From Brevundimonas bullata (GTDB lineage: Bacteria > Pseudomonadota > Alphaproteobacteria > Caulobacterales > Caulobacteraceae), in the NCBI RefSeq assembly GCF_003350205.1, contig NZ_QLLC01000005.1:1-64000 (forward strand): a DNA stretch of 64,000 bases, read 5' to 3'. The first letter of the stretch is position 1; each line of letters starts with the position of its first letter. The translations under genes and the position numbers were made by a program. Shown in pieces: positions 1 to 64,000 of the stretch. Below the pieces are notes generated by a model that searched no databases, was not told the origin of the DNA, and was given only the letters and a program-made list of their open reading frames with translations.

Positions 1-58
1 CAGCCTTGAATCAGTCATCTGGTGATTTGGGAATCCACTTTGTCCACACTACCTAGGG
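1..58. other. Sequence junction upstream of truncated iron permease gene
   Basis: This short stretch is visibly less GC-rich than what follows. The iron permease frame begins abruptly at about 59 with only the end of a signal peptide (AAPALAQA). Read upstream in that frame, it gives non-hydrophobic residues and then a TGA at 23-25, so the missing start of the signal peptide is not here. It may be the edge of an insertion, a recombination joint or an assembly edge. I do not recognise an insertion-sequence end in it. Confidence 0.4.
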
Positions 59-1951
59 TTGGCCGCCCCGGCCCTCGCCCAGGCGCCGTCCGCCTCGGAG
101 GCCCAGGTCGCCTGGCGGCTGCTGGATTATGTGGCGGTCGACTACGCCGGCGCAGTGGCCGACGGCGAGGTCGTCAATCCGGCCGAATACGGCGAGATGA
201 TCGAGTTCAGCACCCAGATCCGGACGCGTCTGGACGCCCTGCCGGCCAACCCGGCCAAGGCCGCCCTGATGCGCGAGGCAGAGGGCCTGCAGGCGGCCAT
301 CCGGGACAAGGCGGATCCGGCCGTCGTCGGCGCCCGGGCCAAGGCCCTGGCCGGCGCGGTGCTGACGGCCTATCCGAGCCCGCTGGCGCCCTCGTTCCCG
401 CCCGACCTGGCCCGCGGCGCCGCCCTCTACGCCGAGCAGTGCGCGGTCTGCCACGGCGTGACCGGGCGCGCCGACGGCCCCGGCGCCGAAGGGCTCGATC
501 CGCCGGCGATCGCCTTCGCCGACGTGGAGCGCGCGCGCCAGCGCAGCGTCTTCGGGCTGTATCAGGTGATCGACCAGGGGCTGGAGGGCACGGCGATGGC
601 CAGCTTCTCGCACCTGCCGGCCGAGGACCGCTGGGCGCTGGCCTTCTATGTCGGCCGCTTCGCCTTCACCGACGCCGAAGCCGCCGAGGGCAAGCGCCTG
701 TGGGACGGCGATCCGGCGGTCCGCGCGGCCTTTCCCGACCTGGCCGCCCTCACCCAGACCACGCCGGCCGAGCTGGCCACCCGCCTCGGCGAACCCCGGG
801 CGCGGGCCCTGACCGCCTATCTGCGACGTCATCCCGAGGCCGCGGCGCGCCCGGCCGGATCGACGCTGACCCTGGCGCGGACGCGCCTGGCGGAGAGCGA
901 GGCCGCCTATCGACGGGGCGATCGCAAGGCCGCCACCGACGCGGCGCTGTCCGCCTACCTCGACGGCGTCGAGCCGATCGAGCCGGCCCTCGGCGCCCGG
1001 GACAGCGCCCTGCTGCGCCGGGTCGAGACCGCCATGACCGAGCTGCGCGTCTCTATCAGCCGGGGTGCGCCCGCCCAGGAGGTCGCCGGTCGGGTCGCTC
1101 GTGCGAACGCCCTGCTGGACACGGCCGAGCGGGCCCTCGCGCCCCAGGAGGCGGACAATCTCGCCAGCTTCCTCGGCGCCTTCACCATCCTGCTGCGCGA
1201 AGGCCTAGAGGCCCTGCTCATCGTGGTGGCGATGATCGCCTTCCTCAGGAAGGCCGAACGGCCCGAGGTGCTGCGCTACGTCCACGGCGGCTGGGTCGCC
1301 GCGCTGGTCGCCGGCGGGGCTACCTGGGCGGCCGCGACCTTCTTCATCTCCATCAGCGGCGCCAGCCGGGAACTGACCGAAGGGTTCGGTTCGCTTCTGG
1401 CCGCCGTCGTGCTCGTCTCGGTGGGCATCTGGATGCACGGTAAGTCGCACGCCGACGCCTGGCAGACCTATATCCGCGACAAGCTCTCCCATGCGCTGTC
1501 GAAACGGTCGGCCTGGTTCCTGTTCCTGCTGTCCTTCGTGGTGGTCTACCGGGAGGTGTTCGAGACCATCCTGTTCTATGCGGCGATCTGGAGCCAGGGC
1601 GGCCACCTCGGCATGCTGGCCGGCGCCCTCACGGCGGTGGTCATCCTGGCCGTGGTGGCATGGGCCCTGCTGGCCTACAGCAAGCGCCTGCCAATCGGCC
1701 GGTTCTTCTCCCTGAGCTCGATTCTCATGGCCATCCTGTCGGTTGTCCTCGTCGGGAAGGGGGTGGCGGCGCTGCAGGAGGCGGGGTGGCTCGACGTCCA
1801 TCCGCTGGCCTGGATCCCCCGCATCGAAATCCTCGGCCTCTACCCGACGGTCGAAGGCGTCGCCGTTCAGCTGCTGACGATCGTCATCCTCGTGATCGGC
1901 TTCTCCCGGCTCCCGCCGCCGAAGAGCGCGCGGCCGGCGGAGAACGGCTAG
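59..1951 (+). CDS. FTR1-family iron permease with N-terminal cytochrome c domain, 5' end missing
   Basis: Membrane iron permease fused to a periplasmic c-type cytochrome module; such proteins oxidise or bind ferrous iron and move ferric iron across the inner membrane. The frame opens on the last residues of a signal peptide. A CAVCH heme-binding motif lies near residue 127-131, a helical linker follows to about 370, and then the FTR1 domain with its REGLE motif near residue 380 and a second REVFE motif near 497, each in a transmembrane helix. At least six hydrophobic segments follow residue 375. The REGLE/REVFE pair is the family's iron-binding signature. The true start and signal peptide are absent, so the copy may be non-functional or start outside a joint at about 55. 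The TTG at 59 is only the first possible codon. It is convergent with the NAD synthetase gene. Confidence 0.85.
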   Translation: MAAPALAQAPSASEAQVAWRLLDYVAVDYAGAVADGEVVNPAEYGEMIEFSTQIRTRLDALPANPAKAALMREAEGLQAAIRDKADPAVVGARAKALAGAVLTAYPSPLAPSFPPDLARGAALYAEQCAVCHGVTGRADGPGAEGLDPPAIAFADVERARQRSVFGLYQVIDQGLEGTAMASFSHLPAEDRWALAFYVGRFAFTDAEAAEGKRLWDGDPAVRAAFPDLAALTQTTPAELATRLGEPRARALTAYLRRHPEAAARPAGSTLTLARTRLAESEAAYRRGDRKAATDAALSAYLDGVEPIEPALGARDSALLRRVETAMTELRVSISRGAPAQEVAGRVARANALLDTAERALAPQEADNLASFLGAFTILLREGLEALLIVVAMIAFLRKAERPEVLRYVHGGWVAALVAGGATWAAATFFISISGASRELTEGFGSLLAAVVLVSVGIWMHGKSHADAWQTYIRDKLSHALSKRSAWFLFLLSFVVVYREVFETILFYAAIWSQGGHLGMLAGALTAVVILAVVAWALLAYSKRLPIGRFFSLSSILMAILSVVLVGKGVAALQEAGWLDVHPLAWIPRIEILGLYPTVEGVAVQLLTIVILVIGFSRLPPPKSARPAENG

Positions 1952-2065
1952 GGCCGCCAGCCCTTCAGCTAATCTTCCGCCCCGCCGGGGGCCGGATGGG
2001 CAGGCGCCGGCTTCCGGTTCCTGAACCGCCCCTCCGACCCCGGAGTTCGCAGCCGGGCGACGGAC

Positions 2066-4195
2066 TTATCGGACGATGGGTTTGCCTCCGACAGGCGACG
2101 CCTTGGGCTCTTTCGTTGGAATGTCGTCGCTTGCGGGATCAAGAACCTCCGGCACGTTGCGATGCAGCTCGTCGATCCAGACCTGGCCATGAGCGTCCGA
2201 AGGCATGCGCCAGTCGCCGCGCGGCGACAATGAACCGCCTGTTGTGACCTTGGGCCCGTTCGGCAGGGCCGAGCGCTTGAACTGATTGGCGAAAAAGCGC
2301 TGCAGGAACACCTCCAGCCAGCTGCGAATAGCCCCGATGGGGTAGGCCCGCTTTTGCTCGTCCGGAAAGCCCGGCGGCCAGTGCCCGGCGGCGGTGTCCC
2401 GCCAGGCGTGCAAGGCCAGGAAGGCGATCTTGGAGGGCCGCAGCCCGAACCGGGTGAGATAGTAGATCCAGAAGTCGTGGAGCTCGTAGGGGCCAATCTT
2501 GCCTTCGGTGCTCTGCGACTCCCCCTCGGCCGTCTGCGGGATGAGCTCCGGCGAAATGGTTGTCGCCAGAATGTCGAGCAGGACATCGGACACCGCGGGG
2601 TCGAACAGGCGGTTCGCCGCCGTCCAACGGACGAGGTGTTGAATGAGGGTCTTCGGGAGCGAGCCGTTCACGTTGTAGTGGCTCATCTGGTCGCCAACGC
2701 CGTAGGTGCACCAACCAAGCGCAAGCTCGGACATGTTGCCCGTGCCGAGCACCATGCCGTTCCGCTGGTTGGCGGCCCTGAACAGGAGGTCTGTCCGGAG
2801 CCCGGCCTGCACATTCTCGAACGTCGTGTCGTACACCGGTTCGCCCCTGGCGAACGGATGGCGCAAGTCCTGCAGCATCTGCTGGGCGAGCGGCTTGATG
2901 TCGATTTCCTCGACGGTCACGCCGAGCCCGTTCATCAAGGCGTAGGCGTTAGACTTGGTCCTCGCGCTCGTGCCGAAGCCGGGCATTGTGAACCCGAGAA
3001 TGTCCGTGCGCGGACGGCCAAGCAGATCGAAGACCTTGGCCGCGACGATCAAGGCGTGAGCTGAATCCAGCCCTCCGGACACGCCGATGCAGATCTTGGC
3101 TGTCCCGGTCGCCTCAAGCCTCTTGGCCAGCCCGCTCACCTGAATGTTGAACGCCTCGTAGCAGTCCTGGTCGAGATGGGAGGGATCATCGGGCACAAAG
3201 GGAAAACGGTCGATGCATCGTTGCAGGCCGAGGTTGCGAACTGGCGGAACGAGATGGAAGGTCACCCGGCGAAAGCGCCGGTCGGGCATCCCGTTGGCGA
3301 TCGCGGCTTCGTTAAACGTGCCGGTCCGCATACGTTCCAGCTGCAGCCGTTCGACGTCTATGTCCGCGACGGCCATCTGGGACTCCAGGCTGAAGCGCTC
3401 GGTCTCCGCGAGCTGCGCCCCCAGCTCGTAGATGCAGGCCTGTCCGTCCCAGGCCAGGTCGGTCGTCGATTCTCCATAGCCGGCGGCGGAGTAGATGTAG
3501 GCCGCCCAACAGCGGCCAGACTGCAGCTCGCAAAGTCTTCGCCGCGTGTCCGCCTTTCCCACCACGATATTGCTTGCCGACAGGTTCGTCAGAATCAGCG
3601 CGCCGGCGAGCGCGGCGAAGTCGCTGGGCGGCGCTGGCGCCCAGACATCCTCGCAAATTTCCACATGAAAGATCAGGCCATCGACGTCGTCGGCCTGGAA
3701 CAGCAAATCCATTCCGAATGGAGCCGGTTCGCCTCCAATCGTAATTTCGCCGACCACATCCCGCCCGGAGGCGAACCATCGCTTTTCATAGAACTCGCGA
3801 TAGTTGGGGAGGTGGCCCTTCGGCACCACGCCAAGGACTCGCCCCCGGTGGATAGCCACCGCGCAGTTGTAGAGTCGTCCCTCACGGCGGAGGGGCGCAC
3901 CAACCAGTATGACCGGGAAGAGATCGCGACTTTCGGTTACGAGATTCACTAGTTGCCGCTCGACCTCGTCGAGCAACGCCCGCTGCAGCAACAGGTCGTC
4001 GATGGAATACCCCGACAGGCCGAGCTCTGGGAAAACCATCAGCGCGAGCCCGGCCTCGTTTCCCTCACGGGCGAGCCGTAGTGTCTGCTCCAGGTTGAAC
4101 GCCGGATCCGCGATCCTGCAGACGGGACGGCACGCAGCCACCCTCACGAAGCCTTGCTGGTAAATCGACAGGAAATCGGCTGCGGTGCGGGGCAC
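2066..4195 (-). CDS. nadE: Glutamine-dependent NAD(+) synthetase
   Basis: Makes NAD from deamido-NAD, ATP and glutamine. The 709-residue protein has an N-terminal nitrilase-type amidase domain with the Glu-Lys-Cys triad visible at E57 (FPELGLSGY), K126 (VPKGHLPNY) and C181 (EICEDVW), and a C-terminal synthetase domain with the PP-loop SGGLDS at 373-378. Length and order fit the large glutaminase-coupled NadE family, and all key residues are present, so it should be active. It starts at an ATG with 251 bases to arsH upstream. A housekeeping-type gene inside mobile cargo is unusual; it may be a second copy serving NADPH-hungry detoxification functions such as ArsH, which is inference. Confidence 0.93.
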
Positions 4196-4446
4196 GTCCT
4201 GCTCCTATTCTGTTTCGGGACTACTTGTTCGGCCGGACGAGCGCCCGGCCCCTTGAATAGCGCGGCAGCGGCTTGGAGGTTCGTCAATGTGAGGACTTCA
4301 GGCGGAGCATAGTCTTTCGCCACTTCTGGCGCGTTACGGCCAGCACGAAGCCCGCCAAGCCACAATGCGGCGCAGCGCGGCCATCGGGCCAGGGCCCGTA
4401 GCAAGGTAGGCGAATGCGAGACGTCCTTGCGCGTTTCGGGGCAAGG

Positions 4447-5134
4447 TCAGGCCTGTCGCGCGATGGCGATCCCCGAGAGATTGGAGGCGGCGTCGACGGG
4501 TGTCCCGGCCGCCTTGCGCTCGGAATAGCGGTCCACCAGCCGGGCCGGGTGCGGACGGGTGAGGATGGTGAAGCGCACCAGTTCCTCCATCACATCGACG
4601 ATCCGCTCATAGTCGGCCGAGGGCTCATCCGGCCGGCCTCGTCGAACTCCTGGAAAGCCTTGGCCACGCTCGACGGGTTGGGGATGGAGACCATCCGCAT
4701 CCAGCGGCCAAGGAGGCGCAGGGTGTTCACCGCGTTGAAGCTCTGAGACCCGCCCGACACCTGCTTGACTGCGAGCGTCCGGCCTTGGGTCGGACGCATG
4801 CCGCCGAGGCTCAACGGCAGGTGATCGATCTGCAACTTCATCACGCCGGAGACCTGGCCGTGCCGTTCCGGACTGCACCAGACCATGCCCTCTGACCAGA
4901 AGGCATGCTCGCGCAGCTCGCGCACCGCCGTGCGGTCGTCATCGCCGGGCGCGCCCGGCAGGGGCAGGTCGGACGGGTCGAAGATACGGGTCTCGCACGC
5001 CATTCGCTGCAGCAGGCAAGCTGCGTCCTCGACGAGCCGTGAGTAGGACCGTTCGCGCAGCGATCCGTACAAGAGCAGGATCCGGGGCGTCTTCGTCGCG
5101 GCCGATCGAGCTTCAACCTTTCGCTGCGCCCTGT
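4447..5134 (-). pseudogene. arsH: arsH, frameshifted (NADPH-dependent FMN reductase, arsenic resistance)
   Basis: ArsH is a flavoprotein of arsenic operons that reduces FMN and oxidises organoarsenicals. The core is clear ([16 protein letters not shown], then [20 protein letters not shown]). The reading frame breaks at about 4621-4628: the frame reads EFDEAGRM and then goes off, while the expected continuation ([28 protein letters not shown]) runs on in another frame to 4447. One missing base after the ATG of GRM (AAG read as AG) explains this. At the 5' side the core frame has no ATG or GTG between the acr3 stop and the motif, whereas a TTG at 5116 starts KLDRPR in a different frame, suggesting a second one-base loss near 5090-5105. 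It is either a decayed gene or two sequencing errors. It lies directly downstream of the exporter gene, in the same direction. Confidence 0.8.
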
Positions 5135-6103
5135 TCAGATTGACCGACGTCCCAGCCTCGGGATGCAGCGGATGTAGACCAACTCCGCCAAAAGCTCGAT
5201 CAGGGTCTGGGTGACGATGATGGCCGGGACTAGGGGGATGGCGCCGGGCACGACGAGGGCCAGCGGCAGGACCACGAGCGAGTTGCGGGTTCCGGCGCTG
5301 AAGGCGACGGCGCGGCCGGCTTCCGGCGTCAGCCGTGCGAGCCGCGAGCCGGCCCATCCGATGAGTGGGGCCAGCACGGCGAAGGCGACATAGACCGGCA
5401 CGACACTCAGGGTCCGGTCGAGGGTCTGTCCGAGTTGCGGCATGACCGCGGCGACGACGATGAAGAGCACCAAGGCCGTGGCCGGCACCGGCGCCAGGCC
5501 GAGACCAGACGAGACTCGCTCGCCCATTTTGCTGCGGGCCGCCCAGGGCTGGACCAGCGCCGCCAGAACGAACGGGATGGCGATCAGCCAGACGAAGGCG
5601 TGGATGAACGGACCTGGCTGCACATAGGCCGCCGCCTCGGCGCCGAGGAACAGACGCAGATAGATAGGCAAGAGCGCCATCTGGGCGATCAGCAGCACCG
5701 GTGTCGAGGCCAGGAGCAACCGGGCGTCCGCACGACCCAGATGAGCGAAGGTCACGACATAGTCGATGCAGGGACAAAGCAGCACCATCAGCACGCCGAG
5801 ACGGATCAGGGGATCGGCCGGCAGGAACTGCACCAGGCCCAGGACCAGCAGAGGCACGGCGATGAAGTTCACGGCCAGCAAGGCGCCCACGAACCGCAAT
5901 TCCTGAAGCGCCCGGCCGAGCGCCGCGACCGGCACCTGCAGGAAGGTGACGAACAGCATCAGAGCCAGCGCCGGATTGATCGCTGATTCCAGCACCGCCG
6001 TGCCCGGGATCAGCAACCCGATAGCCGCCGCGACGATCACGGCGGCGAAATAGATCCAGACCTGTCGGGCTTCGAGGCCCTCGCGAAGTTCAGACGTGTT
6101 CAT
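5135..6103 (-). CDS. ACR3-like arsenite efflux / bile acid:sodium symporter family transporter
   Basis: Inner-membrane secondary transporter of the BART superfamily, 322 residues with about ten hydrophobic segments. The segment with [17 protein letters not shown] resembles the conserved cysteine region of ACR3-type arsenite exporters, and the adjacent arsH supports arsenite export. The start is an ATG at 6103. No arsenate reductase (arsC) or ArsR repressor is recognisable in the neighbouring sequence, so the operon is incomplete or reduced. A broader SBF-type transporter is the alternative, but the arsH context favours arsenic. Confidence 0.8.
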
Positions 6104-6421
6104 CCCGGATCCTGACCTCGCACCGCCCCCCCTTACGGCCGCCGACGGACCAACCTGTCAAGCCTCGTCCTGCGGCCGCGCGGCTCAGAGCGCTAGCCCG
6201 ATCTCACGGGCACCCGAGCGGCTTCCGCGCACGCCCGTAGGATCGAGCGCGCACCGCACTCAAGGGTTTGGCTTCGGTCCACACTCTCACTAAGATGGCT
6301 GTCGGCGGGCCTCGACCGGATAGCCTTTGATCTTGAGCCAGGGGACGCTCTGCGTCGGCGGCGATCACGGGTGAAGACGTCGAGCTTCACACAGAAGTTC
6401 CCGGCCCGCCCCCTCCCCTCC
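6104..6421. other. Intergenic, 318 bases, no supported gene
   Basis: Separates the acr3/arsH pair from a SnoaL-like gene. A minus-strand frame ending near 6193 reads ILRACAEAAR and could be a remnant of some regulator tail, but I cannot assign it. It presumably carries the acr3 promoter, though no clear -10/-35 pair or operator stands out. Confidence 0.4.
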
Positions 6422-6835
6422 TCACCAACGGGCGACGCTGAGGCGACGCCAACGATCCTTCTCAGCCAGAGGCACCTCGGCCAGATCGGCGTGATCGCGC
6501 CACCGAGTGATCACACCCTTCTCAACCTCGAAAACGTTGATGGCGCGGACGTTCATGACGAGGCCACGGTTCGCGGCCAGCAGATAGAGGCTTTCGGCTA
6601 TGACCAGCTCGCCCTGGGTGACGGACTTGAGGATGTGAAGTTCGAACAGCGAATAGCTTTGGAAGAGCCGACGCCAGAAGCCGAGAAGCGCGGTGCGTCC
6701 GACGAGTTCGCCCGCGATGTCGAACTGGGCCGCGACCTGCTCCGACAGATAGGATTCGAGGCGACGCACATCGCGTGATGCGATCTCCCCAGCGAAAGCT
6801 TGGACGACGTCTCCGGGCATAAGCGACATGATCAC
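6422..6835 (-). CDS. SnoaL/NTF2-like small protein
   Basis: A 137-residue protein with the size and pattern of the SnoaL/NTF2 fold: an N-terminal helix pair (VVQAFAGEIASRDVRRLESYL), then alternating strands ending in VFEVEKGVITRWRDHADLAEV, the typical signature at the end of limonene-epoxide-hydrolase-like and ketosteroid-isomerase-like domains. The family includes enzymes and ligand-binding proteins, and no specific substrate can be read from the sequence. It starts at an ATG at 6835 with two further in-frame ATGs close behind. It is followed upstream, in the same direction, by a small LuxR-type regulator, with a 67-base gap. Confidence 0.65.
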   Translation of the reverse strand: MIMSLMPGDVVQAFAGEIASRDVRRLESYLSEQVAAQFDIAGELVGRTALLGFWRRLFQSYSLFELHILKSVTQGELVIAESLYLLAANRGLVMNVRAINVFEVEKGVITRWRDHADLAEVPLAEKDRWRRLSVARW

Positions 6836-6902
6836 CGTTCAGGCGCGCAATCATGATCCGATTCTCAGCGGAAAACTCGCGTATCGCGTGTGACCAACGA
6901 TG

Positions 6903-7142
6903 TCACTCCGGTTCGATAACCCCGGCCCCCACCGCGACCGCGACGGCCTCTATCCGGGTGCGCACGCGCAGCTTCGAGCACACCTTCTCAAGGTAGCTGT
7001 CGACCGTGCGCGGCGACAATCCGAGGATGGCGCCGATATCTCCCGAACTCTTGCCGCGACTGACCCACAACAGGCACTCCAGCTCTCGCGGGCTCAAGGC
7101 GAAAACTCGAGAGCCGACATTCGGTTGGAGGTTCGGAGCCAT
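6903..7142 (-). CDS. Small LuxR-type HTH regulator (HTH domain only)
   Basis: About 79 residues consisting almost wholly of a GerE/LuxR DNA-binding domain (ALSPRELECLLWVSRGKSSGDIGAILGLSPRTVDSYLEKV, then RTRIEAV). There is no autoinducer-binding or receiver domain. The ATG at 7142 was chosen because the protein then aligns from residue 1 with the second small LuxR-type protein at 18678-18947. An ATG at 7214 is also in frame but would overlap a perfect inverted repeat (7213-7239). That repeat in its upstream region suggests autoregulation, which is inference. It diverges from the sigma factor gene across about 510 bases. Confidence 0.7.
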   Translation of the reverse strand: MAPNLQPNVGSRVFALSPRELECLLWVSRGKSSGDIGAILGLSPRTVDSYLEKVCSKLRVRTRIEAVAVAVGAGVIEPE

Positions 7143-7652
7143 GATTTCACTCGCGATTGACCGGTGAAGGCTGAACGGACCAGCAGCCACGAGCAACACA
7201 GAGGAGTTGCGCATTCTCCGCAAGAAAGTTGCGGAGAATCGACGTCGGACCCGCTGCCCCTCAGGATCGAAGCCAGCGCCAGAGACTGATTGCTCCTGCT
7301 TTGGCGACCTCTTACACAGTCCGGCGTCGGGCGCCGTCAGATACGGGCGCAACTTGAGCCGGGGTCCGTCAGTGGCGGAGGCGGCGTTTCGCCCTGAAGT
7401 CGCGGGCCTCTTCGCAGAGGATTCCTCGCCCGACCCCTCCGCCTTGCACCGGGACTCGCTTTGATTCATTGTCGGCCGTCGGCGCTTGCGTCGACAGGGG
7501 CCGGGAATCCCCTGTGCGAAGCTCAATCTTTACGACCGCGCCTCGACGCGCGGCGTCCGTCCGCTGGTGACCGCGGCGCACCCCTGTGTGCGGCCGGTCA
7601 TGGCGGGCGCGCTCTCGGATTCCTGCCTCCTGAAAACCGGCGGGAGGTCGCC
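7143..7652. other. Divergent intergenic region between luxR-type gene and sigma factor
   Basis: About 510 bases without a convincing gene. It holds the inverted repeat at 7213-7239 and a second perfect 7-bp hairpin (ACAGGGG at 7494-7500, CCCCTGT at 7509-7515, eight-base loop) about 140 bases before the sigma factor start. It presumably carries promoters in both directions. No other repeat or RNA gene was recognised. Confidence 0.5.
7213..7239. promoter_or_regulatory. Perfect 10-bp inverted repeat upstream of luxR-type gene
   Basis: Arms ATTCTCCGCA (7213-7222) and TGCGGAGAAT (7230-7239) are exact reverse complements separated by seven bases. It lies 71-97 bases upstream of the proposed start of the small LuxR-type gene. 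The inner half-sites CCGCAA and TTGCGG recur upstream of the second small LuxR-type gene at 18632-18650, suggesting a shared regulator. Confidence 0.6.
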
Positions 7653-8144
7653 TTGAGCGATGTGAAGGAGATGGATCCGGGCGCTGCGGCGAGCCTGAAT
7701 GGGCTCTACCGACGCTATTCGGGGTGGTTGGGAAGGCGGCTGCGCGGACGTGTGGGCGCCGATGAAGCCGCCGATGTGGTGCAGGAAACCTACCTTCGCC
7801 TGGCTCCCTATCTCATCGAAGACATTCGTCACCCCAAGGCTCTGCTTCTTCGCGTGGCCCTTAACCTCGTTCGTGATGAACGGCGTCGGATGGCCCTCCG
7901 GGACCGGGCGATGCAGGGAGCGATTCCTATGTGGGTCACAGCGGCCGACGCGCCTGTCGACCGGCTGCACCTCAAGCAGGTTCTCCTGACCATGCCGCCG
8001 CTGTATCGGGACGTCTTCGTCTTGAGCCGGTTTGACGGTATGACATATCCGGAGATTGCTCTGGCCCACGGGATCAGCCTGGCTACGGTTGAACGGCGGA
8101 TGGCCAAGGCTGTCGAGCACTGCATGGCCCAACTGGACGTCTAA
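7653..8144 (+). CDS. ECF RNA polymerase sigma factor, FecI type
   Basis: A 163-residue group IV sigma factor with region 2 (LYRRYSGWLGRRLRGRV, DEAADVVQETYLRL) and region 4 (LPPLYRDVF-like MPPLYRDVFVLSRFDGMTYPEIA, SLATVERRMAKAVEHC). FecI-type sigma factors direct transcription of a TonB receptor when a periplasmic FecR signals ligand. A TTG at 7653 is preferred because GGGAGG sits five bases upstream; an ATG at 7671 is the alternative. The fecR-like gene begins ten bases downstream, followed by the receptor and isopeptidase genes, so the likely job is to switch on the lasso-peptide uptake genes. Confidence 0.88.
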   Translation: MSDVKEMDPGAAASLNGLYRRYSGWLGRRLRGRVGADEAADVVQETYLRLAPYLIEDIRHPKALLLRVALNLVRDERRRMALRDRAMQGAIPMWVTAADAPVDRLHLKQVLLTMPPLYRDVFVLSRFDGMTYPEIALAHGISLATVERRMAKAVEHCMAQLDV

Positions 8145-8154
8145 GGCACGAACG

Positions 8155-9150
8155 ATGACTGCCGATAATGACCTGGACGTAAGACGACGCGAGGCCGCGT
8201 CGTGGTTCGCCACCCTCAACCAGAAGCGGGTGGCGGCTTCGGACATCACTGCTTTCAGTCAATGGCGCCGCACTCCTGCGAACGCTGAAGCCTATGCCCG
8301 GATAGAAACGATGTGGGAGGCGGCCGGGAGCCTCAAGGGCGACGCCGATATCGCCGCCTTGACTGCAGGGGCCCGCGCACGCGCCGACGCCTCGCGCAAA
8401 ATGCAGGGCCGCCTCGCCAAAGGCCTTATACCGATCGGCGCCTTGGCGGCCGTCGCCGCCGTGGTTGTCGGCGTGACACTGTGGTCTGCCCGTCCTCTGT
8501 CCTATGAAACCGGGCTGGGCGAACGGCGGATCGTCGTTCTGGCCGATGGGTCAAAGGTCACCCTGGACACCGAGTCTCGCATCACCGTCAGGCTCACCGG
8601 CAGTCGCCGTGCTGTGGAGCTGGCGAGCGGCCAGGCCTTCTTCGATGTGGAGGGCGATCCCGCCCGCCCCTTCGTTGTTCGCGCCGGCGCGACCGAAGTC
8701 ACCGCCGTGGGAACCCGGTTTGACGTCCGCCGCGCGGGCGGCGGCGCGCAGGTGACGCTCGTCGAAGGCAAGGTCGATGTCGTAGACCGGGGGCAAGCCA
8801 CGCCGCGGTGGTCCCTCGCCCCGGGCCAGCAGATTGTCACCGCTTCGCCGCGTCCAGCCGTCCGGTCGGTGGATGCGGCGTCGGAGACCAGCTGGACATC
8901 CGGCCGCCTCATCTTCGCCGGCGACACCGTCGAAGCCGCTGTGGCCGAGGTCAATCGCTACACCGCGTCCAAGGTCGTCCTGGATGCGCCCGCCATCGCC
9001 GATATCGCTGTCAGCGGCGCTTTCAACACGGGCGATGTGGAGGGCTTCGTGTCCGCGCTGACCGAGCTCTATCCGGTCGTCGCCAACCGCACGGCTTCCG
9101 GTCAGATCGTCATTCGTGACGCCCCCGCGAAAAATGCGAGCGTGCGCTGA
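8155..9150 (+). CDS. FecR-family anti-sigma / signal transducer
   Basis: A 331-residue membrane regulator. The N-terminal cytoplasmic DUF4880-like segment (REAASWFATLNQKRVAASDITAFSQW) is followed by one transmembrane helix near residues 90-110 (IPIGALAAVAAVVVGVTLW) and a periplasmic FecR domain (ERRIVVLADGSKVTLDTES, VTAVGTRFDVR). The C-terminal part resembles the STN-contacting region (VAEVNRYTASKVVLD). It would bind the neighbouring sigma factor and receive a signal from the STN domain of the TonB receptor encoded next. The start ATG at 8155 is ten bases after the sigma factor stop. Confidence 0.9.
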   Translation: MTADNDLDVRRREAASWFATLNQKRVAASDITAFSQWRRTPANAEAYARIETMWEAAGSLKGDADIAALTAGARARADASRKMQGRLAKGLIPIGALAAVAAVVVGVTLWSARPLSYETGLGERRIVVLADGSKVTLDTESRITVRLTGSRRAVELASGQAFFDVEGDPARPFVVRAGATEVTAVGTRFDVRRAGGGAQVTLVEGKVDVVDRGQATPRWSLAPGQQIVTASPRPAVRSVDAASETSWTSGRLIFAGDTVEAAVAEVNRYTASKVVLDAPAIADIAVSGAFNTGDVEGFVSALTELYPVVANRTASGQIVIRDAPAKNASVR

Positions 9151-9221
9151 GGGGTTTTGCCACGCCCCTTCGTCTCTTCCCCGAACCGCGTCTGTGCGGA
9201 TATTCATTTCGGGGGATTATT

Positions 9222-12176
9222 ATGCGTATCGGTCTTTGTTCGTCTGCATTCGGAGCACTCGCTGTCGCGGCGGCAATGCCTGTCGTCGCCCTAGCGCAAT
9301 CCCCTGCCGTCCAGTTCCAGGTCCCGGCGGGCCCGCTAGAAACCACTCTTCCGCTGTTCGCGGCGCAGAGCGGCGAGCAAATCCTCTATTCCACAGACCT
9401 CGTAGCCGGCCGTCAGTCTCCGGGCGTCAGCGGCGCTCTGCGAACCGATCAGGCGCTGGCTGCGCTACTGCAGGGCACGGGCCTGCGCGCGCGGCGCACG
9501 AGTCCCAATACCCTGGTTGTCTACGATCCGGACGCAAGGGCGGACGCGACAGATGAGGCTGTCGAGATTGAGGATGTTGTCGTCACGGGAAGCCTCATCC
9601 GGGGGGTCGCCGACGGCCCCTCGCCAGTCGTTACGGTGACCCGGGACGAGATGGATCGGAATGGCCGCGCAACCGTGGCCCAACTGCTCGCGAGCTTGCC
9701 GCAGAATTTCGGCGGCACAGCGAACGAAGCCGCCCTGGGAAACGGCGGCGATCGCTCTGGTACGAACTCGACATACGCCAATGGCGTCAACCTACGCGGT
9801 CTGGGCAGTGACGCCACGCTCGTCCTCATCAATGGACGCAGGCTCGCGGGTACGGGGGCCAAAGGCGACTTCGTCGATGTCTCGACAATCCCCACCGCCG
9901 CAGTCGAGCGCGTCGATATCCTGTTGGACGGAGCCTCCGCCCTTTACGGCGCCGACGCTGTCGGCGGCGTCGTGAATATCATCCTCAGAGACGACTATGA
10001 TGGCGCCGAGACCCGGGTGAGGGTCGGAAACACCTCCGACGGCGCGAGCGGCGAATATCAGGTCGCTCAGGTTCTGGGACGGCAGTGGTCGACCGGCTCG
10101 GCGATGCTGACCTACGAATACTACGACCGTGACGCCCTGGCCGGATCCGAGCGTCGGCGAGCCGGCGATGCGGACCACCGCTGGCTCGGCGGAAGCGACC
10201 GACGCTCCTTCTACAGCAATCCCGGCAACATCGTCGTTCTTGACCCCGCGACCGGCAGTTACATTCCCCGGTACAGCATCCCCGATGGCCAGAATGGGGT
10301 GGGCCTGCTCCCGGCCGACTTCCGCCTCGGGCAGACCAATCTCGAGAACTTCAGGGCGACGAGCAACATCCTGCCCCGCCAGACTCGCCAAAGCGCCTTT
10401 GCCGCCGCCCGCCAGTCTTTCGGCGATCGCTTCGACATCAGTGGCGATGCTCGGTGGGGCATGCGCGAGTATGAAACGGTCTCGACGGCGATCAGCACCC
10501 TGCTGACGGTCACCCGAGCCAACCCGTATTTTGCGTCACCGACCGGAGCCAGCTCGCACACGATCGCCTATTCCTTTCAGGGCGAGATCGCGCCTCCCAA
10601 AGTCTTCGGCGAAGTCGAATCCCTCGGCGCGAGTCTGGGCGGGACGGCTGACCTTTTTGGCGACTGGCGGCTGGAGTCCTACGTCTCGTACAGCACCGAA
10701 GAGGCCCATACCGGTTCCGACGGCGCCTTGCAGTCGACGAATCTGCGTGAAGCCCTCGGCGCGGTTGCGGACAGCCCCGCCACCTCCTTCAGCACGGCGC
10801 GCGACGGCTTTTTCACCCCCTTCGGCAGCAGCGCGTCCAACAGCGCGACCATCCTGGACTTCATCAGCGCCGGCTACACCCGAAACCAAAGTCAGACCGG
10901 AAATCTCTCTGCCAATCTCCAGATCGGCGGCACAGTCATGACGCTGCCCGGAGGGCCGCTTCGGCTCGCAACGGGGCTGAACTTCCGTAGAGAAACCTTC
11001 GAACGTCAGGTCACCAACTTCTCCTCGGGCGCGGCTCCGACCGTCGGGGCTCGCACTCAAACCGAACGCGATGTCAGCGCTGCCTTTGCGGAGTTGCGTG
11101 TCCCCTTGTTCGGCGAGACCAACGCCCTTGCCGGCCTTCACCGGCTGGAACTGTCGTTGGCGGCGCGCTTCGAAGATTATGGTGACATCGGTCAGACGAC
11201 GAGCCCGAAAGTCGGCGTCCTGTGGGAGCCGACCGAGGGCCTCCTCCTCCGGGCGAACTACGGTCGCTCCTTCCGGGCCCCTGCCCTGCGCGAACTGAAC
11301 GACGCGGCGAGCGCCAGTCCATCCATTCTACCGCGTGGATCGCTGCAGATTCTGTCGATGATCCTCTACGGCGGCAATCCCAACCTCGAGCCCGAGGAAG
11401 CGGACACATGGACCGCGGGCTTTGAGATCAAGCCGACTGGGTTGCCCGGTTTGAGATTGGGCGCAAACGTCTTCCGGACCGACTTTGACAACCGCATCGG
11501 TCAACCCGCGCTCGAAAGTATTCTCACGGCCCTTTCCGACCCTTCGCTGGCCCCGTTTGTTCGCACCCTTGATCCGGTGAACAACGCCGCCGATCGCGTA
11601 GCGGTCCAGGCCATTCTCGATCTGCCGACCACAAACCTGCGCGACCTGTTCCCCGCGAACTCCTACGGGGCCATCGTGGACGCCCGTTATGTGAACACCG
11701 CCAAGGTTCAGGTGGAGGGCCTCGATCTCTCAGCCGGCTACGGCTTCAATCTCGCGGACAACGCCTTCGATCTCGACGTTAACCTGACCTGGCTGGAGCG
11801 TTTCGACGCCCAGCCAACACCAACCTCACCGACGGTGTCCCAGCTTGATCGCCCCAACTTCCCGGTCGGCCTGCGGGGACGAGCGTCGGCGAGCTGGTCC
11901 CGCGGCCCCTGGACGGTATCGCCCTCGCTCAACCACGTGGGGAATTATGCGGACCTCACCGGTCGTCGTATCGGCTCCTGGTCCACAGCCGACGTGTTGG
12001 TGCGCTTCGCACCGGCCGGGGGTTTGCTCGACGGAACCGCCGTGTCGCTGACCGTCCAGAATCTCTTTGACCGCGATCCGCCATTCTACGACGCCCCGGA
12101 GGGGATCGCCTACGACGCGGCCAACGCGAACGTGCTCGGCCGGTTCATCTCGCTGCAGCTGACCAAGGCCTGGTGA
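9222..12176 (+). CDS. TonB-dependent outer-membrane receptor with STN signalling domain
   Basis: A 984-residue receptor. It has a signal peptide (residues 1-25, ending VVALAQS), an STN (secretin/TonB N-terminal) domain at about 30-105 that in FecA-type systems talks to FecR, a TonB box-like stretch (EIEDVVVTG), a plug domain (VNLRGLGSDATLVLINGRRLA) and a C-terminal beta-barrel ending in aromatic ...LQLTKAW. A strong ribosome-binding site (GGGGGA) precedes the ATG. In isopeptidase-type lasso loci such receptors are proposed to import the lasso peptide or a related ligand. It overlaps the isopeptidase start by one base, indicating co-translation. Confidence 0.93.
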   Translation: MRIGLCSSAFGALAVAAAMPVVALAQSPAVQFQVPAGPLETTLPLFAAQSGEQILYSTDLVAGRQSPGVSGALRTDQALAALLQGTGLRARRTSPNTLVVYDPDARADATDEAVEIEDVVVTGSLIRGVADGPSPVVTVTRDEMDRNGRATVAQLLASLPQNFGGTANEAALGNGGDRSGTNSTYANGVNLRGLGSDATLVLINGRRLAGTGAKGDFVDVSTIPTAAVERVDILLDGASALYGADAVGGVVNIILRDDYDGAETRVRVGNTSDGASGEYQVAQVLGRQWSTGSAMLTYEYYDRDALAGSERRRAGDADHRWLGGSDRRSFYSNPGNIVVLDPATGSYIPRYSIPDGQNGVGLLPADFRLGQTNLENFRATSNILPRQTRQSAFAAARQSFGDRFDISGDARWGMREYETVSTAISTLLTVTRANPYFASPTGASSHTIAYSFQGEIAPPKVFGEVESLGASLGGTADLFGDWRLESYVSYSTEEAHTGSDGALQSTNLREALGAVADSPATSFSTARDGFFTPFGSSASNSATILDFISAGYTRNQSQTGNLSANLQIGGTVMTLPGGPLRLATGLNFRRETFERQVTNFSSGAAPTVGARTQTERDVSAAFAELRVPLFGETNALAGLHRLELSLAARFEDYGDIGQTTSPKVGVLWEPTEGLLLRANYGRSFRAPALRELNDAASASPSILPRGSLQILSMILYGGNPNLEPEEADTWTAGFEIKPTGLPGLRLGANVFRTDFDNRIGQPALESILTALSDPSLAPFVRTLDPVNNAADRVAVQAILDLPTTNLRDLFPANSYGAIVDARYVNTAKVQVEGLDLSAGYGFNLADNAFDLDVNLTWLERFDAQPTPTSPTVSQLDRPNFPVGLRGRASASWSRGPWTVSPSLNHVGNYADLTGRRIGSWSTADVLVRFAPAGGLLDGTAVSLTVQNLFDRDPPFYDAPEGIAYDAANANVLGRFISLQLTKAW

Positions 12177-14626
12177 TGCGACAGCTTCCGTTGATGCTCG
12201 CCCTCGCGGCAAGCCTGGCCGGAGTCTGTCCGGCGTCCGCTCAGACCCATCGGTTCGGAGTGGAGGATCTGATTAAACGGGAGGGTGTCGGTCAGGTCCG
12301 GGCCAGCCCCGATGGCCGCTGGGTGGTCGTGGAGCGACAGGCCGCCCACGACCAGGCTGCGACCTATCGCTTCCAGACCATGACCTACGCGCTGTTGACC
12401 GAACTGGAGATACACGCGGCGGACAAAACGTCGCCGCCGCGGCGGTTTGCAGCGGCGGGTCACGACGTCGGTTATCTCGCGGGCCCCTTCTCGCCGAGCG
12501 GCGCGCGGATGGTGGTGGTCAAGGTCACCGAGGCCACCTACCGACTGGGTATCCTCACCTTGGCGAGCGGCGCCGTTCAGTGGCTCTCGATCACGCCGGA
12601 ACAGAGCCAGTTCGGGCGCTCCATCGCCTGGAGATCAGAGACCGAAGTCGCCGTCATTGCTCGGCCGCTTGACGATTTCCCAATCCAGATGCGGGTCGGG
12701 TTTCAAACCCAGGACAGGATTGAAAGCCTTTGGCGCAACGCGGCCTCCGGTCATGCCTCGAGCGGCGTTTACATCCCCAGTGGCGCGACGCGCGATGCTC
12801 GCGCTCAAGCCCTGCCCTCAAGCCTTATCCTCGTCAACGCCCAGACCGGCAGCCAGCGGGTTCTGGCGCAGGGCGAATGGTTCGATATGGCGCTGTCGCC
12901 GGATGGACGCCGTCTCGCCGCCCTTCGCAACGCCGAGGACATCCAGCCCACCCCGGATCGACCCCTCCTGGTCGGGGATCCCATTCGTCGCCGGCGTCTC
13001 GCGGTGATTGATCTCGACAGCGGCGCTGTGGCCGATCCGCTGCCGGGCGAGGACCTCGCCATGTATCTGATGTCCTGGTCCCCGGATTCCTCGCGCCTGC
13101 TCGCTTACGGCCGCCCCTCCGTATCGGCGGACTTTGATGAGGGCGGTCGCTACTGGCTCATCGGTCGCGACGGACGGGCAACAAGGCTCGACACGGGCAC
13201 GGACCGGCCCTGGCTGCAGAGGACCTGGGACGGCGTCGCCATCCCTCTGGGGAGCTGGGACGGTACGCGGCCCCTGATACAGGTCGGCGAAACTGATCAG
13301 AACCGCCATTGGCGACGGGATGACGGCGCCCGCTTCCCGGTCAAGGAATCCGGTGAACGGATCGCCCGCTTCGAGGGCCAGACTATGGTTCAGCGCCGCG
13401 ACGGGCTCTATGCCCTCGATGGGGCCAAGGCTGTTTCGGGTCGGCTGGTGGACCTGGGGCAGATGTCCGACGGCGCCAATCCCGCGCAATGGAACCCCAA
13501 TCCCGTTCTTTTTGGGCAGGGATCGGTTATTGACGGGGCTTGTATCCACACCGCGGCGCCGTCGCCTCCGGTCTGTGTTTCTCCCATTCCTGAGGGTGAG
13601 CGTCCTCTAGCGGCGCTCCCCTCCGGGATCGTGACGACCGGCCTGGACGAACGCGGCGTCACCACCGTACGCCTTCATACATTGGGTGAGGTCCAGACGC
13701 TTACGACCGTCAACGCCGCGTGGCGTGACATCGACTGGGGTCGCGTCGAGCCCGTCGCTCACTTGGGACCGGAGGGTCAGTCCCTGACGAGCTGGCTCCT
13801 GCTTCCTCCAAACATGGCGGTTGGAGAGCGCCCGCCTGTCGTGGTGCAGATCTATCCCGGTGCAACTCTGTCGGCGCCGCCGGCGACGATCCTGCCCGGG
13901 TCCAGGAATCCGCAAAACAATCCATCGGTGATCGCCGGGGCAGGCTATGCCGTTCTCATCGCCAATCTGCCGCACCCAGCGTCCGGACCTCGAATGGACG
14001 ATCTCGCTGAGCGCATCTTCGCCATCGTTGACGAAGCCGGCCGTCGGGGACTGATCGATCCGGACCGGGTCGCCGTGACCGGCCACAGTTACGGCGCCTA
14101 TTCGAGCCTGCGCGCTGCGACCCAGTCGGACCGCTTCAAGGCAGTGATCGCCACCAGCGGGTATCCGGAGCTGACGCGCTCGATGGAACTGCCGCCCTTC
14201 TTCCGCGTGTCCCCGGACGAGGGCGTTCCGGTCGGACAGATGGCCGGATGGGGCGAGACGGGCCAAGGGCGGTTCGGCGCCTTCTCAACCTCCCCGGAGA
14301 ACTACGTCGCCCAGAGCCCTCTCTTCAGTGTCGAACGTCTGAGAAGCCCTACCCTTCTCGCTGAGGGCGATCAGGAGAACGCCCGCATGGGCGCGCTGTT
14401 CAGCGCACTCTATCGACTGAACCGCGAAGCCGCCTTGGTGACCTACTATGGCGAGGGTCATGTCTATGAGAGCCCCGGCAATGTGAGGGACCTACACGCG
14501 CGCATCCTGGATTGGCTGGCTCGATATCTCGGTCCGCCAGCGCGCCTCGAGCCGCTGCGTCCAGCGCCGCGCCCAGACCTCGAGCACCCCGAGCAGCAAG
14601 GGCCGGTTGGCGCCGGGACTCCATAA
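12176..14626 (+). CDS. Lasso peptide isopeptidase (prolyl-oligopeptidase family S9)
   Basis: 816 residues: signal-like N-terminus (LALAASLAGVCPASAQ), a beta-propeller region, and a C-terminal alpha/beta-hydrolase domain with a visible Ser-Asp-His triad: S638 in GHSYGAY, D732 in AEGDQENAR and H762 in GEGHVYES. In AtxE-like enzymes this fold cleaves the isopeptide bond of the matching lasso peptide. The assignment rests on context: directly after the sigma-FecR-receptor set and convergent with lasso B/C genes. Its ATG overlaps the receptor stop. The apparent signal peptide would place it in the periplasm, whereas AtxE-type enzymes are usually described as cytoplasmic, so its location deserves attention. 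The last 135 bases overlap the end of the cyclase gene on the other strand. Confidence 0.82.
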   Translation: MRQLPLMLALAASLAGVCPASAQTHRFGVEDLIKREGVGQVRASPDGRWVVVERQAAHDQAATYRFQTMTYALLTELEIHAADKTSPPRRFAAAGHDVGYLAGPFSPSGARMVVVKVTEATYRLGILTLASGAVQWLSITPEQSQFGRSIAWRSETEVAVIARPLDDFPIQMRVGFQTQDRIESLWRNAASGHASSGVYIPSGATRDARAQALPSSLILVNAQTGSQRVLAQGEWFDMALSPDGRRLAALRNAEDIQPTPDRPLLVGDPIRRRRLAVIDLDSGAVADPLPGEDLAMYLMSWSPDSSRLLAYGRPSVSADFDEGGRYWLIGRDGRATRLDTGTDRPWLQRTWDGVAIPLGSWDGTRPLIQVGETDQNRHWRRDDGARFPVKESGERIARFEGQTMVQRRDGLYALDGAKAVSGRLVDLGQMSDGANPAQWNPNPVLFGQGSVIDGACIHTAAPSPPVCVSPIPEGERPLAALPSGIVTTGLDERGVTTVRLHTLGEVQTLTTVNAAWRDIDWGRVEPVAHLGPEGQSLTSWLLLPPNMAVGERPPVVVQIYPGATLSAPPATILPGSRNPQNNPSVIAGAGYAVLIANLPHPASGPRMDDLAERIFAIVDEAGRRGLIDPDRVAVTGHSYGAYSSLRAATQSDRFKAVIATSGYPELTRSMELPPFFRVSPDEGVPVGQMAGWGETGQGRFGAFSTSPENYVAQSPLFSVERLRSPTLLAEGDQENARMGALFSALYRLNREAALVTYYGEGHVYESPGNVRDLHARILDWLARYLGPPARLEPLRPAPRPDLEHPEQQGPVGAGTP

Positions 14627-16258
14627 GAGACGTTCAGGCTCCAGATCCCGACCGAGCTCCACCCGATCGAACAATCGATGCTCGACCATCAGCCCGTCCA
14701 TCAGAAAGGGACGCAGGTCGGGAAGGCTGCTCTGGACGACGTGTCCGTAGAACCGGCCCAGATCACCCTTGTCACGACGCTGGGCGATGGACGGCGGTAA
14801 ACGGCCCGCGAAGGCTTTGCGCGCAAGGCCGCGGTCTCTCGGACCCAACGTCAGGCGATCGGCGGGGATCGCGAGGCAATGCTCCATCACGGGCTGACTG
14901 AGCAGGGGATGGATCAGGTCGGCGGCCCTCGCGCGCAGACAATCGCTCCAGAAAAGCTGGCAGTTGGCGAGACGGTGCACCTGTCCATACTTCCCCGGCG
15001 GAAGATCTGCGGCATCCCCCAGCCACGGATGGAGCGGCGCGGCCGAAGGCTTTCGGGGCGGAGGCCAAAGGGCCAGACGCGCAAGCGTCCAGGCGGAATG
15101 GCGGGTCCACCTGGCCATTTCGCCCCAGTAGCGCGGGCGGAACCCGGCCAGCCCTTCGCGGCGCCGGCGGTCCACCACGATGCGGGGCTCTGGCGCCTGA
15201 TAGAAGACTGCGTCCCCGCCCTGCCCCGTCACGAGGGCGGTGGCGCGCCCCTGCCGCAGGCGTCGGGCGACGTCGCGATCATAGGCCACGTCGACGCCAT
15301 GCAGTGCGGGGCGAATGCCTTCACCCAGCGGGCGCAGAAGCGCTTCGGTGATGGCTGCAACCGGCTTTCTGGCCGCCTCGAGGCGCAGTCCTGATTTCTC
15401 GGCCGCCGCCAGTGCGTAAGCTCGTTCATCACCCTCGTTCCAATCAGCGAAATAGTTGACGAAGCGCGCCCGCGGGCCCAGCCCCGCGGCCGCGACGCTT
15501 CCCGAAACGATGGCCGAATCGAGCCCGCCGGAAATCTCTCCCTGGATGCGCTCATGGTGTGCGAGAGAGACGGCCACCACCTGATCCACGAGGGCGCGAA
15601 GTGCGTCAGGGCTGTCGTCAAACGCGGTCCCGACAAAGCGGGACGGACGCCAGAGGGCATAGCGCTCCATGGTGTCGCCGAGAAGAACCATATCTCCGGG
15701 CGTGACGACGTTCAGGCCTCGGAGCGGAGGTCGGTCGCTGAGCAGTCCGGGATCGTTCGACAGCGTCGCCAATACCTCCCAATCGATCGCGATCTCCGGT
15801 GGCAGGAGAGCATCCGCAACCTCTGGAGGCTGATCGGACGCCAGTCTCAGCCCCCCGCTGCGCCACCACACGCAATCGATGGCGCCGGTTGGGTCTCGAA
15901 TAAGAACGAGACGGCTTTCGTCGTCGCGCCAAGCCAGAATATAGCGTCCCCAACCGGATCGGACGACCTCCGATCCCAGGCTCCCTGCTGTTCGGCTCGT
16001 GCCAATGATCGAGGACAAGGATCGGTCGCTCGGTCGCCACGTTCCGATCTGGATGTGGCGGCGATGGACCTGCCGCACGGCCACGGTCGCGTTGGGTCCC
16101 AGGAAGACTTCGATGTGGTCAACAACAAGAGCCGATCGCCAACCCGCTGCCAGAAGGTCCCGGCGGACTTGATCGAGGCGATCCCGATCGGCTGGCGTCG
16201 CGTGGCTGCTGTCGATCAGAAGGTAAGCCCGCGCATCGACAGCGGGCGTCATCGGCAC
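14492..16258 (-). CDS. Lasso peptide cyclase (asparagine synthetase-like, C protein)
   Basis: A 588-residue asparagine-synthetase homologue that adenylates the ring Glu/Asp of the core and closes the isopeptide bond to the N-terminus. The ATP-binding SGGLDS motif is at residues 243-248, preceded by a degenerate N-terminal glutaminase-like domain without the catalytic N-terminal Cys2, as usual for lasso cyclases. The C-terminal part (LLGVLEVWARRW) matches the family's usual end. The start at 16258 overlaps the B gene by ten bases, so B and C are probably translated together. The 3' end runs 135 bases into the isopeptidase gene on the opposite strand. Confidence 0.9.
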   Translation of the reverse strand: MPMTPAVDARAYLLIDSSHATPADRDRLDQVRRDLLAAGWRSALVVDHIEVFLGPNATVAVRQVHRRHIQIGTWRPSDRSLSSIIGTSRTAGSLGSEVVRSGWGRYILAWRDDESRLVLIRDPTGAIDCVWWRSGGLRLASDQPPEVADALLPPEIAIDWEVLATLSNDPGLLSDRPPLRGLNVVTPGDMVLLGDTMERYALWRPSRFVGTAFDDSPDALRALVDQVVAVSLAHHERIQGEISGGLDSAIVSGSVAAAGLGPRARFVNYFADWNEGDERAYALAAAEKSGLRLEAARKPVAAITEALLRPLGEGIRPALHGVDVAYDRDVARRLRQGRATALVTGQGGDAVFYQAPEPRIVVDRRRREGLAGFRPRYWGEMARWTRHSAWTLARLALWPPPRKPSAAPLHPWLGDAADLPPGKYGQVHRLANCQLFWSDCLRARAADLIHPLLSQPVMEHCLAIPADRLTLGPRDRGLARKAFAGRLPPSIAQRRDKGDLGRFYGHVVQSSLPDLRPFLMDGLMVEHRLFDRVELGRDLEPERLLWSPGANRPLLLGVLEVWARRWTQRLEARWRTEISSQPIQDARV

Positions 16259-16872
16259 AGCAGGGGCTGGTAGGCAGACAGGCGTTCGACATCATCATTC
16301 AGGCAGGTGTCACCCACCTGAACCCAACAATGCGCCATGAATGGAAAGAGTCTCACCCCGAACACCCAGTCGGCCCGGAGACCCTGCCGATGCAGGGCCT
16401 GAACGAGCAAAGCCGACCGAACGAGGCATTCACCCTCGATCGGGAGCCAGGGCTGCAGTCGCCAGAAAGCCGTCGCAGCGCGCTGCACATCCGGCTCGGC
16501 CGCAGGTCGTAGCGGGGGTTCAGAGAAATAGGCGGTGATCCCGGACCCGGCCGGGATCTTCCGCACCGCGAGCGCGGCGGCGAGACCCGCGTGGATATCG
16601 CGCCATGATACGGCGGCGGGGTCGTGGATAACGGTCCGCGCGGGTTTCGCCGGTAGCGCTCGCACCAACGGTGGCGCTTGGGCTTGAAGCAGTCCCGCCG
16701 CCTGGAGGGTGTCTCGCGTCGAACCGCCCAGGACTTCAGCTCCGCCGTCAGATCGGCGCACGACGGTCTCACCGCCGCTTGGCAGACAGAAATAGTTGTC
16801 GGCCTCGAGATCCAGGATCACGAGCGCCGTGTCGATGACGGCCGCATGCACGCCGGTCTTCAGAAACATCAT
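16249..16872 (-). CDS. Lasso leader-binding and leader-peptidase protein (fused B1-B2)
   Basis: 207 residues combining a PqqD-like leader-recognition half (about 1-75) and a transglutaminase-like cysteine protease half (about 125-207) with triad C149 (GECLVRSALL), H181 (FMAHCWVQ) and D193 (LNDDVERL). It would bind the precursor leader and cut after the Thr-x leader end. The ATG at 16872 was chosen because homology begins there (FLKTGVHAAVIDTALVILDL); a second ATG follows at 16869. It lies 53 bases downstream of the precursor stop, across a strong hairpin. The fused B form is typical of proteobacterial lasso loci. Confidence 0.9.
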   Translation of the reverse strand: MMFLKTGVHAAVIDTALVILDLEADNYFCLPSGGETVVRRSDGGAEVLGGSTRDTLQAAGLLQAQAPPLVRALPAKPARTVIHDPAAVSWRDIHAGLAAALAVRKIPAGSGITAYFSEPPLRPAAEPDVQRAATAFWRLQPWLPIEGECLVRSALLVQALHRQGLRADWVFGVRLFPFMAHCWVQVGDTCLNDDVERLSAYQPLLCR

Positions 16873-16890
16873 GAGAGATCGCCCTGATGA

Positions 16891-16919
16891 GGACGCCGGC
16901 CCCTGACGGGCCGACGTCC
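16891..16919. promoter_or_regulatory. Hairpin between precursor A and gene B (probable attenuator)
   Basis: Arms GGACG-C-CGGCCC (16891-16902) and GGGCCG-A-CGTCC (16908-16919) pair over 11 of 12 positions around a five-base loop. It sits between the precursor stop and the B start, with no long T-run. The likely role is partial termination or RNA stabilisation so that precursor mRNA exceeds enzyme mRNA, as proposed for other A-B gaps in lasso loci. Confidence 0.6.
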
Positions 16920-16925
16920 CTTCGT

Positions 16926-17159
16926 TCAGTGGAAACGCACGCCGGTCATGGTCCAACGCTGGACCGGGATCAGCTCGAACTCGCCGTCCGGCGAGTCCGC
17001 CCGAGTCTGGTCCGCGGCGGAGCCGAGCCGGAGCAGGCCCGATCCGGCCTCGTCGTAATACTGGATCGGATTCAGTTCGGGCTTCTCGACGCCGACTTCG
17101 GCGCGGGTGTGATGGGCGGCCGACCCCAGGGAGATCAGACGCGTCAGGTTCTTCAGCAT
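16926..17159 (-). CDS. Lasso peptide precursor with two tandem cores
   Basis: 77 residues. Start fixed by AGGAGG nine bases before the ATG. Residues 11-19 (LGSAAHHTR) form a leader end with Thr at -2, followed by core 1 from A20 with Glu at position 9 (E28): AEVGVEKPELNPIQYYDEA. Residues 45-53 (LGSAADQTR) repeat the leader end and are followed by core 2 from A54 with Glu at position 9 (E62): ADSPDGEFELIPVQRWTM. The two halves align with a constant offset of 34 residues and no gaps (L-G-S-A-A, T-R-A, E-L-x-P-[IV]-Q). Both cores could form nine-residue rings (Ala1 to Glu9). Core 1 resembles the remembered pattern of caulonodin VI. Cleavage at the second site would leave core 1 with a long tail needing trimming. 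A decayed second unit is the main alternative. Confidence 0.88.
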   Translation of the reverse strand: MLKNLTRLISLGSAAHHTRAEVGVEKPELNPIQYYDEAGSGLLRLGSAADQTRADSPDGEFELIPVQRWTMTGVRFH

Positions 17160-17220
17160 GGTGATTGCCTCCTATGCCGGGCGGGATTGCCCGACGCCGT
17201 CAGGAGGCGCGTACGCCGTC

Positions 17221-17248
17221 GTATTTTCAAACTATATTTGGAATATAC
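17221..17248. promoter_or_regulatory. AT-rich imperfect palindrome in the lasso precursor promoter region
   Basis: A 28-base near-palindrome, with the half-sites starting GTATTTTCAAAC and ending TTTGGAATATAC, matches its reverse complement at 11 of 14 positions per half. It lies between the gntR stop and the precursor gene, about 60 bases before the precursor ATG, and is much richer in A/T than its surroundings. It is a candidate operator for the adjacent GntR-type protein and probably overlaps the promoter. Confidence 0.55.
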
Positions 17249-17249
17249 T

Positions 17250-17846
17250 TCACACAGACTGACGCATCACCTTCTCCAGGGCCGAAGAAAGGGCGAAGCG
17301 ACCCTCATGATACTCGTAGAGCGCAGCCGCCAACTCCCCGCTCCCGCCCTCTGACCGGAGGCGTTCAATTTCGAGCGCGATGTCCAATCCAGTATTCTGC
17401 AGGACCGCTTCAACCCTGCGGATCGGTCTGAGCTGCGCAGAGACCCGCCGATAGGCTTCGAAGACGGCGCTGTTCCCCCCATGCTGCGCGAGCTGATCGA
17501 ACACGAGCTCGACCCGCAGGACCGGATCCGTCGGCGGGTCCGCCGTCGGCGCTTGGGGCGCAAAGCCCTCTTCGGAGCCCCACCGCAGGAACTTGTGATG
17601 AAGCTCGTAAAGGCCAATGATATCAGAGGCGGTGAGGCTCGGGGCGAAGTAGCCTCGTCCTGGCCGATGCTCGATAATGCCCTCGCCAGCGAGGTGGGCC
17701 AGCGCCTCGCGTACAGGCGTTGGACTGAGACCGAGTTCGTTCGCAAGACTGGTTGCGACCAGAGGACGCCCCCAACCGAACCGACCCGCTGCGGCATAAC
17801 CAGCAAGGGCGCTGTGGGCGACCGCGAACTGATCGCGTTCGCGCAT
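17250..17846 (-). CDS. GntR-family transcriptional regulator
   Basis: 198 residues. The N-terminal winged helix-turn-helix is typical of the FadR subgroup (VATSLANELGLSPTPVREALAHLAGEGIIEHRPGRGYF, residues about 30-70), followed by a mostly helical FCD-like effector domain. It would sense a small ligand and bind a palindromic operator. It lies just upstream of the lasso precursor, in the same direction, with a 28-base palindrome between them, so control of the lasso biosynthetic genes is likely. The ATG at 17846 is the first start that includes the whole HTH. Confidence 0.85.
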   Translation of the reverse strand: MRERDQFAVAHSALAGYAAAGRFGWGRPLVATSLANELGLSPTPVREALAHLAGEGIIEHRPGRGYFAPSLTASDIIGLYELHHKFLRWGSEEGFAPQAPTADPPTDPVLRVELVFDQLAQHGGNSAVFEAYRRVSAQLRPIRRVEAVLQNTGLDIALEIERLRSEGGSGELAAALYEYHEGRFALSSALEKVMRQSV

Positions 17847-17959
17847 CAGGATACGGTTCCCGGCGCCCCGCGCGAAGCCGCGCTTCCGGAGCGACCGTAC
17901 GAAGCGCGGAAAGCCGCGAACTGACCAGTAGCGGCAATGCGTTTTTTAGTTTCCATTCG

Positions 17960-17974
17960 AGAACTGCATGTTCT
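17960..17974. promoter_or_regulatory. 15-base palindrome in the gntR / XRE divergent region
   Basis: Arms AGAAC and GTTCT flank five bases (TGCAT) whose centre is itself symmetric. It lies 114 bases upstream of the gntR start and 138 upstream of the XRE gene, inside a locally T-rich stretch. A CCGCAAG half-site like those near the LuxR-type genes lies about ten bases to the right. It is a candidate operator for either gene. Confidence 0.4.
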
Positions 17975-18111
17975 TTGCGCACTTTCCGCAAGACTCGGGA
18001 CACCGTGAGCTTCCCGTCTTCCATTTGATGCTCAACTGACGCATTTTTCAACCACCGGGAGTACGGCGTCGAGAATCGCGTTGCCCTCCACAACCCGAGG
18101 CAGCCGAGCTG

Positions 18112-18594
18112 ATGGAAAGCGATCGTCCCCGCTCTCAGAACGAAATCCTGGCTGCGGCCCTGCGGTTGATCCGCCTGCATCGACGGATGAAGCCCGCCGA
18201 AGTGGCCGACGCCATGGGCATGGCCAAGCGGTCGTACGAACACTTCGAGGCCGGGAAGGGAAAGATCAATCTCGAGCGGATCCACCGGTTCGCCGAGGCC
18301 ACGGACAGTGATCCCTACGCCATCATCGACTGTATGGCGCTCGGCTCCCCCGAGTTCGCCGTTCGCTGCGCGGACAACAAGGCGATGCTCGCGCTGCGGG
18401 TTGTCACCCAGGAGTTCGACGAGGACGTGGGCGATGCGATCATGGAACTCGACACGCGCTCGATCATCAACGCCTTCACCCGCACCCTGAAGGACCTCGG
18501 GATGCAGGCCGTGAGACGTGATGACGCGGCCAAGGCCTGGCTCGATGAGCGGATCGGACGGCTGGTCACGCCCTCGAAGGACGAGGACGAGTGA
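18112..18594 (+). CDS. XRE-type helix-turn-helix regulator
   Basis: 160 residues with an N-terminal Cro/C1-type HTH at about residues 10-65 (ILAAALRLIRLHRRMKPAEVADAMGMAKRSYEHFEAGKG...INLERIHRFAEATDSD). The C-terminal half is helical and unassigned. It stands at the head of the transfer region, before a small LuxR-type gene and the type IV secretion operon, so it probably controls conjugation genes or excision. The start ATG is at 18112 with GAGG some 14 bases upstream. Confidence 0.75.
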   Translation: MESDRPRSQNEILAAALRLIRLHRRMKPAEVADAMGMAKRSYEHFEAGKGKINLERIHRFAEATDSDPYAIIDCMALGSPEFAVRCADNKAMLALRVVTQEFDEDVGDAIMELDTRSIINAFTRTLKDLGMQAVRRDDAAKAWLDERIGRLVTPSKDEDE

Positions 18595-18631
18595 CCGGGG
18601 TCGTCTCACACCGTAAGTTCGCTGCGTGAAC

Positions 18632-18650
18632 CTTGCGGTATTGCCGCAAG
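18632..18650. promoter_or_regulatory. 7-bp inverted repeat upstream of second luxR-type gene
   Basis: Arms CTTGCGG (18632-18638) and CCGCAAG (18644-18650) with a five-base loop, ending 27 bases before the ATG of the small LuxR-type gene. The half-site TTGCGG/CCGCAA is the same one found in the repeat at 7213-7239, in the opposite arrangement. It probably acts as an operator for one or both LuxR-type proteins. Confidence 0.55.
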
Positions 18651-18677
18651 TTCGAAACCGGGTCTGGCTTGAGTCCC

Positions 18678-18947
18678 ATGACCCAGTCGCTTTCCAGATC
18701 GTCCGGTGGAGGTCGTCTCGCGCTCGCAGCCCGCTTGTCTGCACGGCAGTCAGACTGCCTGCGCCTCGCCGCCCAAGGCCTTCCGTCCCGCGAGATCGGA
18801 CGTCGCCTCAGCCTCTCCTCCCGCACGGTCGACGACCATATCCTGCTCGCCTGCAGGACGCTGGGTGTCAGAACCCGCGTCCAGGCCGTAGCCCGGCTTG
18901 TCGGAGACGACCGCCGCGAAAGCGAGCCGCGCACCTTCGCCCCGTAG
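18678..18947 (+). CDS. Small LuxR-type HTH regulator of the transfer region
   Basis: 89 residues, essentially one LuxR/GerE DNA-binding domain (RLSARQSDCLRLAAQGLPSREIGRRLSLSSRTVDDHILLACRTLGVRTRVQAVARL) with no sensory domain. It is clearly related to the protein at 6903-7142. It precedes the type IV secretion operon by 76 bases and probably controls it. The ATG at 18678 is chosen because an upstream start would cross the inverted repeat at 18632-18650. Confidence 0.75.
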   Translation: MTQSLSRSSGGGRLALAARLSARQSDCLRLAAQGLPSREIGRRLSLSSRTVDDHILLACRTLGVRTRVQAVARLVGDDRRESEPRTFAP

Positions 18948-19023
18948 GTCTGCGGTGGCGCCCTGACGGATCGATTGGGCGCTACCGATGGGGTCTGCTG
19001 ACGGCTCTTAACGGAGCCCTGCC

Positions 19024-19662
19024 TTGCTCGATCTCGCCCTCGTCCTCGCCCTTTCCGCCCAGTGCGCACCCGGGGTCTCGCCGCAGACCCTGGCCGCGAT
19101 CGCCCATACGGAGAGCCGCTTCAATCCCCTGGCGATCGGCGTCAATCGCGGCGCCGCCGTGCGTCAGCCCAGGACCCGCGAGGAAGCGGCACGGGTCGCG
19201 CGCCGCCTGATCGCCTCGGGCGCCAACATCGATCTCGGTCTCGCTCAGATCAACTCCGGCAATCTCGGATGGCTGCGTCTGAGTGTAGAGGACGCCTTCG
19301 ACCCCTGCCGCAACCTGACCGCGGCAGGGACCGTGCTGCGCGCCGGCTTCGATCCTGCATCGACGGCCTTTGACCGCCAACAGGCCCTGCGCGTGGCCCT
19401 GTCCCGATACAACACCGGTCATCCCGATCGCGGCTTTCGCAACGGCTATGTCGCGCGCGTCGAAGCGTCCGCGGCGCGCCTGGGCCTGGCCGTCTCCGCG
19501 CCGCCGCTCACCGAAGCCGCATCAGGCTCGCTCCCCGATCAGGTGGCGCCAGACCCCGTCGCGCCACCCGCCGCCTGGGACGTGTTCGCGCACGCCACCG
19601 CCAGCGCCGTCGTCCTCTTCGCCCCCGCCTCACAGACCCAGACCTGGAGCGTCAACCCGTGA
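19024..19662 (+). CDS. VirB1-like lytic transglycosylase
   Basis: 212 residues with an SLT-type domain: catalytic Glu in AIAHTESRFNPLAIGVN near residue 30, GLAQINSGNL and later RYNTGH motifs. In type IV secretion it opens peptidoglycan locally so the channel can assemble. It starts at a TTG with a weak ribosome-binding site (CGGAG), and the first residues form a hydrophobic signal-like segment. It is the first gene of a tightly overlapping operon that runs to the LPD7 gene; its stop overlaps the next start. Confidence 0.88.
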   Translation: MLDLALVLALSAQCAPGVSPQTLAAIAHTESRFNPLAIGVNRGAAVRQPRTREEAARVARRLIASGANIDLGLAQINSGNLGWLRLSVEDAFDPCRNLTAAGTVLRAGFDPASTAFDRQQALRVALSRYNTGHPDRGFRNGYVARVEASAARLGLAVSAPPLTEAASGSLPDQVAPDPVAPPAAWDVFAHATASAVVLFAPASQTQTWSVNP

Positions 19663-19958
19663 CCCTGTCCCCCATTCGACGCCGCCAATGCGCGGTCGGA
19701 GCGATCGCCCTGGCGACCACCCTGATGTCGGTGCAGCCCGCCTTCGCCCAGGCCAATGTCGAGGGCCTGCTGCAGAATGTCGTCGACATGCTGACCGGCA
19801 ACACGGCCAGGCTGTTGGCCATCCTGGCGGTCGTCATCGTCGGCATCCTGTGGATGTTCGGCCTGTTCGATCTGCGGCGCGCCGCCATCGTCATTCTCGG
19901 CATCGTCGTGGTCTTCGGCGCCGCCGAGATCGTCGGCCTGATCACGGGCGGCGCCTGA
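19659..19958 (+). CDS. VirB2/TrbC-like conjugative pilin
   Basis: 99 residues: a signal peptide (AIALATTLMSVQPAFAQA) and two hydrophobic helices (LLAILAVVIVGILWMFGLF and AAIVILGIVVVFGAAEIVGLI) separated by a short polar loop with DLRR. This is the plan of VirB2/TrbC pilin precursors, the main subunit of the conjugative pilus. It starts at GTG and overlaps the genes on both sides by a few bases. Confidence 0.85.
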   Translation: MTLSPIRRRQCAVGAIALATTLMSVQPAFAQANVEGLLQNVVDMLTGNTARLLAILAVVIVGILWMFGLFDLRRAAIVILGIVVVFGAAEIVGLITGGA

Positions 19959-20137
19959 TGGCCCGGGCCGACGCCTGTCTGATCGTCGCGGGGATCGCCG
20001 GCGGGCTTGCGCTGACGCTGATGCTCGGCGTCCGTCTGATCTCGCCGGCACGCTACGCCCAGGCTCTGGGCGGTGGTCTGGTCGGTCTCGCCGTGGCGAA
20101 AGCCGCCCTGGCCCTGAGCGGGGCGGACCATGGCTGA
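19958..20137 (+). CDS. Small membrane protein in the type IV secretion operon
   Basis: 59 residues with two hydrophobic segments (LIVAGIAGGLALTLMLG and ALGGGLVGLAVAKAALAL). Its ATG overlaps the pilin stop, and its end overlaps the VirB3 gene by eight bases, so it is a genuine operon member. I do not recognise the family. It could be an extra inner-membrane partner of VirB3, or a pilin-processing or chaperone protein. Confidence 0.6.
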   Translation: MARADACLIVAGIAGGLALTLMLGVRLISPARYAQALGGGLVGLAVAKAALALSGADHG

Positions 20138-20465
20138 GGAACGACTGATCGAAGAGCCCCTGTTCCTAGCCTGCACCCGGCCGGCGATGATCCTGGGCGT
20201 GCCCATGGAGGCCATGGGCGTCAACGTCATGATCTCGGGCCTGGCCTTTCTCGTCGGCGGCAGCCTGCTCTATCTGCTGATCGCGCCGGCCCTGCATCTG
20301 GTCTTTCGCGCGATCTGCAAGGTGGACCACAACGCCTTCAGGCTTCTGCTGGTCTTCGTCGACACCAAGGGCCGGTCCCGCAACGGCGCCCTGTGGGGCG
20401 GCAGCTCGGCGACACCCCTCCCCCTTGTCCGGCGTTACAGCGCAAGGGAGCTGCTCCGTGGCTGA
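20130..20465 (+). CDS. VirB3/TrbD-like inner-membrane protein
   Basis: 111 residues: a conserved start (ERLIEEPLFLACTRPAMILGVPMEA), two adjacent membrane helices (VMISGLAFLVGGSLLYLLIAPALHLVF) and a C-terminal cytoplasmic part with CKVDHNAFRLLLVFVDTK. This matches VirB3, which partners VirB4 in pilus assembly. It overlaps the VirB4 gene by eight bases. Confidence 0.87.
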   Translation: MAEERLIEEPLFLACTRPAMILGVPMEAMGVNVMISGLAFLVGGSLLYLLIAPALHLVFRAICKVDHNAFRLLLVFVDTKGRSRNGALWGGSSATPLPLVRRYSARELLRG

Positions 20466-22833
20466 GCTCCGTCTCTCGCCGTCGCGCCTGCGCAGGGAGG
20501 GCGACGCCCTGGCCGGCCTGCCCTATGCGCGCCACGCCTCGGACCACATCGTCACGCTCGATAGCGGGGCGCTGATGGTTGCCTTCCAACTTCAGGGCGC
20601 GGCATTCGAGACCGCCGACCCGCGCGATCTGAACGACTGGCACGTCAAGCTCAACCAGACCTGGCGCAACCTGGCTGACGATCGGTTGGCGGTCTGGCAC
20701 CACATCGTCCGGCGCGAGGTCCAGCCCGAGGTCATGGGCGGGTTCCGCTCCGACTTCGCACGCGATCTGAGCCAGGCCTACGAAGCGCGGCTCGGAGGCC
20801 GGCGGCTGTTCGTCAACGAACTCTTTGTCAGCCTGGTGCTCCATCCCGGCCGTGATCCCGGCGATCGCGCTGCGGCGCTCATGCGTCGCCTGCAGACAGC
20901 CCGCCGTCAGGACACGGAGGTCGCCCCCGAACAGATCAAGCGGCTCGAGGACGCCGCGCGCGATCTTGAGCAGTATCTCGGCCGCTATTCGCCGCGCCGC
21001 CTTGGCCTGTACCAACACGGAGACATCTGGTGCTCCGAACCGATGGAGCTGGTTCGGCTCGTCCTCACCGGCCGGCCGGGACGCGTCCCCATCGTCTACG
21101 GCCATCTCGGATCCGCGGTTCATACGGTGAGGGTCATCTTCGGACGCGAAAGCCTGGAGCTTCGGGACGTCGACGCAGGCCGTTACGCCGGCGTTCTCGC
21201 CATCAAGGAATATCCGGCCTCGACCCGGCCCGGACTGTGGAACCCGCTGCTGAGCGCCTCCTTCGGGTTCGTCATGACCCAGTCCTTCGCCTTCCTGTCC
21301 AAGGCGGCCGGGCGATCGGTGATGGAGCGCAAGCAGAACCAGATGGTCTCCGCGCGTGACCGCGCCGCTTCCCAGATCGACGGCCTTTCGGACGCGCTGG
21401 ACGATCTGGTCAGCAACCGGTTCGTGCTCGGCGAACACCAGGCGTCCGTCCTGGTCTACGGCGACACGCCCGCCGCCCTGGCCGACCACCTTTCGAAGGC
21501 GCGAGCGCATCTGGCTGACTCCGGCCTGGTCGTCGCCCGCGAGGACCTCGGCCTCGAGGCCGCTTTCTGGTCCCAGTTCCCTGGCGGCTTCGCGCGGCGC
21601 ACGCGTCCGGCCGCGATCACCTCCCGCAACTTCGCCGCTCTCGCGCCTTTCCACGCCTATCCCATCGGAAAGCCACAGGGCAATCACTGGGGATCGGCGG
21701 TGGCGACGCTGCGCACCACAGCCGGATCCCCTTTCTACTTCAACTTCCACGTCGGCGATCTCGGCCACACCTTCATCTGCGGCCCCTCCGGGTCGGGCAA
21801 GACGGTCGTCCAGAACTTCATGCTGGCGCAGCTGGAGCGGTTCGACGCCCAGCAGCTGTTCATCGACAAAGACCGGGGCGCCGAGATCTTCGTTCGGGCC
21901 TGCGGCGGCACCTATCTGGCTCTGCGCGACGGCGTGCCCACGGGGTTCGCGCCCTTCAAGGCATTGGAGCCGTCACCCGCCAATCGCGCCTTCCTGAGCC
22001 GACTGGTGCGGACCCTGGTCGCCCGACCGAACGAGACCCTGTCGGTCCCGGAAGCACGCGCCATCGACGAAGCCGTCGCTGCGCTTGAGGCCCTCCCGCG
22101 CGAGCGACGCTCGCTTTCGGCCCTGCGCAGCCTGCTCGGTCAATCGGACGTGGGCGGCGTGGGGGCGCGGCTGGAACGCTGGGTCCGGGGCGGGCCGCTC
22201 GGCTGGGCTCTGGACGGCGACTACGACGTCCTGTCGCTCGACGCCCGCTTCGCCGGCTTCGACATGACCGATGTGCTGGACCACCCCGAGGTCCGCACGC
22301 CGATGATGCTCTACCTCTTTCACCGGATCGCCCAGCGGGTGGACGGGCGCCGGCTTGTTCTCGACATCGACGAGTTCTGGAAGGTGCTGGGCGACGCCGC
22401 CTTCACCGATCTGGCCCAGGACGGCCTGAAGACCTGGCGCAAACAGAACGCCCTGATGGTCTTCGGCACCCAGTCCCCGGCCGACGCGCTGCGCTCGCCG
22501 ATCGCCCACACCATCCTCGAACAGTGCGCGACCAAGATCTTCCTGCCGAACGCCCACGGTCAGGCCCGCGACTATGTCGAAGGCTTCGGCCTGAGCGACG
22601 AGGAGTTCCGACTGATCCGGGACGAGCTGACGCCGGAGTCTCATCGCTTCCTGGTCAAACAGGGTCACGACAGCGTGGTCGTGGAGCTTGACCTCAAGGG
22701 GCTGGATGACGCGCTGGCCGTCCTGTCCGGACGATCCGAAACCGTCGCCCTTCTCGACCGGCTGAGAGCCGAGACCGGGGACGACTACGCCGACTGGCGG
22801 GGCCCCTTCCATTCCCAGAGGAGACTGACATGA
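20458..22833 (+). CDS. VirB4/TrbE-like conjugative ATPase
   Basis: 791 residues. The N-terminal CagE/TrbE domain is followed by an AAA-type ATPase with Walker A GPSGSGKT at 442-449 and a Walker B region (RLVLDIDEFWKVL) in the C-terminal half. VirB4 powers pilus assembly and substrate transfer at the inner membrane. A GTG at 20458 is preferred because homology begins there and it gives the usual overlap with VirB3; an ATG 11 codons upstream is in frame but adds unrelated residues. Confidence 0.93.
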   Translation: MAELRLSPSRLRREGDALAGLPYARHASDHIVTLDSGALMVAFQLQGAAFETADPRDLNDWHVKLNQTWRNLADDRLAVWHHIVRREVQPEVMGGFRSDFARDLSQAYEARLGGRRLFVNELFVSLVLHPGRDPGDRAAALMRRLQTARRQDTEVAPEQIKRLEDAARDLEQYLGRYSPRRLGLYQHGDIWCSEPMELVRLVLTGRPGRVPIVYGHLGSAVHTVRVIFGRESLELRDVDAGRYAGVLAIKEYPASTRPGLWNPLLSASFGFVMTQSFAFLSKAAGRSVMERKQNQMVSARDRAASQIDGLSDALDDLVSNRFVLGEHQASVLVYGDTPAALADHLSKARAHLADSGLVVAREDLGLEAAFWSQFPGGFARRTRPAAITSRNFAALAPFHAYPIGKPQGNHWGSAVATLRTTAGSPFYFNFHVGDLGHTFICGPSGSGKTVVQNFMLAQLERFDAQQLFIDKDRGAEIFVRACGGTYLALRDGVPTGFAPFKALEPSPANRAFLSRLVRTLVARPNETLSVPEARAIDEAVAALEALPRERRSLSALRSLLGQSDVGGVGARLERWVRGGPLGWALDGDYDVLSLDARFAGFDMTDVLDHPEVRTPMMLYLFHRIAQRVDGRRLVLDIDEFWKVLGDAAFTDLAQDGLKTWRKQNALMVFGTQSPADALRSPIAHTILEQCATKIFLPNAHGQARDYVEGFGLSDEEFRLIRDELTPESHRFLVKQGHDSVVVELDLKGLDDALAVLSGRSETVALLDRLRAETGDDYADWRGPFHSQRRLT

Positions 22834-23534
22834 GACGCTCCATCCTTTCGATCGCCGTCGCCCTGGCCGCGGTGACCGCTGTTCCGGCCCACGCCCAGCA
22901 GGTTGTTTACGACCCAACGTCCTTCGCCCAGATGGTCAAGGATGCGCGCACTGCCATCGAACAGCTCGACAGCCTGAAGGCCCAGGTCCAGCAGGGCCAG
23001 GAGTTGTTCGCCAGCCTCAACGACCTGTCCAACGTCAATGCGATCGCTGAACGGCTGGGCCTCCCCGAGATCCGCAATCCCCTGCCCGACATGGCCACCC
23101 TGCGGTCGGCCGCCGACGGGGACCTGTCGGCGCTCGGCGAACTGGCCGAGCGGGCCGACGCGATCCGCCGCGGGACCCGCGTCTACACCCCGGCTGCGCC
23201 GTCCGCCGCCGCGGACGCCCTGGAACGGTCAGGCGCGCGGACCGCCCGTGATCTGGCGATCGGCGAGGCCGTCGACCGGTCGGCGACCGATCGTCTTGAA
23301 GGCCTGGAGACGCTGCGTCGCGCCCTCGACACCGCGCCGAACGCGCGGGCCGTGATGGACCTGAACGCCCGGCTCGCGGCGGAACAGGCCCTGATCCAGA
23401 ACGAACAGGTCCGGCTGCAGGGCCTGGCCCTGACCCAGGCCGCCGAAGCCCGTCTCGAGGAACAGCGGGCGCGGGAGCGGATCGCCGCGGAACGGTCGGC
23501 CCGCATGGACGCCTACCGTCAGGCCTTTCAGTGA
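22830..23534 (+). CDS. VirB5/TrbJ-like protein
   Basis: 234 residues: a signal peptide (SIAVALAAVTAVPAHAQ) then long helical, coiled-coil-prone sequence starting VVYDPTSFAQMVKDARTAIEQLDSLKAQVQQGQELF, the typical N-terminal motif of TrbJ/VirB5, a minor component at the pilus tip. The C-terminal end is rich in Glu, Arg and Ala (RLEEQRARERIAAERSARM). It overlaps VirB4 and the small lipoprotein gene. Confidence 0.87.
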   Translation: MRRSILSIAVALAAVTAVPAHAQQVVYDPTSFAQMVKDARTAIEQLDSLKAQVQQGQELFASLNDLSNVNAIAERLGLPEIRNPLPDMATLRSAADGDLSALGELAERADAIRRGTRVYTPAAPSAAADALERSGARTARDLAIGEAVDRSATDRLEGLETLRRALDTAPNARAVMDLNARLAAEQALIQNEQVRLQGLALTQAAEARLEEQRARERIAAERSARMDAYRQAFQ

Positions 23535-23743
23535 AAGCCGCCCTGGTCCTGCTCGGCCTGCTGGCGGGTTGCGGCGAGCCGGAAGCGCCCAGGGGTGAGC
23601 CGCGCCTGGATCGCGCCGCGCTCGAGGCGGCCATCGTGGACTGCGAACGCGGCGCCCGCCGGCACGGCTGTGACGCCGCCCAGGCGCGTCTCGCCGAGGT
23701 CCGGCGGGCCGACCGCATGGCCGCCTACCGGCAGGGTTTCTAG
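23531..23743 (+). CDS. Small lipoprotein, entry-exclusion type (TrbK/EexN-like)
   Basis: 70 residues starting at GTG. A short hydrophobic leader ends in a lipobox (LLAGCG), so the mature protein is a lipoprotein beginning at Cys18. Position between VirB5 and VirB6 is where entry-exclusion lipoproteins lie in related systems. The C-terminal MAAYRQGF echoes the end of VirB5 (MDAYRQAF), suggesting that a short stretch was duplicated. A role in blocking redundant conjugation is inference from position. Confidence 0.65.
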   Translation: MKAALVLLGLLAGCGEPEAPRGEPRLDRAALEAAIVDCERGARRHGCDAAQARLAEVRRADRMAAYRQGF

Positions 23744-23752
23744 GAGGTCGCC

Positions 23753-24676
23753 ATGTCGTTTCAGGTCTTCGAGCCGGCCTATGTCTTCCTCGACGAACGT
23801 CTGAGCGCCTTCCTCGGGGACCGGCTGGGCGCGGTGATCGCCGAGGTCGAAGGCCCGCTGCGCATCGCCCTGGTCCTCTACATCGTCCTCTATGGCTTCG
23901 CGATCTTCCGGGGCGCCATCAGCGAACCGGTCATGGATTTCGCGATCCGCGCGATCAAGCTGCTGTTCATCTATGTGCTGGCCACCACCCCGGCCTATTC
24001 GGACTTCGTCACCGAGCCGCTGTTCCGCGACCTGCCGAACCTTCTGACGCGGGCCATCAGCGGTGCGGAGACGCCGAACGTCGGCGCGGCCTTCGACCAG
24101 TTCCTCGCCTACGCCGGCTATCTCGGAGAGAAGATCGGCAGCGAAGGATCGGCCTTCGACCCGTCGCCCTGGATCGTCGCCGCGGTCGTCTTCATCGTCG
24201 GCGCCCTGGCCTGCGCGCTCGGTTTCGGCGTTGTTCTCGTCGCCAAACTGGCGCTGGCCCTTCTGGTCACCCTCGGCCCCATCTTCATCGCCTGCGCCTT
24301 GTTCGACGCGACGCGGCGCTTCTTCTTCGGTTGGCTGTCCCAGGCGGTGAACTATCTGGTCCTGTTCGCCCTGATCATCACCATCTTCCAGCTCGTCCTG
24401 TCGCTGGTCCGGGATCAGTGGGGCGCGATCGAGGGCGGCGACCCGATGGTCGGCGGCCTGATCTTCATCGCCCTTTGCCTGCTCGGCGCGATCTTCTTCC
24501 TGCAGACGCCCGCGATCGCGGCCGGCATCGCCGGCGGCGCCAGCGCCGGACTCGCCGACTTCGCCAACGCCGCCTCCCTGGGATCCAGCCCCAGCGCCGT
24601 CGCGCGGGGGCCTCTCGAGGCCAGCCGTCAACCGCCGCGCAGCGGCGGAACCATCCGTCCCACAGGAGCCCAGTGA
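23753..24676 (+). CDS. VirB6/TrbL-like inner-membrane channel protein
   Basis: 307 residues with at least six hydrophobic segments (for example RIALVLYIVLYGFAIF, PWIVAAVVFIVGALACALGFG and a GLIFIALCLLGAIFFLQ segment), the polytopic core of the transfer channel. AGGAGG eight bases before the ATG supports the start. The C-terminal 40 residues are polar and Pro/Arg-rich. The stop overlaps the start of the next lipoprotein gene. Confidence 0.87.
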   Translation: MSFQVFEPAYVFLDERLSAFLGDRLGAVIAEVEGPLRIALVLYIVLYGFAIFRGAISEPVMDFAIRAIKLLFIYVLATTPAYSDFVTEPLFRDLPNLLTRAISGAETPNVGAAFDQFLAYAGYLGEKIGSEGSAFDPSPWIVAAVVFIVGALACALGFGVVLVAKLALALLVTLGPIFIACALFDATRRFFFGWLSQAVNYLVLFALIITIFQLVLSLVRDQWGAIEGGDPMVGGLIFIALCLLGAIFFLQTPAIAAGIAGGASAGLADFANAASLGSSPSAVARGPLEASRQPPRSGGTIRPTGAQ

Positions 24677-24903
24677 TGCCCTTTCTTCGAATATCGTCCC
24701 GCGTCGTGTCGATCGCCCTGGCGGTCCAGGCCGTGTCCGCCTGCGCCACCTTTCGAACCGCCGATCCGCCGGTCTGCGACGGCCGCCATCGTCGACCCGC
24801 CAATCCCTACGGTTCGATCCTCTCGCCGGCGGCGCCGCACACGCCCGCGCCCGCAGCCGACGCGGCTTCCTCCATCGACCCTGGCGCAGGAGGCTGCGCA
24901 TGA
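24676..24903 (+). CDS. VirB7/TrbH-like lipoprotein
   Basis: 75 residues with a signal peptide ending in the lipobox VSAC (cleavage before Cys near residue 23), followed by a short Pro/Ala-rich mature part. Small outer-membrane lipoproteins at this position usually stabilise VirB9. AGGAG lies upstream and the ATG overlaps the VirB6 stop. The last bases overlap VirB8. Confidence 0.65.
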   Translation: MPFLRISSRVVSIALAVQAVSACATFRTADPPVCDGRHRRPANPYGSILSPAAPHTPAPAADAASSIDPGAGGCA

Positions 24904-25583
24904 CCGGCGTCCCATCCCCCGATCTGAAAGCCTATTTCGCCGAGGCGCGGCGATGGGATCAGGACCGGCTCAGCGCCGCCATACGATCGCGCCGGCGGGC
25001 CTGGACCGTGGCGGCTGTGGCTGCCGGCCTGACCGTCGTCGCCGTCGCGGCGGTGGCGGTGCTGACCCCCCTCAAGACCACCGAACCCTTCGTCGTGCGG
25101 GTCGACCAGACCACCGGCGCGGTCGATGTGGTGCGGGGTCTGTCCTCGGCCGAAGGGCCGGCCACCTATGACGAGGCCGTCAGCAAATATTTCCTCGGCC
25201 AGTACGTCCGCGCCCGGGAGGGCTATCTCGACCCCGCCGCCGAGGAAAGCTTCGCCCTGGTCTCGATCCTGTCGGGCCCAACGGAGCAACGCCGCTGGGC
25301 CGACCTCTATCGCGGCTCCAACCCCACCAGTCCCCAGAACCTCTACGGCCCTGAGGCCGAGGCCGTGATCGCGATCCGCGCCATTGGCTTCATCAATGAA
25401 GGCGTCGCCAATGTGCGGTTCCATCGCACGGTGCGTCAGGCCCAACAGATCGTGGAGAGCGACTGGATCGCCACCATCGCCTTCACCTATACGCGCGCGC
25501 CGATGTCGGAGCCGGATCGCCTGCGCAATCCGCTCGGATTTCAGGTGACCTCGTACCGCGCCGACCCGGAGGTGGTCCGATGA
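24900..25583 (+). CDS. VirB8/TrbF-like protein
   Basis: 227 residues: short cytoplasmic N-terminus, one membrane helix (WTVAAVAAGLTVVAVAAVAVL, about 38-58) and a periplasmic NTF2-like domain (TTEPFVVRVDQTTGAVDVV ... YVRAREGYLD ... VESDWIATIAFTY). This is the VirB8 assembly factor that bridges inner- and outer-membrane parts. It overlaps the genes on both sides by four bases. Confidence 0.9.
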   Translation: MTGVPSPDLKAYFAEARRWDQDRLSAAIRSRRRAWTVAAVAAGLTVVAVAAVAVLTPLKTTEPFVVRVDQTTGAVDVVRGLSSAEGPATYDEAVSKYFLGQYVRAREGYLDPAAEESFALVSILSGPTEQRRWADLYRGSNPTSPQNLYGPEAEAVIAIRAIGFINEGVANVRFHRTVRQAQQIVESDWIATIAFTYTRAPMSEPDRLRNPLGFQVTSYRADPEVVR

Positions 25584-26407
25584 GAACCCTGTTGATCGCC
25601 CTGGCGGCCGGCCTCGCGCTGATGACGTCGGGGCCGGCCTGGGCCGAAGACCGCGACGCCCGGATGGTCGAGGTCGACTACGCCCCGGGCTCCGTCTACC
25701 GCATCGCCGGGGCCTTCCGTACCGCCACCCAGATCGTCTTTGGTCCGGACGAAGCCATCCGCCATGTTGCGATCGGCGACAGCGTCAGCTGGGAGGTCGC
25801 GGCCGAGGGTTCCGTCCTCTTCCTCAAACCCCGCGAACGCCTGCAGGCGACCAATCTGCTTGTGGTTACCGAACGTGGAGGCGCGACGCGTCACTATGCG
25901 TTCGAACTGGCGGCGCGAGACGCCCGCGATCGATCCTCCATCGCCTACCAGATCCGGTTCCGATACCCGGCCGACCTCCAGGCCGCGACCGTGGCGTCGC
26001 TCGACGCCGCCGCCGAGGCGATCGAAGAGCGCGTGATCGATCTGGCCCTCGACCAGGCCGCCCTCTCCGGCCCCCGCAACCTCGCCTACAGCGTCCAGGG
26101 CGCGACGGACTTGCAGCCCAGCGAGGTCACCGACAACGGCCGCTTCACCGTGCTGCGGTTTCCGGCCAATCAGCCGATCCCCTCGATCTTCGCGGTTTCC
26201 GCCGACGGCGAGGAAAGCCTGGTCCCCTTCGATGTGCGCGGCGAGTTCGTGGTCATCCACGCGGTCGTCCCCGGCCTGCGGCTGCGCCGCGGCGCTTCGG
26301 TGCTGTGCATCTTCAACGAAGTCTACGACCCGCGCGGTGTCGCCACCGGGACCGGCACGGCCTCGCCGATCGTGGATCGGAGCGTGACGCAAGGAGCCCA
26401 ACCATGA
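25580..26407 (+). CDS. VirB9/TrbG-like outer-membrane-complex protein
   Basis: 275 residues with a signal peptide ending at GPAWAED, an N-terminal beta domain (MVEVDYAPGSVYRIAGAF, then FGPDEAIRHVAIGDSVSWEV) and a C-terminal VirB9 domain (RFTVLRFPANQPIPSIFAV). It forms part of the outer-membrane ring with VirB7 and VirB10. Four-base overlaps occur at both ends. Confidence 0.9.
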   Translation: MRTLLIALAAGLALMTSGPAWAEDRDARMVEVDYAPGSVYRIAGAFRTATQIVFGPDEAIRHVAIGDSVSWEVAAEGSVLFLKPRERLQATNLLVVTERGGATRHYAFELAARDARDRSSIAYQIRFRYPADLQAATVASLDAAAEAIEERVIDLALDQAALSGPRNLAYSVQGATDLQPSEVTDNGRFTVLRFPANQPIPSIFAVSADGEESLVPFDVRGEFVVIHAVVPGLRLRRGASVLCIFNEVYDPRGVATGTGTASPIVDRSVTQGAQP

Positions 26408-27561
26408 CCGCCTCGCCTGAACTGAAGGACGACGCCGCGGCGGAAGCCCGTTCTGAAGGCCAGGGTCTGCCGCCAACGATCGACCGGGGCATATCACCCA
26501 TCGCCGGCCGTTTCGGCGGCCGCGGGTCCAAGGTCGTCACCCTGGCCGCCCTGGGCCTCGGCTGCGCAGTCTTCCTCTTCGCCACATGGGATCGTGGCGA
26601 GGGGGATGACCAGAAGGCGGCGGCGGACGAACCGGCCCGGCAGGTCGTTCCGTTTGAACCGGCACGCCGTGACGCCGAGCCGCCCCTGCTGACGGATCAG
26701 TCTCTCGATCCCGAGGCGCCGGTCCTGACGTCGTCGAGCGAACAGGTGCCGGCGCTCGAGACCTCGCCCTCCCCTTCATCGAACCGCCCCTCGGCAGCCG
26801 AACGGCGCCAGACCCTGATCGACGAGGCGCGGCGGTCCCCGGTCCTCGCCTACAGCCGCCAAGGCTCCGGCGGCGCTCCGACCGGCAGCCTGACCGCTGC
26901 GGGCGTTGCGGCCGGGCCCCCTGCGCCGATCCAGGCCCGCGTCACGCCGCTCGACGGCTTGCGCCAGACCTCGCCGATCAGCGAGGCGCGCGCCGGCCAG
27001 CTGGGGGATCGTAATCTCTTGCTAACGGCGGGCGCCTCCATCCCCTGCATCCTCCAGACGGCGATGGACAGCGCGACCCCGGGGTTCGTCAGCTGCATCC
27101 TGCCACGCGACGTCTACTCGGAGAGCGGAACCGTGGTGCTGATGGAGCGCGGCACCCGGGTGCTCGGCGAATACCAGGGCGGTCTGCAGCAGGGCCGCAA
27201 TCGGCTCTTCGTCCTGTGGACCCGCGCCGTCACGCCTGCGGGCGTCACTGTGGGCCTGGCGTCTCCGGCCGCCGACGCCCTCGGGCGGGCCGGCTTCGAC
27301 GGCCGCGTGGACACCCATTTCTGGGACCGGTTCGGCGGCTCCCTCCTGCTGTCGCTGGTGGACGACGGTCTCTATGCCGCCGTCGGACGTGACGACGCGG
27401 TGCGCCAGACCGCGCGGGTGCCTTCGGACGCGGCCGGCGTCGCGTTGCAGAACTCGGTCGACATCCCCGCGACCCTACGCAAACCCCAGGGCGCCGAGGT
27501 CTCCATCTTCGTCGCCCAGGACCTGAACTTCGCCGATGTCTATCGGCTGAGCGCGCGGTGA
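26404..27561 (+). CDS. VirB10/TrbI-like channel protein
   Basis: 385 residues: cytoplasmic N-terminus, one transmembrane helix near residues 42-60 (VVTLAALGLGCAVFLFATW), a Pro-rich periplasmic linker and the C-terminal TrbI domain (LLTAGASIPCILQTAMDSATPGFVSCILPRDV...) that spans both membranes. The ATG at 26404 gives the usual overlap with VirB9. The stop overlaps the VirB11 start by one base. Confidence 0.92.
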   Translation: MTASPELKDDAAAEARSEGQGLPPTIDRGISPIAGRFGGRGSKVVTLAALGLGCAVFLFATWDRGEGDDQKAAADEPARQVVPFEPARRDAEPPLLTDQSLDPEAPVLTSSSEQVPALETSPSPSSNRPSAAERRQTLIDEARRSPVLAYSRQGSGGAPTGSLTAAGVAAGPPAPIQARVTPLDGLRQTSPISEARAGQLGDRNLLLTAGASIPCILQTAMDSATPGFVSCILPRDVYSESGTVVLMERGTRVLGEYQGGLQQGRNRLFVLWTRAVTPAGVTVGLASPAADALGRAGFDGRVDTHFWDRFGGSLLLSLVDDGLYAAVGRDDAVRQTARVPSDAAGVALQNSVDIPATLRKPQGAEVSIFVAQDLNFADVYRLSAR

Positions 27562-28568
27562 TGGACGATACCGCTGTCCTGGAACACTACCTCGCGCCGC
27601 TGCGACCCCTGCTCGCGCCAGACGACGTGACCGAGCTGGTGATCAACCGTCCAGGCGAGGTCGGGATCGAACAGGGCGGCCGGTGGCGTTGGCATGAAGA
27701 GCCGCTGCTCACCGAGGCCTGGCTCAGGACGCTTGCCGTCGCCGCTGCCGCCTTCACCAAACAGGATGTCAGCGACGCCCGGCCGATCTGCTCGACGACC
27801 CTGCCCGGCGAAGAACGATGCCAGATCGTTCTTCCGCCTGCGGCCCCGACCGGCACGGTGTCCCTCACGATCCGCAAGCCCTCGCGCCGGCAGTTCGGCC
27901 TCGACGCCTTTGCGGCCGGGGGATTGTTCGATGCGGTCGTCGCGGCGGATAACGCGTCCGCCGATCCGGTCGACGCCGAACTCCTCGCCCTGAAAAGATC
28001 GGGAGACTGGTCGGCCTTCTTCAAACTGGCCGTGGTCTCACGGCGCAACATCCTCGTCTCCGGCGCCACCGGCTCCGGCAAGACCACCTTCGCCAAGGGT
28101 CTGGTCGAGGCCATTCCCGATCATGAGAGGCTGCTGACGATCGAAGACACGCGCGAACTCGTCGTGCGCCACCGCAACGTGGTCCACCTGACCTATTCGA
28201 AGGAAGGCCAAGGCCTCGCGCAGGTCACCGCCAAATCCCTGCTCGAAAGCGCCCTCAGGATGCGGCCCGACCGGATCCTGCTGCAGGAACTTCGCGACGG
28301 CACGGCCTTCTTCTATCTTCGCAACGTCAACTCCGGCCACCCTGGCTCCATCACGACCGTCCACGCCGACAGCGCCTCTCTGGCCTTCGAGCAGCTGACG
28401 CTGCTGGTCCGCGAGTCCGAGGGCGGCCGCGATCTGCCGCGAGAAGACATCAGGGCCCTCCTGCACCTGCTCGTCGATATCGTCGTCCAGATGCGCAAGA
28501 CCGATGGCCGGTTCCGGGTGACGGAGGTCTGGCATGACCCGGTTCGAAAACGCCAACCCGGCCGCTAG
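27561..28568 (+). CDS. VirB11/TrbB-like secretion ATPase
   Basis: 335 residues, a hexameric traffic ATPase at the base of the channel. Walker A GATGSGKT at 168-175, Asp box (LLTIEDTRELVV), Walker B region (MRPDRILLQELRDGTAFFYL) and His box (NSGHPGSITTVHADSA) are all present. The ATG at 27561 overlaps the VirB10 stop. Its last 35 bases overlap the VirD4 gene. Confidence 0.94.
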   Translation: MDDTAVLEHYLAPLRPLLAPDDVTELVINRPGEVGIEQGGRWRWHEEPLLTEAWLRTLAVAAAAFTKQDVSDARPICSTTLPGEERCQIVLPPAAPTGTVSLTIRKPSRRQFGLDAFAAGGLFDAVVAADNASADPVDAELLALKRSGDWSAFFKLAVVSRRNILVSGATGSGKTTFAKGLVEAIPDHERLLTIEDTRELVVRHRNVVHLTYSKEGQGLAQVTAKSLLESALRMRPDRILLQELRDGTAFFYLRNVNSGHPGSITTVHADSASLAFEQLTLLVRESEGGRDLPREDIRALLHLLVDIVVQMRKTDGRFRVTEVWHDPVRKRQPGR

Positions 28569-30390
28569 GGCGACGCTCGTCGTTGTCGGTCTCCTGGTCT
28601 TGCTGCTTCTGGCCGGAACCTCGACCGCGATGATCGCGCTGGCCGGCGTCGGGCGCCTGTCCCCGGACGTCGAACCCGCGCGGGTGCCAGCATGGCTATG
28701 GCATTACCGCGCCGACCCTGACCTTCAGCGCTGGCTCCGGATCGGAAGCCTGATCAATATTCTCCTCGCCGTCGTCATCGTCGCGGCGGTTGCGCTGGGC
28801 ATTCGCCGTCCGCTTCATGGCGCGGCGCACTGGGCCGCTACGCGCGATCTCAAGGCGGCCGGGTTGGCGACTCGCGAAGGCATCCTGCTCGGTCGGCGAG
28901 GTCGCTCATGGCTGATCGCCGGCGGCTCGGAGCATGTGATGCTCTACGCCCCGACACGCACCGGCAAGGGAGTCGGGATCGTCATTCCCAATCTCCTGAC
29001 CTGGCCGGGCTCGGTCGTGGTCCTCGACATCAAGCGCGAGAACTACGAAGCGACGGCGGGTTTTCGAGCCGCCGCCGGGCAGACGGTGCTGCTGTTCGAT
29101 CCCCTCGCCCCGGACGGCCGAACCGCGCGCTTCAACCCGCTGGCGCACATCCCGCGATCGTCAGCATCCGCCGTCCTGGACGAGCTCCAGCGCATGGCCG
29201 TCATGCTGTTTCCTGGCCACGATCACGCCGACCCCTTTTGGTCGGAAGCGGCCCGAACGGGCTTCATCGGGGTCGGCGCCTATGTTGCGGAAACGCCCGA
29301 TCTCCCCTTCTCGCTCGGCGAGATTTTCCGGCAGCTCACCCAGGGCGATGCGAGGGAGAGGTTCCCCGGCCTGATCAAGGCGCGCGCGCTGGCGGAAGCG
29401 CCGCTGTCCACCGGATGCGCCTCGGCCCTGACGGATTTCTGCAGCTCGAGCGAGAACACCTTTGCGTCCATCCGGCAGACGATCACCAGCCGCATGGGAC
29501 TGTGGCTCAACCCCGCCGTCGATGCGGCGACCTCTGCAAGCGACTTTGACCTGCGTGACCTGCGCCAGGGCCACCTGTCGCTCTATCTCGGGGCCTCGCC
29601 CGACAACATGCTGCGGGTGGCGCCGCTCTACAGCCTGCTCTTCCAGCAACTCGTCGACCTGAACAGCCGCCGGCTGCCCGGCCCTGACGATCGCCCCGTT
29701 TTGGTGCTGCTGGACGAGTTCGCCCGGCTGGGACGCGCGCCAATTCTCGCCGCCGCCTTCTCCTACCTCGCCGGCTACGGTTTTCGACTGCTGCCGGTGA
29801 TCCAGAGCCCGTCGCAGCTCCGGGCCCTCTACGGCCCCGATGTAACCGAGGACATCCTGACCAATTGCGGGATCGAGGTCGTCTTCGCGCCGAAGGAGCT
29901 GAAGGTGGCCCAGGAGCTGAGCGAACGGCTCGGCTACTACACCTATCAGGCCCTCAGTCGCAGCCGTCCCATGGGCCTCGGGTCCGGCCGGCGCAACACG
30001 ACGACATCCGATCAACGCCGGGCGCTGATGATGCCCCAGGAGCTGATGCAACTCCCTGAACGAAGCCTGATCGTGCTCAAGGCCGGGATGCCGCCGGCGC
30101 GCGGCGAAAAGATCCGGTTCTTCCGAGAACGGGTGTTCACTCGCCGGCAACGGCCGGCGCCGATCCCGCCGAGACGGCCCGTCGCGCCCGAGCTCGCCTC
30201 CGCCAGCCCCGTCACACCAGCCCCAGCGCTAGAGGAGACTGATATGAGCTACGAGTCCGTGGTTCAGGCCTTCACCGAACAGGGATGCCCCCCGCCCGAG
30301 ATCGGCGCCAGCGAGAACGAAGTCGCCGATTGGCTGGACCAGATCATCGACGCCATCGTGCCCGCTCCTGATCGGGACGACGACCGATGA
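28534..30390 (+). CDS. VirD4/TraG-like coupling protein
   Basis: 618 residues. Two N-terminal membrane helices (ATLVVVGLLVLLLLAGTSTAMIAL and a second near 70-90) are followed by the ATPase domain with Walker A PTRTGKG near 140-146 and Walker B VLVLLDEFARLG. It docks the relaxase-DNA complex to the channel. The last 48 residues form a distinct acidic segment preceded by a strong internal ribosome-binding site and an in-frame ATG at 30244, so a small separate product may be made as well. It overlaps the LPD7 gene by four bases. Confidence 0.93.
   Translation: MTRFENANPAARATLVVVGLLVLLLLAGTSTAMIALAGVGRLSPDVEPARVPAWLWHYRADPDLQRWLRIGSLINILLAVVIVAAVALGIRRPLHGAAHWAATRDLKAAGLATREGILLGRRGRSWLIAGGSEHVMLYAPTRTGKGVGIVIPNLLTWPGSVVVLDIKRENYEATAGFRAAAGQTVLLFDPLAPDGRTARFNPLAHIPRSSASAVLDELQRMAVMLFPGHDHADPFWSEAARTGFIGVGAYVAETPDLPFSLGEIFRQLTQGDARERFPGLIKARALAEAPLSTGCASALTDFCSSSENTFASIRQTITSRMGLWLNPAVDAATSASDFDLRDLRQGHLSLYLGASPDNMLRVAPLYSLLFQQLVDLNSRRLPGPDDRPVLVLLDEFARLGRAPILAAAFSYLAGYGFRLLPVIQSPSQLRALYGPDVTEDILTNCGIEVVFAPKELKVAQELSERLGYYTYQALSRSRPMGLGSGRRNTTTSDQRRALMMPQELMQLPERSLIVLKAGMPPARGEKIRFFRERVFTRRQRPAPIPPRRPVAPELASASPVTPAPALEETDMSYESVVQAFTEQGCPPPEIGASENEVADWLDQIIDAIVPAPDRDDDR
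30244..30390 (+). CDS. Possible nested small protein in frame with VirD4 C-terminus
   Basis: The ATG at 30244 is preceded by AGAGGAG seven bases upstream, a stronger ribosome-binding site than most in the operon. The 48-residue acidic product begins MSYESVVQAFTEQG and ends DAIVPAPDRDDDR. It could be an independent product, or the remains of a once-separate gene fused to virD4 by loss of a stop. Function unknown. Confidence 0.35.
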   Translation: MSYESVVQAFTEQGCPPPEIGASENEVADWLDQIIDAIVPAPDRDDDR

Positions 30391-31007
30391 GCCCACGCCC
30401 TGCCAAAGCGCCAGAACAGTCCGCCGAAAACACGGTGGCGCCGACACCCGCCAAAGGGGGCGACGCCCGATCCCGTACCCGGGGTGACGCGCCTCAGGCC
30501 ATCCTGGATCGCTATCTGATCGAACGCGACCGCCAGGGTCGCCCGGCCCGCTTCTACCGGGATCACCGCGCGACCGAGCCGATGTTTCGGGACGAGGGCC
30601 GCAAGCTGACGACGACGCAGTCCTATCCTGACAGCGTCGCCGACATGCTGAAGATCGCACAGCATCGTGGCTGGACCGAAGTGCGGGTGTCCGGAGAAGA
30701 AGGGTTCCGTCGCGAGGCCTGGATCCAGGCGCGGTCTCTTGGGGTCGAAGTCAAGGGTTACCGGCCGCGCGATCGGGATCGTCAGGCGGCCGGCGAGCCG
30801 TCCGTCGCCCGATCTCCGTCAAGCCAGTACCTCGACGAACGAGCCGTGGAGGACCGGCTTCGCGCGGCCTCGGTCGTGGTCAAACGGTTGATCGAAGATC
30901 CGGATGCCCGGACGCGGCTGATGGAGTGCGCTGTCCAACGTCTGCACAACCTGGTTGACCCCGCCCGTACGCGAGATCGAGACGGCTCACGCGACCGACG
31001 TTCCTGA
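30387..31007 (+). CDS. LPD7-domain protein (relaxase-associated)
   Basis: 206 residues. The central part (YRDHRATEPMFRDEGRKLTTTQSYPDSVADMLKIAQHRGWTEVRVSGEEGFRREAWIQARSLGVEVKGY) matches the LPD7 domain, usually found at the C-terminus of TraI-like relaxases. Here it stands alone as the last gene of the transfer operon, about 8.8 kb from the relaxase gene. It probably assists relaxosome assembly. The tail is charged. Confidence 0.8.
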   Translation: MSPRPAKAPEQSAENTVAPTPAKGGDARSRTRGDAPQAILDRYLIERDRQGRPARFYRDHRATEPMFRDEGRKLTTTQSYPDSVADMLKIAQHRGWTEVRVSGEEGFRREAWIQARSLGVEVKGYRPRDRDRQAAGEPSVARSPSSQYLDERAVEDRLRAASVVVKRLIEDPDARTRLMECAVQRLHNLVDPARTRDRDGSRDRRS

Positions 31008-31206
31008 AAATGTCCCGCCCATGAACTCACGTCCATTTCGACGCGGTCGTATGGCTCCACTGAAGTCTGAATGTGCCAACAGGAGCCGTTGGGTTCCGGC
31101 CGCAGAGCGGACCTAAGGCCAATATCTGTTCCAGTACTAACCTCGCATTAGTGGGCAACCATGGGGAAGCGCCTTTGTCATTGAAGTTTTGATCCAATTG
31201 CCGAAA

Positions 31207-31242
31207 GCGAAAATTTCGCGGACTGACCCGGGGTCGACCCCG
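31207..31242. promoter_or_regulatory. Two adjacent perfect palindromes before the defence operon
   Basis: GCGAAA-A-TTTCGC (31207-31219) and CGGGGTCGACCCCG (31229-31242) lie side by side, 38 bases before the ATG of the HTH regulator that opens the defence island. They are probably operator sites for that regulator, similar to controller-protein sites of restriction-modification loci. Confidence 0.55.
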
Positions 31243-31279
31243 CATTGATCTGAGGGAATTTCCGATCTAGGACATCCTA

Positions 31280-31756
31280 ATGCGCTACACTCAGAGCCAG
31301 ATTCGCGAACTGCTTTCCATCTCGGTGGATGCTTTCCGCACGTGGCGGGATGCCATTCCCGCCCTAGCTCTGCACAAAGGCCATGCCCCCAGCTTCACCC
31401 CTGGGGACGTCGTAGCCATGGCAATCGTCGCCGAACTTGTCCGGGACTTCGGCGTGCGCGTCGGGACGGTCGGCGATCGTTTCGATCAGCTCTTCAAGGA
31501 GTGCGGGGGGAAATCCTGGCTCTCACTAGAAAACTGCGTCGCCTTGATCGAAGCCGACAACTTCCGCCTGGTCGATGCAAGCCTTGCCCATCGCCGCTCG
31601 CCGGACGCTTCCACCCTCTGCGTACCGTGCGCGCCCATCATAGCGCGCCTGCGCGCGGCACTCACGGCGACCGAAGTGGATCAAGTGCAGGGACATCTGC
31701 AGTTCCCCCCAACCTCCGTGGGCATGCAGTCTGAACGGCGCAGCAAACGCGCATGA
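31280..31756 (+). CDS. Small helix-turn-helix regulator of the defence island
   Basis: 158 residues. The N-terminal RYTQSQIRELLSISVDAFRTWRDAIPALALHKGHAPSFTPGDVVAMAIVAELVRDFGVRVGTV resembles a MerR-like winged helix. There is a CVPC pair in the C-terminal half (TLCVPCAPIIARL). It is likely to control expression of the downstream methylase and nucleases; its stop overlaps the methylase start (ATGA). Two perfect palindromes lie directly upstream. I cannot assign a named family. Confidence 0.65.
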   Translation: MRYTQSQIRELLSISVDAFRTWRDAIPALALHKGHAPSFTPGDVVAMAIVAELVRDFGVRVGTVGDRFDQLFKECGGKSWLSLENCVALIEADNFRLVDASLAHRRSPDASTLCVPCAPIIARLRAALTATEVDQVQGHLQFPPTSVGMQSERRSKRA

Positions 31757-34700
31757 CGACGACCTTGACATCCGCATTGGCGCCGGAGTGGAAAGACCGC
31801 CTAGGGCTCACACATCGGCGCTCGCCCGAACTCTACGAGTCAGCTGAGGCCGTCAGCGACGTGCCGCACGCGCCTGCTATCCGAGCCGCCCTAACCGAAA
31901 TGGGCGTGTCGGCGATTTTCTGCGTTCAGGGCGTCCCAACCGTCGCGATCCTGGAAGCCGATACCTACGACCGCGCCGCGATCATCGATCTTCACGGCGC
32001 GCTCTGGAATCAGGGCCTGGCCAGCCTGTTGCTGGTGATCGCCGACGATACGCTCAGAGTGTTTTCGCTGGCCCGCACTCCGCTGAGCGATCCCGGCGAC
32101 GCCTTCGAGGCTCGCTGCCTCATCGACAGCCTCACCCTGACCACTGAAGCGCTCCGATTCCAGAATCTAATCTACGGCGCGGAGTCCGGCCGGCTCTGGA
32201 AGGACTACGGCGCGTATTTCCCCCCGAAAGAACGCATCGATCAGGTTCTCCTAGACAATCTGAATGCGTCTCACGACCTCCTGCAAAAGGCGGGGCTCGC
32301 TCCTGATGCGGCCCAGGCCCTGCTCATACAGGCGATGTTTATCGCCTACCTTGAAGACCGGGAAATCGTAACATCCGCCTACTTCGCCGCCGTCTCCGAT
32401 AAGAGCGCCGACAGCTTTTCCGCGCTGCTCGAAAAGGGCGACGTCGACCTCTTCCGCTCCTTATTTCGAACGCTGCACGCGGATTTCAACGGCGATCTTT
32501 TCGTCGCGCCATGCTCTTTCGAGGCTACGGGCGACGCGCCAGAAGTCACGCCCGCCCATCTGACGATCTTGGCGCGGTTCCGATCGGGCCGTGAAGAAAT
32601 GGCCCATTCCGGACAGCAACGATTCTGGGGCTATGACTTCCGCTATATCCCGATCGAGCTCGTCAGCGCCGTCTACGATCGCTTCCTAGGCGAACGCGAG
32701 GCCGAACGCCGCGCCAACGGCGCCTACTACACGCCGATGTTCCTCGCCGACACGGTCGTTTCCCAGGCGTGGGAGATGTTGCCGGATGCGACACGGACGA
32801 CCGGAAACTTCCTCGATCCCGCCTGCGGCTCAGGTGTTTTCCTCGTCCGCTCGTTTCAGAGGCTCTGCGAACACTGGCGCGCCAAGCACAAGACGCAGAC
32901 GATTTCCTGGAAGACGCTGCTGTCTCTCCTAAGTCAGATCCACGGCTGGGATTTGAATGGCGGTGCCGTTCGGGTCGCCGTGTTTTCGCTTTACGTCGCT
33001 CTCCTCGAGGAGGTGTCGCCACGCGACATCCGCAAGCTGATCACCCGAGGAAAACTTCTCCCGGAACTTTGGGGCAAGACCCTCGTCTGCCGCGACTTTT
33101 TCGACGTGTCGCCTGAAGGCGCCCGATATGAAGTCATCATCGGCAACCCGCCATGGACCAGCCGCCGCGGCCCGGCGCGTTCGTCCGTGCAATGGAGCAA
33201 GAAGGTTGGTTATCCCATGCCCGGTGGCGAGGACGCCTGGGCATTCAGCTGGAAGGCCCTGTCGCACCTCGCTGACGGCGGATTGATCGCCTTCCTGCTG
33301 CCGGCGATGGGGTTCCTGCACAACCACGCTCAAAACACGGTCGAAGCGCGTGATGCGTTCTTCCGGAAATCCCAGGTCCGTCGCGTCATCAACTTCGCCG
33401 ACCTTCGGTTCCAGCTTTTTGAGAAAGCCCATCGCCCTACCGCTCTGATCATCTACGGCGGCGCCAATCCGGATAATTTCCCGTATCGTTTCGATTACTG
33501 GGCGCCAAAGGCCGACCTCAATCTCCGCATCAAGCGCGTCATCACGCTGAGCAGCTCCGACAAAGCCGTCCTAGGGGTTAGCGCGGTTTTGGATAACCCG
33601 CTCATCTTCAAGCAGCGCCTCTGGATGCGGGAGCCGGACGCCAAACTCTTCGCCTACCTTGCGAGGCTTCCCAAACTCGGGGCCTTCATAAGCGATTACG
33701 GCAGCCTGAGCCGTCGCCGCGAAAAGCCGGGCGATCGGTGGGTCATCGGGCAAGGCTATCAGCCCTTCAACAAAGACAGCGATAGCGATGCGCCTCCGCT
33801 GACCAGCGAGTACGTCGGTCGACTGCCTGATCTGCCGATCGCAGCCTATACGCGCCTGGCTCAGGCTGCGGACGGCTTGCTGCCGGCTCCGTCATCGACG
33901 GTTCGCCGTCGAGGGTTCGAACCCGGGTTCGATGGCTCACGCATCCTGATCCCGCGTGGTGTGGAGACGGCGCAAAACCGCCTTCGGGCCGCCTACTGCG
34001 ATCAGCCGCTGACCTTCCAAGACATCTTGCAAGCGATCGTGGTGCCGGACGGCCAAAGTGACCGCGCGAAGGTTCTGACGGCGATCCTCAACAGTCGCAT
34101 CGCGGTCTGGTACGCCTTTCATGGCACCGCGTCGTTCGGTTCGGATCGCCCTGAAGTCAAGCAAGCCGACCTGTTGCGATTGCCTTTCCCATCACCGGAC
34201 GATGTCCCCGATAAGGCCGCAGCTGCTCAGGCCGCCCTTGAGCTGATTGCGATCGTCGACGACGCGCACGAACGCTCCAGGGAGCCCTTCTCGATGCAGA
34301 TCGACGAGGGGGACGTCCTCCGGATGATCGACCGGCTTGCGTACCAATATTTCTGCCTGTCGCCCGATGAGATCGCCTTGATCGACGATACCGTCGAGGC
34401 GATCTTGCCTGCGCTTCAGCCCCATGAAGGCCACTTCCCGAAACTGTGGGGCGCGCCGAACGGACGGCAGCGAGCGCAATACGCCCACACATTGGCGGCC
34501 AGCCTCGCGGACTGGTTCAAAGGCAAGAAGATCGATGCGCGCCTCGTCGCCCGCGGCGCTGACCTAGCGATCCTCCGCCTTCACCTGGGCGGCCATGAAG
34601 ACTACGCCGAAGATGCAGCTGGCGAGCTCAGCGAGGTGCTCGAGCAACTGGCAGCCCACATCCACAGACCTCTCGACGGCAATTTCCAGCTCATGCCGGA

Positions 34701-34851
34701 CCTGCGCGTATTCGTCGGCGACTGTCTTTATCTCATCAAGCCTATGCAGATGCGCTTCTGGCTGCGCTCCACCGCGCTCGCCGATGCCGATGGTATAGCG
34801 CTCGACCTCCAGCAAGCCGCCGCCCTGCCCCAACAGCGGGGCCCAGATTGA
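31753..34851 (+). CDS. Large class I N6-adenine DNA methyltransferase (Eco57I/type IIG-like)
   Basis: 1032 residues. Methylase motif I DPACGSG at 355-361 and catalytic motif IV NPPW at 465-468 show an N6-adenine methylase. The N-terminal 220 residues resemble the ahead-of-methylase region of type IIG enzymes (VAILEADTYDRAAIIDLHGALWNQG), but I see no clear PD-(D/E)XK motif there. The C-terminal region may recognise the target sequence. It overlaps the HTH gene upstream and the nuclease gene downstream by a few bases, so the three are co-translated. Function may be self-marking in a restriction or BREX-like system. Confidence 0.82.
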   Translation: MTTTLTSALAPEWKDRLGLTHRRSPELYESAEAVSDVPHAPAIRAALTEMGVSAIFCVQGVPTVAILEADTYDRAAIIDLHGALWNQGLASLLLVIADDTLRVFSLARTPLSDPGDAFEARCLIDSLTLTTEALRFQNLIYGAESGRLWKDYGAYFPPKERIDQVLLDNLNASHDLLQKAGLAPDAAQALLIQAMFIAYLEDREIVTSAYFAAVSDKSADSFSALLEKGDVDLFRSLFRTLHADFNGDLFVAPCSFEATGDAPEVTPAHLTILARFRSGREEMAHSGQQRFWGYDFRYIPIELVSAVYDRFLGEREAERRANGAYYTPMFLADTVVSQAWEMLPDATRTTGNFLDPACGSGVFLVRSFQRLCEHWRAKHKTQTISWKTLLSLLSQIHGWDLNGGAVRVAVFSLYVALLEEVSPRDIRKLITRGKLLPELWGKTLVCRDFFDVSPEGARYEVIIGNPPWTSRRGPARSSVQWSKKVGYPMPGGEDAWAFSWKALSHLADGGLIAFLLPAMGFLHNHAQNTVEARDAFFRKSQVRRVINFADLRFQLFEKAHRPTALIIYGGANPDNFPYRFDYWAPKADLNLRIKRVITLSSSDKAVLGVSAVLDNPLIFKQRLWMREPDAKLFAYLARLPKLGAFISDYGSLSRRREKPGDRWVIGQGYQPFNKDSDSDAPPLTSEYVGRLPDLPIAAYTRLAQAADGLLPAPSSTVRRRGFEPGFDGSRILIPRGVETAQNRLRAAYCDQPLTFQDILQAIVVPDGQSDRAKVLTAILNSRIAVWYAFHGTASFGSDRPEVKQADLLRLPFPSPDDVPDKAAAAQAALELIAIVDDAHERSREPFSMQIDEGDVLRMIDRLAYQYFCLSPDEIALIDDTVEAILPALQPHEGHFPKLWGAPNGRQRAQYAHTLAASLADWFKGKKIDARLVARGADLAILRLHLGGHEDYAEDAAGELSEVLEQLAAHIHRPLDGNFQLMPDLRVFVGDCLYLIKPMQMRFWLRSTALADADGIALDLQQAAALPQQRGPD

Positions 34852-35504
34852 TGCTGATCGGTGATGTGCAGGGATGGGTCGACAACTTCGTATCGTTTGA
34901 TGATCGCTTCCTGGAGAGGATCGCGGCGGCGTGGCCATCGTGCATGGCGGTGCTGCCCGAACAAGCCGGGGAAGATGACATGACCATCAACCTCGTCGAT
35001 CGCCTCGCCAAAGACGCCGTGGTGCGTCGCTTGTGTCATTGGGTCGAGTATCAGTTCGAGCCTTTCGGCCTGAATCCAGACGGGTCGAAATACAGCAAGG
35101 GCATCATCGACCTCGCCGTGCTCTTCGACTGGGAACGGGACCGATACCTGGCCTATGAGTGTAAACGCCTCAATGTAATCAACGGCGGAAGCCGAAGCTC
35201 TCTAGCGACCGTGTATGTCACGCAAGGCATGATGCGGTTTCTCACCGAGCAATATGCCGAACAGCTGCCCGTGGGATGCATGTTGGGATACGTGCTCGAC
35301 GGCGACGTTTCCTTTGCCAGGGCGCGGATCTCCGCCGCCATCGGCGCGCACGGCCCCGTAGCGCTCGCTGAGGGGCCTACGCCCCTTGAAGCCATCGAAA
35401 CGATTGACCGCTTCCGCACAAGGCACACCCGGCCGACCGGATCGCAGATCGAACTTCGTCACGCCCTGCTTTCAAAGCTGCCAACGGTCGCGCCGCACGC
35501 TTGA
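34851..35504 (+). CDS. PD-(D/E)XK-like nuclease partner of the methylase
   Basis: 217 residues. A strand-turn-strand (GIIDLAVLFDWERDRYLAYECKRLN) places D87, E103 and K105 as a typical D...ExK nuclease centre. Its ATG overlaps the methylase stop. The pair methylase plus separate ExK nuclease is consistent with a restriction-modification or related defence unit. Family not named. A 145-base gap follows before the OLD nuclease gene. Confidence 0.65.
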   Translation: MLIGDVQGWVDNFVSFDDRFLERIAAAWPSCMAVLPEQAGEDDMTINLVDRLAKDAVVRRLCHWVEYQFEPFGLNPDGSKYSKGIIDLAVLFDWERDRYLAYECKRLNVINGGSRSSLATVYVTQGMMRFLTEQYAEQLPVGCMLGYVLDGDVSFARARISAAIGAHGPVALAEGPTPLEAIETIDRFRTRHTRPTGSQIELRHALLSKLPTVAPHA

Positions 35505-35649
35505 AGGACGCGCGCTAGGAACCTCTGGTTTTTTGACGTTTGAGCGCGCCTACTGGCATGAGGTACCAGCGACAAGAAATGAAAGGGCCAAGCTGCCGAT
35601 CAGGGGAAACTTGACGCTGGCCCCACAACCAATGGGGCGGTCGAGTACG

Positions 35650-37623
35650 ATGTTTATTGAACGGCTCAGTCTAACAAATTTCCGTTGCTTCGGACCTGAA
35701 GCGACAAGCATCGGCCTCACCTCCGGCCTCACCACCTTTGTCGGCGTGAATGGCGCGGGAAAGACGGCTCTGATGCAGAGCCTGCAGCGGCTCTTCGCGG
35801 TGACCGGCGATCAGCGTCGCCTTCGGCGTCAAGATTTCCATGTCCCCGCCGCCGAGCTTGTCGCCCCGCTTCAGCGAAGCTTCGTTCTCGAGGCGATCAT
35901 CGCTTTCCCGGAACTGGACGCCGACGGCTCCGGCGGCGCGGCGATCCCGGAATTCTTCCACCAGATGGCCGCTGAAGAGGGCGGGAAGCTGAAATGCCGC
36001 CTACGGCTCGAAGCGACCTGGACCGATGACGGCTCGCTCGACGGAGCGATTGAACAGAAATACTGGGCCGTCAGGACGTTTGGGGAATTCACCGACGCCG
36101 ATTGCACCGAATTGAAAGCCACCGACCGGGCGCGGATCCAGATGATCTACGTGCCGGCGACGCGGGACGGCGCCTCCCAGGTGACAGCTTTTCTGCGCGG
36201 CCGGCTGTGGCGCGCCATCAACTGGTCGCAGGGTGTCCGCAGCACGTTCACGAACGCCGGCGCTGCCTTGAACGGCGCTTTCGCCGGGGAGCCGGCCGTC
36301 GACGTAATTGCCGCAGCGGTGAAGCGGCGGTGGCAGGAAGTCTACACCGCCGGAACGGACACGACGCCGGTCTTCCGCCCGCTCGATCTGCGCTTCGAGC
36401 ATTTCATCCGCAAGGTTGAGGTGGTCTTCCGTCCCGACGAAGCGGGACGGGAACGGGCCCTCGATGACCTGAGCGACGGCCAGAGGTCACTCTTCCACTT
36501 GGCGATGACTGCGGCGACGCTGGATGTTGAAGCGGGGATCGAAGCGGATCCCGCCGGGGCCGGTTTCCAGGCCGGCGGCGTACCCCTACCGGCGCTCACG
36601 CTCATCGCGATCGAAGAGCCCGAGAACAACCTCGCCCCATTCTATCTTTCGCGCATCGTTCGGCAGATTCAGGATCTGACGAAGTCGCCGCAAGCGCAGG
36701 CCGTGGTTTCCAGCCATTCCCCGAGCATCCTCGCGCGGGTGGATCCGACCCAGGTCCGGCACTTCCGGCTCGATCCGCATGAGCGAACGGCCCGAATCCG
36801 CCCGATCAACCTTCCCGTCGGCGAGGAAGAGGCGTCCAAATTCATCCGCGAGGCCGTACGCACCTACCCCGAACTCTACTTCGCGCGCTTCGTCGTGCTG
36901 GGAGAAGGCGCCTCCGAAGAGGTCGTGCTTCCGCGTCTCGCCGAGGCCATGGGTCTCGACATCGACCGATCGTTCGTCGCGGTCGTTCCCCTCGGCGGTC
37001 GCCATGTGAACCACCTCTGGCGGCTGCTGACCGATCTAGACATTCCTCATGCCACCTTACTGGATCTCGACTGGGGCCGAGCCGGTGGCGGATGGGGGCG
37101 TATTAAGACCGCCTGCACTCAGCTGCTCGCCAACAACGTCGCGCCTCAGGCAATATTCGGACAGCACCTCGACCCGCTTGGCCCGGCGGCGAACCTCGTG
37201 GCTTTCGACGGTTTGCACGTGGGAGACACGGCGAGTCTTATCCACTGGATGAACTGGCTGCGTCAGTTCAACGTTTTCTTCTGCACACCTCTCGATCTCG
37301 ACTATTCCATGCTTTCGGCCTTTCCTCTCGCCTATCAGGTTATCGAACCAGGCCGCCAGGGGCCATCGCCCGCCGGCGAGCCTCGCACATCCGTCCTGGG
37401 CGACGACGGCCAGCCTCATCTTTACGATGCGAGCCACGACGCCCTGATGCGGTGGTATCGCTATCTCTTCTTGGGGCGCGGCAAGCCCAGCACCCACGTC
37501 AGGGTCCTCAGCGCCCACGACTCGGCCGCCCTCGCAGCGGGCGCGCCCGAAGAGTTGCGTGTGCTCCTCACTTCGATTGTCGCGCGTCTGACGCCGCCGC
37601 CGTTGCCGCCCGTCGGCCCGTGA
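35650..37623 (+). CDS. OLD-family ATP-dependent endonuclease (GajA-like)
   Basis: 657 residues. N-terminal ABC-type ATPase with Walker A GVNGAGKT at 32-39, signature-like DLSDGQRSL, Walker B IAIEEPEN near 320-326 and an H-loop (SSHSP). C-terminal TOPRIM domain with the Glu of GEGASEE near 419 and the DLD pair at 472-474. This arrangement matches OLD nucleases such as GajA of the Gabija anti-phage system. The ATG at 35650 is chosen because homology starts there; an upstream frame adds unrelated sequence. The UvrD-like helicase gene follows after two bases. Confidence 0.87.
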   Translation: MFIERLSLTNFRCFGPEATSIGLTSGLTTFVGVNGAGKTALMQSLQRLFAVTGDQRRLRRQDFHVPAAELVAPLQRSFVLEAIIAFPELDADGSGGAAIPEFFHQMAAEEGGKLKCRLRLEATWTDDGSLDGAIEQKYWAVRTFGEFTDADCTELKATDRARIQMIYVPATRDGASQVTAFLRGRLWRAINWSQGVRSTFTNAGAALNGAFAGEPAVDVIAAAVKRRWQEVYTAGTDTTPVFRPLDLRFEHFIRKVEVVFRPDEAGRERALDDLSDGQRSLFHLAMTAATLDVEAGIEADPAGAGFQAGGVPLPALTLIAIEEPENNLAPFYLSRIVRQIQDLTKSPQAQAVVSSHSPSILARVDPTQVRHFRLDPHERTARIRPINLPVGEEEASKFIREAVRTYPELYFARFVVLGEGASEEVVLPRLAEAMGLDIDRSFVAVVPLGGRHVNHLWRLLTDLDIPHATLLDLDWGRAGGGWGRIKTACTQLLANNVAPQAIFGQHLDPLGPAANLVAFDGLHVGDTASLIHWMNWLRQFNVFFCTPLDLDYSMLSAFPLAYQVIEPGRQGPSPAGEPRTSVLGDDGQPHLYDASHDALMRWYRYLFLGRGKPSTHVRVLSAHDSAALAAGAPEELRVLLTSIVARLTPPPLPPVGP

Positions 37624-37625
37624 CC

Positions 37626-39509
37626 ATGCGCCTCGTTCGGCCAGAGGACTGGCGCCCCAGCGGCATCGACGATCTTGAACCGGCGGCGTGGAACGCCCTG
37701 CGTCACGCCGGCTCGGCGTGCGTGGTCGCGGGCCCCGGCGCCGGCAAGACCGAATTCTTGGCCCAGCGCGCCGACTATCTTCTCGAGACCGGTCTCTGCC
37801 GAGCGCCGCACCGCGTGCTGGCGATTTCGTTCAAGACCGACGCGGCCAACAATCTCGCTTCGCGAGTCCGCCAGCGGTGCCCGCCCGAGTTCACCCGCCG
37901 GTTTGTATCGGTCACCTTCGACGCCTTCACCAAGAGCCTCGTCGATCGCTTTCTTAACGCCATCCCCGCGGATTGGCGTCCGACCCGACCTTACGAGATC
38001 GCCTTTCCAAAACGGAAGGCGGTGGAAGGATTCCTGACGCTCGCCCGCCTCAATGCGCCGCCGCAATGGCAGGCCGAAATCGCCGGCTACAGCGCGGACG
38101 ACTTTGAAGCCAAAATCGTGGGCAGCTATCGCTTGCCGGTAGGGCCCATCGTCCCTCAGAACGCCGCCGAGTTCACCATCGCCCGCTGGTGGGCGACACA
38201 ACTGCGGCCAGGGCAGCCTTCTTTACTCACCTTCATCGGCATCAATCGGCTCGCGGAGCTGCTGCTCAGGGCCAATCCCCACATCCGCCGAGCGCTCGTC
38301 GCCACCTACCCCTTCGTCTTCATCGATGAATTCCAGGACACGACCTACGCGCAATACGACTTTCTGCATTCAGCGTTCTCGGGCGGGCAGACCGTCATCA
38401 CCGGCGTCGGCGACGACAAGCAGCGGATCATGGTCTTCGCCGGCGCGCGCAAGGACGCGTTTCAGCGGCTGCAGACCGACTTTCAAGGCGCCTGCTTTCC
38501 CCTGCTCTTCAACTTCCGTTCCTCGCCCGACCTGGTCGCGATTCAGCATGTCGTCGCACGCGCCCTCGATCCGAACACCGTCCAGACGGTCGCCCAGACC
38601 GTGCGGCAGGTGAACGGGGACGTCGCTCAGGTGTGGTCCAGCCAGACCATGGCCGGGGAAGCCGCCTATCTGGCGCAATGGATCGCCAACGACATGGCCG
38701 CGCGCAGCCGGGCGCCGCGCGACTACGCCCTCCTCGTGAAGCAGAGGTCCGATGACTATGAGCAGGACTTCGCCGGAGCCTTCTCCGCTCAGGGTCTCCG
38801 GATTCGTAACGAGAGCCATACTCTCGGGAAAACCTCGCTCCAGGATCTGCTCTCGGACGAGTTGAGCCGGCTTGCGATCGCGATCTTCCGGCTTGGCGCG
38901 TCCCGCCGCGCGCCGGCCGCCTGGCAGCTGGTCTCGTCGTCCCTCCTGGTGCTCCGCGCCGTCGGGAAAGACGATGACGTGCGCGCGGCAAAGGTCGAGA
39001 CTGACCTGACCGCCTTCCTCGCCGCGCTGCGCGCCGATATGGCCGCCACGCCTCCGTCGGAGCAAAGCGCGGCCGACTTCGCCGCGAGGGTTTTTGACTA
39101 TCTGGACCTGGATGCGATCGCCCGAACCTTTGCCGAATATGGCGTCGGCGACCAGCTCCAGATCATCCTCGAAGCGTTCTGCATCCACTTCTTCCGTAGC
39201 ACCGACGGCGTGCCGGACTGGACGTCATGCCTCGACGCTTTCGAGGGGCTCAATAAGATCCCGATGATGACCGTCCATAAGAGCAAGGGGCTGGAATATG
39301 ACACCATCATCTTCGTCGGCCTCGATGACCGGGCTTGGTGGTCTCACACCCCCGGCGACCCCGAAGGAGTCGCTGCGTTCTTCGTCGCCCTCTCAAGGGC
39401 GAAGCAGCGCGCCATCTTCGCCTTCTGCCAACAACGCGGAAACCGAAACAATGTAGCTGAACTCTATCAGCTCCTCACGGCCGCCGGCGTGCCTGAGATT
39501 GCGGTATAA
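37626..39509 (+). CDS. UvrD/Rep-like helicase (GajB-like)
   Basis: 627 residues of a superfamily 1 helicase: motif I GPGAGKT at 36-42, motif II IDEFQD near 233-238, motif III GDDKQRIMVFAGA, and a late motif (MTVHKSKGLEYDTIIFVGL). In Gabija, GajB pairs with the OLD nuclease to sense DNA-end or nucleotide changes during phage replication. This copy is longer than the classical GajB, as far as I recall (about 500 residues). It starts two bases after the OLD gene stop. Confidence 0.87.
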   Translation: MRLVRPEDWRPSGIDDLEPAAWNALRHAGSACVVAGPGAGKTEFLAQRADYLLETGLCRAPHRVLAISFKTDAANNLASRVRQRCPPEFTRRFVSVTFDAFTKSLVDRFLNAIPADWRPTRPYEIAFPKRKAVEGFLTLARLNAPPQWQAEIAGYSADDFEAKIVGSYRLPVGPIVPQNAAEFTIARWWATQLRPGQPSLLTFIGINRLAELLLRANPHIRRALVATYPFVFIDEFQDTTYAQYDFLHSAFSGGQTVITGVGDDKQRIMVFAGARKDAFQRLQTDFQGACFPLLFNFRSSPDLVAIQHVVARALDPNTVQTVAQTVRQVNGDVAQVWSSQTMAGEAAYLAQWIANDMAARSRAPRDYALLVKQRSDDYEQDFAGAFSAQGLRIRNESHTLGKTSLQDLLSDELSRLAIAIFRLGASRRAPAAWQLVSSSLLVLRAVGKDDDVRAAKVETDLTAFLAALRADMAATPPSEQSAADFAARVFDYLDLDAIARTFAEYGVGDQLQIILEAFCIHFFRSTDGVPDWTSCLDAFEGLNKIPMMTVHKSKGLEYDTIIFVGLDDRAWWSHTPGDPEGVAAFFVALSRAKQRAIFAFCQQRGNRNNVAELYQLLTAAGVPEIAV

Positions 39510-39766
39510 TCCGATGCTGCGGCCGCAGGAGCCTGACCGTTGCGAACGGACGAGCCAAGGTTCCTATGCGTCAGTTCCGGTACAGCTGGCCCACCAATCT
39601 TAGTCAACTCCGACATATTAGAGCAGACCTCCTCAACTACCGCAGTGGTTCAGCGATGGTCGCGCCAGTGCGGAAATCATCAAGCGCTTGCTGATGCTCC
39701 TTTGTTCGGAGGAGATGCGGCCAAGATCCACCTTGCATTTGCTGCCCGGGAACGCCGGATGCTCCG
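39510..39766. other. Gap between defence island and relaxase
   Basis: 257 bases without a supported gene. A perfect 12-base palindrome CTGCGGCCGCAG is at 39517-39528, just after the helicase stop. The helicase and relaxase genes are convergent here, so this may be the right edge of the inserted defence block. No terminator with a T-run is seen. Confidence 0.4.
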
Positions 39767-40786
39767 TCAGCGCTGTCTCGATCGTTCAGCGAGCCGCTCG
39801 CTGTCCTCCTCAAGCTGCCGACGGAGGTCGATCTTCGCGGAAATCTCCTCGCCTCGCGTCCGGACAGACGGCATGTCTTTCACGAACGCGGCGAGCACCG
39901 CACCCAATTCACGATCCTCACCTCGGTCCGAACGAGACAAGGCCAAAGCCTGGGCAGCGAAATAGCGGCGGACAGTCGCCTGTCGCGCGCGACCCGCCTC
40001 GACCCACGGCGTCTTCCTCGCCTTGTCCAGCGCCTCCCGCACGGCCGCGACATCGACAGTTGCCGGTTGGCCATGACCCTGGCTGTAGCGAGATCGAATT
40101 CTCCGGAGAACCCCCGGCTCCGCCTTGCGCACGACGCCTCGTGTCCGCCTCGGCGTCGCCTCAGCCTCAACCCCGCGATCCCGCAAAGCGGCCGCAAAGG
40201 CCTGCCGCCACTGCTCGAGATCCGCCTTGCGCGGGTTGAGCTTGTGTCCGTCGTGGCCAAGGGTCCGAACCGTCAGATGGACATGGGGATGCCGTTCATC
40301 GGTGTGGAAGGCGAAGACATAGGGATGGCTGTCGCCGAACGTCTGGCCGGCAAAGGCCCGCGACGCATCGTGCATGCGGAACGGGTCCGTCCCTGGCGGC
40401 ATGCTGAGCACAATGGACAGGCTGACCGCGCTATCCTTACGACGACGTGGATCCGCCTCGACCTCCGCCATCCAATCGCCGACGAGCCTCCCGACCTCGG
40501 CCCGGGACTGAATCCGCTCGCCGTCCGGCCCCTCAAGCGGAAGTTTTCCGTTCCGTCCGATATAGGCGAGATGGTTTTGGAGGTGACCGCCGTCGCGGGT
40601 CCGCCCCGTGATCTTGACCATCACCTCCGGCACGCGTCGGGCGATCCGATCAAGCCGCGCGCGGGGGGCCATGTCGGGGCGGGACCGTGCGATCTGCCCT
40701 GGCGGATCGGTCAGGCGCGCGCGCTTTTGCCGGACCGGTGGGCGCACCGTTTCCTCGAACCCACGAACCTGGACGAAGTCCGCCAT
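39767..40786 (-). CDS. VirD2-like (MOBP) relaxase
   Basis: 339 residues. Relaxase domain with a candidate catalytic Tyr region (GGHLQNHLAYIGRNGKL) and the HxH metal-binding motif in FAFHTDERHPHVHLTVRTLG. It nicks oriT and pilots the strand through the secretion channel. The ATG at 40786 overlaps the MobC stop. It is short compared with many ICE relaxases that carry a long C-terminal extension. The C-terminal 60 residues are charged and helical. A candidate nic site is at 41343-41350. Confidence 0.87.
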   Translation of the reverse strand: MADFVQVRGFEETVRPPVRQKRARLTDPPGQIARSRPDMAPRARLDRIARRVPEVMVKITGRTRDGGHLQNHLAYIGRNGKLPLEGPDGERIQSRAEVGRLVGDWMAEVEADPRRRKDSAVSLSIVLSMPPGTDPFRMHDASRAFAGQTFGDSHPYVFAFHTDERHPHVHLTVRTLGHDGHKLNPRKADLEQWRQAFAAALRDRGVEAEATPRRTRGVVRKAEPGVLRRIRSRYSQGHGQPATVDVAAVREALDKARKTPWVEAGRARQATVRRYFAAQALALSRSDRGEDRELGAVLAAFVKDMPSVRTRGEEISAKIDLRRQLEEDSERLAERSRQR

Positions 40787-41304
40787 CAGCGGTCCGACCA
40801 ATAGTGGAGGTTGCCCTTGAAGGCGTCGTGGACCCCGCCGAGATGGGCGCGGATCTCGACTGCAAAATCGGCGAGTTGAGCGACCTCCAGATCGAGCACC
40901 TTGCCGTCGAGGACGGCGGTGTTCATCGCCCTGGCGATCTGGTTCACGTTCACGCCGATGCGCCGCAACTCGCGCTGGATGCCTATGAGGGCGATGGCTT
41001 CGGACGGTGAAAGCTGAGGCCGCTCATGGAGGCGCCGTCGGATCAAGGCGACCGTCCATTGGGTGCGGGAAAGGCCTGTGCGAGCCGCCTCGAGCTCCAG
41101 CAGGGCCATGTCGTCAGAGGTCAGACGAAGAGACAGTTTGGCGTCGAGCCGATCCACGGACGGCACGGCGAGCTGTGGAAGGGCGGCCTGTGCAGCGCCC
41201 TCGATGAGACTGCGCAGGAGACGCGACCGACCACCCCGCCCGGCCGCCGCGGCGTCGAACCGTCGGATCAGATCAGTTGGTAGGCGTACAGTGAGGCGGT
41301 CCAT
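40786..41304 (-). CDS. MobC-like relaxosome accessory protein
   Basis: 172 residues. An N-terminal ribbon-helix-helix-like stretch (MDRLTVRLPTDLIRRFDAAAAGRGG) and a C-terminal MobC signature (LRRIGVNVNQIARAMNTA). It binds near oriT and helps the relaxase. The ATG at 41304 is chosen because the ribbon-helix-helix strand begins there. It overlaps the relaxase start by one base. Confidence 0.82.
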   Translation of the reverse strand: MDRLTVRLPTDLIRRFDAAAAGRGGRSRLLRSLIEGAAQAALPQLAVPSVDRLDAKLSLRLTSDDMALLELEAARTGLSRTQWTVALIRRRLHERPQLSPSEAIALIGIQRELRRIGVNVNQIARAMNTAVLDGKVLDLEVAQLADFAVEIRAHLGGVHDAFKGNLHYWSDR

Positions 41305-41340
41305 GTGCGAGGTGATGTGTCTGACAATGCCGGCGCTAAG

Positions 41341-41353
41341 CCTATCCTGCCCT
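41341..41353 (+). other. Candidate oriT nic site
   Basis: The stretch CCTATCCTGCCCT sits 37 bases upstream of the mobC start. It matches the TATCCTG/C nic core of IncP-type origins used by MOBP relaxases, with cleavage expected between G41349 and C41350. Position beside mobC-relaxase supports the call. The rest of the 228-base region to 41532 has no gene. Confidence 0.6.
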
Positions 41354-41532
41354 AGACCGTCACCATCCTCGCCCCGTAGGCCTCCGGTGCTGTCCGCCCT
41401 CCCCTCGGCGTCCGAAGCCGGCCGCTCGCCCTCCGCCCTGAACGGCGCCCCAGCCGGGCGGGTGCTGGACAACCGCGCATTCCACCGCCACCTCCATCAC
41501 TCCCTCGAACCTGTCCCAGGATCACCGCACCC

Positions 41533-42867
41533 GTGTCGCCGCTCGACGACTTCTCCCGGTTCTCCGCGATCTCAAGCGTCCACGCCTTTCCGAAGATGCG
41601 GTTGATGGCGCGTGACCATGAGCCGGATCTGGTCGCCGGTTCGGGCGAGCTTCGGGTCGTCTCCGCCAACCGCTTCGAGTTCACCCTGATCGGGGAGCCC
41701 GAGAACCCCGCCTATGTGTTTGAACAGATGCGGCGCCAGCAGGGTGACCGCTATGACGGACTATCGCGGTTCCGATTGGTGCTCGAGGACGACGAGGGAA
41801 CCGAGTACGCGGGCGGATGGACCGTCCCAAGCTTCCGCACCGGCGACGGCGCCTGGACCTTCGAGGGCGAAACAGAGTCCTTCATGGGGGGCGGCCGCTC
41901 TGAACTGACGCCGACAGGATCGACAGAAGTTCGCTTCCTCATCCCGACCAGGCATCACGCCGCGCAAATGCTGGCGCACTTCGTCACGACCCCTCGTGAC
42001 CGCCTGCCGCCAGAACCGAGATTCGACCTCGAGGTGATGGGCCAGACCGTCACCTTCAGGTTCGATCGCGCCCTTTCCATGCTGACGATTTCAACACCAG
42101 CCTCGGAGTCGCTCCCGCTGACCTACACAGAGAACTGGCTGGGCGAACCTCTGCGTATCCTGTTCGGCCAGTTGGTGTTTCCACGCATGGTCGCCCGTGT
42201 TCAATCGGACGGTCACGCGATGCTCGCTGTAAGGCCCTCCCCTCCCTGGACACGGGACTCCGACTGGACGGCCTTGTGGATCGACGAGACCGCCGGATGG
42301 GACAAGGCCGGGTTCTGGACCCTGTACGCCGCGCTCCTGACGCATGTCGCCTCGGCGCGGACGGGAGATGGACGAAACTTCGAGGCAAATCCGGTCACCC
42401 ACTTCCATGAGGAGGTGATCCAGGCGTCGCGCGGGTCACGTTGGGTCTGGGCCATGACCCTCGCCAGCAGCATCGAGGGCCTGGTCTCGATGCTGTACTC
42501 TCGCGGAACCCGGCGGGAGGACGCCGATCTTGACGCCAATACACAACTGATCTGCCACATCCGCGCCTGGTCCGGGGACCACGCTCTGAAGGAGGCGGCC
42601 ATCCGCGCCGTGCAGAGAACGGCCGAAGTCACGACGGCCGTCGCGATGCGCGCGCTGGTCGCCGACGCCGCGATCACGCGAGATCAGGTCAAGGCTTGGC
42701 AGAAAGTCCGTCATGCGGTCATGCACGGAAACCTCGTGTCTCCGTATTCGAGCCAAGAAGACGACGAGACCCTTGTCGCGCTCGCCGATCTGATGCGCGC
42801 CCTCATCCGGCGCATCGTGGGCGTTGGGCCGGTCGCCGGGGATGCCGCGCGACCGGCGAACGTTTAG
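41533..42867 (+). CDS. ApeA-like protein with C-terminal HEPN domain
   Basis: 444 residues starting at GTG. The N-terminal half is beta-rich (GELRVVSANRFEFTLIGE, then FRLVLEDDEGTEYAGGW) like the N-terminal domain of ApeA-type proteins. The C-terminal part is helical with an RX4H motif R393-H398 (RHAVMHG) typical of HEPN RNases. Such proteins act in phage defence or abortive infection by cutting RNA. Family name is a tentative call. It is convergent with the ardC gene, nine bases away. Confidence 0.55.
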   Translation: MSPLDDFSRFSAISSVHAFPKMRLMARDHEPDLVAGSGELRVVSANRFEFTLIGEPENPAYVFEQMRRQQGDRYDGLSRFRLVLEDDEGTEYAGGWTVPSFRTGDGAWTFEGETESFMGGGRSELTPTGSTEVRFLIPTRHHAAQMLAHFVTTPRDRLPPEPRFDLEVMGQTVTFRFDRALSMLTISTPASESLPLTYTENWLGEPLRILFGQLVFPRMVARVQSDGHAMLAVRPSPPWTRDSDWTALWIDETAGWDKAGFWTLYAALLTHVASARTGDGRNFEANPVTHFHEEVIQASRGSRWVWAMTLASSIEGLVSMLYSRGTRREDADLDANTQLICHIRAWSGDHALKEAAIRAVQRTAEVTTAVAMRALVADAAITRDQVKAWQKVRHAVMHGNLVSPYSSQEDDETLVALADLMRALIRRIVGVGPVAGDAARPANV

Positions 42868-42876
42868 CACTCGAGT

Positions 42877-43767
42877 TCAGGGCGGAGGCTGCAGCGCCTT
42901 GAGGTGATCGACAGCCTTCTGCGCGTGGGAAGCGGCCGAGACCACAAACCGCACGTCGTCTTTCAGCACCTGCAGCCAACTGGCGATGTAGGCGGCGTGG
43001 TCATCGCGAGGTTCGAGCGCCAAGCCGAGATCCGCGCAGAGGAAGGCCGCGCCCAGTTCGGCGACGAGCTCTTCGCGCGCATAGCCAGCGTCACCGAAGC
43101 GTTGGCGGCCGAAGTCCCGGTCGAGGCGGGTGGGGTGCCGGGTCCAGTGGGTCATCTCGTGACCGAGAGTGCTGTAGTAGGCGTCCGCCGTCTCGAAGCA
43201 TTCGAACGGCGGCATCTGCACATGGTCCGGACCCGGCGCGTAATAGGCGCTGCCTCCGCCGTGGCGAACCTCGGCGCCGCAGTGCTCGAAGAAGGCGTCG
43301 AGGCGGGCGATCCGCTCGTCCGGATTGATCTCGATCGTCTCGGGCTGGTCGTAATGATCCGGCAGGCCTTCGATCTGGTCGACGTTGAAGACCGTGTACG
43401 CCTTCAGGAAGGGGATGCGCTGCTGGACATCCGCTCCCGTATCGTCGGTCTCATCGCGGACGATCTGGTTGGCGTAGACGACCGTTGCCCCGCGCTCGCC
43501 CTTGCGGACGTGGGCGCCGAGGGCCAGCGCCTGGCGGAAGGTCATCCAGGTCGACCGTGTGTATCCGCGGTCGGCGGCCTCGCCCCAGAGCAGGACGACG
43601 TTGATGCCATTGTAGGGCGTGCCGTCATGGCGCAGCGGACGGCTGACGGAGGCTGAATGGCTCCAGGGTCGGGTCCAGGGCCGAACCCCGGCTTCAAGCT
43701 GACTAACGATCTGTTGGGTGATCCGGGCGTGGATGTCCGGGCGTGCGGGAGCGGCGGGGCGCATCAT
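42877..43767 (-). CDS. ArdC-like antirestriction protein
   Basis: 296 residues. The N-terminal domain (DIHARITQQIVSQLEAGVRPWTRPW) is the ssDNA-binding ArdC domain, and the C-terminal part is a zincin-like metallopeptidase domain with HExxH in GHEMTHW. It protects incoming single-stranded DNA during conjugation. Starts at two consecutive ATGs. Usual position in ICE leading regions, next to DUF736. Confidence 0.9.
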   Translation of the reverse strand: MMRPAAPARPDIHARITQQIVSQLEAGVRPWTRPWSHSASVSRPLRHDGTPYNGINVVLLWGEAADRGYTRSTWMTFRQALALGAHVRKGERGATVVYANQIVRDETDDTGADVQQRIPFLKAYTVFNVDQIEGLPDHYDQPETIEINPDERIARLDAFFEHCGAEVRHGGGSAYYAPGPDHVQMPPFECFETADAYYSTLGHEMTHWTRHPTRLDRDFGRQRFGDAGYAREELVAELGAAFLCADLGLALEPRDDHAAYIASWLQVLKDDVRFVVSAASHAQKAVDHLKALQPPP

Positions 43768-43836
43768 GGCCTCCTCGAAACGGATTGTGGGAAGAAGGAG
43801 CGGCGGCGCGATCTCCGCGCCGCCGCGGCTCTTGGG

Positions 43837-44130
43837 TCAGCGGGACCAGATCAGGCTGTGTCCGCCCTCGACCTCCACCAGGGAGGCGTAGATCGGCGCC
43901 GGGAAGCTGGGGTCGTCGAGCTTGACCGAGAGGTAGTCGCGGTTCTGCTGGCTCGTCTTCTTCCAGGCGGCGCCGAACTCGGTCTGGCCGGCGAAGATCC
44001 GGAAGTCGGGGGCCTTGTCGTCGCTCTTCTCGTTGGGCCGCAGGACCGCCGCCTTGACGTTGAGGGTTAGGGTCTTGATCGAACCGGTGTAGCCGTCGCC
44101 TTGGGCGGTGAAGGTGCCGATGGTGGCCAT
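43837..44130 (-). CDS. DUF736 family protein
   Basis: 97 residues beginning [20 protein letters not shown], followed by a beta-rich fold ([26 protein letters not shown] ... [21 protein letters not shown]). DUF736 proteins are widespread in alphaproteobacterial ICEs and plasmids, beside ardC, with unknown function. The start at 44130 follows the ribosome-binding site AGGAGA; a longer frame adds unrelated residues. Confidence 0.88.
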
Positions 44131-44705
44131 GTCAGTCTCTCCTTTGCTTCGGGCCACGCCTGCCGCGGCCTCGATGGCGATCGGCAGACCGAAGTTCGGG
44201 CGGCGCGCAGGGAGAGCGAAGCGAGCCCCCGCAGCGAAGCGAAGGACCGCGATGAGAGACTTTCTTGTTGCGCGAGGAAGGCCGTCAGGCCGGGGATGAA
44301 AGTCGCGAAAGCGGTTGCGCCAGCCGACCGGGCTTCGGTCAGATCCGCCTCATCGAGAGGCCGCGCCGGCTGGCGCGAAAAGGATGCGAGACGTTGGCCG
44401 CCGCCTCACCTCCGAAACCGCTGGCGACACACGACCGGCCGCTCAGCCCCCCCGTCGTTCAGGCTCAGGCCGTGCTCGAGAAGACCGTCTCGACGTCGAG
44501 GCGCCCTGCGGGCAGAGCCGGCCCTGCATCAGACCCGGGACGCTGAAGGTCGAGCCAGGCCGCACCCGCCTCGGGCCGCAGAAGCACGATCCGACGGCCG
44601 TGGCGGGGGGGCGATATTCGCTCCCGCTTGGTGGTCGGCATGGCGCAGGCGCCATCCTCGATCAGGTCGCCCGAACGAGCCGTCGGCGGGACAGTCGAAC
44701 GCCTT
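44131..44705. other. 575 bases without an intact gene; possible decayed coding remnant
   Basis: The part next to DUF736 contains short repeats of GCGAAGCGA type (44217-44250) and presumably its promoter. On the minus strand at 44465-44705 a frame reads RRIVLLRPEAGAAWLD ... PALPAGRLDVETVF, which loosely resembles the C-terminal end of an SOS-response-associated peptidase (SRAP), but no start or catalytic N-terminus is present. I regard it as a possible remnant only. Confidence 0.3.
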
Positions 44706-45755
44706 TCAGGAGTCCTCAGACGAGGTCGAGGTGGTCATCTGAAGAGTCAGAAGACGTCGCAGCAGGGTCGATGCCTCATCACGCGCGCGGTGGAGGTCCG
44801 CCAGATCGCCGCGATGGTAGATGCCCTGTCTGAGGCGATTGACCTGTTTGAAGGCCCGCGCATCGCTCTCCAGATCGTCTGATCCCCAGCCGAAACAGGT
44901 CAGCAGGAAGTTGTCGGTGATGCTGGGTCGGTAGTCTTCCGCCGTGCGCCGCTCGAGCACCTTGGCGATCAGAGGATGGATCATGCCCAGCGCTCCGGCT
45001 TCGATCCGTGCAAGGCTGGCCTGAAAGGCGCCGTTGATGATCCGTTCGATGGCCGCCCACGCGGCCAGGAAGCCAGGCAGCGGACTCACCATGTGATCGA
45101 AAGCGGAATGAACGAGACCCAGGTCGGACAGCGCTTCAGCCGTGATCACGGTTCGGAAACGATCGCGATCGACCGTGTCTTCGCGCCCCGCGACCCAGGC
45201 GCTGGCTGTAGGCGCCGTGAGTGTCACGACGCTCACAGGCCGGTCGTCCGTCGGAATGCGCACAAGCGTGGTGCGATCGAACAGGCTGAACTCGGGGGAA
45301 TGGTTGGCGGGGATGCTCAGGGAGAGTGCGGTGAGCACCCGGGTCTCATCGGAAACCAGATCGGCCACTTCGGCCTCGGTCGCGCCGATCGGAAAACCCA
45401 GGCCGACCGCGTCGCGCCAGCCCAGCGTCATTTCGGCATGACTGCACGCACGCTGCAGACGGATACAGACGGCGGCGCCCGAGCGAAGCCGCGCCCTCAG
45501 TCGTTCAACCGCGCCGTCGGCGCTCCAGGCCGGCGGCGGCGGACCGCCGAGAATCGAGCCGATGGGCGGCCGATGCGCCGCAGGCGGCAGCCCCTCCGCG
45601 ATCGCGCGCTCCGGAGACGAGGTGACGAGGACCGACCCGCCGTCGAAGGTTTCGTGCAAATCCTCGGCGGGGATGATCCCGCGATGCACGTAAACGGCGT
45701 AGCGAATGATCGTGGCTGCGCCGCTGTAGCGGGGCAGCTCAGTCTGACCTGACAT
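44706..45755 (-). CDS. Unknown protein with a C-terminal HEPN-like RX4H motif
   Basis: 349 residues. The N-terminal two thirds are unassigned. The C-terminal third is helical and contains R309-H314 (RQGIYHRGD) in a context (AFKQVNRLRQGIYHRGDL) like the catalytic HEPN helix. This suggests an RNase or toxin of defence type. The N-terminal half may sense something. The next gene in the same direction encodes a nucleotidyltransferase-HEPN fusion, with 12 bases between. I could not name the family. Confidence 0.5.
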   Translation of the reverse strand: MSGQTELPRYSGAATIIRYAVYVHRGIIPAEDLHETFDGGSVLVTSSPERAIAEGLPPAAHRPPIGSILGGPPPPAWSADGAVERLRARLRSGAAVCIRLQRACSHAEMTLGWRDAVGLGFPIGATEAEVADLVSDETRVLTALSLSIPANHSPEFSLFDRTTLVRIPTDDRPVSVVTLTAPTASAWVAGREDTVDRDRFRTVITAEALSDLGLVHSAFDHMVSPLPGFLAAWAAIERIINGAFQASLARIEAGALGMIHPLIAKVLERRTAEDYRPSITDNFLLTCFGWGSDDLESDARAFKQVNRLRQGIYHRGDLADLHRARDEASTLLRRLLTLQMTTSTSSEDS

Positions 45756-45767
45756 TCCGGCTACGCG

Positions 45768-46688
45768 CTATGGCTGCTCATCGGCGCCGTCAGCCTCGTC
45801 GCGCAACTGGCCAAGGCGTTCCTGACAGACCCTCACGGTCAGCTCCCGCAGCACATCAACCCGTTCGGTCAGCCAGGCCAGTTCCTCGGCGCTGATCTTG
45901 TAGTGCTCGGAGTAGCGCGCCTTCACATAGGCCTCGCGCAGGAGTTCGAAACAGCGTCGTTCGAACTTGGTCTCGCGGGGCCAAGCCTCGGCGAGGCGGG
46001 GGTCGATGGCCTCGGCCTTCTTGCGCAGGAAGGCGAGGTTGTGGGCCTTGCCGCTGTAGAGCGTCACGACCAGCAATATGCAGTGATAGAGATGTTCTGA
46101 CGCTTGATGCAGCGAGAACGCTGCCAAGTTCGAACTGCCTCGCTCTATGTAGAAACCGGCTCCTGCCTGAAACTCAGCTGAACTAGACATCCACTTCGCA
46201 TAGTGCCGCTCAGCCTCCTCCAGCGCGACCCGCGCCTTGAGGTCCGCCGGCTTGTGCAGCTTGGCGCCCGGCGTGTCGTAGAGCAGCACGCCCTCGCGTA
46301 TGATGTCGGCGAAGAAGTAGCGCCCGCGATCCAGTTGCTCGTTTACGTCGTCGAGCGAATGGACGATTAGGCTGACTGGAGTGCGGATGTCAGGCCCGAT
46401 AGGCATGGTCCGGTTTTCGGCCTCGTGCCAGAATTCGCCGTCGGTCAGGTCTTCATGATCGACCACGATCAGCAGGTCGAAATCCGAGAAGTAGCGTCCG
46501 ACAGGGTCATGAACCCAGTCGCCGCGCGCATAGCTGCCGTAGAGGATGACCTTGAGAATCTTGCCGTCCTTGAGCCGCGCGGCGCGGCGGGTCGAGATGG
46601 CCTCCTCGAACGCTGCGCGCACGGTCTCGACCACCTGACGGAGTTCGGCCTGCTTGCGCAGCGGCAGATGATCGAGGCTTTTCTTCAT
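45768..46688 (-). CDS. Nucleotidyltransferase-HEPN fusion protein
   Basis: 306 residues. The N-terminal minimal nucleotidyltransferase domain has GSYARGDW at 51-58 and the DxD pair D69/D71 (SDFDLLIVV). The C-terminal HEPN-like helical domain (about 165-290) has ARYSEHYKIS. MNT and HEPN usually occur as separate antitoxin and toxin; here both are in one chain. The ATG at 46688 is preferred because homology begins there. It is common in alphaproteobacterial ICEs, and the function is probably in defence or stability. Confidence 0.8.
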   Translation of the reverse strand: MKKSLDHLPLRKQAELRQVVETVRAAFEEAISTRRAARLKDGKILKVILYGSYARGDWVHDPVGRYFSDFDLLIVVDHEDLTDGEFWHEAENRTMPIGPDIRTPVSLIVHSLDDVNEQLDRGRYFFADIIREGVLLYDTPGAKLHKPADLKARVALEEAERHYAKWMSSSAEFQAGAGFYIERGSSNLAAFSLHQASEHLYHCILLVVTLYSGKAHNLAFLRKKAEAIDPRLAEAWPRETKFERRCFELLREAYVKARYSEHYKISAEELAWLTERVDVLRELTVRVCQERLGQLRDEADGADEQP

Positions 46689-46815
46689 GGCGGGAGTCTC
46701 CGCGATACGGGCGCACACGGCAAGGCTGAATACGCCGTCTTCAACCTGTCCGCCTCCCGAGCGAGCGTTGTCCCGTGCCAACGGTGGTCTTCACCGCCGC
46801 ACGGCGGCGCCCATG

Positions 46816-46847
46816 AAAAAGCCGCGCGCCCCCAAAGGGCGCGCGGC
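46816..46847 (-). terminator. Rho-independent terminator after parB-like gene
   Basis: Perfect 11-bp stem GCCGCGCGCCC (46821-46831) / GGGCGCGCGGC (46837-46847) with a five-base loop. Read on the minus strand it is followed by five T (46816-46820). It lies 24 bases after the stop of the ParB-like gene. Confidence 0.85.
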
Positions 46848-46871
46848 AAGTTTTCAGTCTCTGAACAACGG

Positions 46872-48875
46872 CTATTCCGCCGCGAACGCATAGGCGTCGT
46901 CATCGCGCGGTTCGTCCGCGCTTTCGTCCTCCGGCTCCGCCGCATCGGACACCGTCCGCAGGACCGGGGGCAACCACCCCTTGCCCTCCACCAGCCGTTC
47001 CGCCGCCTCGGCCATGTCAACCTTCTTGAACCCGGCGATGCGGCCCGCCTCCTCCACGTTGACGGCCTCCGTCACCGCCTCCAGCACCCGCGTCTTCGGC
47101 ACCCGCGTGAAGTAGCTGGCCGCCGTCGCCGACCACGTCCCGGTCATGTCGAGGCCGACCACCGTCGCCAGCGCCTCGGCCTGCGCCAAGGCGCCGGGTC
47201 GCCGGTCGTATGGGTCCCGCACGGCGTAGAGGCCGACCCCAGCGCAGCAGGCCATCAGGTCCAACTGGTCCGATGGAGCCAACCCGAACACCACGCCCCA
47301 CAGGTCCTCGGCGCGCTCGGGCAGTCGCGCGCCCCACGCCTCGCACCGGTCGCGAACCCGCCGACCGGCAGGACCGTCGTCCACGCCCGGCGCCAGCCGC
47401 TCCAGACCGCTGACGGACAGTCGAAGCTGAAGCGGCGTCCAGAGGCCATATCCCGGATAGAAGACCTGCAGCGCCAAGGCATGAACCACGGTCGCCAACG
47501 CTACGCCCACATCGGCCTGCACCGCGTCGCGCAGGCCCATGGTCTTGTGGGCCGTAAGGTCGATGACCAACCGGTCGGACAGGGCGCTCCCGACCTCTTC
47601 CGGCTCCGGTGCGCTCCCGCCCTGCTCGGCGTCTGCGTCGCCACCGTTGCCCTCGATGTCCGCCTCCTCCGGGGTCGGCGCCACCGCGTCCTCGGCGCGG
47701 ACGAGTCCGCGCTCGAAGCGGGCCAATCCGTCGTGGCCGAGCATCACCATGACGCCAGCTCGCGTCTTGGCTTCGGCGGCGTAGTCGAAGTCAGGGCCGA
47801 AGGCCTGCAAGGCCTTGTCGATCTCCTCCAGCCGCGCGTCCGCTTCGGGCGACAGCCCCTCCGCGCCCGCTTCGGAGACGATCCGGTCATACTCCTCCGA
47901 CAGGGCCGTGATTTCGGCGGCGTCCGCCTCCGACCGTTCGACAGCCACCGGATAGACCCGTCCGAAGGCCGAGACGTCCGGATAGTCCAGGGCGGGCTCC
48001 GCCCATTTCCAGCCCTCCCGCTCGCGCGCCTCATCGGCCAGCCCGGCCAACTTTTCCCCGACCAGTCGATCCAGCAGGACCACGTCTTCCAGCCAGCCGC
48101 CGCCGTCCTCGGTGAACAAATCCCGGACGATGCCGCCGCCTTCGGCCTCGTAGGTTTCGACGCCGACGAAGCGGACGCGCCGATCGCCGACGCTCACCTT
48201 GGCCTCGGTCATGGCGCGCCGGATGGCGTAGGCCGGGGTGTGGGGGCCGACCTGCTCCAGCACCTGCCGCTGCCGGTCCTGATCCTCGCTGACGCAGAAG
48301 GCGGTCAGTTGGTCCAGCGCCAGCGTCCCGGCCCGGTAGGCCGACATCAACTCCGGGGCCGCTGACCCGAGCCGGAGACGCTGACGCACGACATGGACGG
48401 ACACCCCAAACCGGGCCCCGATCTCCTCGGGGCCGTAGCCCTTCTCGACGGCCAGCCGCTGGAAGGCCTCGAACTGATCGGCGGGATGCATGGCCTCGCG
48501 CGTCATGTTCTCGTCGAGGCTGATCTCGTGGGCGTCGTTCTCGGCGTCCACGATCACGCGCACCGGCTGGGTCCGCTTGATCGCCTTGCGCTTGGCCAGC
48601 AGCCGAAGCCCCTGACGGCGCCCCTCGCCAATCGTCACTAGGTAATTTCCCGTAGGTTCGCCCTCCTCGGTCCGCTCGATCTCGATCACGGGCGGCTGCA
48701 ACACCCCCTTGGCCTTGATGGAGGCCGCGAGGGCCTCGATGGTCGCGGGCGCATGCGGCGTCTTCCTCGCGTTCTTCGGCGAGGCCTTGAGCCGATTAAG
48801 CGGCACGATGAGTTCCGCGCCGTGTTGTGGCGCGGTCGCTTCAGTCGCGACGGTTTCGGTGGATTGAGCAGTCAT
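46872..48875 (-). CDS. ParB/RepB-like protein
   Basis: 667 residues. The N-terminal ParB/Srx domain (LIVPLNRLKASPKNARKTPHAPATIEALAASIKAKGVLQPP, GEGRRQGLRLLAKR) is followed by a KorB-like HTH (KGYGPEEIGARFGVSVHVVRQRLRL). The long C-terminus is acidic and Glu-rich at about 420-470, then helical. A ribosome-binding site (AAAGGAGG) eight bases before the ATG fixes the start. It probably helps maintain or regulate the element. No ParA partner is seen nearby. Confidence 0.88.
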   Translation of the reverse strand: MTAQSTETVATEATAPQHGAELIVPLNRLKASPKNARKTPHAPATIEALAASIKAKGVLQPPVIEIERTEEGEPTGNYLVTIGEGRRQGLRLLAKRKAIKRTQPVRVIVDAENDAHEISLDENMTREAMHPADQFEAFQRLAVEKGYGPEEIGARFGVSVHVVRQRLRLGSAAPELMSAYRAGTLALDQLTAFCVSEDQDRQRQVLEQVGPHTPAYAIRRAMTEAKVSVGDRRVRFVGVETYEAEGGGIVRDLFTEDGGGWLEDVVLLDRLVGEKLAGLADEAREREGWKWAEPALDYPDVSAFGRVYPVAVERSEADAAEITALSEEYDRIVSEAGAEGLSPEADARLEEIDKALQAFGPDFDYAAEAKTRAGVMVMLGHDGLARFERGLVRAEDAVAPTPEEADIEGNGGDADAEQGGSAPEPEEVGSALSDRLVIDLTAHKTMGLRDAVQADVGVALATVVHALALQVFYPGYGLWTPLQLRLSVSGLERLAPGVDDGPAGRRVRDRCEAWGARLPERAEDLWGVVFGLAPSDQLDLMACCAGVGLYAVRDPYDRRPGALAQAEALATVVGLDMTGTWSATAASYFTRVPKTRVLEAVTEAVNVEEAGRIAGFKKVDMAEAAERLVEGKGWLPPVLRTVSDAAEPEDESADEPRDDDAYAFAAE

Positions 48876-49423
48876 GTCTGCCTCCTTTGGGCTTGGGTTG
48901 CAGGCACGCGAACTGCGCGCCTGAAACCCTGCCCGTCGGCGAGACCGGGGTAGCAAGGGCCAGGGCGGACCGGCCGGAGGGGGATCACCCGACCTGCACA
49001 AGCCTGACCCTGATTGCGGCTATGATGACGATCGTCGGCGTGGAAGGTCGGGGAGACCGGCCGGTCCGGCGGCGCAGCCGCTTCACCCTGGCGCGCGCGA
49101 GGGCGGAGCCCTTAGCTCTGCAAGCCCGACGAACCGTGCATTCCGTCGTCAAAGTCGACCGCTAAGAACCGGAGCTTATCGGTCACTGGCCACGATACCC
49201 AGTTGCAGCGAGGAAGGAGCCTGAAGAAGGCGGCGCCCATCCTGCGGTGCGGGATGACCGCGGCGGAGTGACTGGGATCGGTGACCCGTCGACTAAGCGA
49301 CCGGGCGTCATCAGACGACGTCTGCGCAGACGGTGCTGAGAACCGTAAGACCAACACCGCGGGCCTGCGTGTTTTCCCTGCGGCATCTTTCGGTTCGAAT
49401 CGACCCGAACGAGGAGATGCATC
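48876..49423. other. 548-base divergent intergenic region with a perfect palindrome
   Basis: Lies between the divergent parB-like and AlpA-like genes. A perfect 14-base palindrome CGTCTGCGCAGACG lies at 49319-49332, about 90 bases before the AlpA-like start, a likely operator. No gene longer than chance frames was found. It could hold parS-like sites, but none repeats. Confidence 0.5.
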
Positions 49424-49708
49424 ATGGGACAGACCCATTCGCCCCTGCCACGGACGATCAAGAAACCGGAACTGCGCCAGATGGTGCCGCTCGCAGACAG
49501 CACCATCTGGGAGATGGAGCAGCGGGGGGAGTTCCCCAGACGCTTCCGGCTGACGCCGCGATGCGTGGTCTGGGATCTGTCGGAGGTGCAGACCTGGCTG
49601 GAGAAACGCCGCCGCACCCCCGTCACGCCGGCCAAGGCTCCGGATGTGCGCCTGCGCCGATCACGCCCCGTCCACGACGGGCCGGGCGCCTCCCGACCGC
49701 ACCTGTAA
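49424..49708 (+). CDS. AlpA-family HTH regulator
   Basis: 94 residues with an excisionase/AlpA-type winged helix (LRQMVPLADSTIWEMEQRGEFPRRFRLTPRCVVWDLSEVQTWLEKRR), then a basic tail. Such proteins control integrase genes or act as excision factors in P4-like elements. The start ATG follows GAGGAG. It stands near the integrase and faces a bidirectional terminator at 49945. Confidence 0.85.
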   Translation: MGQTHSPLPRTIKKPELRQMVPLADSTIWEMEQRGEFPRRFRLTPRCVVWDLSEVQTWLEKRRRTPVTPAKAPDVRLRRSRPVHDGPGASRPHL

Positions 49709-49944
49709 GCCGCGCCTCGCTTTAGAAAACGGCGAGCGGATTATCGACTGCTTCAGCCGGGGATGGCGGAGGCAAGGGGGACGGGACACGGGCTTCCAGG
49801 GCCGATAATTGATTTCTTCACCCCCGCGAGCTATATGTCGTCCCGAGGCCAGATCGGTTGAAACAGCCTCACCCGCCTCTTCGGAGGTCCACGCGTGAGC
49901 GAGATAGGGATTTCGATCCCGGAAGCGGCTACCGAGTGACTTCT

Positions 49945-49976
49945 GATAAGGGCGCCTCCGGGCGCCCTTATCTTTT
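49945..49976 (+). terminator. Strong hairpin terminator between convergent genes
   Basis: Perfect 12-bp stem GATAAGGGCGCC (49945-49956) / GGCGCCCTTATC (49961-49972), four-base loop, then TTTT. It terminates plus-strand transcription from the AlpA-like gene. It also contains the stop codon of the convergent 179-residue gene, so it may act on both strands. Confidence 0.8.
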
Positions 49977-50507
49977 CCGGTGAAACTTCAGCTTCTCGCC
50001 CTTCAACGTCTTGTCGATCAGGACGGCGAAGCGAACCTTGCTCATGTGTGCGATGGCGAGCGCCTGCGCCGGCTCCGGACTATAGGCGCTTTCCACGAAG
50101 AGCTTGAGATCGACGCCAGCTTCGGCGCCGCGCTTGACACGGAAGAAGACCCTGTAGTCCCCGGCGCCGCCGTCGTTGCGCACGCCGATCCGCAGAAAGT
50201 TCGCCTCCGGCGTCTGATAGACGTGCGCCGTCGGCAGGCCCTTGAGGATGTGCGGGAGCGCCTGCGACAGCCCGTAGCGGATCGGACAGAAGACGCGCCG
50301 CCTCGGGCCGTCCCAGACCGTCACTGCAGTTTGGTCGTGCTGGTCGGCGTCGAAGGTTTCACTGAAGCAGTGATTGCTGAACCGGACATCGATCTTCACG
50401 CCGTTCGGACGCGACTGGGTGGCCATCTCCAGCACGAAGGGCTCGAGATGGTCGAACGCGAGCGTCTGCCCCGCGACCTTCAGCGGCGGAAAATACGGCC
50501 CGGCCAT
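49968..50507 (-). CDS. Unknown 179-residue protein beside the integrase
   Basis: I do not recognise the family. The sequence is a mixed alpha/beta protein (FDHLEPFVLEMATQ; VKIDVRFSNHCFSETFD; TAVTVWDGPRRRVFCP; DYRVFFRVKRGAEAGVDLKLFVESAYSPEP) with a basic end (KTLKGEKLKFHRKR). It contains conserved-looking His and Cys residues but no known motif. It is convergent with the AlpA-like gene and lies 138 bases upstream of the integrase stop in the same direction. Its place suggests a role in ICE biology. Confidence 0.6.
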   Translation of the reverse strand: MAGPYFPPLKVAGQTLAFDHLEPFVLEMATQSRPNGVKIDVRFSNHCFSETFDADQHDQTAVTVWDGPRRRVFCPIRYGLSQALPHILKGLPTAHVYQTPEANFLRIGVRNDGGAGDYRVFFRVKRGAEAGVDLKLFVESAYSPEPAQALAIAHMSKVRFAVLIDKTLKGEKLKFHRKR

Positions 50508-50645
50508 GATCTACAACCGGGACAGGTCCGGCGACCGCTTGCGCAGTCCCGGCCGAACGGCCGCGCGCCTGGTGGCGGCAACCTTATCCCGTGCGCCGAT
50601 CATGTCCTTGTCCCTGCATTTTCTGTCGGCATCCCCCGATGCATT

Positions 50646-51899
50646 TCAAAATTTCGGATCGAAACGCGGTGCGCTGGTCTCTGACACAGTCAGGACCGGA
50701 GTGTAGGCTTGGCCAGCTTCCCAGGCGTCCACGGCGTTCGACCATTCCTGCGCCATGTGGCGGCGCTGGGCCTCGAACTCCGCCTTGTTGTAGACGCCTC
50801 GCGAAGATCGTTCTTCGTGAGCGAGCCCTTTCTCGATCCAGTCCGAGTTGAAGCCCATCTCGTGCAGCAGGGTCGAGGCCGTCCGACGCAGGTCGTGGAC
50901 GGTGAAAGGCTCAAGCGGAAGGCCACCCTTTCCGGCCCTCTCAGCGATCGCACTGGTGACGCGGTTGAAGGTCGCCCGCGACATCGGCGCATCGGCGTCG
51001 TATCGCGACGGCAGGATGTATTTCGAGTTGCCGGCGCAAGTCTTTAGAGCGACCAGGATGTCGAGCATCTGGGTGGAGAGGTAGACGTTGTGAGGACGTG
51101 AGCGCTTCATGCGGGCGGCCGGAATCGACCAGACCGCATTCCCGAAATCCACCTCGGTCCATACCCCGTCCTGAAGTTCGCTCTTCCGAACCATGCTGAG
51201 CAGGATGAACTTCAGGCCGAGCCTGATAGTCGGCAGAGTCGCCACCTCGCCGAGGAGCATCAGCATGATGCGGATTTCGGCTGGGGTGAGTGACCGATCG
51301 CGCGGTCGGAACGTGGCGATCGAAGCCGGACCCACGTCATCCGCAGGGTTGTCGATCTTCTCGCCGTGGAGGATGGCCCAGCCGTAGATCTGTTTGACGA
51401 TATCCCGGACATGGATCGCCGTGGCGGGCGCGCCGCGATCTACAATCGCCTTGCAGTGGGCCCGCAGGTCGTCAGGTGTAATCTCGCTTAGCAGACGGTT
51501 CTTCCACTTCGGCAGGATGTCCCGATTGAAGATCGCCCGGCGCATGTCGCGGGTGCTGTCCGCCATCGGCGCGCGGTCCATCCAGCCCTGGGCGACCTGT
51601 GCGAAATCGTGAGCTTCCTTCAAGCGACGTTTGGCGCGCTGCTTTTCAACGGCGGGCGATACCCCGTCTGCGATCGCCTTCTTCACCTCGATCAGCCGCT
51701 CGCGGGCTTGGGCCAGCGTCAGCCCGGCCCGACCGTAACGCCCGAGCGTCATGGTCTCTCGACGGCCGTTGAACCGATAGTCGTAGCGGAATGAGATCGC
51801 GCCGCCCGTCGAGACATAGACGTACATACCGTCCCTGTCGGTACTCTTGTAAGCCCTTGCTTTCGGACGCAAATTCTTCAGTGCGGTGTCGGTTAGCAC
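50646..51899 (-). CDS. Tyrosine recombinase (P4-type ICE integrase)
   Basis: 417 residues. The N-terminal DUF4102 arm-binding domain (LTDTALKNLRPKARAYKSTDRDGMYVYV, YDYRFNGRRETMTLGRYG) is followed by a core-binding domain and the catalytic domain with Arg in SMVRKSELQ, HDLRRTAS, and the His/Tyr region GLAHEERSSRGVYNK. The GTG at 51899 is preferred because homology begins there. It would catalyse integration at the guaA 3' end, whose stop is about 290 bases away. Terminator and repeats lie between. Confidence 0.9.
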   Translation of the reverse strand: MLTDTALKNLRPKARAYKSTDRDGMYVYVSTGGAISFRYDYRFNGRRETMTLGRYGRAGLTLAQARERLIEVKKAIADGVSPAVEKQRAKRRLKEAHDFAQVAQGWMDRAPMADSTRDMRRAIFNRDILPKWKNRLLSEITPDDLRAHCKAIVDRGAPATAIHVRDIVKQIYGWAILHGEKIDNPADDVGPASIATFRPRDRSLTPAEIRIMLMLLGEVATLPTIRLGLKFILLSMVRKSELQDGVWTEVDFGNAVWSIPAARMKRSRPHNVYLSTQMLDILVALKTCAGNSKYILPSRYDADAPMSRATFNRVTSAIAERAGKGGLPLEPFTVHDLRRTASTLLHEMGFNSDWIEKGLAHEERSSRGVYNKAEFEAQRRHMAQEWSNAVDAWEAGQAYTPVLTVSETSAPRFDPKF

Positions 51900-52080
51900 G
51901 GTATAATCGCCTCTGGCTGTCGGTCCTCGAATTCGGGCGCGCCAAGACAGCTTTTTCTCATCCATTTCAGAGACTTGCTGGAAATGAATACCGTCAGGGC
52001 TTGGCCCGATGTCAGGACGGTATGAGCCCGAGTCCGCCAGATCAATGCAGCGGCGTACCGTCGGGCAGTCCGACAAAACG

Positions 52081-52113
52081 AAAAAAGACCCTCCGAATGG
52101 CTCCGAAGGGTCT
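52081..52113 (-). terminator. Terminator downstream of guaA
   Basis: Arms AGACCCT-C-CG (52086-52095) and CG-A-AGGGTCT (52104-52113) pair around an eight-base loop with one mismatch. On the minus strand the hairpin is followed by six T (52081-52086). It ends guaA transcription before it reaches the integrase. Confidence 0.65.
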
Positions 52114-52185
52114 CGACAGAATTCACAATGTTGTCAGCCCTTTAGAGGCGGCTTCGGAAGCGATACCGAATGCTACCGAAGGGTC
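52094..52185. repeat. Pair of imperfect direct repeats next to the attachment site
   Basis: CCGAATGGCTCCGAAGGGTC at about 52094-52112 and CCGAATGCTACCGAAGGGTC at 52166-52185 are near-identical, 72 bases apart. The second ends five bases from the guaA stop. They could be integrase arm-binding sites or a duplicated terminator arm. Confidence 0.5.
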
Positions 52186-52189
52186 CGGA

Positions 52190-52220
52190 CTATTCCCACT
52201 CGATGGTGCCGGGGGGCTTC
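52190..52220. other. Predicted attachment site at the guaA 3' end
   Basis: The integrase gene points away from guaA and lies beside its last codons (TIEWE, stop). The guaA 3' end is a known hot spot for genomic islands, and the gene is intact here, as expected if integration restores its end. The exact core cannot be set because the other copy is not in the window. I searched by eye for a second CTATTCCCACTCG without success. Confidence 0.45.
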
Positions 52221-53752
52221 GACGTCACGTCGTAGACGACGCGGTTGACGCCTCGGACTTCGTTGATGATCCGCGTGGCGGTCTTGGCCAGGATGTCCCA
52301 GGGGAACTGGTAGAAGTCGGCGGTCATGCCGTCGGTCGAGGTGACGGCGCGCAGGGCCAGGACCTTCTCATAGGTCCGGGCGTCGCCCATGACGCCGACC
52401 GTCTTGACCGGCAGCAGGACGGCGAAGGCCTGCCAGATGTCGTCGTAGAGACCGGCCTTGCGGATTTCGTCCAGATAGATGGCGTCGGCGTCTTGCAGGG
52501 TGGCGACCGCTTCCGGGGTGATCTCGCCCGGAATACGGATAGCAAGGCCCGGCCCCGGGAAGGGGTGGCGTCCGACGAAGGCGTCGGTCAGGCCCAGTTC
52601 GCGGCCCAGGGCACGGACCTCGTCCTTGAACAGTTCGCGCAAGGGCTCGACCAGCTTCAGCTTCATGAAGTCCGGCAGGCCGCCGACATTGTGGTGGCTC
52701 TTGATCACCGCCGACGGTCCGCCCGAGGCCGAGACGCTCTCGATCACGTCGGGATAGAGGGTGCCCTGGGCCAGGAACTCGGCGCCTTCGATCTTGGCGG
52801 CCTCGCGGTCGAAGATCTCGATGAACACGCGGCCAATGGTCTTGCGCTTGGTCTCCGGGTCCGAAATCCCGGCCAGCTCGCCGAGGAATTCCTTCGATGC
52901 ATCAACGTGCACCAACGGGATGTTATAGTGCTCACGGAACAGTTCCGTGACCTGCTTGGCCTCATCCTTGCGCAGCAGGCCGGTGTCCACGAAAACGCAG
53001 GTCAGCTGATCGCCGATGGCTTCGTGGATCAGGACCGCGGCGACGGACGAGTCCACGCCGCCCGACAGGCCGCAGACCACCTTGGCCGAGCCGACCTGCT
53101 CGCGGATCTTGGCGATCTGCTCGTCGCGATAGGCGGCCATGGTCCAGTCGCCGGTCAGGCCGGCGATGCCGTGGGTGAAGTTCTTCAGGATCACAGCGCC
53201 GCGCGGGGTGTGCATCACCTCCGGGTGGAACTGCACGCCGTAGATCTTGCGCTCCTCATTGGCGATGGCGGCGTAGGGCGCGCCTTCCGAGGTGGCGATG
53301 ACGTGGAAGCCGTCGGGGATGGCGGTGACGCGGTCGCCGTGGCTCATCCACACGGTCTCGCGGTGATCTACGGCGCCGATGCCGGCGAACAGCGGGCTCT
53401 CGCGGGTGATGACGATCTCGGCGCGGCCGAACTCGCGATGGTGGCCGCTCTCGACCTTGCCGCCCAGTTCGGCGCAGATGGTCTGTTCGCCGTAGCAGAT
53501 GCCCAGAACCGGCACGCCCGCCTCGAACAGGGCGTGGTCAGCCTTGGGGCTGTCGGCGTCGGTCGTCGAGTTGGGGCCGCCCGACAGGATGATGGCCCTG
53601 GGCGCCACCGTCTTCAGCGCCTCGCCCGCCTTGTTGAACGGATGGATCTCGCAATAGACGCCGGCTTCGCGCAGGCGCCGCGCGATCAGCTGCGTCACCT
53701 GACTGCCGAAATCGACGATGAGAACGGCTTCATGCGTATGAGGGGCGGTCAT
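52190..53752 (-). CDS. guaA: GMP synthase (glutamine-hydrolysing)
   Basis: 520 residues. N-terminal class I glutamine amidotransferase ([17 protein letters not shown] with the catalytic Cys; later HPEV), then the ATP-pyrophosphatase domain with SGGVDSS and the dimerisation domain ending GTIEWE. It converts XMP to GMP. Length is standard. Its start overlaps the nucleosidase stop by four bases, and guaB is about 2.7 kb upstream in the same direction. Confidence 0.97.
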
Positions 53753-54483
53753 GAGGGCTCAGAATCCGAAGCGGGCGTTGATGGGGCGGGTTCTTGACGG
53801 GTGAAGACGTCGGGATCAAGTCGCGAAGCCGGGACATCGGCCAATGCAGCCAACCCTTGCGTCGTCAGCACCTCGGTCAGACGGTCCCAGGCGGCGGCCA
53901 GGTTGGCGTCGACGTGATGCAGGGTGGAGGTCCAGTCCTCCAGCCCGGTCAGCTCGCTCTTGCCGTCGCTGACGCCGCGCAGGGCGACCAGGGGCACGCC
54001 AAACGTCTGGGCCACACGCAACAGGGCGAAGGTCTCCATGTCCACCATCTCGGCCTCGATGGCGTCATAGGCGGCGCCGGAAACGACATTGGCCCCGGTC
54101 GACAGGGTCGCGGTCGGCACGCCGGGTATGGGGCAAGGCAGGGGCAGAACAGCGGGCAGGTCCAGCAGCGGCGTCTTGCCCTTCTCGAAGCCCAGAGGGC
54201 TGGCGTCCATGTCGCGATAGGAAACCGACGACGCCTGATAGACCGCCGCATGGTCCAGGTCGCGCGATCCGCACGAACCCAGCGACACGATCAGGTCCGG
54301 CAGGACGTCCTCGGCTTCCAGCCGCGTCAGGGCGGCGGTCAGGGCGATGGCCGCCTCGACCGGGCCGATGCCGGTCATCAGCGGCGTGATCCGCGCCTGA
54401 AGGGCGGCGCCGTATTCAGCCGGCGCCGCCATGACGGGCAGGACCGTCAGGCCATAGATGTCTTCGGAACGCCCCTCGCTCAC
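53749..54483 (-). CDS. 5'-methylthioadenosine/S-adenosylhomocysteine nucleosidase-like protein
   Basis: 244 residues of the phosphorylase/nucleosidase superfamily: SLGSCGSRD, an acidic active-site segment [12 protein letters not shown], and [16 protein letters not shown] with the catalytic-type Asp. It would remove adenine from methylthioadenosine or a related nucleoside. The last 40 residues are a Pro/Ser-rich tail. Overlaps guaA and rsmB by four bases each, so the three form one operon. Confidence 0.82.
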
Positions 54484-55907
54484 GCCGTCCGCTCATAGAC
54501 GGCGGCGAAGAAGCCGTCGGTGCCGGTCGAGGCCGGCGACAGGCGCAGGCGATGACCGCCCGCCGCCAGATCACCCAGACGCTCGCGCGCCGCGTCGGTC
54601 AGGGTCGAGGCGTTCAGAGCCTGAGCCACCGGGACCGGCGCGAAGTCGGGGTGGTTTTCCTCGAAGGCGTCGGCTGTGGCCTCGTTTTCGCCGCGCAGCA
54701 TGGAGCAGGTGACGAAGACCAGACGCCCGCCGGGCTTCACCAGGGCCGAGGCGCGGTCCAGAATCTGGACCTGCAAGGCGTGCAGGCGCTCGACTTCGGA
54801 CGGCTTCAGACGCCAGGCGTCCTCAGGACGACGGCGCCAGGTGCCGGAACCGCTGCACGGCGCATCGACCAGAACCACTTCGGCCTGACGCACCAGGTCC
54901 TCGACCCCGCCGCCGTTCTGACCCAGCAGGCGCAGGTCGGCGGTGACGCCGGCGCGGGCCAGGCGCGGACGGATGTTGTCCAGACGCTTCTGCACCACGT
55001 CATAGGCGAACAGGCGGATGGTGCTGGTGATCTCGACCGGCTTGGCCTTGGGCTTGGGCTGGGGCGCAGCGCCCTCCCCGCCGACCGGCGACCATGTGGC
55101 GACCGGCGCAGCCTCGGCTTCAGCCTTGGGCGCCTTGGTCACGACCGGCTGGCCCATCATGGCCAGACCCAGGGTCTTGCCGCCGCCGCCGGCGCAATAG
55201 TCGACGACGGTCATGCCGGGCTCGACGCCGGTCAGCCAGCAGGCGACCTGGCTGCCTTCGTCCTGAATTTCGATATGGCCCTGCTTGAAGGCCTCCAGCG
55301 CCTGGACGTTGGGCGGCGGCTCGGCCGACAGACGCAGGCCGACAGCGGACCAGGGCGTGCGCTCGGGCGACAGGCCGGCCTCGGTCAGCTCCGCCTCGAC
55401 GCCCGCAACCGTGGTCTTGGCCACGTTGACGCGCAGGTCGATAGGCGCGCGCGGCGCCATCAGCTCGTGGGCTTCTTCGGTCCAGCGGTCGCCGAAGGTG
55501 ATCTTGAAGTCCTCGACCACGAACTCGGGCAGGCCGGCGGCGACCCAGCCGGGCAGTTCGCCCGGCCCGGCGGTGATGCGGGCGCGCTCCTGCTTGGACA
55601 GGGGACGCGGGCCGTAACCCTCGCCCGAGTGCAGCAGCTCGATCTCGTCCAGCGACAGACCGTCGATCAGCGACAGCGAGCCGATGACCAGGGCGCGACC
55701 GTCTTCACGACCGCCCATGGCCCAGACCAGACGCCCGCGGGCGCGGATGACCTTGTAGACGCGGTCGGCGATGGCGCGACGATCCTTGGACCCCGCATAG
55801 CGGTTGGCGGCGCCCCAGGCCTTCAGCACCACTTCGGCCGGCTGGCGGCTGTGGGCGATGCTGTCGAGGACGGAGGCGGCGGCGGCGAGGCGGGCTGCAG
55901 GGGTCAA
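54480..55907 (-). CDS. rsmB: 16S rRNA (cytosine-C5)-methyltransferase RsmB-like
   Basis: 475 residues. The N-terminal NusB-like region is followed by an RsmB/NOL1 methylase domain with SAM motif VVDYCAGGGGKTLGLA and catalytic-type cysteines in VDAPCSGSGTWRR and FVTCSMLRGENE. A low-complexity insert rich in Ala/Pro/Lys (about residues 258-300) splits the methylase domain and seems lineage-specific. It methylates a cytosine of 16S rRNA. Overlaps the nucleosidase gene. Confidence 0.85.
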   Translation of the reverse strand: MTPAARLAAAASVLDSIAHSRQPAEVVLKAWGAANRYAGSKDRRAIADRVYKVIRARGRLVWAMGGREDGRALVIGSLSLIDGLSLDEIELLHSGEGYGPRPLSKQERARITAGPGELPGWVAAGLPEFVVEDFKITFGDRWTEEAHELMAPRAPIDLRVNVAKTTVAGVEAELTEAGLSPERTPWSAVGLRLSAEPPPNVQALEAFKQGHIEIQDEGSQVACWLTGVEPGMTVVDYCAGGGGKTLGLAMMGQPVVTKAPKAEAEAAPVATWSPVGGEGAAPQPKPKAKPVEITSTIRLFAYDVVQKRLDNIRPRLARAGVTADLRLLGQNGGGVEDLVRQAEVVLVDAPCSGSGTWRRRPEDAWRLKPSEVERLHALQVQILDRASALVKPGGRLVFVTCSMLRGENEATADAFEENHPDFAPVPVAQALNASTLTDAARERLGDLAAGGHRLRLSPASTGTDGFFAAVYERTA

Positions 55908-55919
55908 TCGGGTCTCGGA

Positions 55920-56312
55920 TCAGTTAAAAAGAGCCGCGAGGATCATGATCAGTCCCGCAAGCGAGACCAGCCAGACCAGCGACCGGATATAGGGCACGCC
56001 AAAGGCGTAAAGCGGAACATAGACGACGCGCGCCCAGAAATAGAGGGCGGCGCCCCACAGGGTCAGAGCGCTCTCCGCCCCCGTGACGTGGGCGATCAGA
56101 ACGGCGCCGATGAACAGCGGCAGGGTCTCGTACAGGTTCGACTGGGCTCTTTCGAGGCGGCCGACGACAGGGTTATGCGATTCAGGCGTCTGATCGCGGG
56201 CGCCGGCGTTCCACTTGGAGCCGAACTCCAGGGTCCGCGCACCAGCCGGCAGAAAGATCTGCACCAGGGCCAGAACCAGCGTCGCAGCCAGATAGGTCAG
56301 TTCAGTCGTCAC
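55920..56312 (-). CDS. MAPEG-family membrane protein
   Basis: 130 residues with four hydrophobic segments and the MAPEG pattern (ERAQSNLYETLPLFIGAVLIAH; ALYFWARVVYVPLYAFGVPYIR). Family members include glutathione-linked membrane enzymes; bacterial copies are mostly uncharacterised. Same direction as rsmB, 12 bases upstream. Confidence 0.85.
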   Translation of the reverse strand: MTTELTYLAATLVLALVQIFLPAGARTLEFGSKWNAGARDQTPESHNPVVGRLERAQSNLYETLPLFIGAVLIAHVTGAESALTLWGAALYFWARVVYVPLYAFGVPYIRSLVWLVSLAGLIMILAALFN

Positions 56313-56330
56313 GTCCGCCTCCCTGTCAAA

Positions 56331-56440
56331 CCGTCATCCTAGGCCTTGTGCCTAGGATCCAGAAACACCTGCGCCCGCCGCGAAAAACGGCCGCCAGCCA
56401 CCGCGCGTCTGGATCCTCGCCACAAGGGCGAGGATGACGG
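56331..56440. repeat. Intergenic inverted repeat (REP-like)
   Basis: Arms 56331-56363 (starting CCGTCATCCT, ending AGGATCCAGA) and 56408-56440 (starting TCTGGATCCT, ending AGGATGACGG) are reverse complements except in the middle, around a 44-base spacer. It shares CGTCATCC/GGATGACG ends with the element at 58594-58709, marking a dispersed family. Confidence 0.75.
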
Positions 56441-56449
56441 ACGATGACA

Positions 56450-58587
<2,138 letters not shown>

Positions 58588-58593
58588 CCCCGA

Positions 58594-58709
58594 CCGTCAT
58601 CCCGGAAGCGGCGAAGCCGCTATCCGGGACCGCAGCAAACGCAGAAGTCGGAGCCTTGGGCGGTCCCGGCTCTGCGCCTCGCGATGCGAGGCTCCGGCCG
58701 GGATGACGC
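58594..58709. repeat. Intergenic inverted repeat (REP-like)
   Basis: Starts CCGTCATCCCGG and ends CCGGGATGACG, with internal hairpins (AGCGGCGAAGCCGCT and GCCTCGCGATGCGAGGC). Same family of ends as 56331-56440. It fills the gap between the converging DUF2061 and rlmE genes and may act as a transcription stop. Confidence 0.75.
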
Positions 58710-58717
58710 GAAATGAT

Positions 58718-59440
58718 CTACCGCTTGTTCAGCGCCACCAGAAACACCTCGGCGCTGCCCTTGCGGCTCGATTCCGGCTTTACATACTTCACCGTCTCGA
58801 ACTCCTCGCGCAGCCGCGTCAGAACCCCGCCGGCGTCACCTCCCTGGAAGTTCTTGGACACGAAATTCCCGCCCGGCTTCAGCGTGCGAATGGCGAAGTC
58901 AGCGGCGATCTCGATCAGGGCGATGATCTTCAGGTGGTCCGTCTTGCGGTGGCCGACCGTGTTGTGCGCCATGTCCGACAGCACCAGGTCCGGTCGCCCG
59001 CCGATGGCGTCGATCAGCTGCTGGTCCACGCCCGGATGGGTGAAGTCGGCTTGAATCAGGGTGGCGCCGGGAATCGGTTCGATCATCAGCAGGTCCACGC
59101 CCGCCACCGCCGACGCTCCACGATCCAGCGCCACCTGAATCCAACTACCGGGCGCCGCGCCCAGGTCGATGACCCGCGAGCCCTTCTTGATCAGGCGGAA
59201 TCGGTCGTCGATTTCCAGCAGCTTGAAGGCCGCGCGGCTGCGCCAGCCCTCGGCCCGCGCCCGCTCGGACCACTTGTCGGCCAGCTGGCGCTTGATCCAC
59301 TGTTGGCTCGACATGGACTTAGTGTCGGCCGTCTTCATTTTCTGGCCCAGGCCGCGCCCGGCGGCGGTGCCGCCCGTGGGCGGGCGAACCATCCGGCGGC
59401 GTTCCGGCGGCTTCTCGGTGGGCTTTTCGTCGTCAGTCAT
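58718..59440 (-). CDS. rlmE: 23S rRNA (uridine-2'-O)-methyltransferase
   Basis: 240 residues. FtsJ/RrmJ fold: SRAAFKLLEIDDRFRLIKKGSRVIDLGAAPGSW (SAM motif), DLVLSDMAHNTVGH with catalytic Asp, and FVSKNFQGG with catalytic Lys. It methylates the ribosomal A-loop. The N-terminal 45 residues are a basic extension. The ATG at 59440 is chosen over one three codons upstream. Confidence 0.92.
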   Translation of the reverse strand: MTDDEKPTEKPPERRRMVRPPTGGTAAGRGLGQKMKTADTKSMSSQQWIKRQLADKWSERARAEGWRSRAAFKLLEIDDRFRLIKKGSRVIDLGAAPGSWIQVALDRGASAVAGVDLLMIEPIPGATLIQADFTHPGVDQQLIDAIGGRPDLVLSDMAHNTVGHRKTDHLKIIALIEIAADFAIRTLKPGGNFVSKNFQGGDAGGVLTRLREEFETVKYVKPESSRKGSAEVFLVALNKR

Positions 59441-59520
59441 GCTTCCCACATAGCCGTGACAGCGTTCAGCCGCTATGACCCGCGCACAATTCTGACCCGC
59501 ACACCCCCAAGGAGAGCCTG

Positions 59521-59985
<465 letters not shown>

Positions 59986-59991
59986 CTTGCT

Positions 59992-60130
59992 TTTCCTCCC
60001 TGTCGCGTAGCGATGGGGAGGTGGCGCGGCGCATCAGCGCCGTGACGGAGGGGGCGGCTCGACGCTAGCTGTTTGCGCCACCCCCTCCACCACTTCGTGG
60101 TCCCCCTCCCCATAAAATGGGGAGGAAAGG
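59992..60130. repeat. Intergenic palindromic repeat
   Basis: Begins TTCCTCCC and ends GGGGAGGAA, so the outer ends are inverted repeats. The right part has a perfect 9-bp hairpin CCTCCCCAT (60105-60113) / ATGGGGAGG (60117-60125) with an AAA loop. It is typical of repeated intergenic elements in GC-rich alphaproteobacteria. Confidence 0.6.
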
Positions 60131-60140
60131 CTTCAGCGGA

Positions 60141-60692
60141 TCAGTCCCCCGCCCACCACCGCATAGATACGTTATTGAAGGTCCGGTTTCCGACCTTGAG
60201 CGTCCCCTTCAGGACGACGCCCTTGTCTCCCAGATTGCGCCGCGCCGTCGCCAGCGCGCCCTGGTCGAGCTTTCCATCGAACGACACCGCGCCCAAGCCC
60301 CCCGACAGGGCCTGAACCCGCACGCGATCTTCGGTCACGTCATAGGCCGCCGGGATCAGCCGCAACCGACGCCGGTTGCCGTTCTCCAGCGGCGGGCCGA
60401 CCATGTCCTCGAACTCGATCATCACCGGCGCAAAGCCCGCCGGACGCTGACCGCCCTCCCAGGCGATGAAGTCCGGGACCTGACCCATGAAGACATGGTG
60501 CAGCCGCCAATTATCGACCCGCACCTCCTCGCTCGGGATGTAGTAGCCGGACACGTCCTCAGGCAGGTCGTGGGCGAAGGCCGCCGCCTTCGACGCCGCC
60601 GGCGCTTCCGGCACCTTCACCGGACCCTCGCAGGCCGTCAGCGCCATCAGCCCGGTCAGAGCCGCAACGGCGACAAAACGCTTTATCTTCAC
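60141..60692 (-). CDS. Putative lipoprotein
   Basis: 183 residues starting at GTG, with a signal peptide and lipobox LTAC (Cys near residue 21). The mature part is beta-rich (GYYIPSEEVRVDNWRLHHVFMGQVPDFIAWEGG; LIPAAYDVTEDRVRVQA). No family recognised. Probably inner- or outer-membrane anchored. The longer open frame upstream lacks homology and a signal. The methyltransferase-like gene is eight bases upstream. Confidence 0.7.
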   Translation of the reverse strand: MKIKRFVAVAALTGLMALTACEGPVKVPEAPAASKAAAFAHDLPEDVSGYYIPSEEVRVDNWRLHHVFMGQVPDFIAWEGGQRPAGFAPVMIEFEDMVGPPLENGNRRRLRLIPAAYDVTEDRVRVQALSGGLGAVSFDGKLDQGALATARRNLGDKGVVLKGTLKVGNRTFNNVSMRWWAGD

Positions 60693-60700
60693 AGGCAATC

Positions 60701-61330
60701 TCACGGCAGGCGGATCAGGGCGGTCAGCCAGCCGATGTCTTGCAGCCTTTCGACCGACTCGAACAGGGGCACGGCCAGCAGGAAGACCAGGCCATCGCGC
60801 AAGGTCGTCAGAAAGAAGCGCGGCCGCACGTCCAGCGACTCGGCGTCCCGCCACTTGGAAAAGTCTGGCCCAAAACGCGGCGTCCGCGCGCAATAGTCCA
60901 GGTAGGTTGGCCCAAAGGCCTCCGACAACCAGGCCTCCTCGCGACGCACCGTGGCGTAGAAGACCGCGACCGTCAGGATCAGAAACAGAGCCGCCAGCGT
61001 CAAGCTGCCCGTCTGTGCGCCCACCCCGAATGCGCCCATGAAGCTGAAGATATAGAGCGGATTACGGCTGATCGAATAAGGTCCGCGATCAACGATCTCG
61101 GCCTTCTTGCGCCCGCCGATATAGAGGGAGCACCAGGCGCGGCCGACAATGCAGACGGCGATCAGGGCCAGTCCGAAAGCTTCCAGCCCTTCGTGCAGCG
61201 CGGTCTCGCCGCCCATGGAGCGGGTGACAAAGGCCAGCCCCACGACGCCGACCAGACCGACCAGCAGCGCCAGCTTGCGCAGCCTCTGCACTCTTTGAAG
61301 ATCAAACCCCTGAACCGCAGACATCCGCAT
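60701..61330 (-). CDS. Isoprenylcysteine carboxyl methyltransferase-like membrane protein
   Basis: 209 residues with several membrane helices (LALLVGLVGVVGLAFV; GLALIAVCIVGRAWC) and the conserved RGPYSISRNPLYIFSF and REEAWLSEAFGPTYLDYCARTPRF motifs of the ICMT/phospholipid methyltransferase family. Substrate unknown. The ATG at 61330 follows GAGGAA; a second ATG two codons on is possible. Confidence 0.82.
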   Translation of the reverse strand: MRMSAVQGFDLQRVQRLRKLALLVGLVGVVGLAFVTRSMGGETALHEGLEAFGLALIAVCIVGRAWCSLYIGGRKKAEIVDRGPYSISRNPLYIFSFMGAFGVGAQTGSLTLAALFLILTVAVFYATVRREEAWLSEAFGPTYLDYCARTPRFGPDFSKWRDAESLDVRPRFFLTTLRDGLVFLLAVPLFESVERLQDIGWLTALIRLP

Positions 61331-61416
61331 TTCCTCGACTGATGAGGCTGCGACAGAACGCCGCTCAGAGGGCGCTTTCAAGACCTATGTTTGCGACCGT
61401 CTCGCGCTCGCAAACC

Positions 61417-62373
61417 TCATTGATCCAGCCACTGATCCAGCGCGCGGAACCCTTCAATCGCCAGCTCGGTCGAGGACTGGAAGGTGGCGGGCACGATCTT
61501 TTCGAAATCGTCGGTCGGACGGTGATAATCCTCGTGATAGTTCACGCCGAAATAGAGGAAGGGCAGGCCCGCGCGGTGGAAGGCGGCGTGGTCCGACGCC
61601 TCGACCCAGTTGTCGGCGCCCTTGTCATCTGGCGTGTCCTTTCCGAAGGCCAGCGACACGGTCCCGCGCGGCGCGATCCGCTCCAGCACCGGGCGGAAAT
61701 AGGGGTGCTGATAAGTCCCCGTGACCCACAGCTTGCCGTCGGTATCGGCCCGCGCCGTCATGTCGAAATTCAGGTTCATCGAAATCGACGACAGCGGCAC
61801 CGGCGGTGCCTCCACGAAATGCTTGGCCCCAAGCAGCCCGCGCTCCTCGCCGTCCAGCGCCACGATCAGCACGCTGTGCTCCGGCGGGTTGGCCTTCAGC
61901 CGCTTGGCCAGCTCCAGCATGGTCGCCACGCCCGAGGCGTTGTCGTCGGCGCCGTTGAACACCTGACCGTCGTTGACCCCGACGTGGTCGTAGTGGGCCG
62001 TGACCACGATATACTTGTCGGACACGCGCGTGCCAGGAATGACGCCGATGATGTTGGTCCCGCTGAAGGTCTTGGTCCCCTCGCGCGTCCGCCCCTGCAT
62101 CTCCCACGGCTGCAGCCGCCCCATCGGCGACGGCTGGACGCCCAGGGCCTCCAATCGACCGACGATGTATTCGCGCGCCTTGGCCCCGCCCTCCGATCCG
62201 GTGTCGCGGCCCTGCATATCGTCCGCCGACAGGATGCGCAGGTCGTCCATCAACTGCGCATAGTCAGCGCTCGCCGCGACGGGCGCCTCAGTCGCGACGG
62301 GCGTCGTGGTCTCACAGGCGGCCAGCGTCAGGGCGGCGGCGATGGCGGTCAGGCTGGCGAGAACAGGACGCAT
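61417..62373 (-). CDS. M28-family metallopeptidase lipoprotein
   Basis: 318 residues. Lipoprotein signal (TLAAC near residue 20), then an M28 peptidase domain with zinc ligands visible: TAHYDHVG, GADDNASGVA, LDGEERGLLG with catalytic Glu, and a late ASDHAAFHRAGLP. Likely an extracytoplasmic aminopeptidase. Divergent from ligA. Confidence 0.9.
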   Translation of the reverse strand: MRPVLASLTAIAAALTLAACETTTPVATEAPVAASADYAQLMDDLRILSADDMQGRDTGSEGGAKAREYIVGRLEALGVQPSPMGRLQPWEMQGRTREGTKTFSGTNIIGVIPGTRVSDKYIVVTAHYDHVGVNDGQVFNGADDNASGVATMLELAKRLKANPPEHSVLIVALDGEERGLLGAKHFVEAPPVPLSSISMNLNFDMTARADTDGKLWVTGTYQHPYFRPVLERIAPRGTVSLAFGKDTPDDKGADNWVEASDHAAFHRAGLPFLYFGVNYHEDYHRPTDDFEKIVPATFQSSTELAIEGFRALDQWLDQ

Positions 62374-62479
62374 GGAGGGCTCCGGGCAAATCAGTCAGCG
62401 GGACGCTAACGAGCGTCGCGCCCTGCGTCAGATTACGTTTCTGTCATGGACGCTGCGATCCCGCCGCCGCCGGTGCTAA

Positions 62480-64000
<1,521 letters not shown>

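Follow-up and report, generated by a model that had tools for sequence, protein, structure and literature searches.

A predicted lasso peptide precursor with two tandem leader-core units in Brevundimonas bullata

The usual view of lasso peptides is that one chain carries one leader and one core. Astexin-type precursors conform to it (locus L112 of the survey described below presumably holds that of astexin-1): a single leader of the form L-x-x-[LF]-G-x-A-x-x-x-T-R precedes a single core whose ring is closed at Asp/Glu9 or 8, and the surrounding cluster encodes the leader peptidase (B), the cyclase (C), an isopeptidase, a TonB-dependent receptor, a sigma/anti-sigma pair and a GntR-family regulator. 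Cyanobactin precursors set a repeated core between repeated recognition sequences; their products are cyclised head to tail by a different protease and are not threaded. Microviridins bear side-chain rings on cores that stand under one leader. Multi-core graspetides such as microviridin AMdnA place several cores on one chain, where they are served by one modifying enzyme (PMC5934393, in the part of its text that is available). Lasso clusters in which several precursors each have a gene of their own, those of caulosegnins I-III and others, are described in the accessible sections of PMC7549694 and PMC13352647, one set of B and C giving rise to several lassos. The accessible text of PMC9266682 also makes the gene order of isopeptidase-type lasso clusters nearly constant, and it is the same at the locus described here. 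No natural precursor bearing several lasso cores was found in the open-access literature, including the available portions of PMC13352647 (a review of June 2026), PMC13003496, PMC7549694, PMC8498205, PMC9266682, PMC10368454, PMC10885120, PMC7533575, PMC12670498, PMC13381572, PMC10349150 and PMC5067487; subscription papers lie mostly outside that scope, and an earlier report is possible. The remark of a preceding sequence-only reading of this DNA, that characterised lasso precursors carry one core, thus meets no counterexample in the open-access texts in so far as they are available.

The window (the whole stretch of DNA analysed, 64,000 nucleotides of B. bullata contig NZ_QLLC01000005.1) contains a lasso cluster of the known isopeptidase type with an unusual precursor inside it. 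The precursor gene, A, occupies 16926..17159(-) and encodes 77 amino acids plus a stop; its ATG lies 8 nt 3' of a ribosome-binding site, AGGAGG, at 17168..17173(-). The residues of the ORF (17159-16926(-)) run in the order MLKNLTRLISLGSAAHHTR-AEVGVEKPELNPIQYYDEAGSG-LLRLGSAADQTR-ADSPDGEFELIPVQRWTMTGVRFH, hyphens added. Leader 1 (residues 1-19, 17103..17159(-)) ends in LGSAAHHTR and has Leu-12, Gly-8 and Thr-2 at columns that are conserved among homologues. It is followed by positions 1-16 of core 1 (17055..17102(-)), which the conservation of homologues marks out as a predicted ring from Ala1 to Glu9, a loop LNPIQ and, at Tyr15/Tyr16, the likely plug. A linker and internal leader 2 come next (residues 36-53, 17001..17054(-)), the leader 2 motif LLRLGSAADQTR being residues 42-53 (17001-17036(-)) and presenting Leu-12, Gly-8 and Thr-2 just as leader 1 does. 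The 24-residue core 2 (16929..17000(-)) completes the chain with another predicted Ala1-Glu9 ring, a loop LIPVQ and Trp16. The leader ends LGSAAHHTR and LGSAADQTR, each with Thr at -2, and the Ala1, Glu9 and L-x-P-[IV]-Q of each unit can all be read in the ORF as the sequence-only reading had described them.

Both units of A have what is expected of a lasso precursor, namely Thr-2, a small residue at core position 1 and Asp/Glu at positions 7-9. A departs from characterised lasso precursors in holding two complete units where one core per chain is the rule; its relatives hold two or three. Its leaders and cluster are those of the astexin type, whereas astexin-type chains have one leader and one core. 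Like the caulosegnin-type clusters, in so far as the available accounts describe them, it pairs several cores with one B and C set, but the units are fused rather than encoded separately, so that the middle segment is both tail and leader. It resembles the multi-core graspetides in its several cores per chain and one modifying enzyme, and differs in giving every core a leader of its own, with proteolysis a prerequisite of closure.

The best ungapped repeat within A spans 32 residues (8-39 against 42-73, offset 34), with 14/32 identities and a BLOSUM62 score of 54; none of 5000 shuffles of the residues of A reaches that score, the highest attaining 35, which disposes of a chance repeat. An internal duplication had been noted before as 34 residues long and ungapped: the duplication stands, but 34 is the spacing of the copies and not their length. 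At the DNA level the two units are alike at 55/96 bases and at 14/32 third codon positions. The duplication must therefore be old, and this is why a repeat finder at its default seed, as expected, reports no DNA-level repeat in the precursor gene. An assembly duplication was also considered, and is ruled out by the divergent DNA together with the presence of two units in independent genomes.

The features that define an isopeptidase-type cluster are all present: the GntR gene before A, the isopeptidase, the TonB-dependent receptor and the sigma/anti-sigma pair. B (16249..16872(-)) is matched by the leader peptidase model NF033537 at 76.2 bits (cut-off 33) and by PF13471; Cys149, His181 and Asp193/Asp194, which we take to be its catalytic residues, are invariant in an alignment of 3 sequences. 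Its N-terminal stretch has the right place and size for an RRE, with no match to the Pfam RRE model, and an AlphaFold model built from three input sequences (pLDDT 55) is too poor to show one. A PDB sequence match to B, with an E value of 0.68, was set aside as meaningless. C (14492..16258(-)), a lasso cyclase of the asparagine-synthetase type, scores 67 bits with PF00733 (cut-off 21); its subfamily is divergent, since the specific model NF033535 gives 30.7 bits, under a cut-off of 525, and a PDB sequence search with C returned no relative. The lasso isopeptidase-like S9 hydrolase (12173..14626(+)) is identified by PF00326 and by similarity to AtxE2 (5txc, E 8e-10), whose chains 5txc/5txe align with its residues from about 495 to 787; it scores 85.7 bits with the curated model NF033523, under a cut-off of 400. 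Its gene and that of C run in opposite directions and overlap at their 3' ends by 135 bases (14492-14626). Further along lie the TonB-dependent receptor with an N-terminal STN domain (9222..12176(+); PF00593, PF07715 and PF07660), the FecR anti-sigma regulator (8056..9150(+); PF04773, 80.9 bits) and an ECF-like sigma factor (7461..8144(+)), for which PF08281 gives 57.6 bits on 7662-8141 and the region 2 model scores slightly below its cut-off. The GntR-family regulator (17250..17846(-); PF00392, 38 bits) is upstream of the precursor. Between A and B a stem-loop at 16890..16920(-) is indicated by folding energy: the segment 16873-16928(-) folds at -29.7 kcal/mol (z -3.47), as low a value being found in 1/200 shuffles. 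The structure may serve to keep precursor in excess of B. Conjugation genes (SLT, TrbC, VirB3, CagE/TrbE/VirB, TrbL, TrbI, a T2SSE ATPase and a T4SS coupling protein) occupy 19024-30390(+). Because this block begins about 1.2 kb past the GntR gene, the lasso cluster may lie beside or within a mobile element.

Profile and single-sequence searches of 5.8 billion proteins provide 61 homologues of A, named 'hypothetical' or 'uncharacterized' protein at source and for the most part nameless. Of these, 51 have a pair of leader motifs with an Asp/Glu9 behind both, 2 have the pair with one Asp/Glu9, and 8 are fragments or variants with one motif. The full two-unit layout is available for 48 proteins, among them P0048, a truncated three-unit protein. 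Conservation of Thr-2, of Gly, of the hydrophobic residue before it and of the small residue two after it follows by construction from the search pattern and is not evidence. Arg-1 is another matter: the pattern allowed 12 letters there, and Arg is found in 48/48 of both units. In units 1 and 2, respectively, Ala1 is kept in 46/48 and 45/48, Glu9 in 48/48 and 47/48 (Lys replaces it in core 2 of P0019), Leu10 in 43/48 and 42/48, and Pro12 in 39/48 and 47/48. Position 16 is Tyr in 48/48 of unit 1, and Trp (38/47) or Tyr (9/47) in unit 2. Ring positions 3-7 are mostly variable (1.4-3.0 bits in unit 1, 1.2-2.8 in unit 2, against 4.2-4.3 for Glu9). Leader 1 has Leu-12 in 47/48 proteins, while the internal leader has Val (19), Ile (13) or Ala (11) at that place; since -12/-11 are less strict than in leader 1, the internal leader may bind the RRE more weakly.

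Estimates of dN/dS, pooled within groups of genes of equal length and from pairs that are not independent, are 0.37 for ring 1, 0.06 for core-1 positions 10-16, 0.27 for the linker and leader 2, and 0.17 for ring 2; the values for leader 1 (0.70) and for the end of core 2 (0.50) are uninformative, dS being low (0.20 and 0.13). Conservation of a single core in relatives had been named beforehand as the outcome that would tell against two products. The opposite is seen: lasso-forming residues are kept in both units, and the alignment of relatives bears out purifying selection on both, nonsynonymous change being held down in ring 1 and in ring 2. Such conservation of two units is not what one would expect of a simple follower or spacer. 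Position along the chain is likewise respected, the nearest unit (<85% identity) in another protein being at the same position for 45/50 first cores and 45/50 last cores, and at a different position for 5/50 of each. That entire units have been gained and lost is suggested by the middle cores of the two three-unit proteins compared, both of which have their closest counterpart in core 1 of P0051, a two-unit protein. In one protein of the three-unit type (P0047, 86 aa) core 2 comes directly after Tyr16 of core 1, the intervening linker and leader being missing by deletion or through an assembly fault. Taken with these comparisons, the placing of A as a real and conserved member of a family of multi-unit lasso precursors is strongly supported. 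Three-unit relatives, and a sister clade that keeps units of this kind as separate genes, add to the support for two products beyond what the sequence-only reading had to go on.

It is accordingly tempting to read A as two leader-core units from which B likely cuts at each Thr-Arg, each core then becoming an Ala1-Glu9 lasso of its own, and we regard this as highly probable; the two mature lassos are a prediction. B would cut after each Thr-Arg, and each freed core would close Ala1 to Glu9 and thread as a separate lasso peptide. The internal cleavage would have two effects, freeing the Ala1 amine of core 2 and setting the C-terminus of core 1. Formation of the macrolactam requires a free amine at residue 1, and core 2 can therefore close only after its separation from core 1, which settles part of the order on chemical grounds. 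Cyclisation of core 1 could come before or after the internal cut: an earlier closure is possible because fusions of astexin-1 and of pandonodin with C-terminal cargo do mature, as stated in the available parts of PMC13352647, PMC8498205 and PMC13003496, although extra tail residues, according to a review, usually reduce the yield of lasso. After the cut, core 1 would have 25 residues behind its ring (7 loop and plug residues, the linker and the spent leader 2), and this 34-residue piece would probably be trimmed towards Tyr16 by host carboxypeptidases, by analogy with the truncated lasso tails that the accessible sections of the same review record. As for the internal leader, 16-20 residues separate Tyr16 of core 1 from Ala1 of core 2 in the two-unit proteins, which is long enough for a leader, given that single-unit leaders in the family have 14-29 residues (median 20). 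A loop of the form L-x-P-x-x is common to the units, and through it a single cognate isopeptidase and a single receptor may be enough for all the products. Isopeptidases are narrow and loop-reading in the accessible text of PMC9266682; one isopeptidase for all products is possible, we infer, because the units mostly share Leu10-x-Pro12.

The conservation of two units bears directly on readings with a single product. If core 2 were the sole product, unit 1 and leader 2 would together amount to a long leader or spacer, B cutting at the second Thr-Arg only. The lengths would suit such a scheme: the last core has 18-25 residues in 47/48 proteins (the 48th is truncated), comparable with the 15-26 of single-unit cores, and it is core 1 that carries a long extension. 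A spacer, however, needs none of the Glu9 (48/48), Tyr16 (48/48) and Ala1 (46/48) that core 1 retains, nor would it call for a dN/dS of 0.06 over core-1 positions 10-16, and this reading is quite unlikely. That core 1 should be the sole product, with unit 2 an unprocessed follower or a degenerate duplicate, is barely credible: lasso tails can bear cargo, according to the available portions of the literature, but the second unit keeps Arg-1 in 48/48, Glu9 in 47/48, Pro12 in 47/48 and Trp/Tyr16 in 47/47, its ring has a dN/dS of 0.17, and a unit of this kind is a gene of its own in the sister clade.

Another possibility grants both cores and concerns the tail of the first. Mature core 1 might keep the spent leader 2 as a 34-residue, long-tailed lasso that binds the RRE and regulates B. 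Conservation of the linker and leader 2 (dN/dS 0.27; Gly20 in 45/48 of the two-unit proteins) would agree with this, and so would the existence of a long-tailed lasso, pandonodin, 33 amino acids in all as given in the parts of its description that are accessible. Yet the need of core 2 for a leader already explains why leader 2 is conserved, and host carboxypeptidases are known, from the review sections available, to truncate lasso tails; a regulatory long-tailed product is thus improbable. Two units, each with its own cut and its own lasso, remain the preferred reading of A.

The multi-unit arrangement recurs in other genomes. A pattern scan for B in one genome per species across 84,980 species, which reaches close relatives only, yielded two loci: L001, in a Caulobacteraceae MAG, with a B that is 84% identical and a two-unit precursor, and L002, in a Brevundimonas MAG, whose precursor has three units and 114 aa. 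With A itself as the query, 13/299 genomes of the family gave a match, and 11 of these (the window's own counted) have a two- or three-unit precursor. Of the rest, G174 has a pair of adjacent single-unit genes; the weak hit in G172 (E 0.008) was set aside, since none of the window's lasso proteins has a match in the surrounding 16.5 kb that was retrieved. The layout GntR-A-B-C facing an isopeptidase and a TonB-dependent receptor recurs in 11/12 multi-unit loci inspected (L001, L002 and L022-L031); at L026 no isopeptidase or receptor match was found within the 18 kb fetched. At L024, a two-unit cluster, the cyclase match is split between two reading frames and leaves about 110 residues uncovered, so that the gene looks broken.

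A lasso-type B2 is present in at least 176/390 genomes of the family, and precursors were read in 123 distinct clusters from 105 genomes. Of these clusters 21 are multi-unit (14 two-unit, 7 three-unit), 94 have single-unit genes only and 8 lack the pattern; the multi-unit share of 21/123 is biased upwards, because the precursor search contributed 11 of these clusters, the window's own included. Each of the 21 is from a different genome, and 20 of these genomes belong to the window's genus. The leader pattern demanded Thr-2 and a Gly preceded by a hydrophobic residue, with a small residue two places on from the Gly. Six of the eight patternless clusters were inspected: L100 has a two-unit precursor gene upstream of B with the frame broken within leader 1, L065 an overlooked precursor of one unit, L158 one unit that resembles a precursor and has Ile at -2, and L177 ends at a contig end, while inspection of L161 and L171 revealed no precursor. 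The single-unit set comprises 109 distinct candidates, at least 2 of which (ORFs in L091 and L138) are likely false and were retained. A class-wide search for B2 matched 33/385 genomes and added 29 loci of about 3 kb (L035-L063); the leader pattern finds a candidate precursor in 1/29 of these (L040), which permits no inference on tandem units outside the family.

A tree quickly built from 127 B proteins, of which 118 are different (17/144 loci without a tblastn match to the window's B are omitted), with SH-aLRT in place of bootstrap support and with no root inferred, puts all 24 multi-unit rows in one group of 27 (support 93), the other 3 rows being L100, L171 and L177, clusters without a detected precursor. 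The multi-unit label changes once on the tree if clusters without a detected precursor are omitted, and four times if they are scored as not multi-unit. The sister rows L033, L089 and L090 (L033 and L090 being one cluster) join this group in one of 30 with support of 98, and have two adjacent single-unit genes, separated by 12 bases in L033. The cores of these paired genes share A1, E9 and an I-P loop, the first gene having Phe16 and the second Trp16. Pro12 is found in 6/109 single-unit candidates, and 4 of these 6 come from these two-gene clusters. By core similarity both sister genes are nearest to last cores, so that position 16 is all that pairs the first gene with the first unit. The simplest origin of the arrangement, and a likely one, is the fusion of two adjacent single-unit genes.

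A family of two- and three-unit precursors raises the questions in which order the RRE-peptidase makes its cuts (N to C, or random), what load of C-terminal cargo the cyclase tolerates and what minimum length an internal leader needs. There is perhaps an even chance that these proteins are lasso polyproteins in a fuller sense: modular chains, two or three units long, whose internal leaders double as the tails of the preceding cores and whose rings are unlocked in turn by one RRE-peptidase, the products forming a matched set (similar loops, distinct rings and plugs) that a single receptor and a single isopeptidase read, and the units being gained, lost and exchanged as modules within the genus. 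Such a set would bear on the unexplained biological role of isopeptidase-type lassos, one receptor and one isopeptidase serving several products. The chains are also a natural template by which a single gene might be made to yield several interlocked peptides. Genome mining on the assumption of a single core would overlook these peptides or cut them wrongly. The same genome has a second, divergent lasso cluster (L034, contig C56) with an ordinary 38-residue, single-unit precursor, whose leader has the layout of the internal leader of A; the predicted first residue of its core is Leu.
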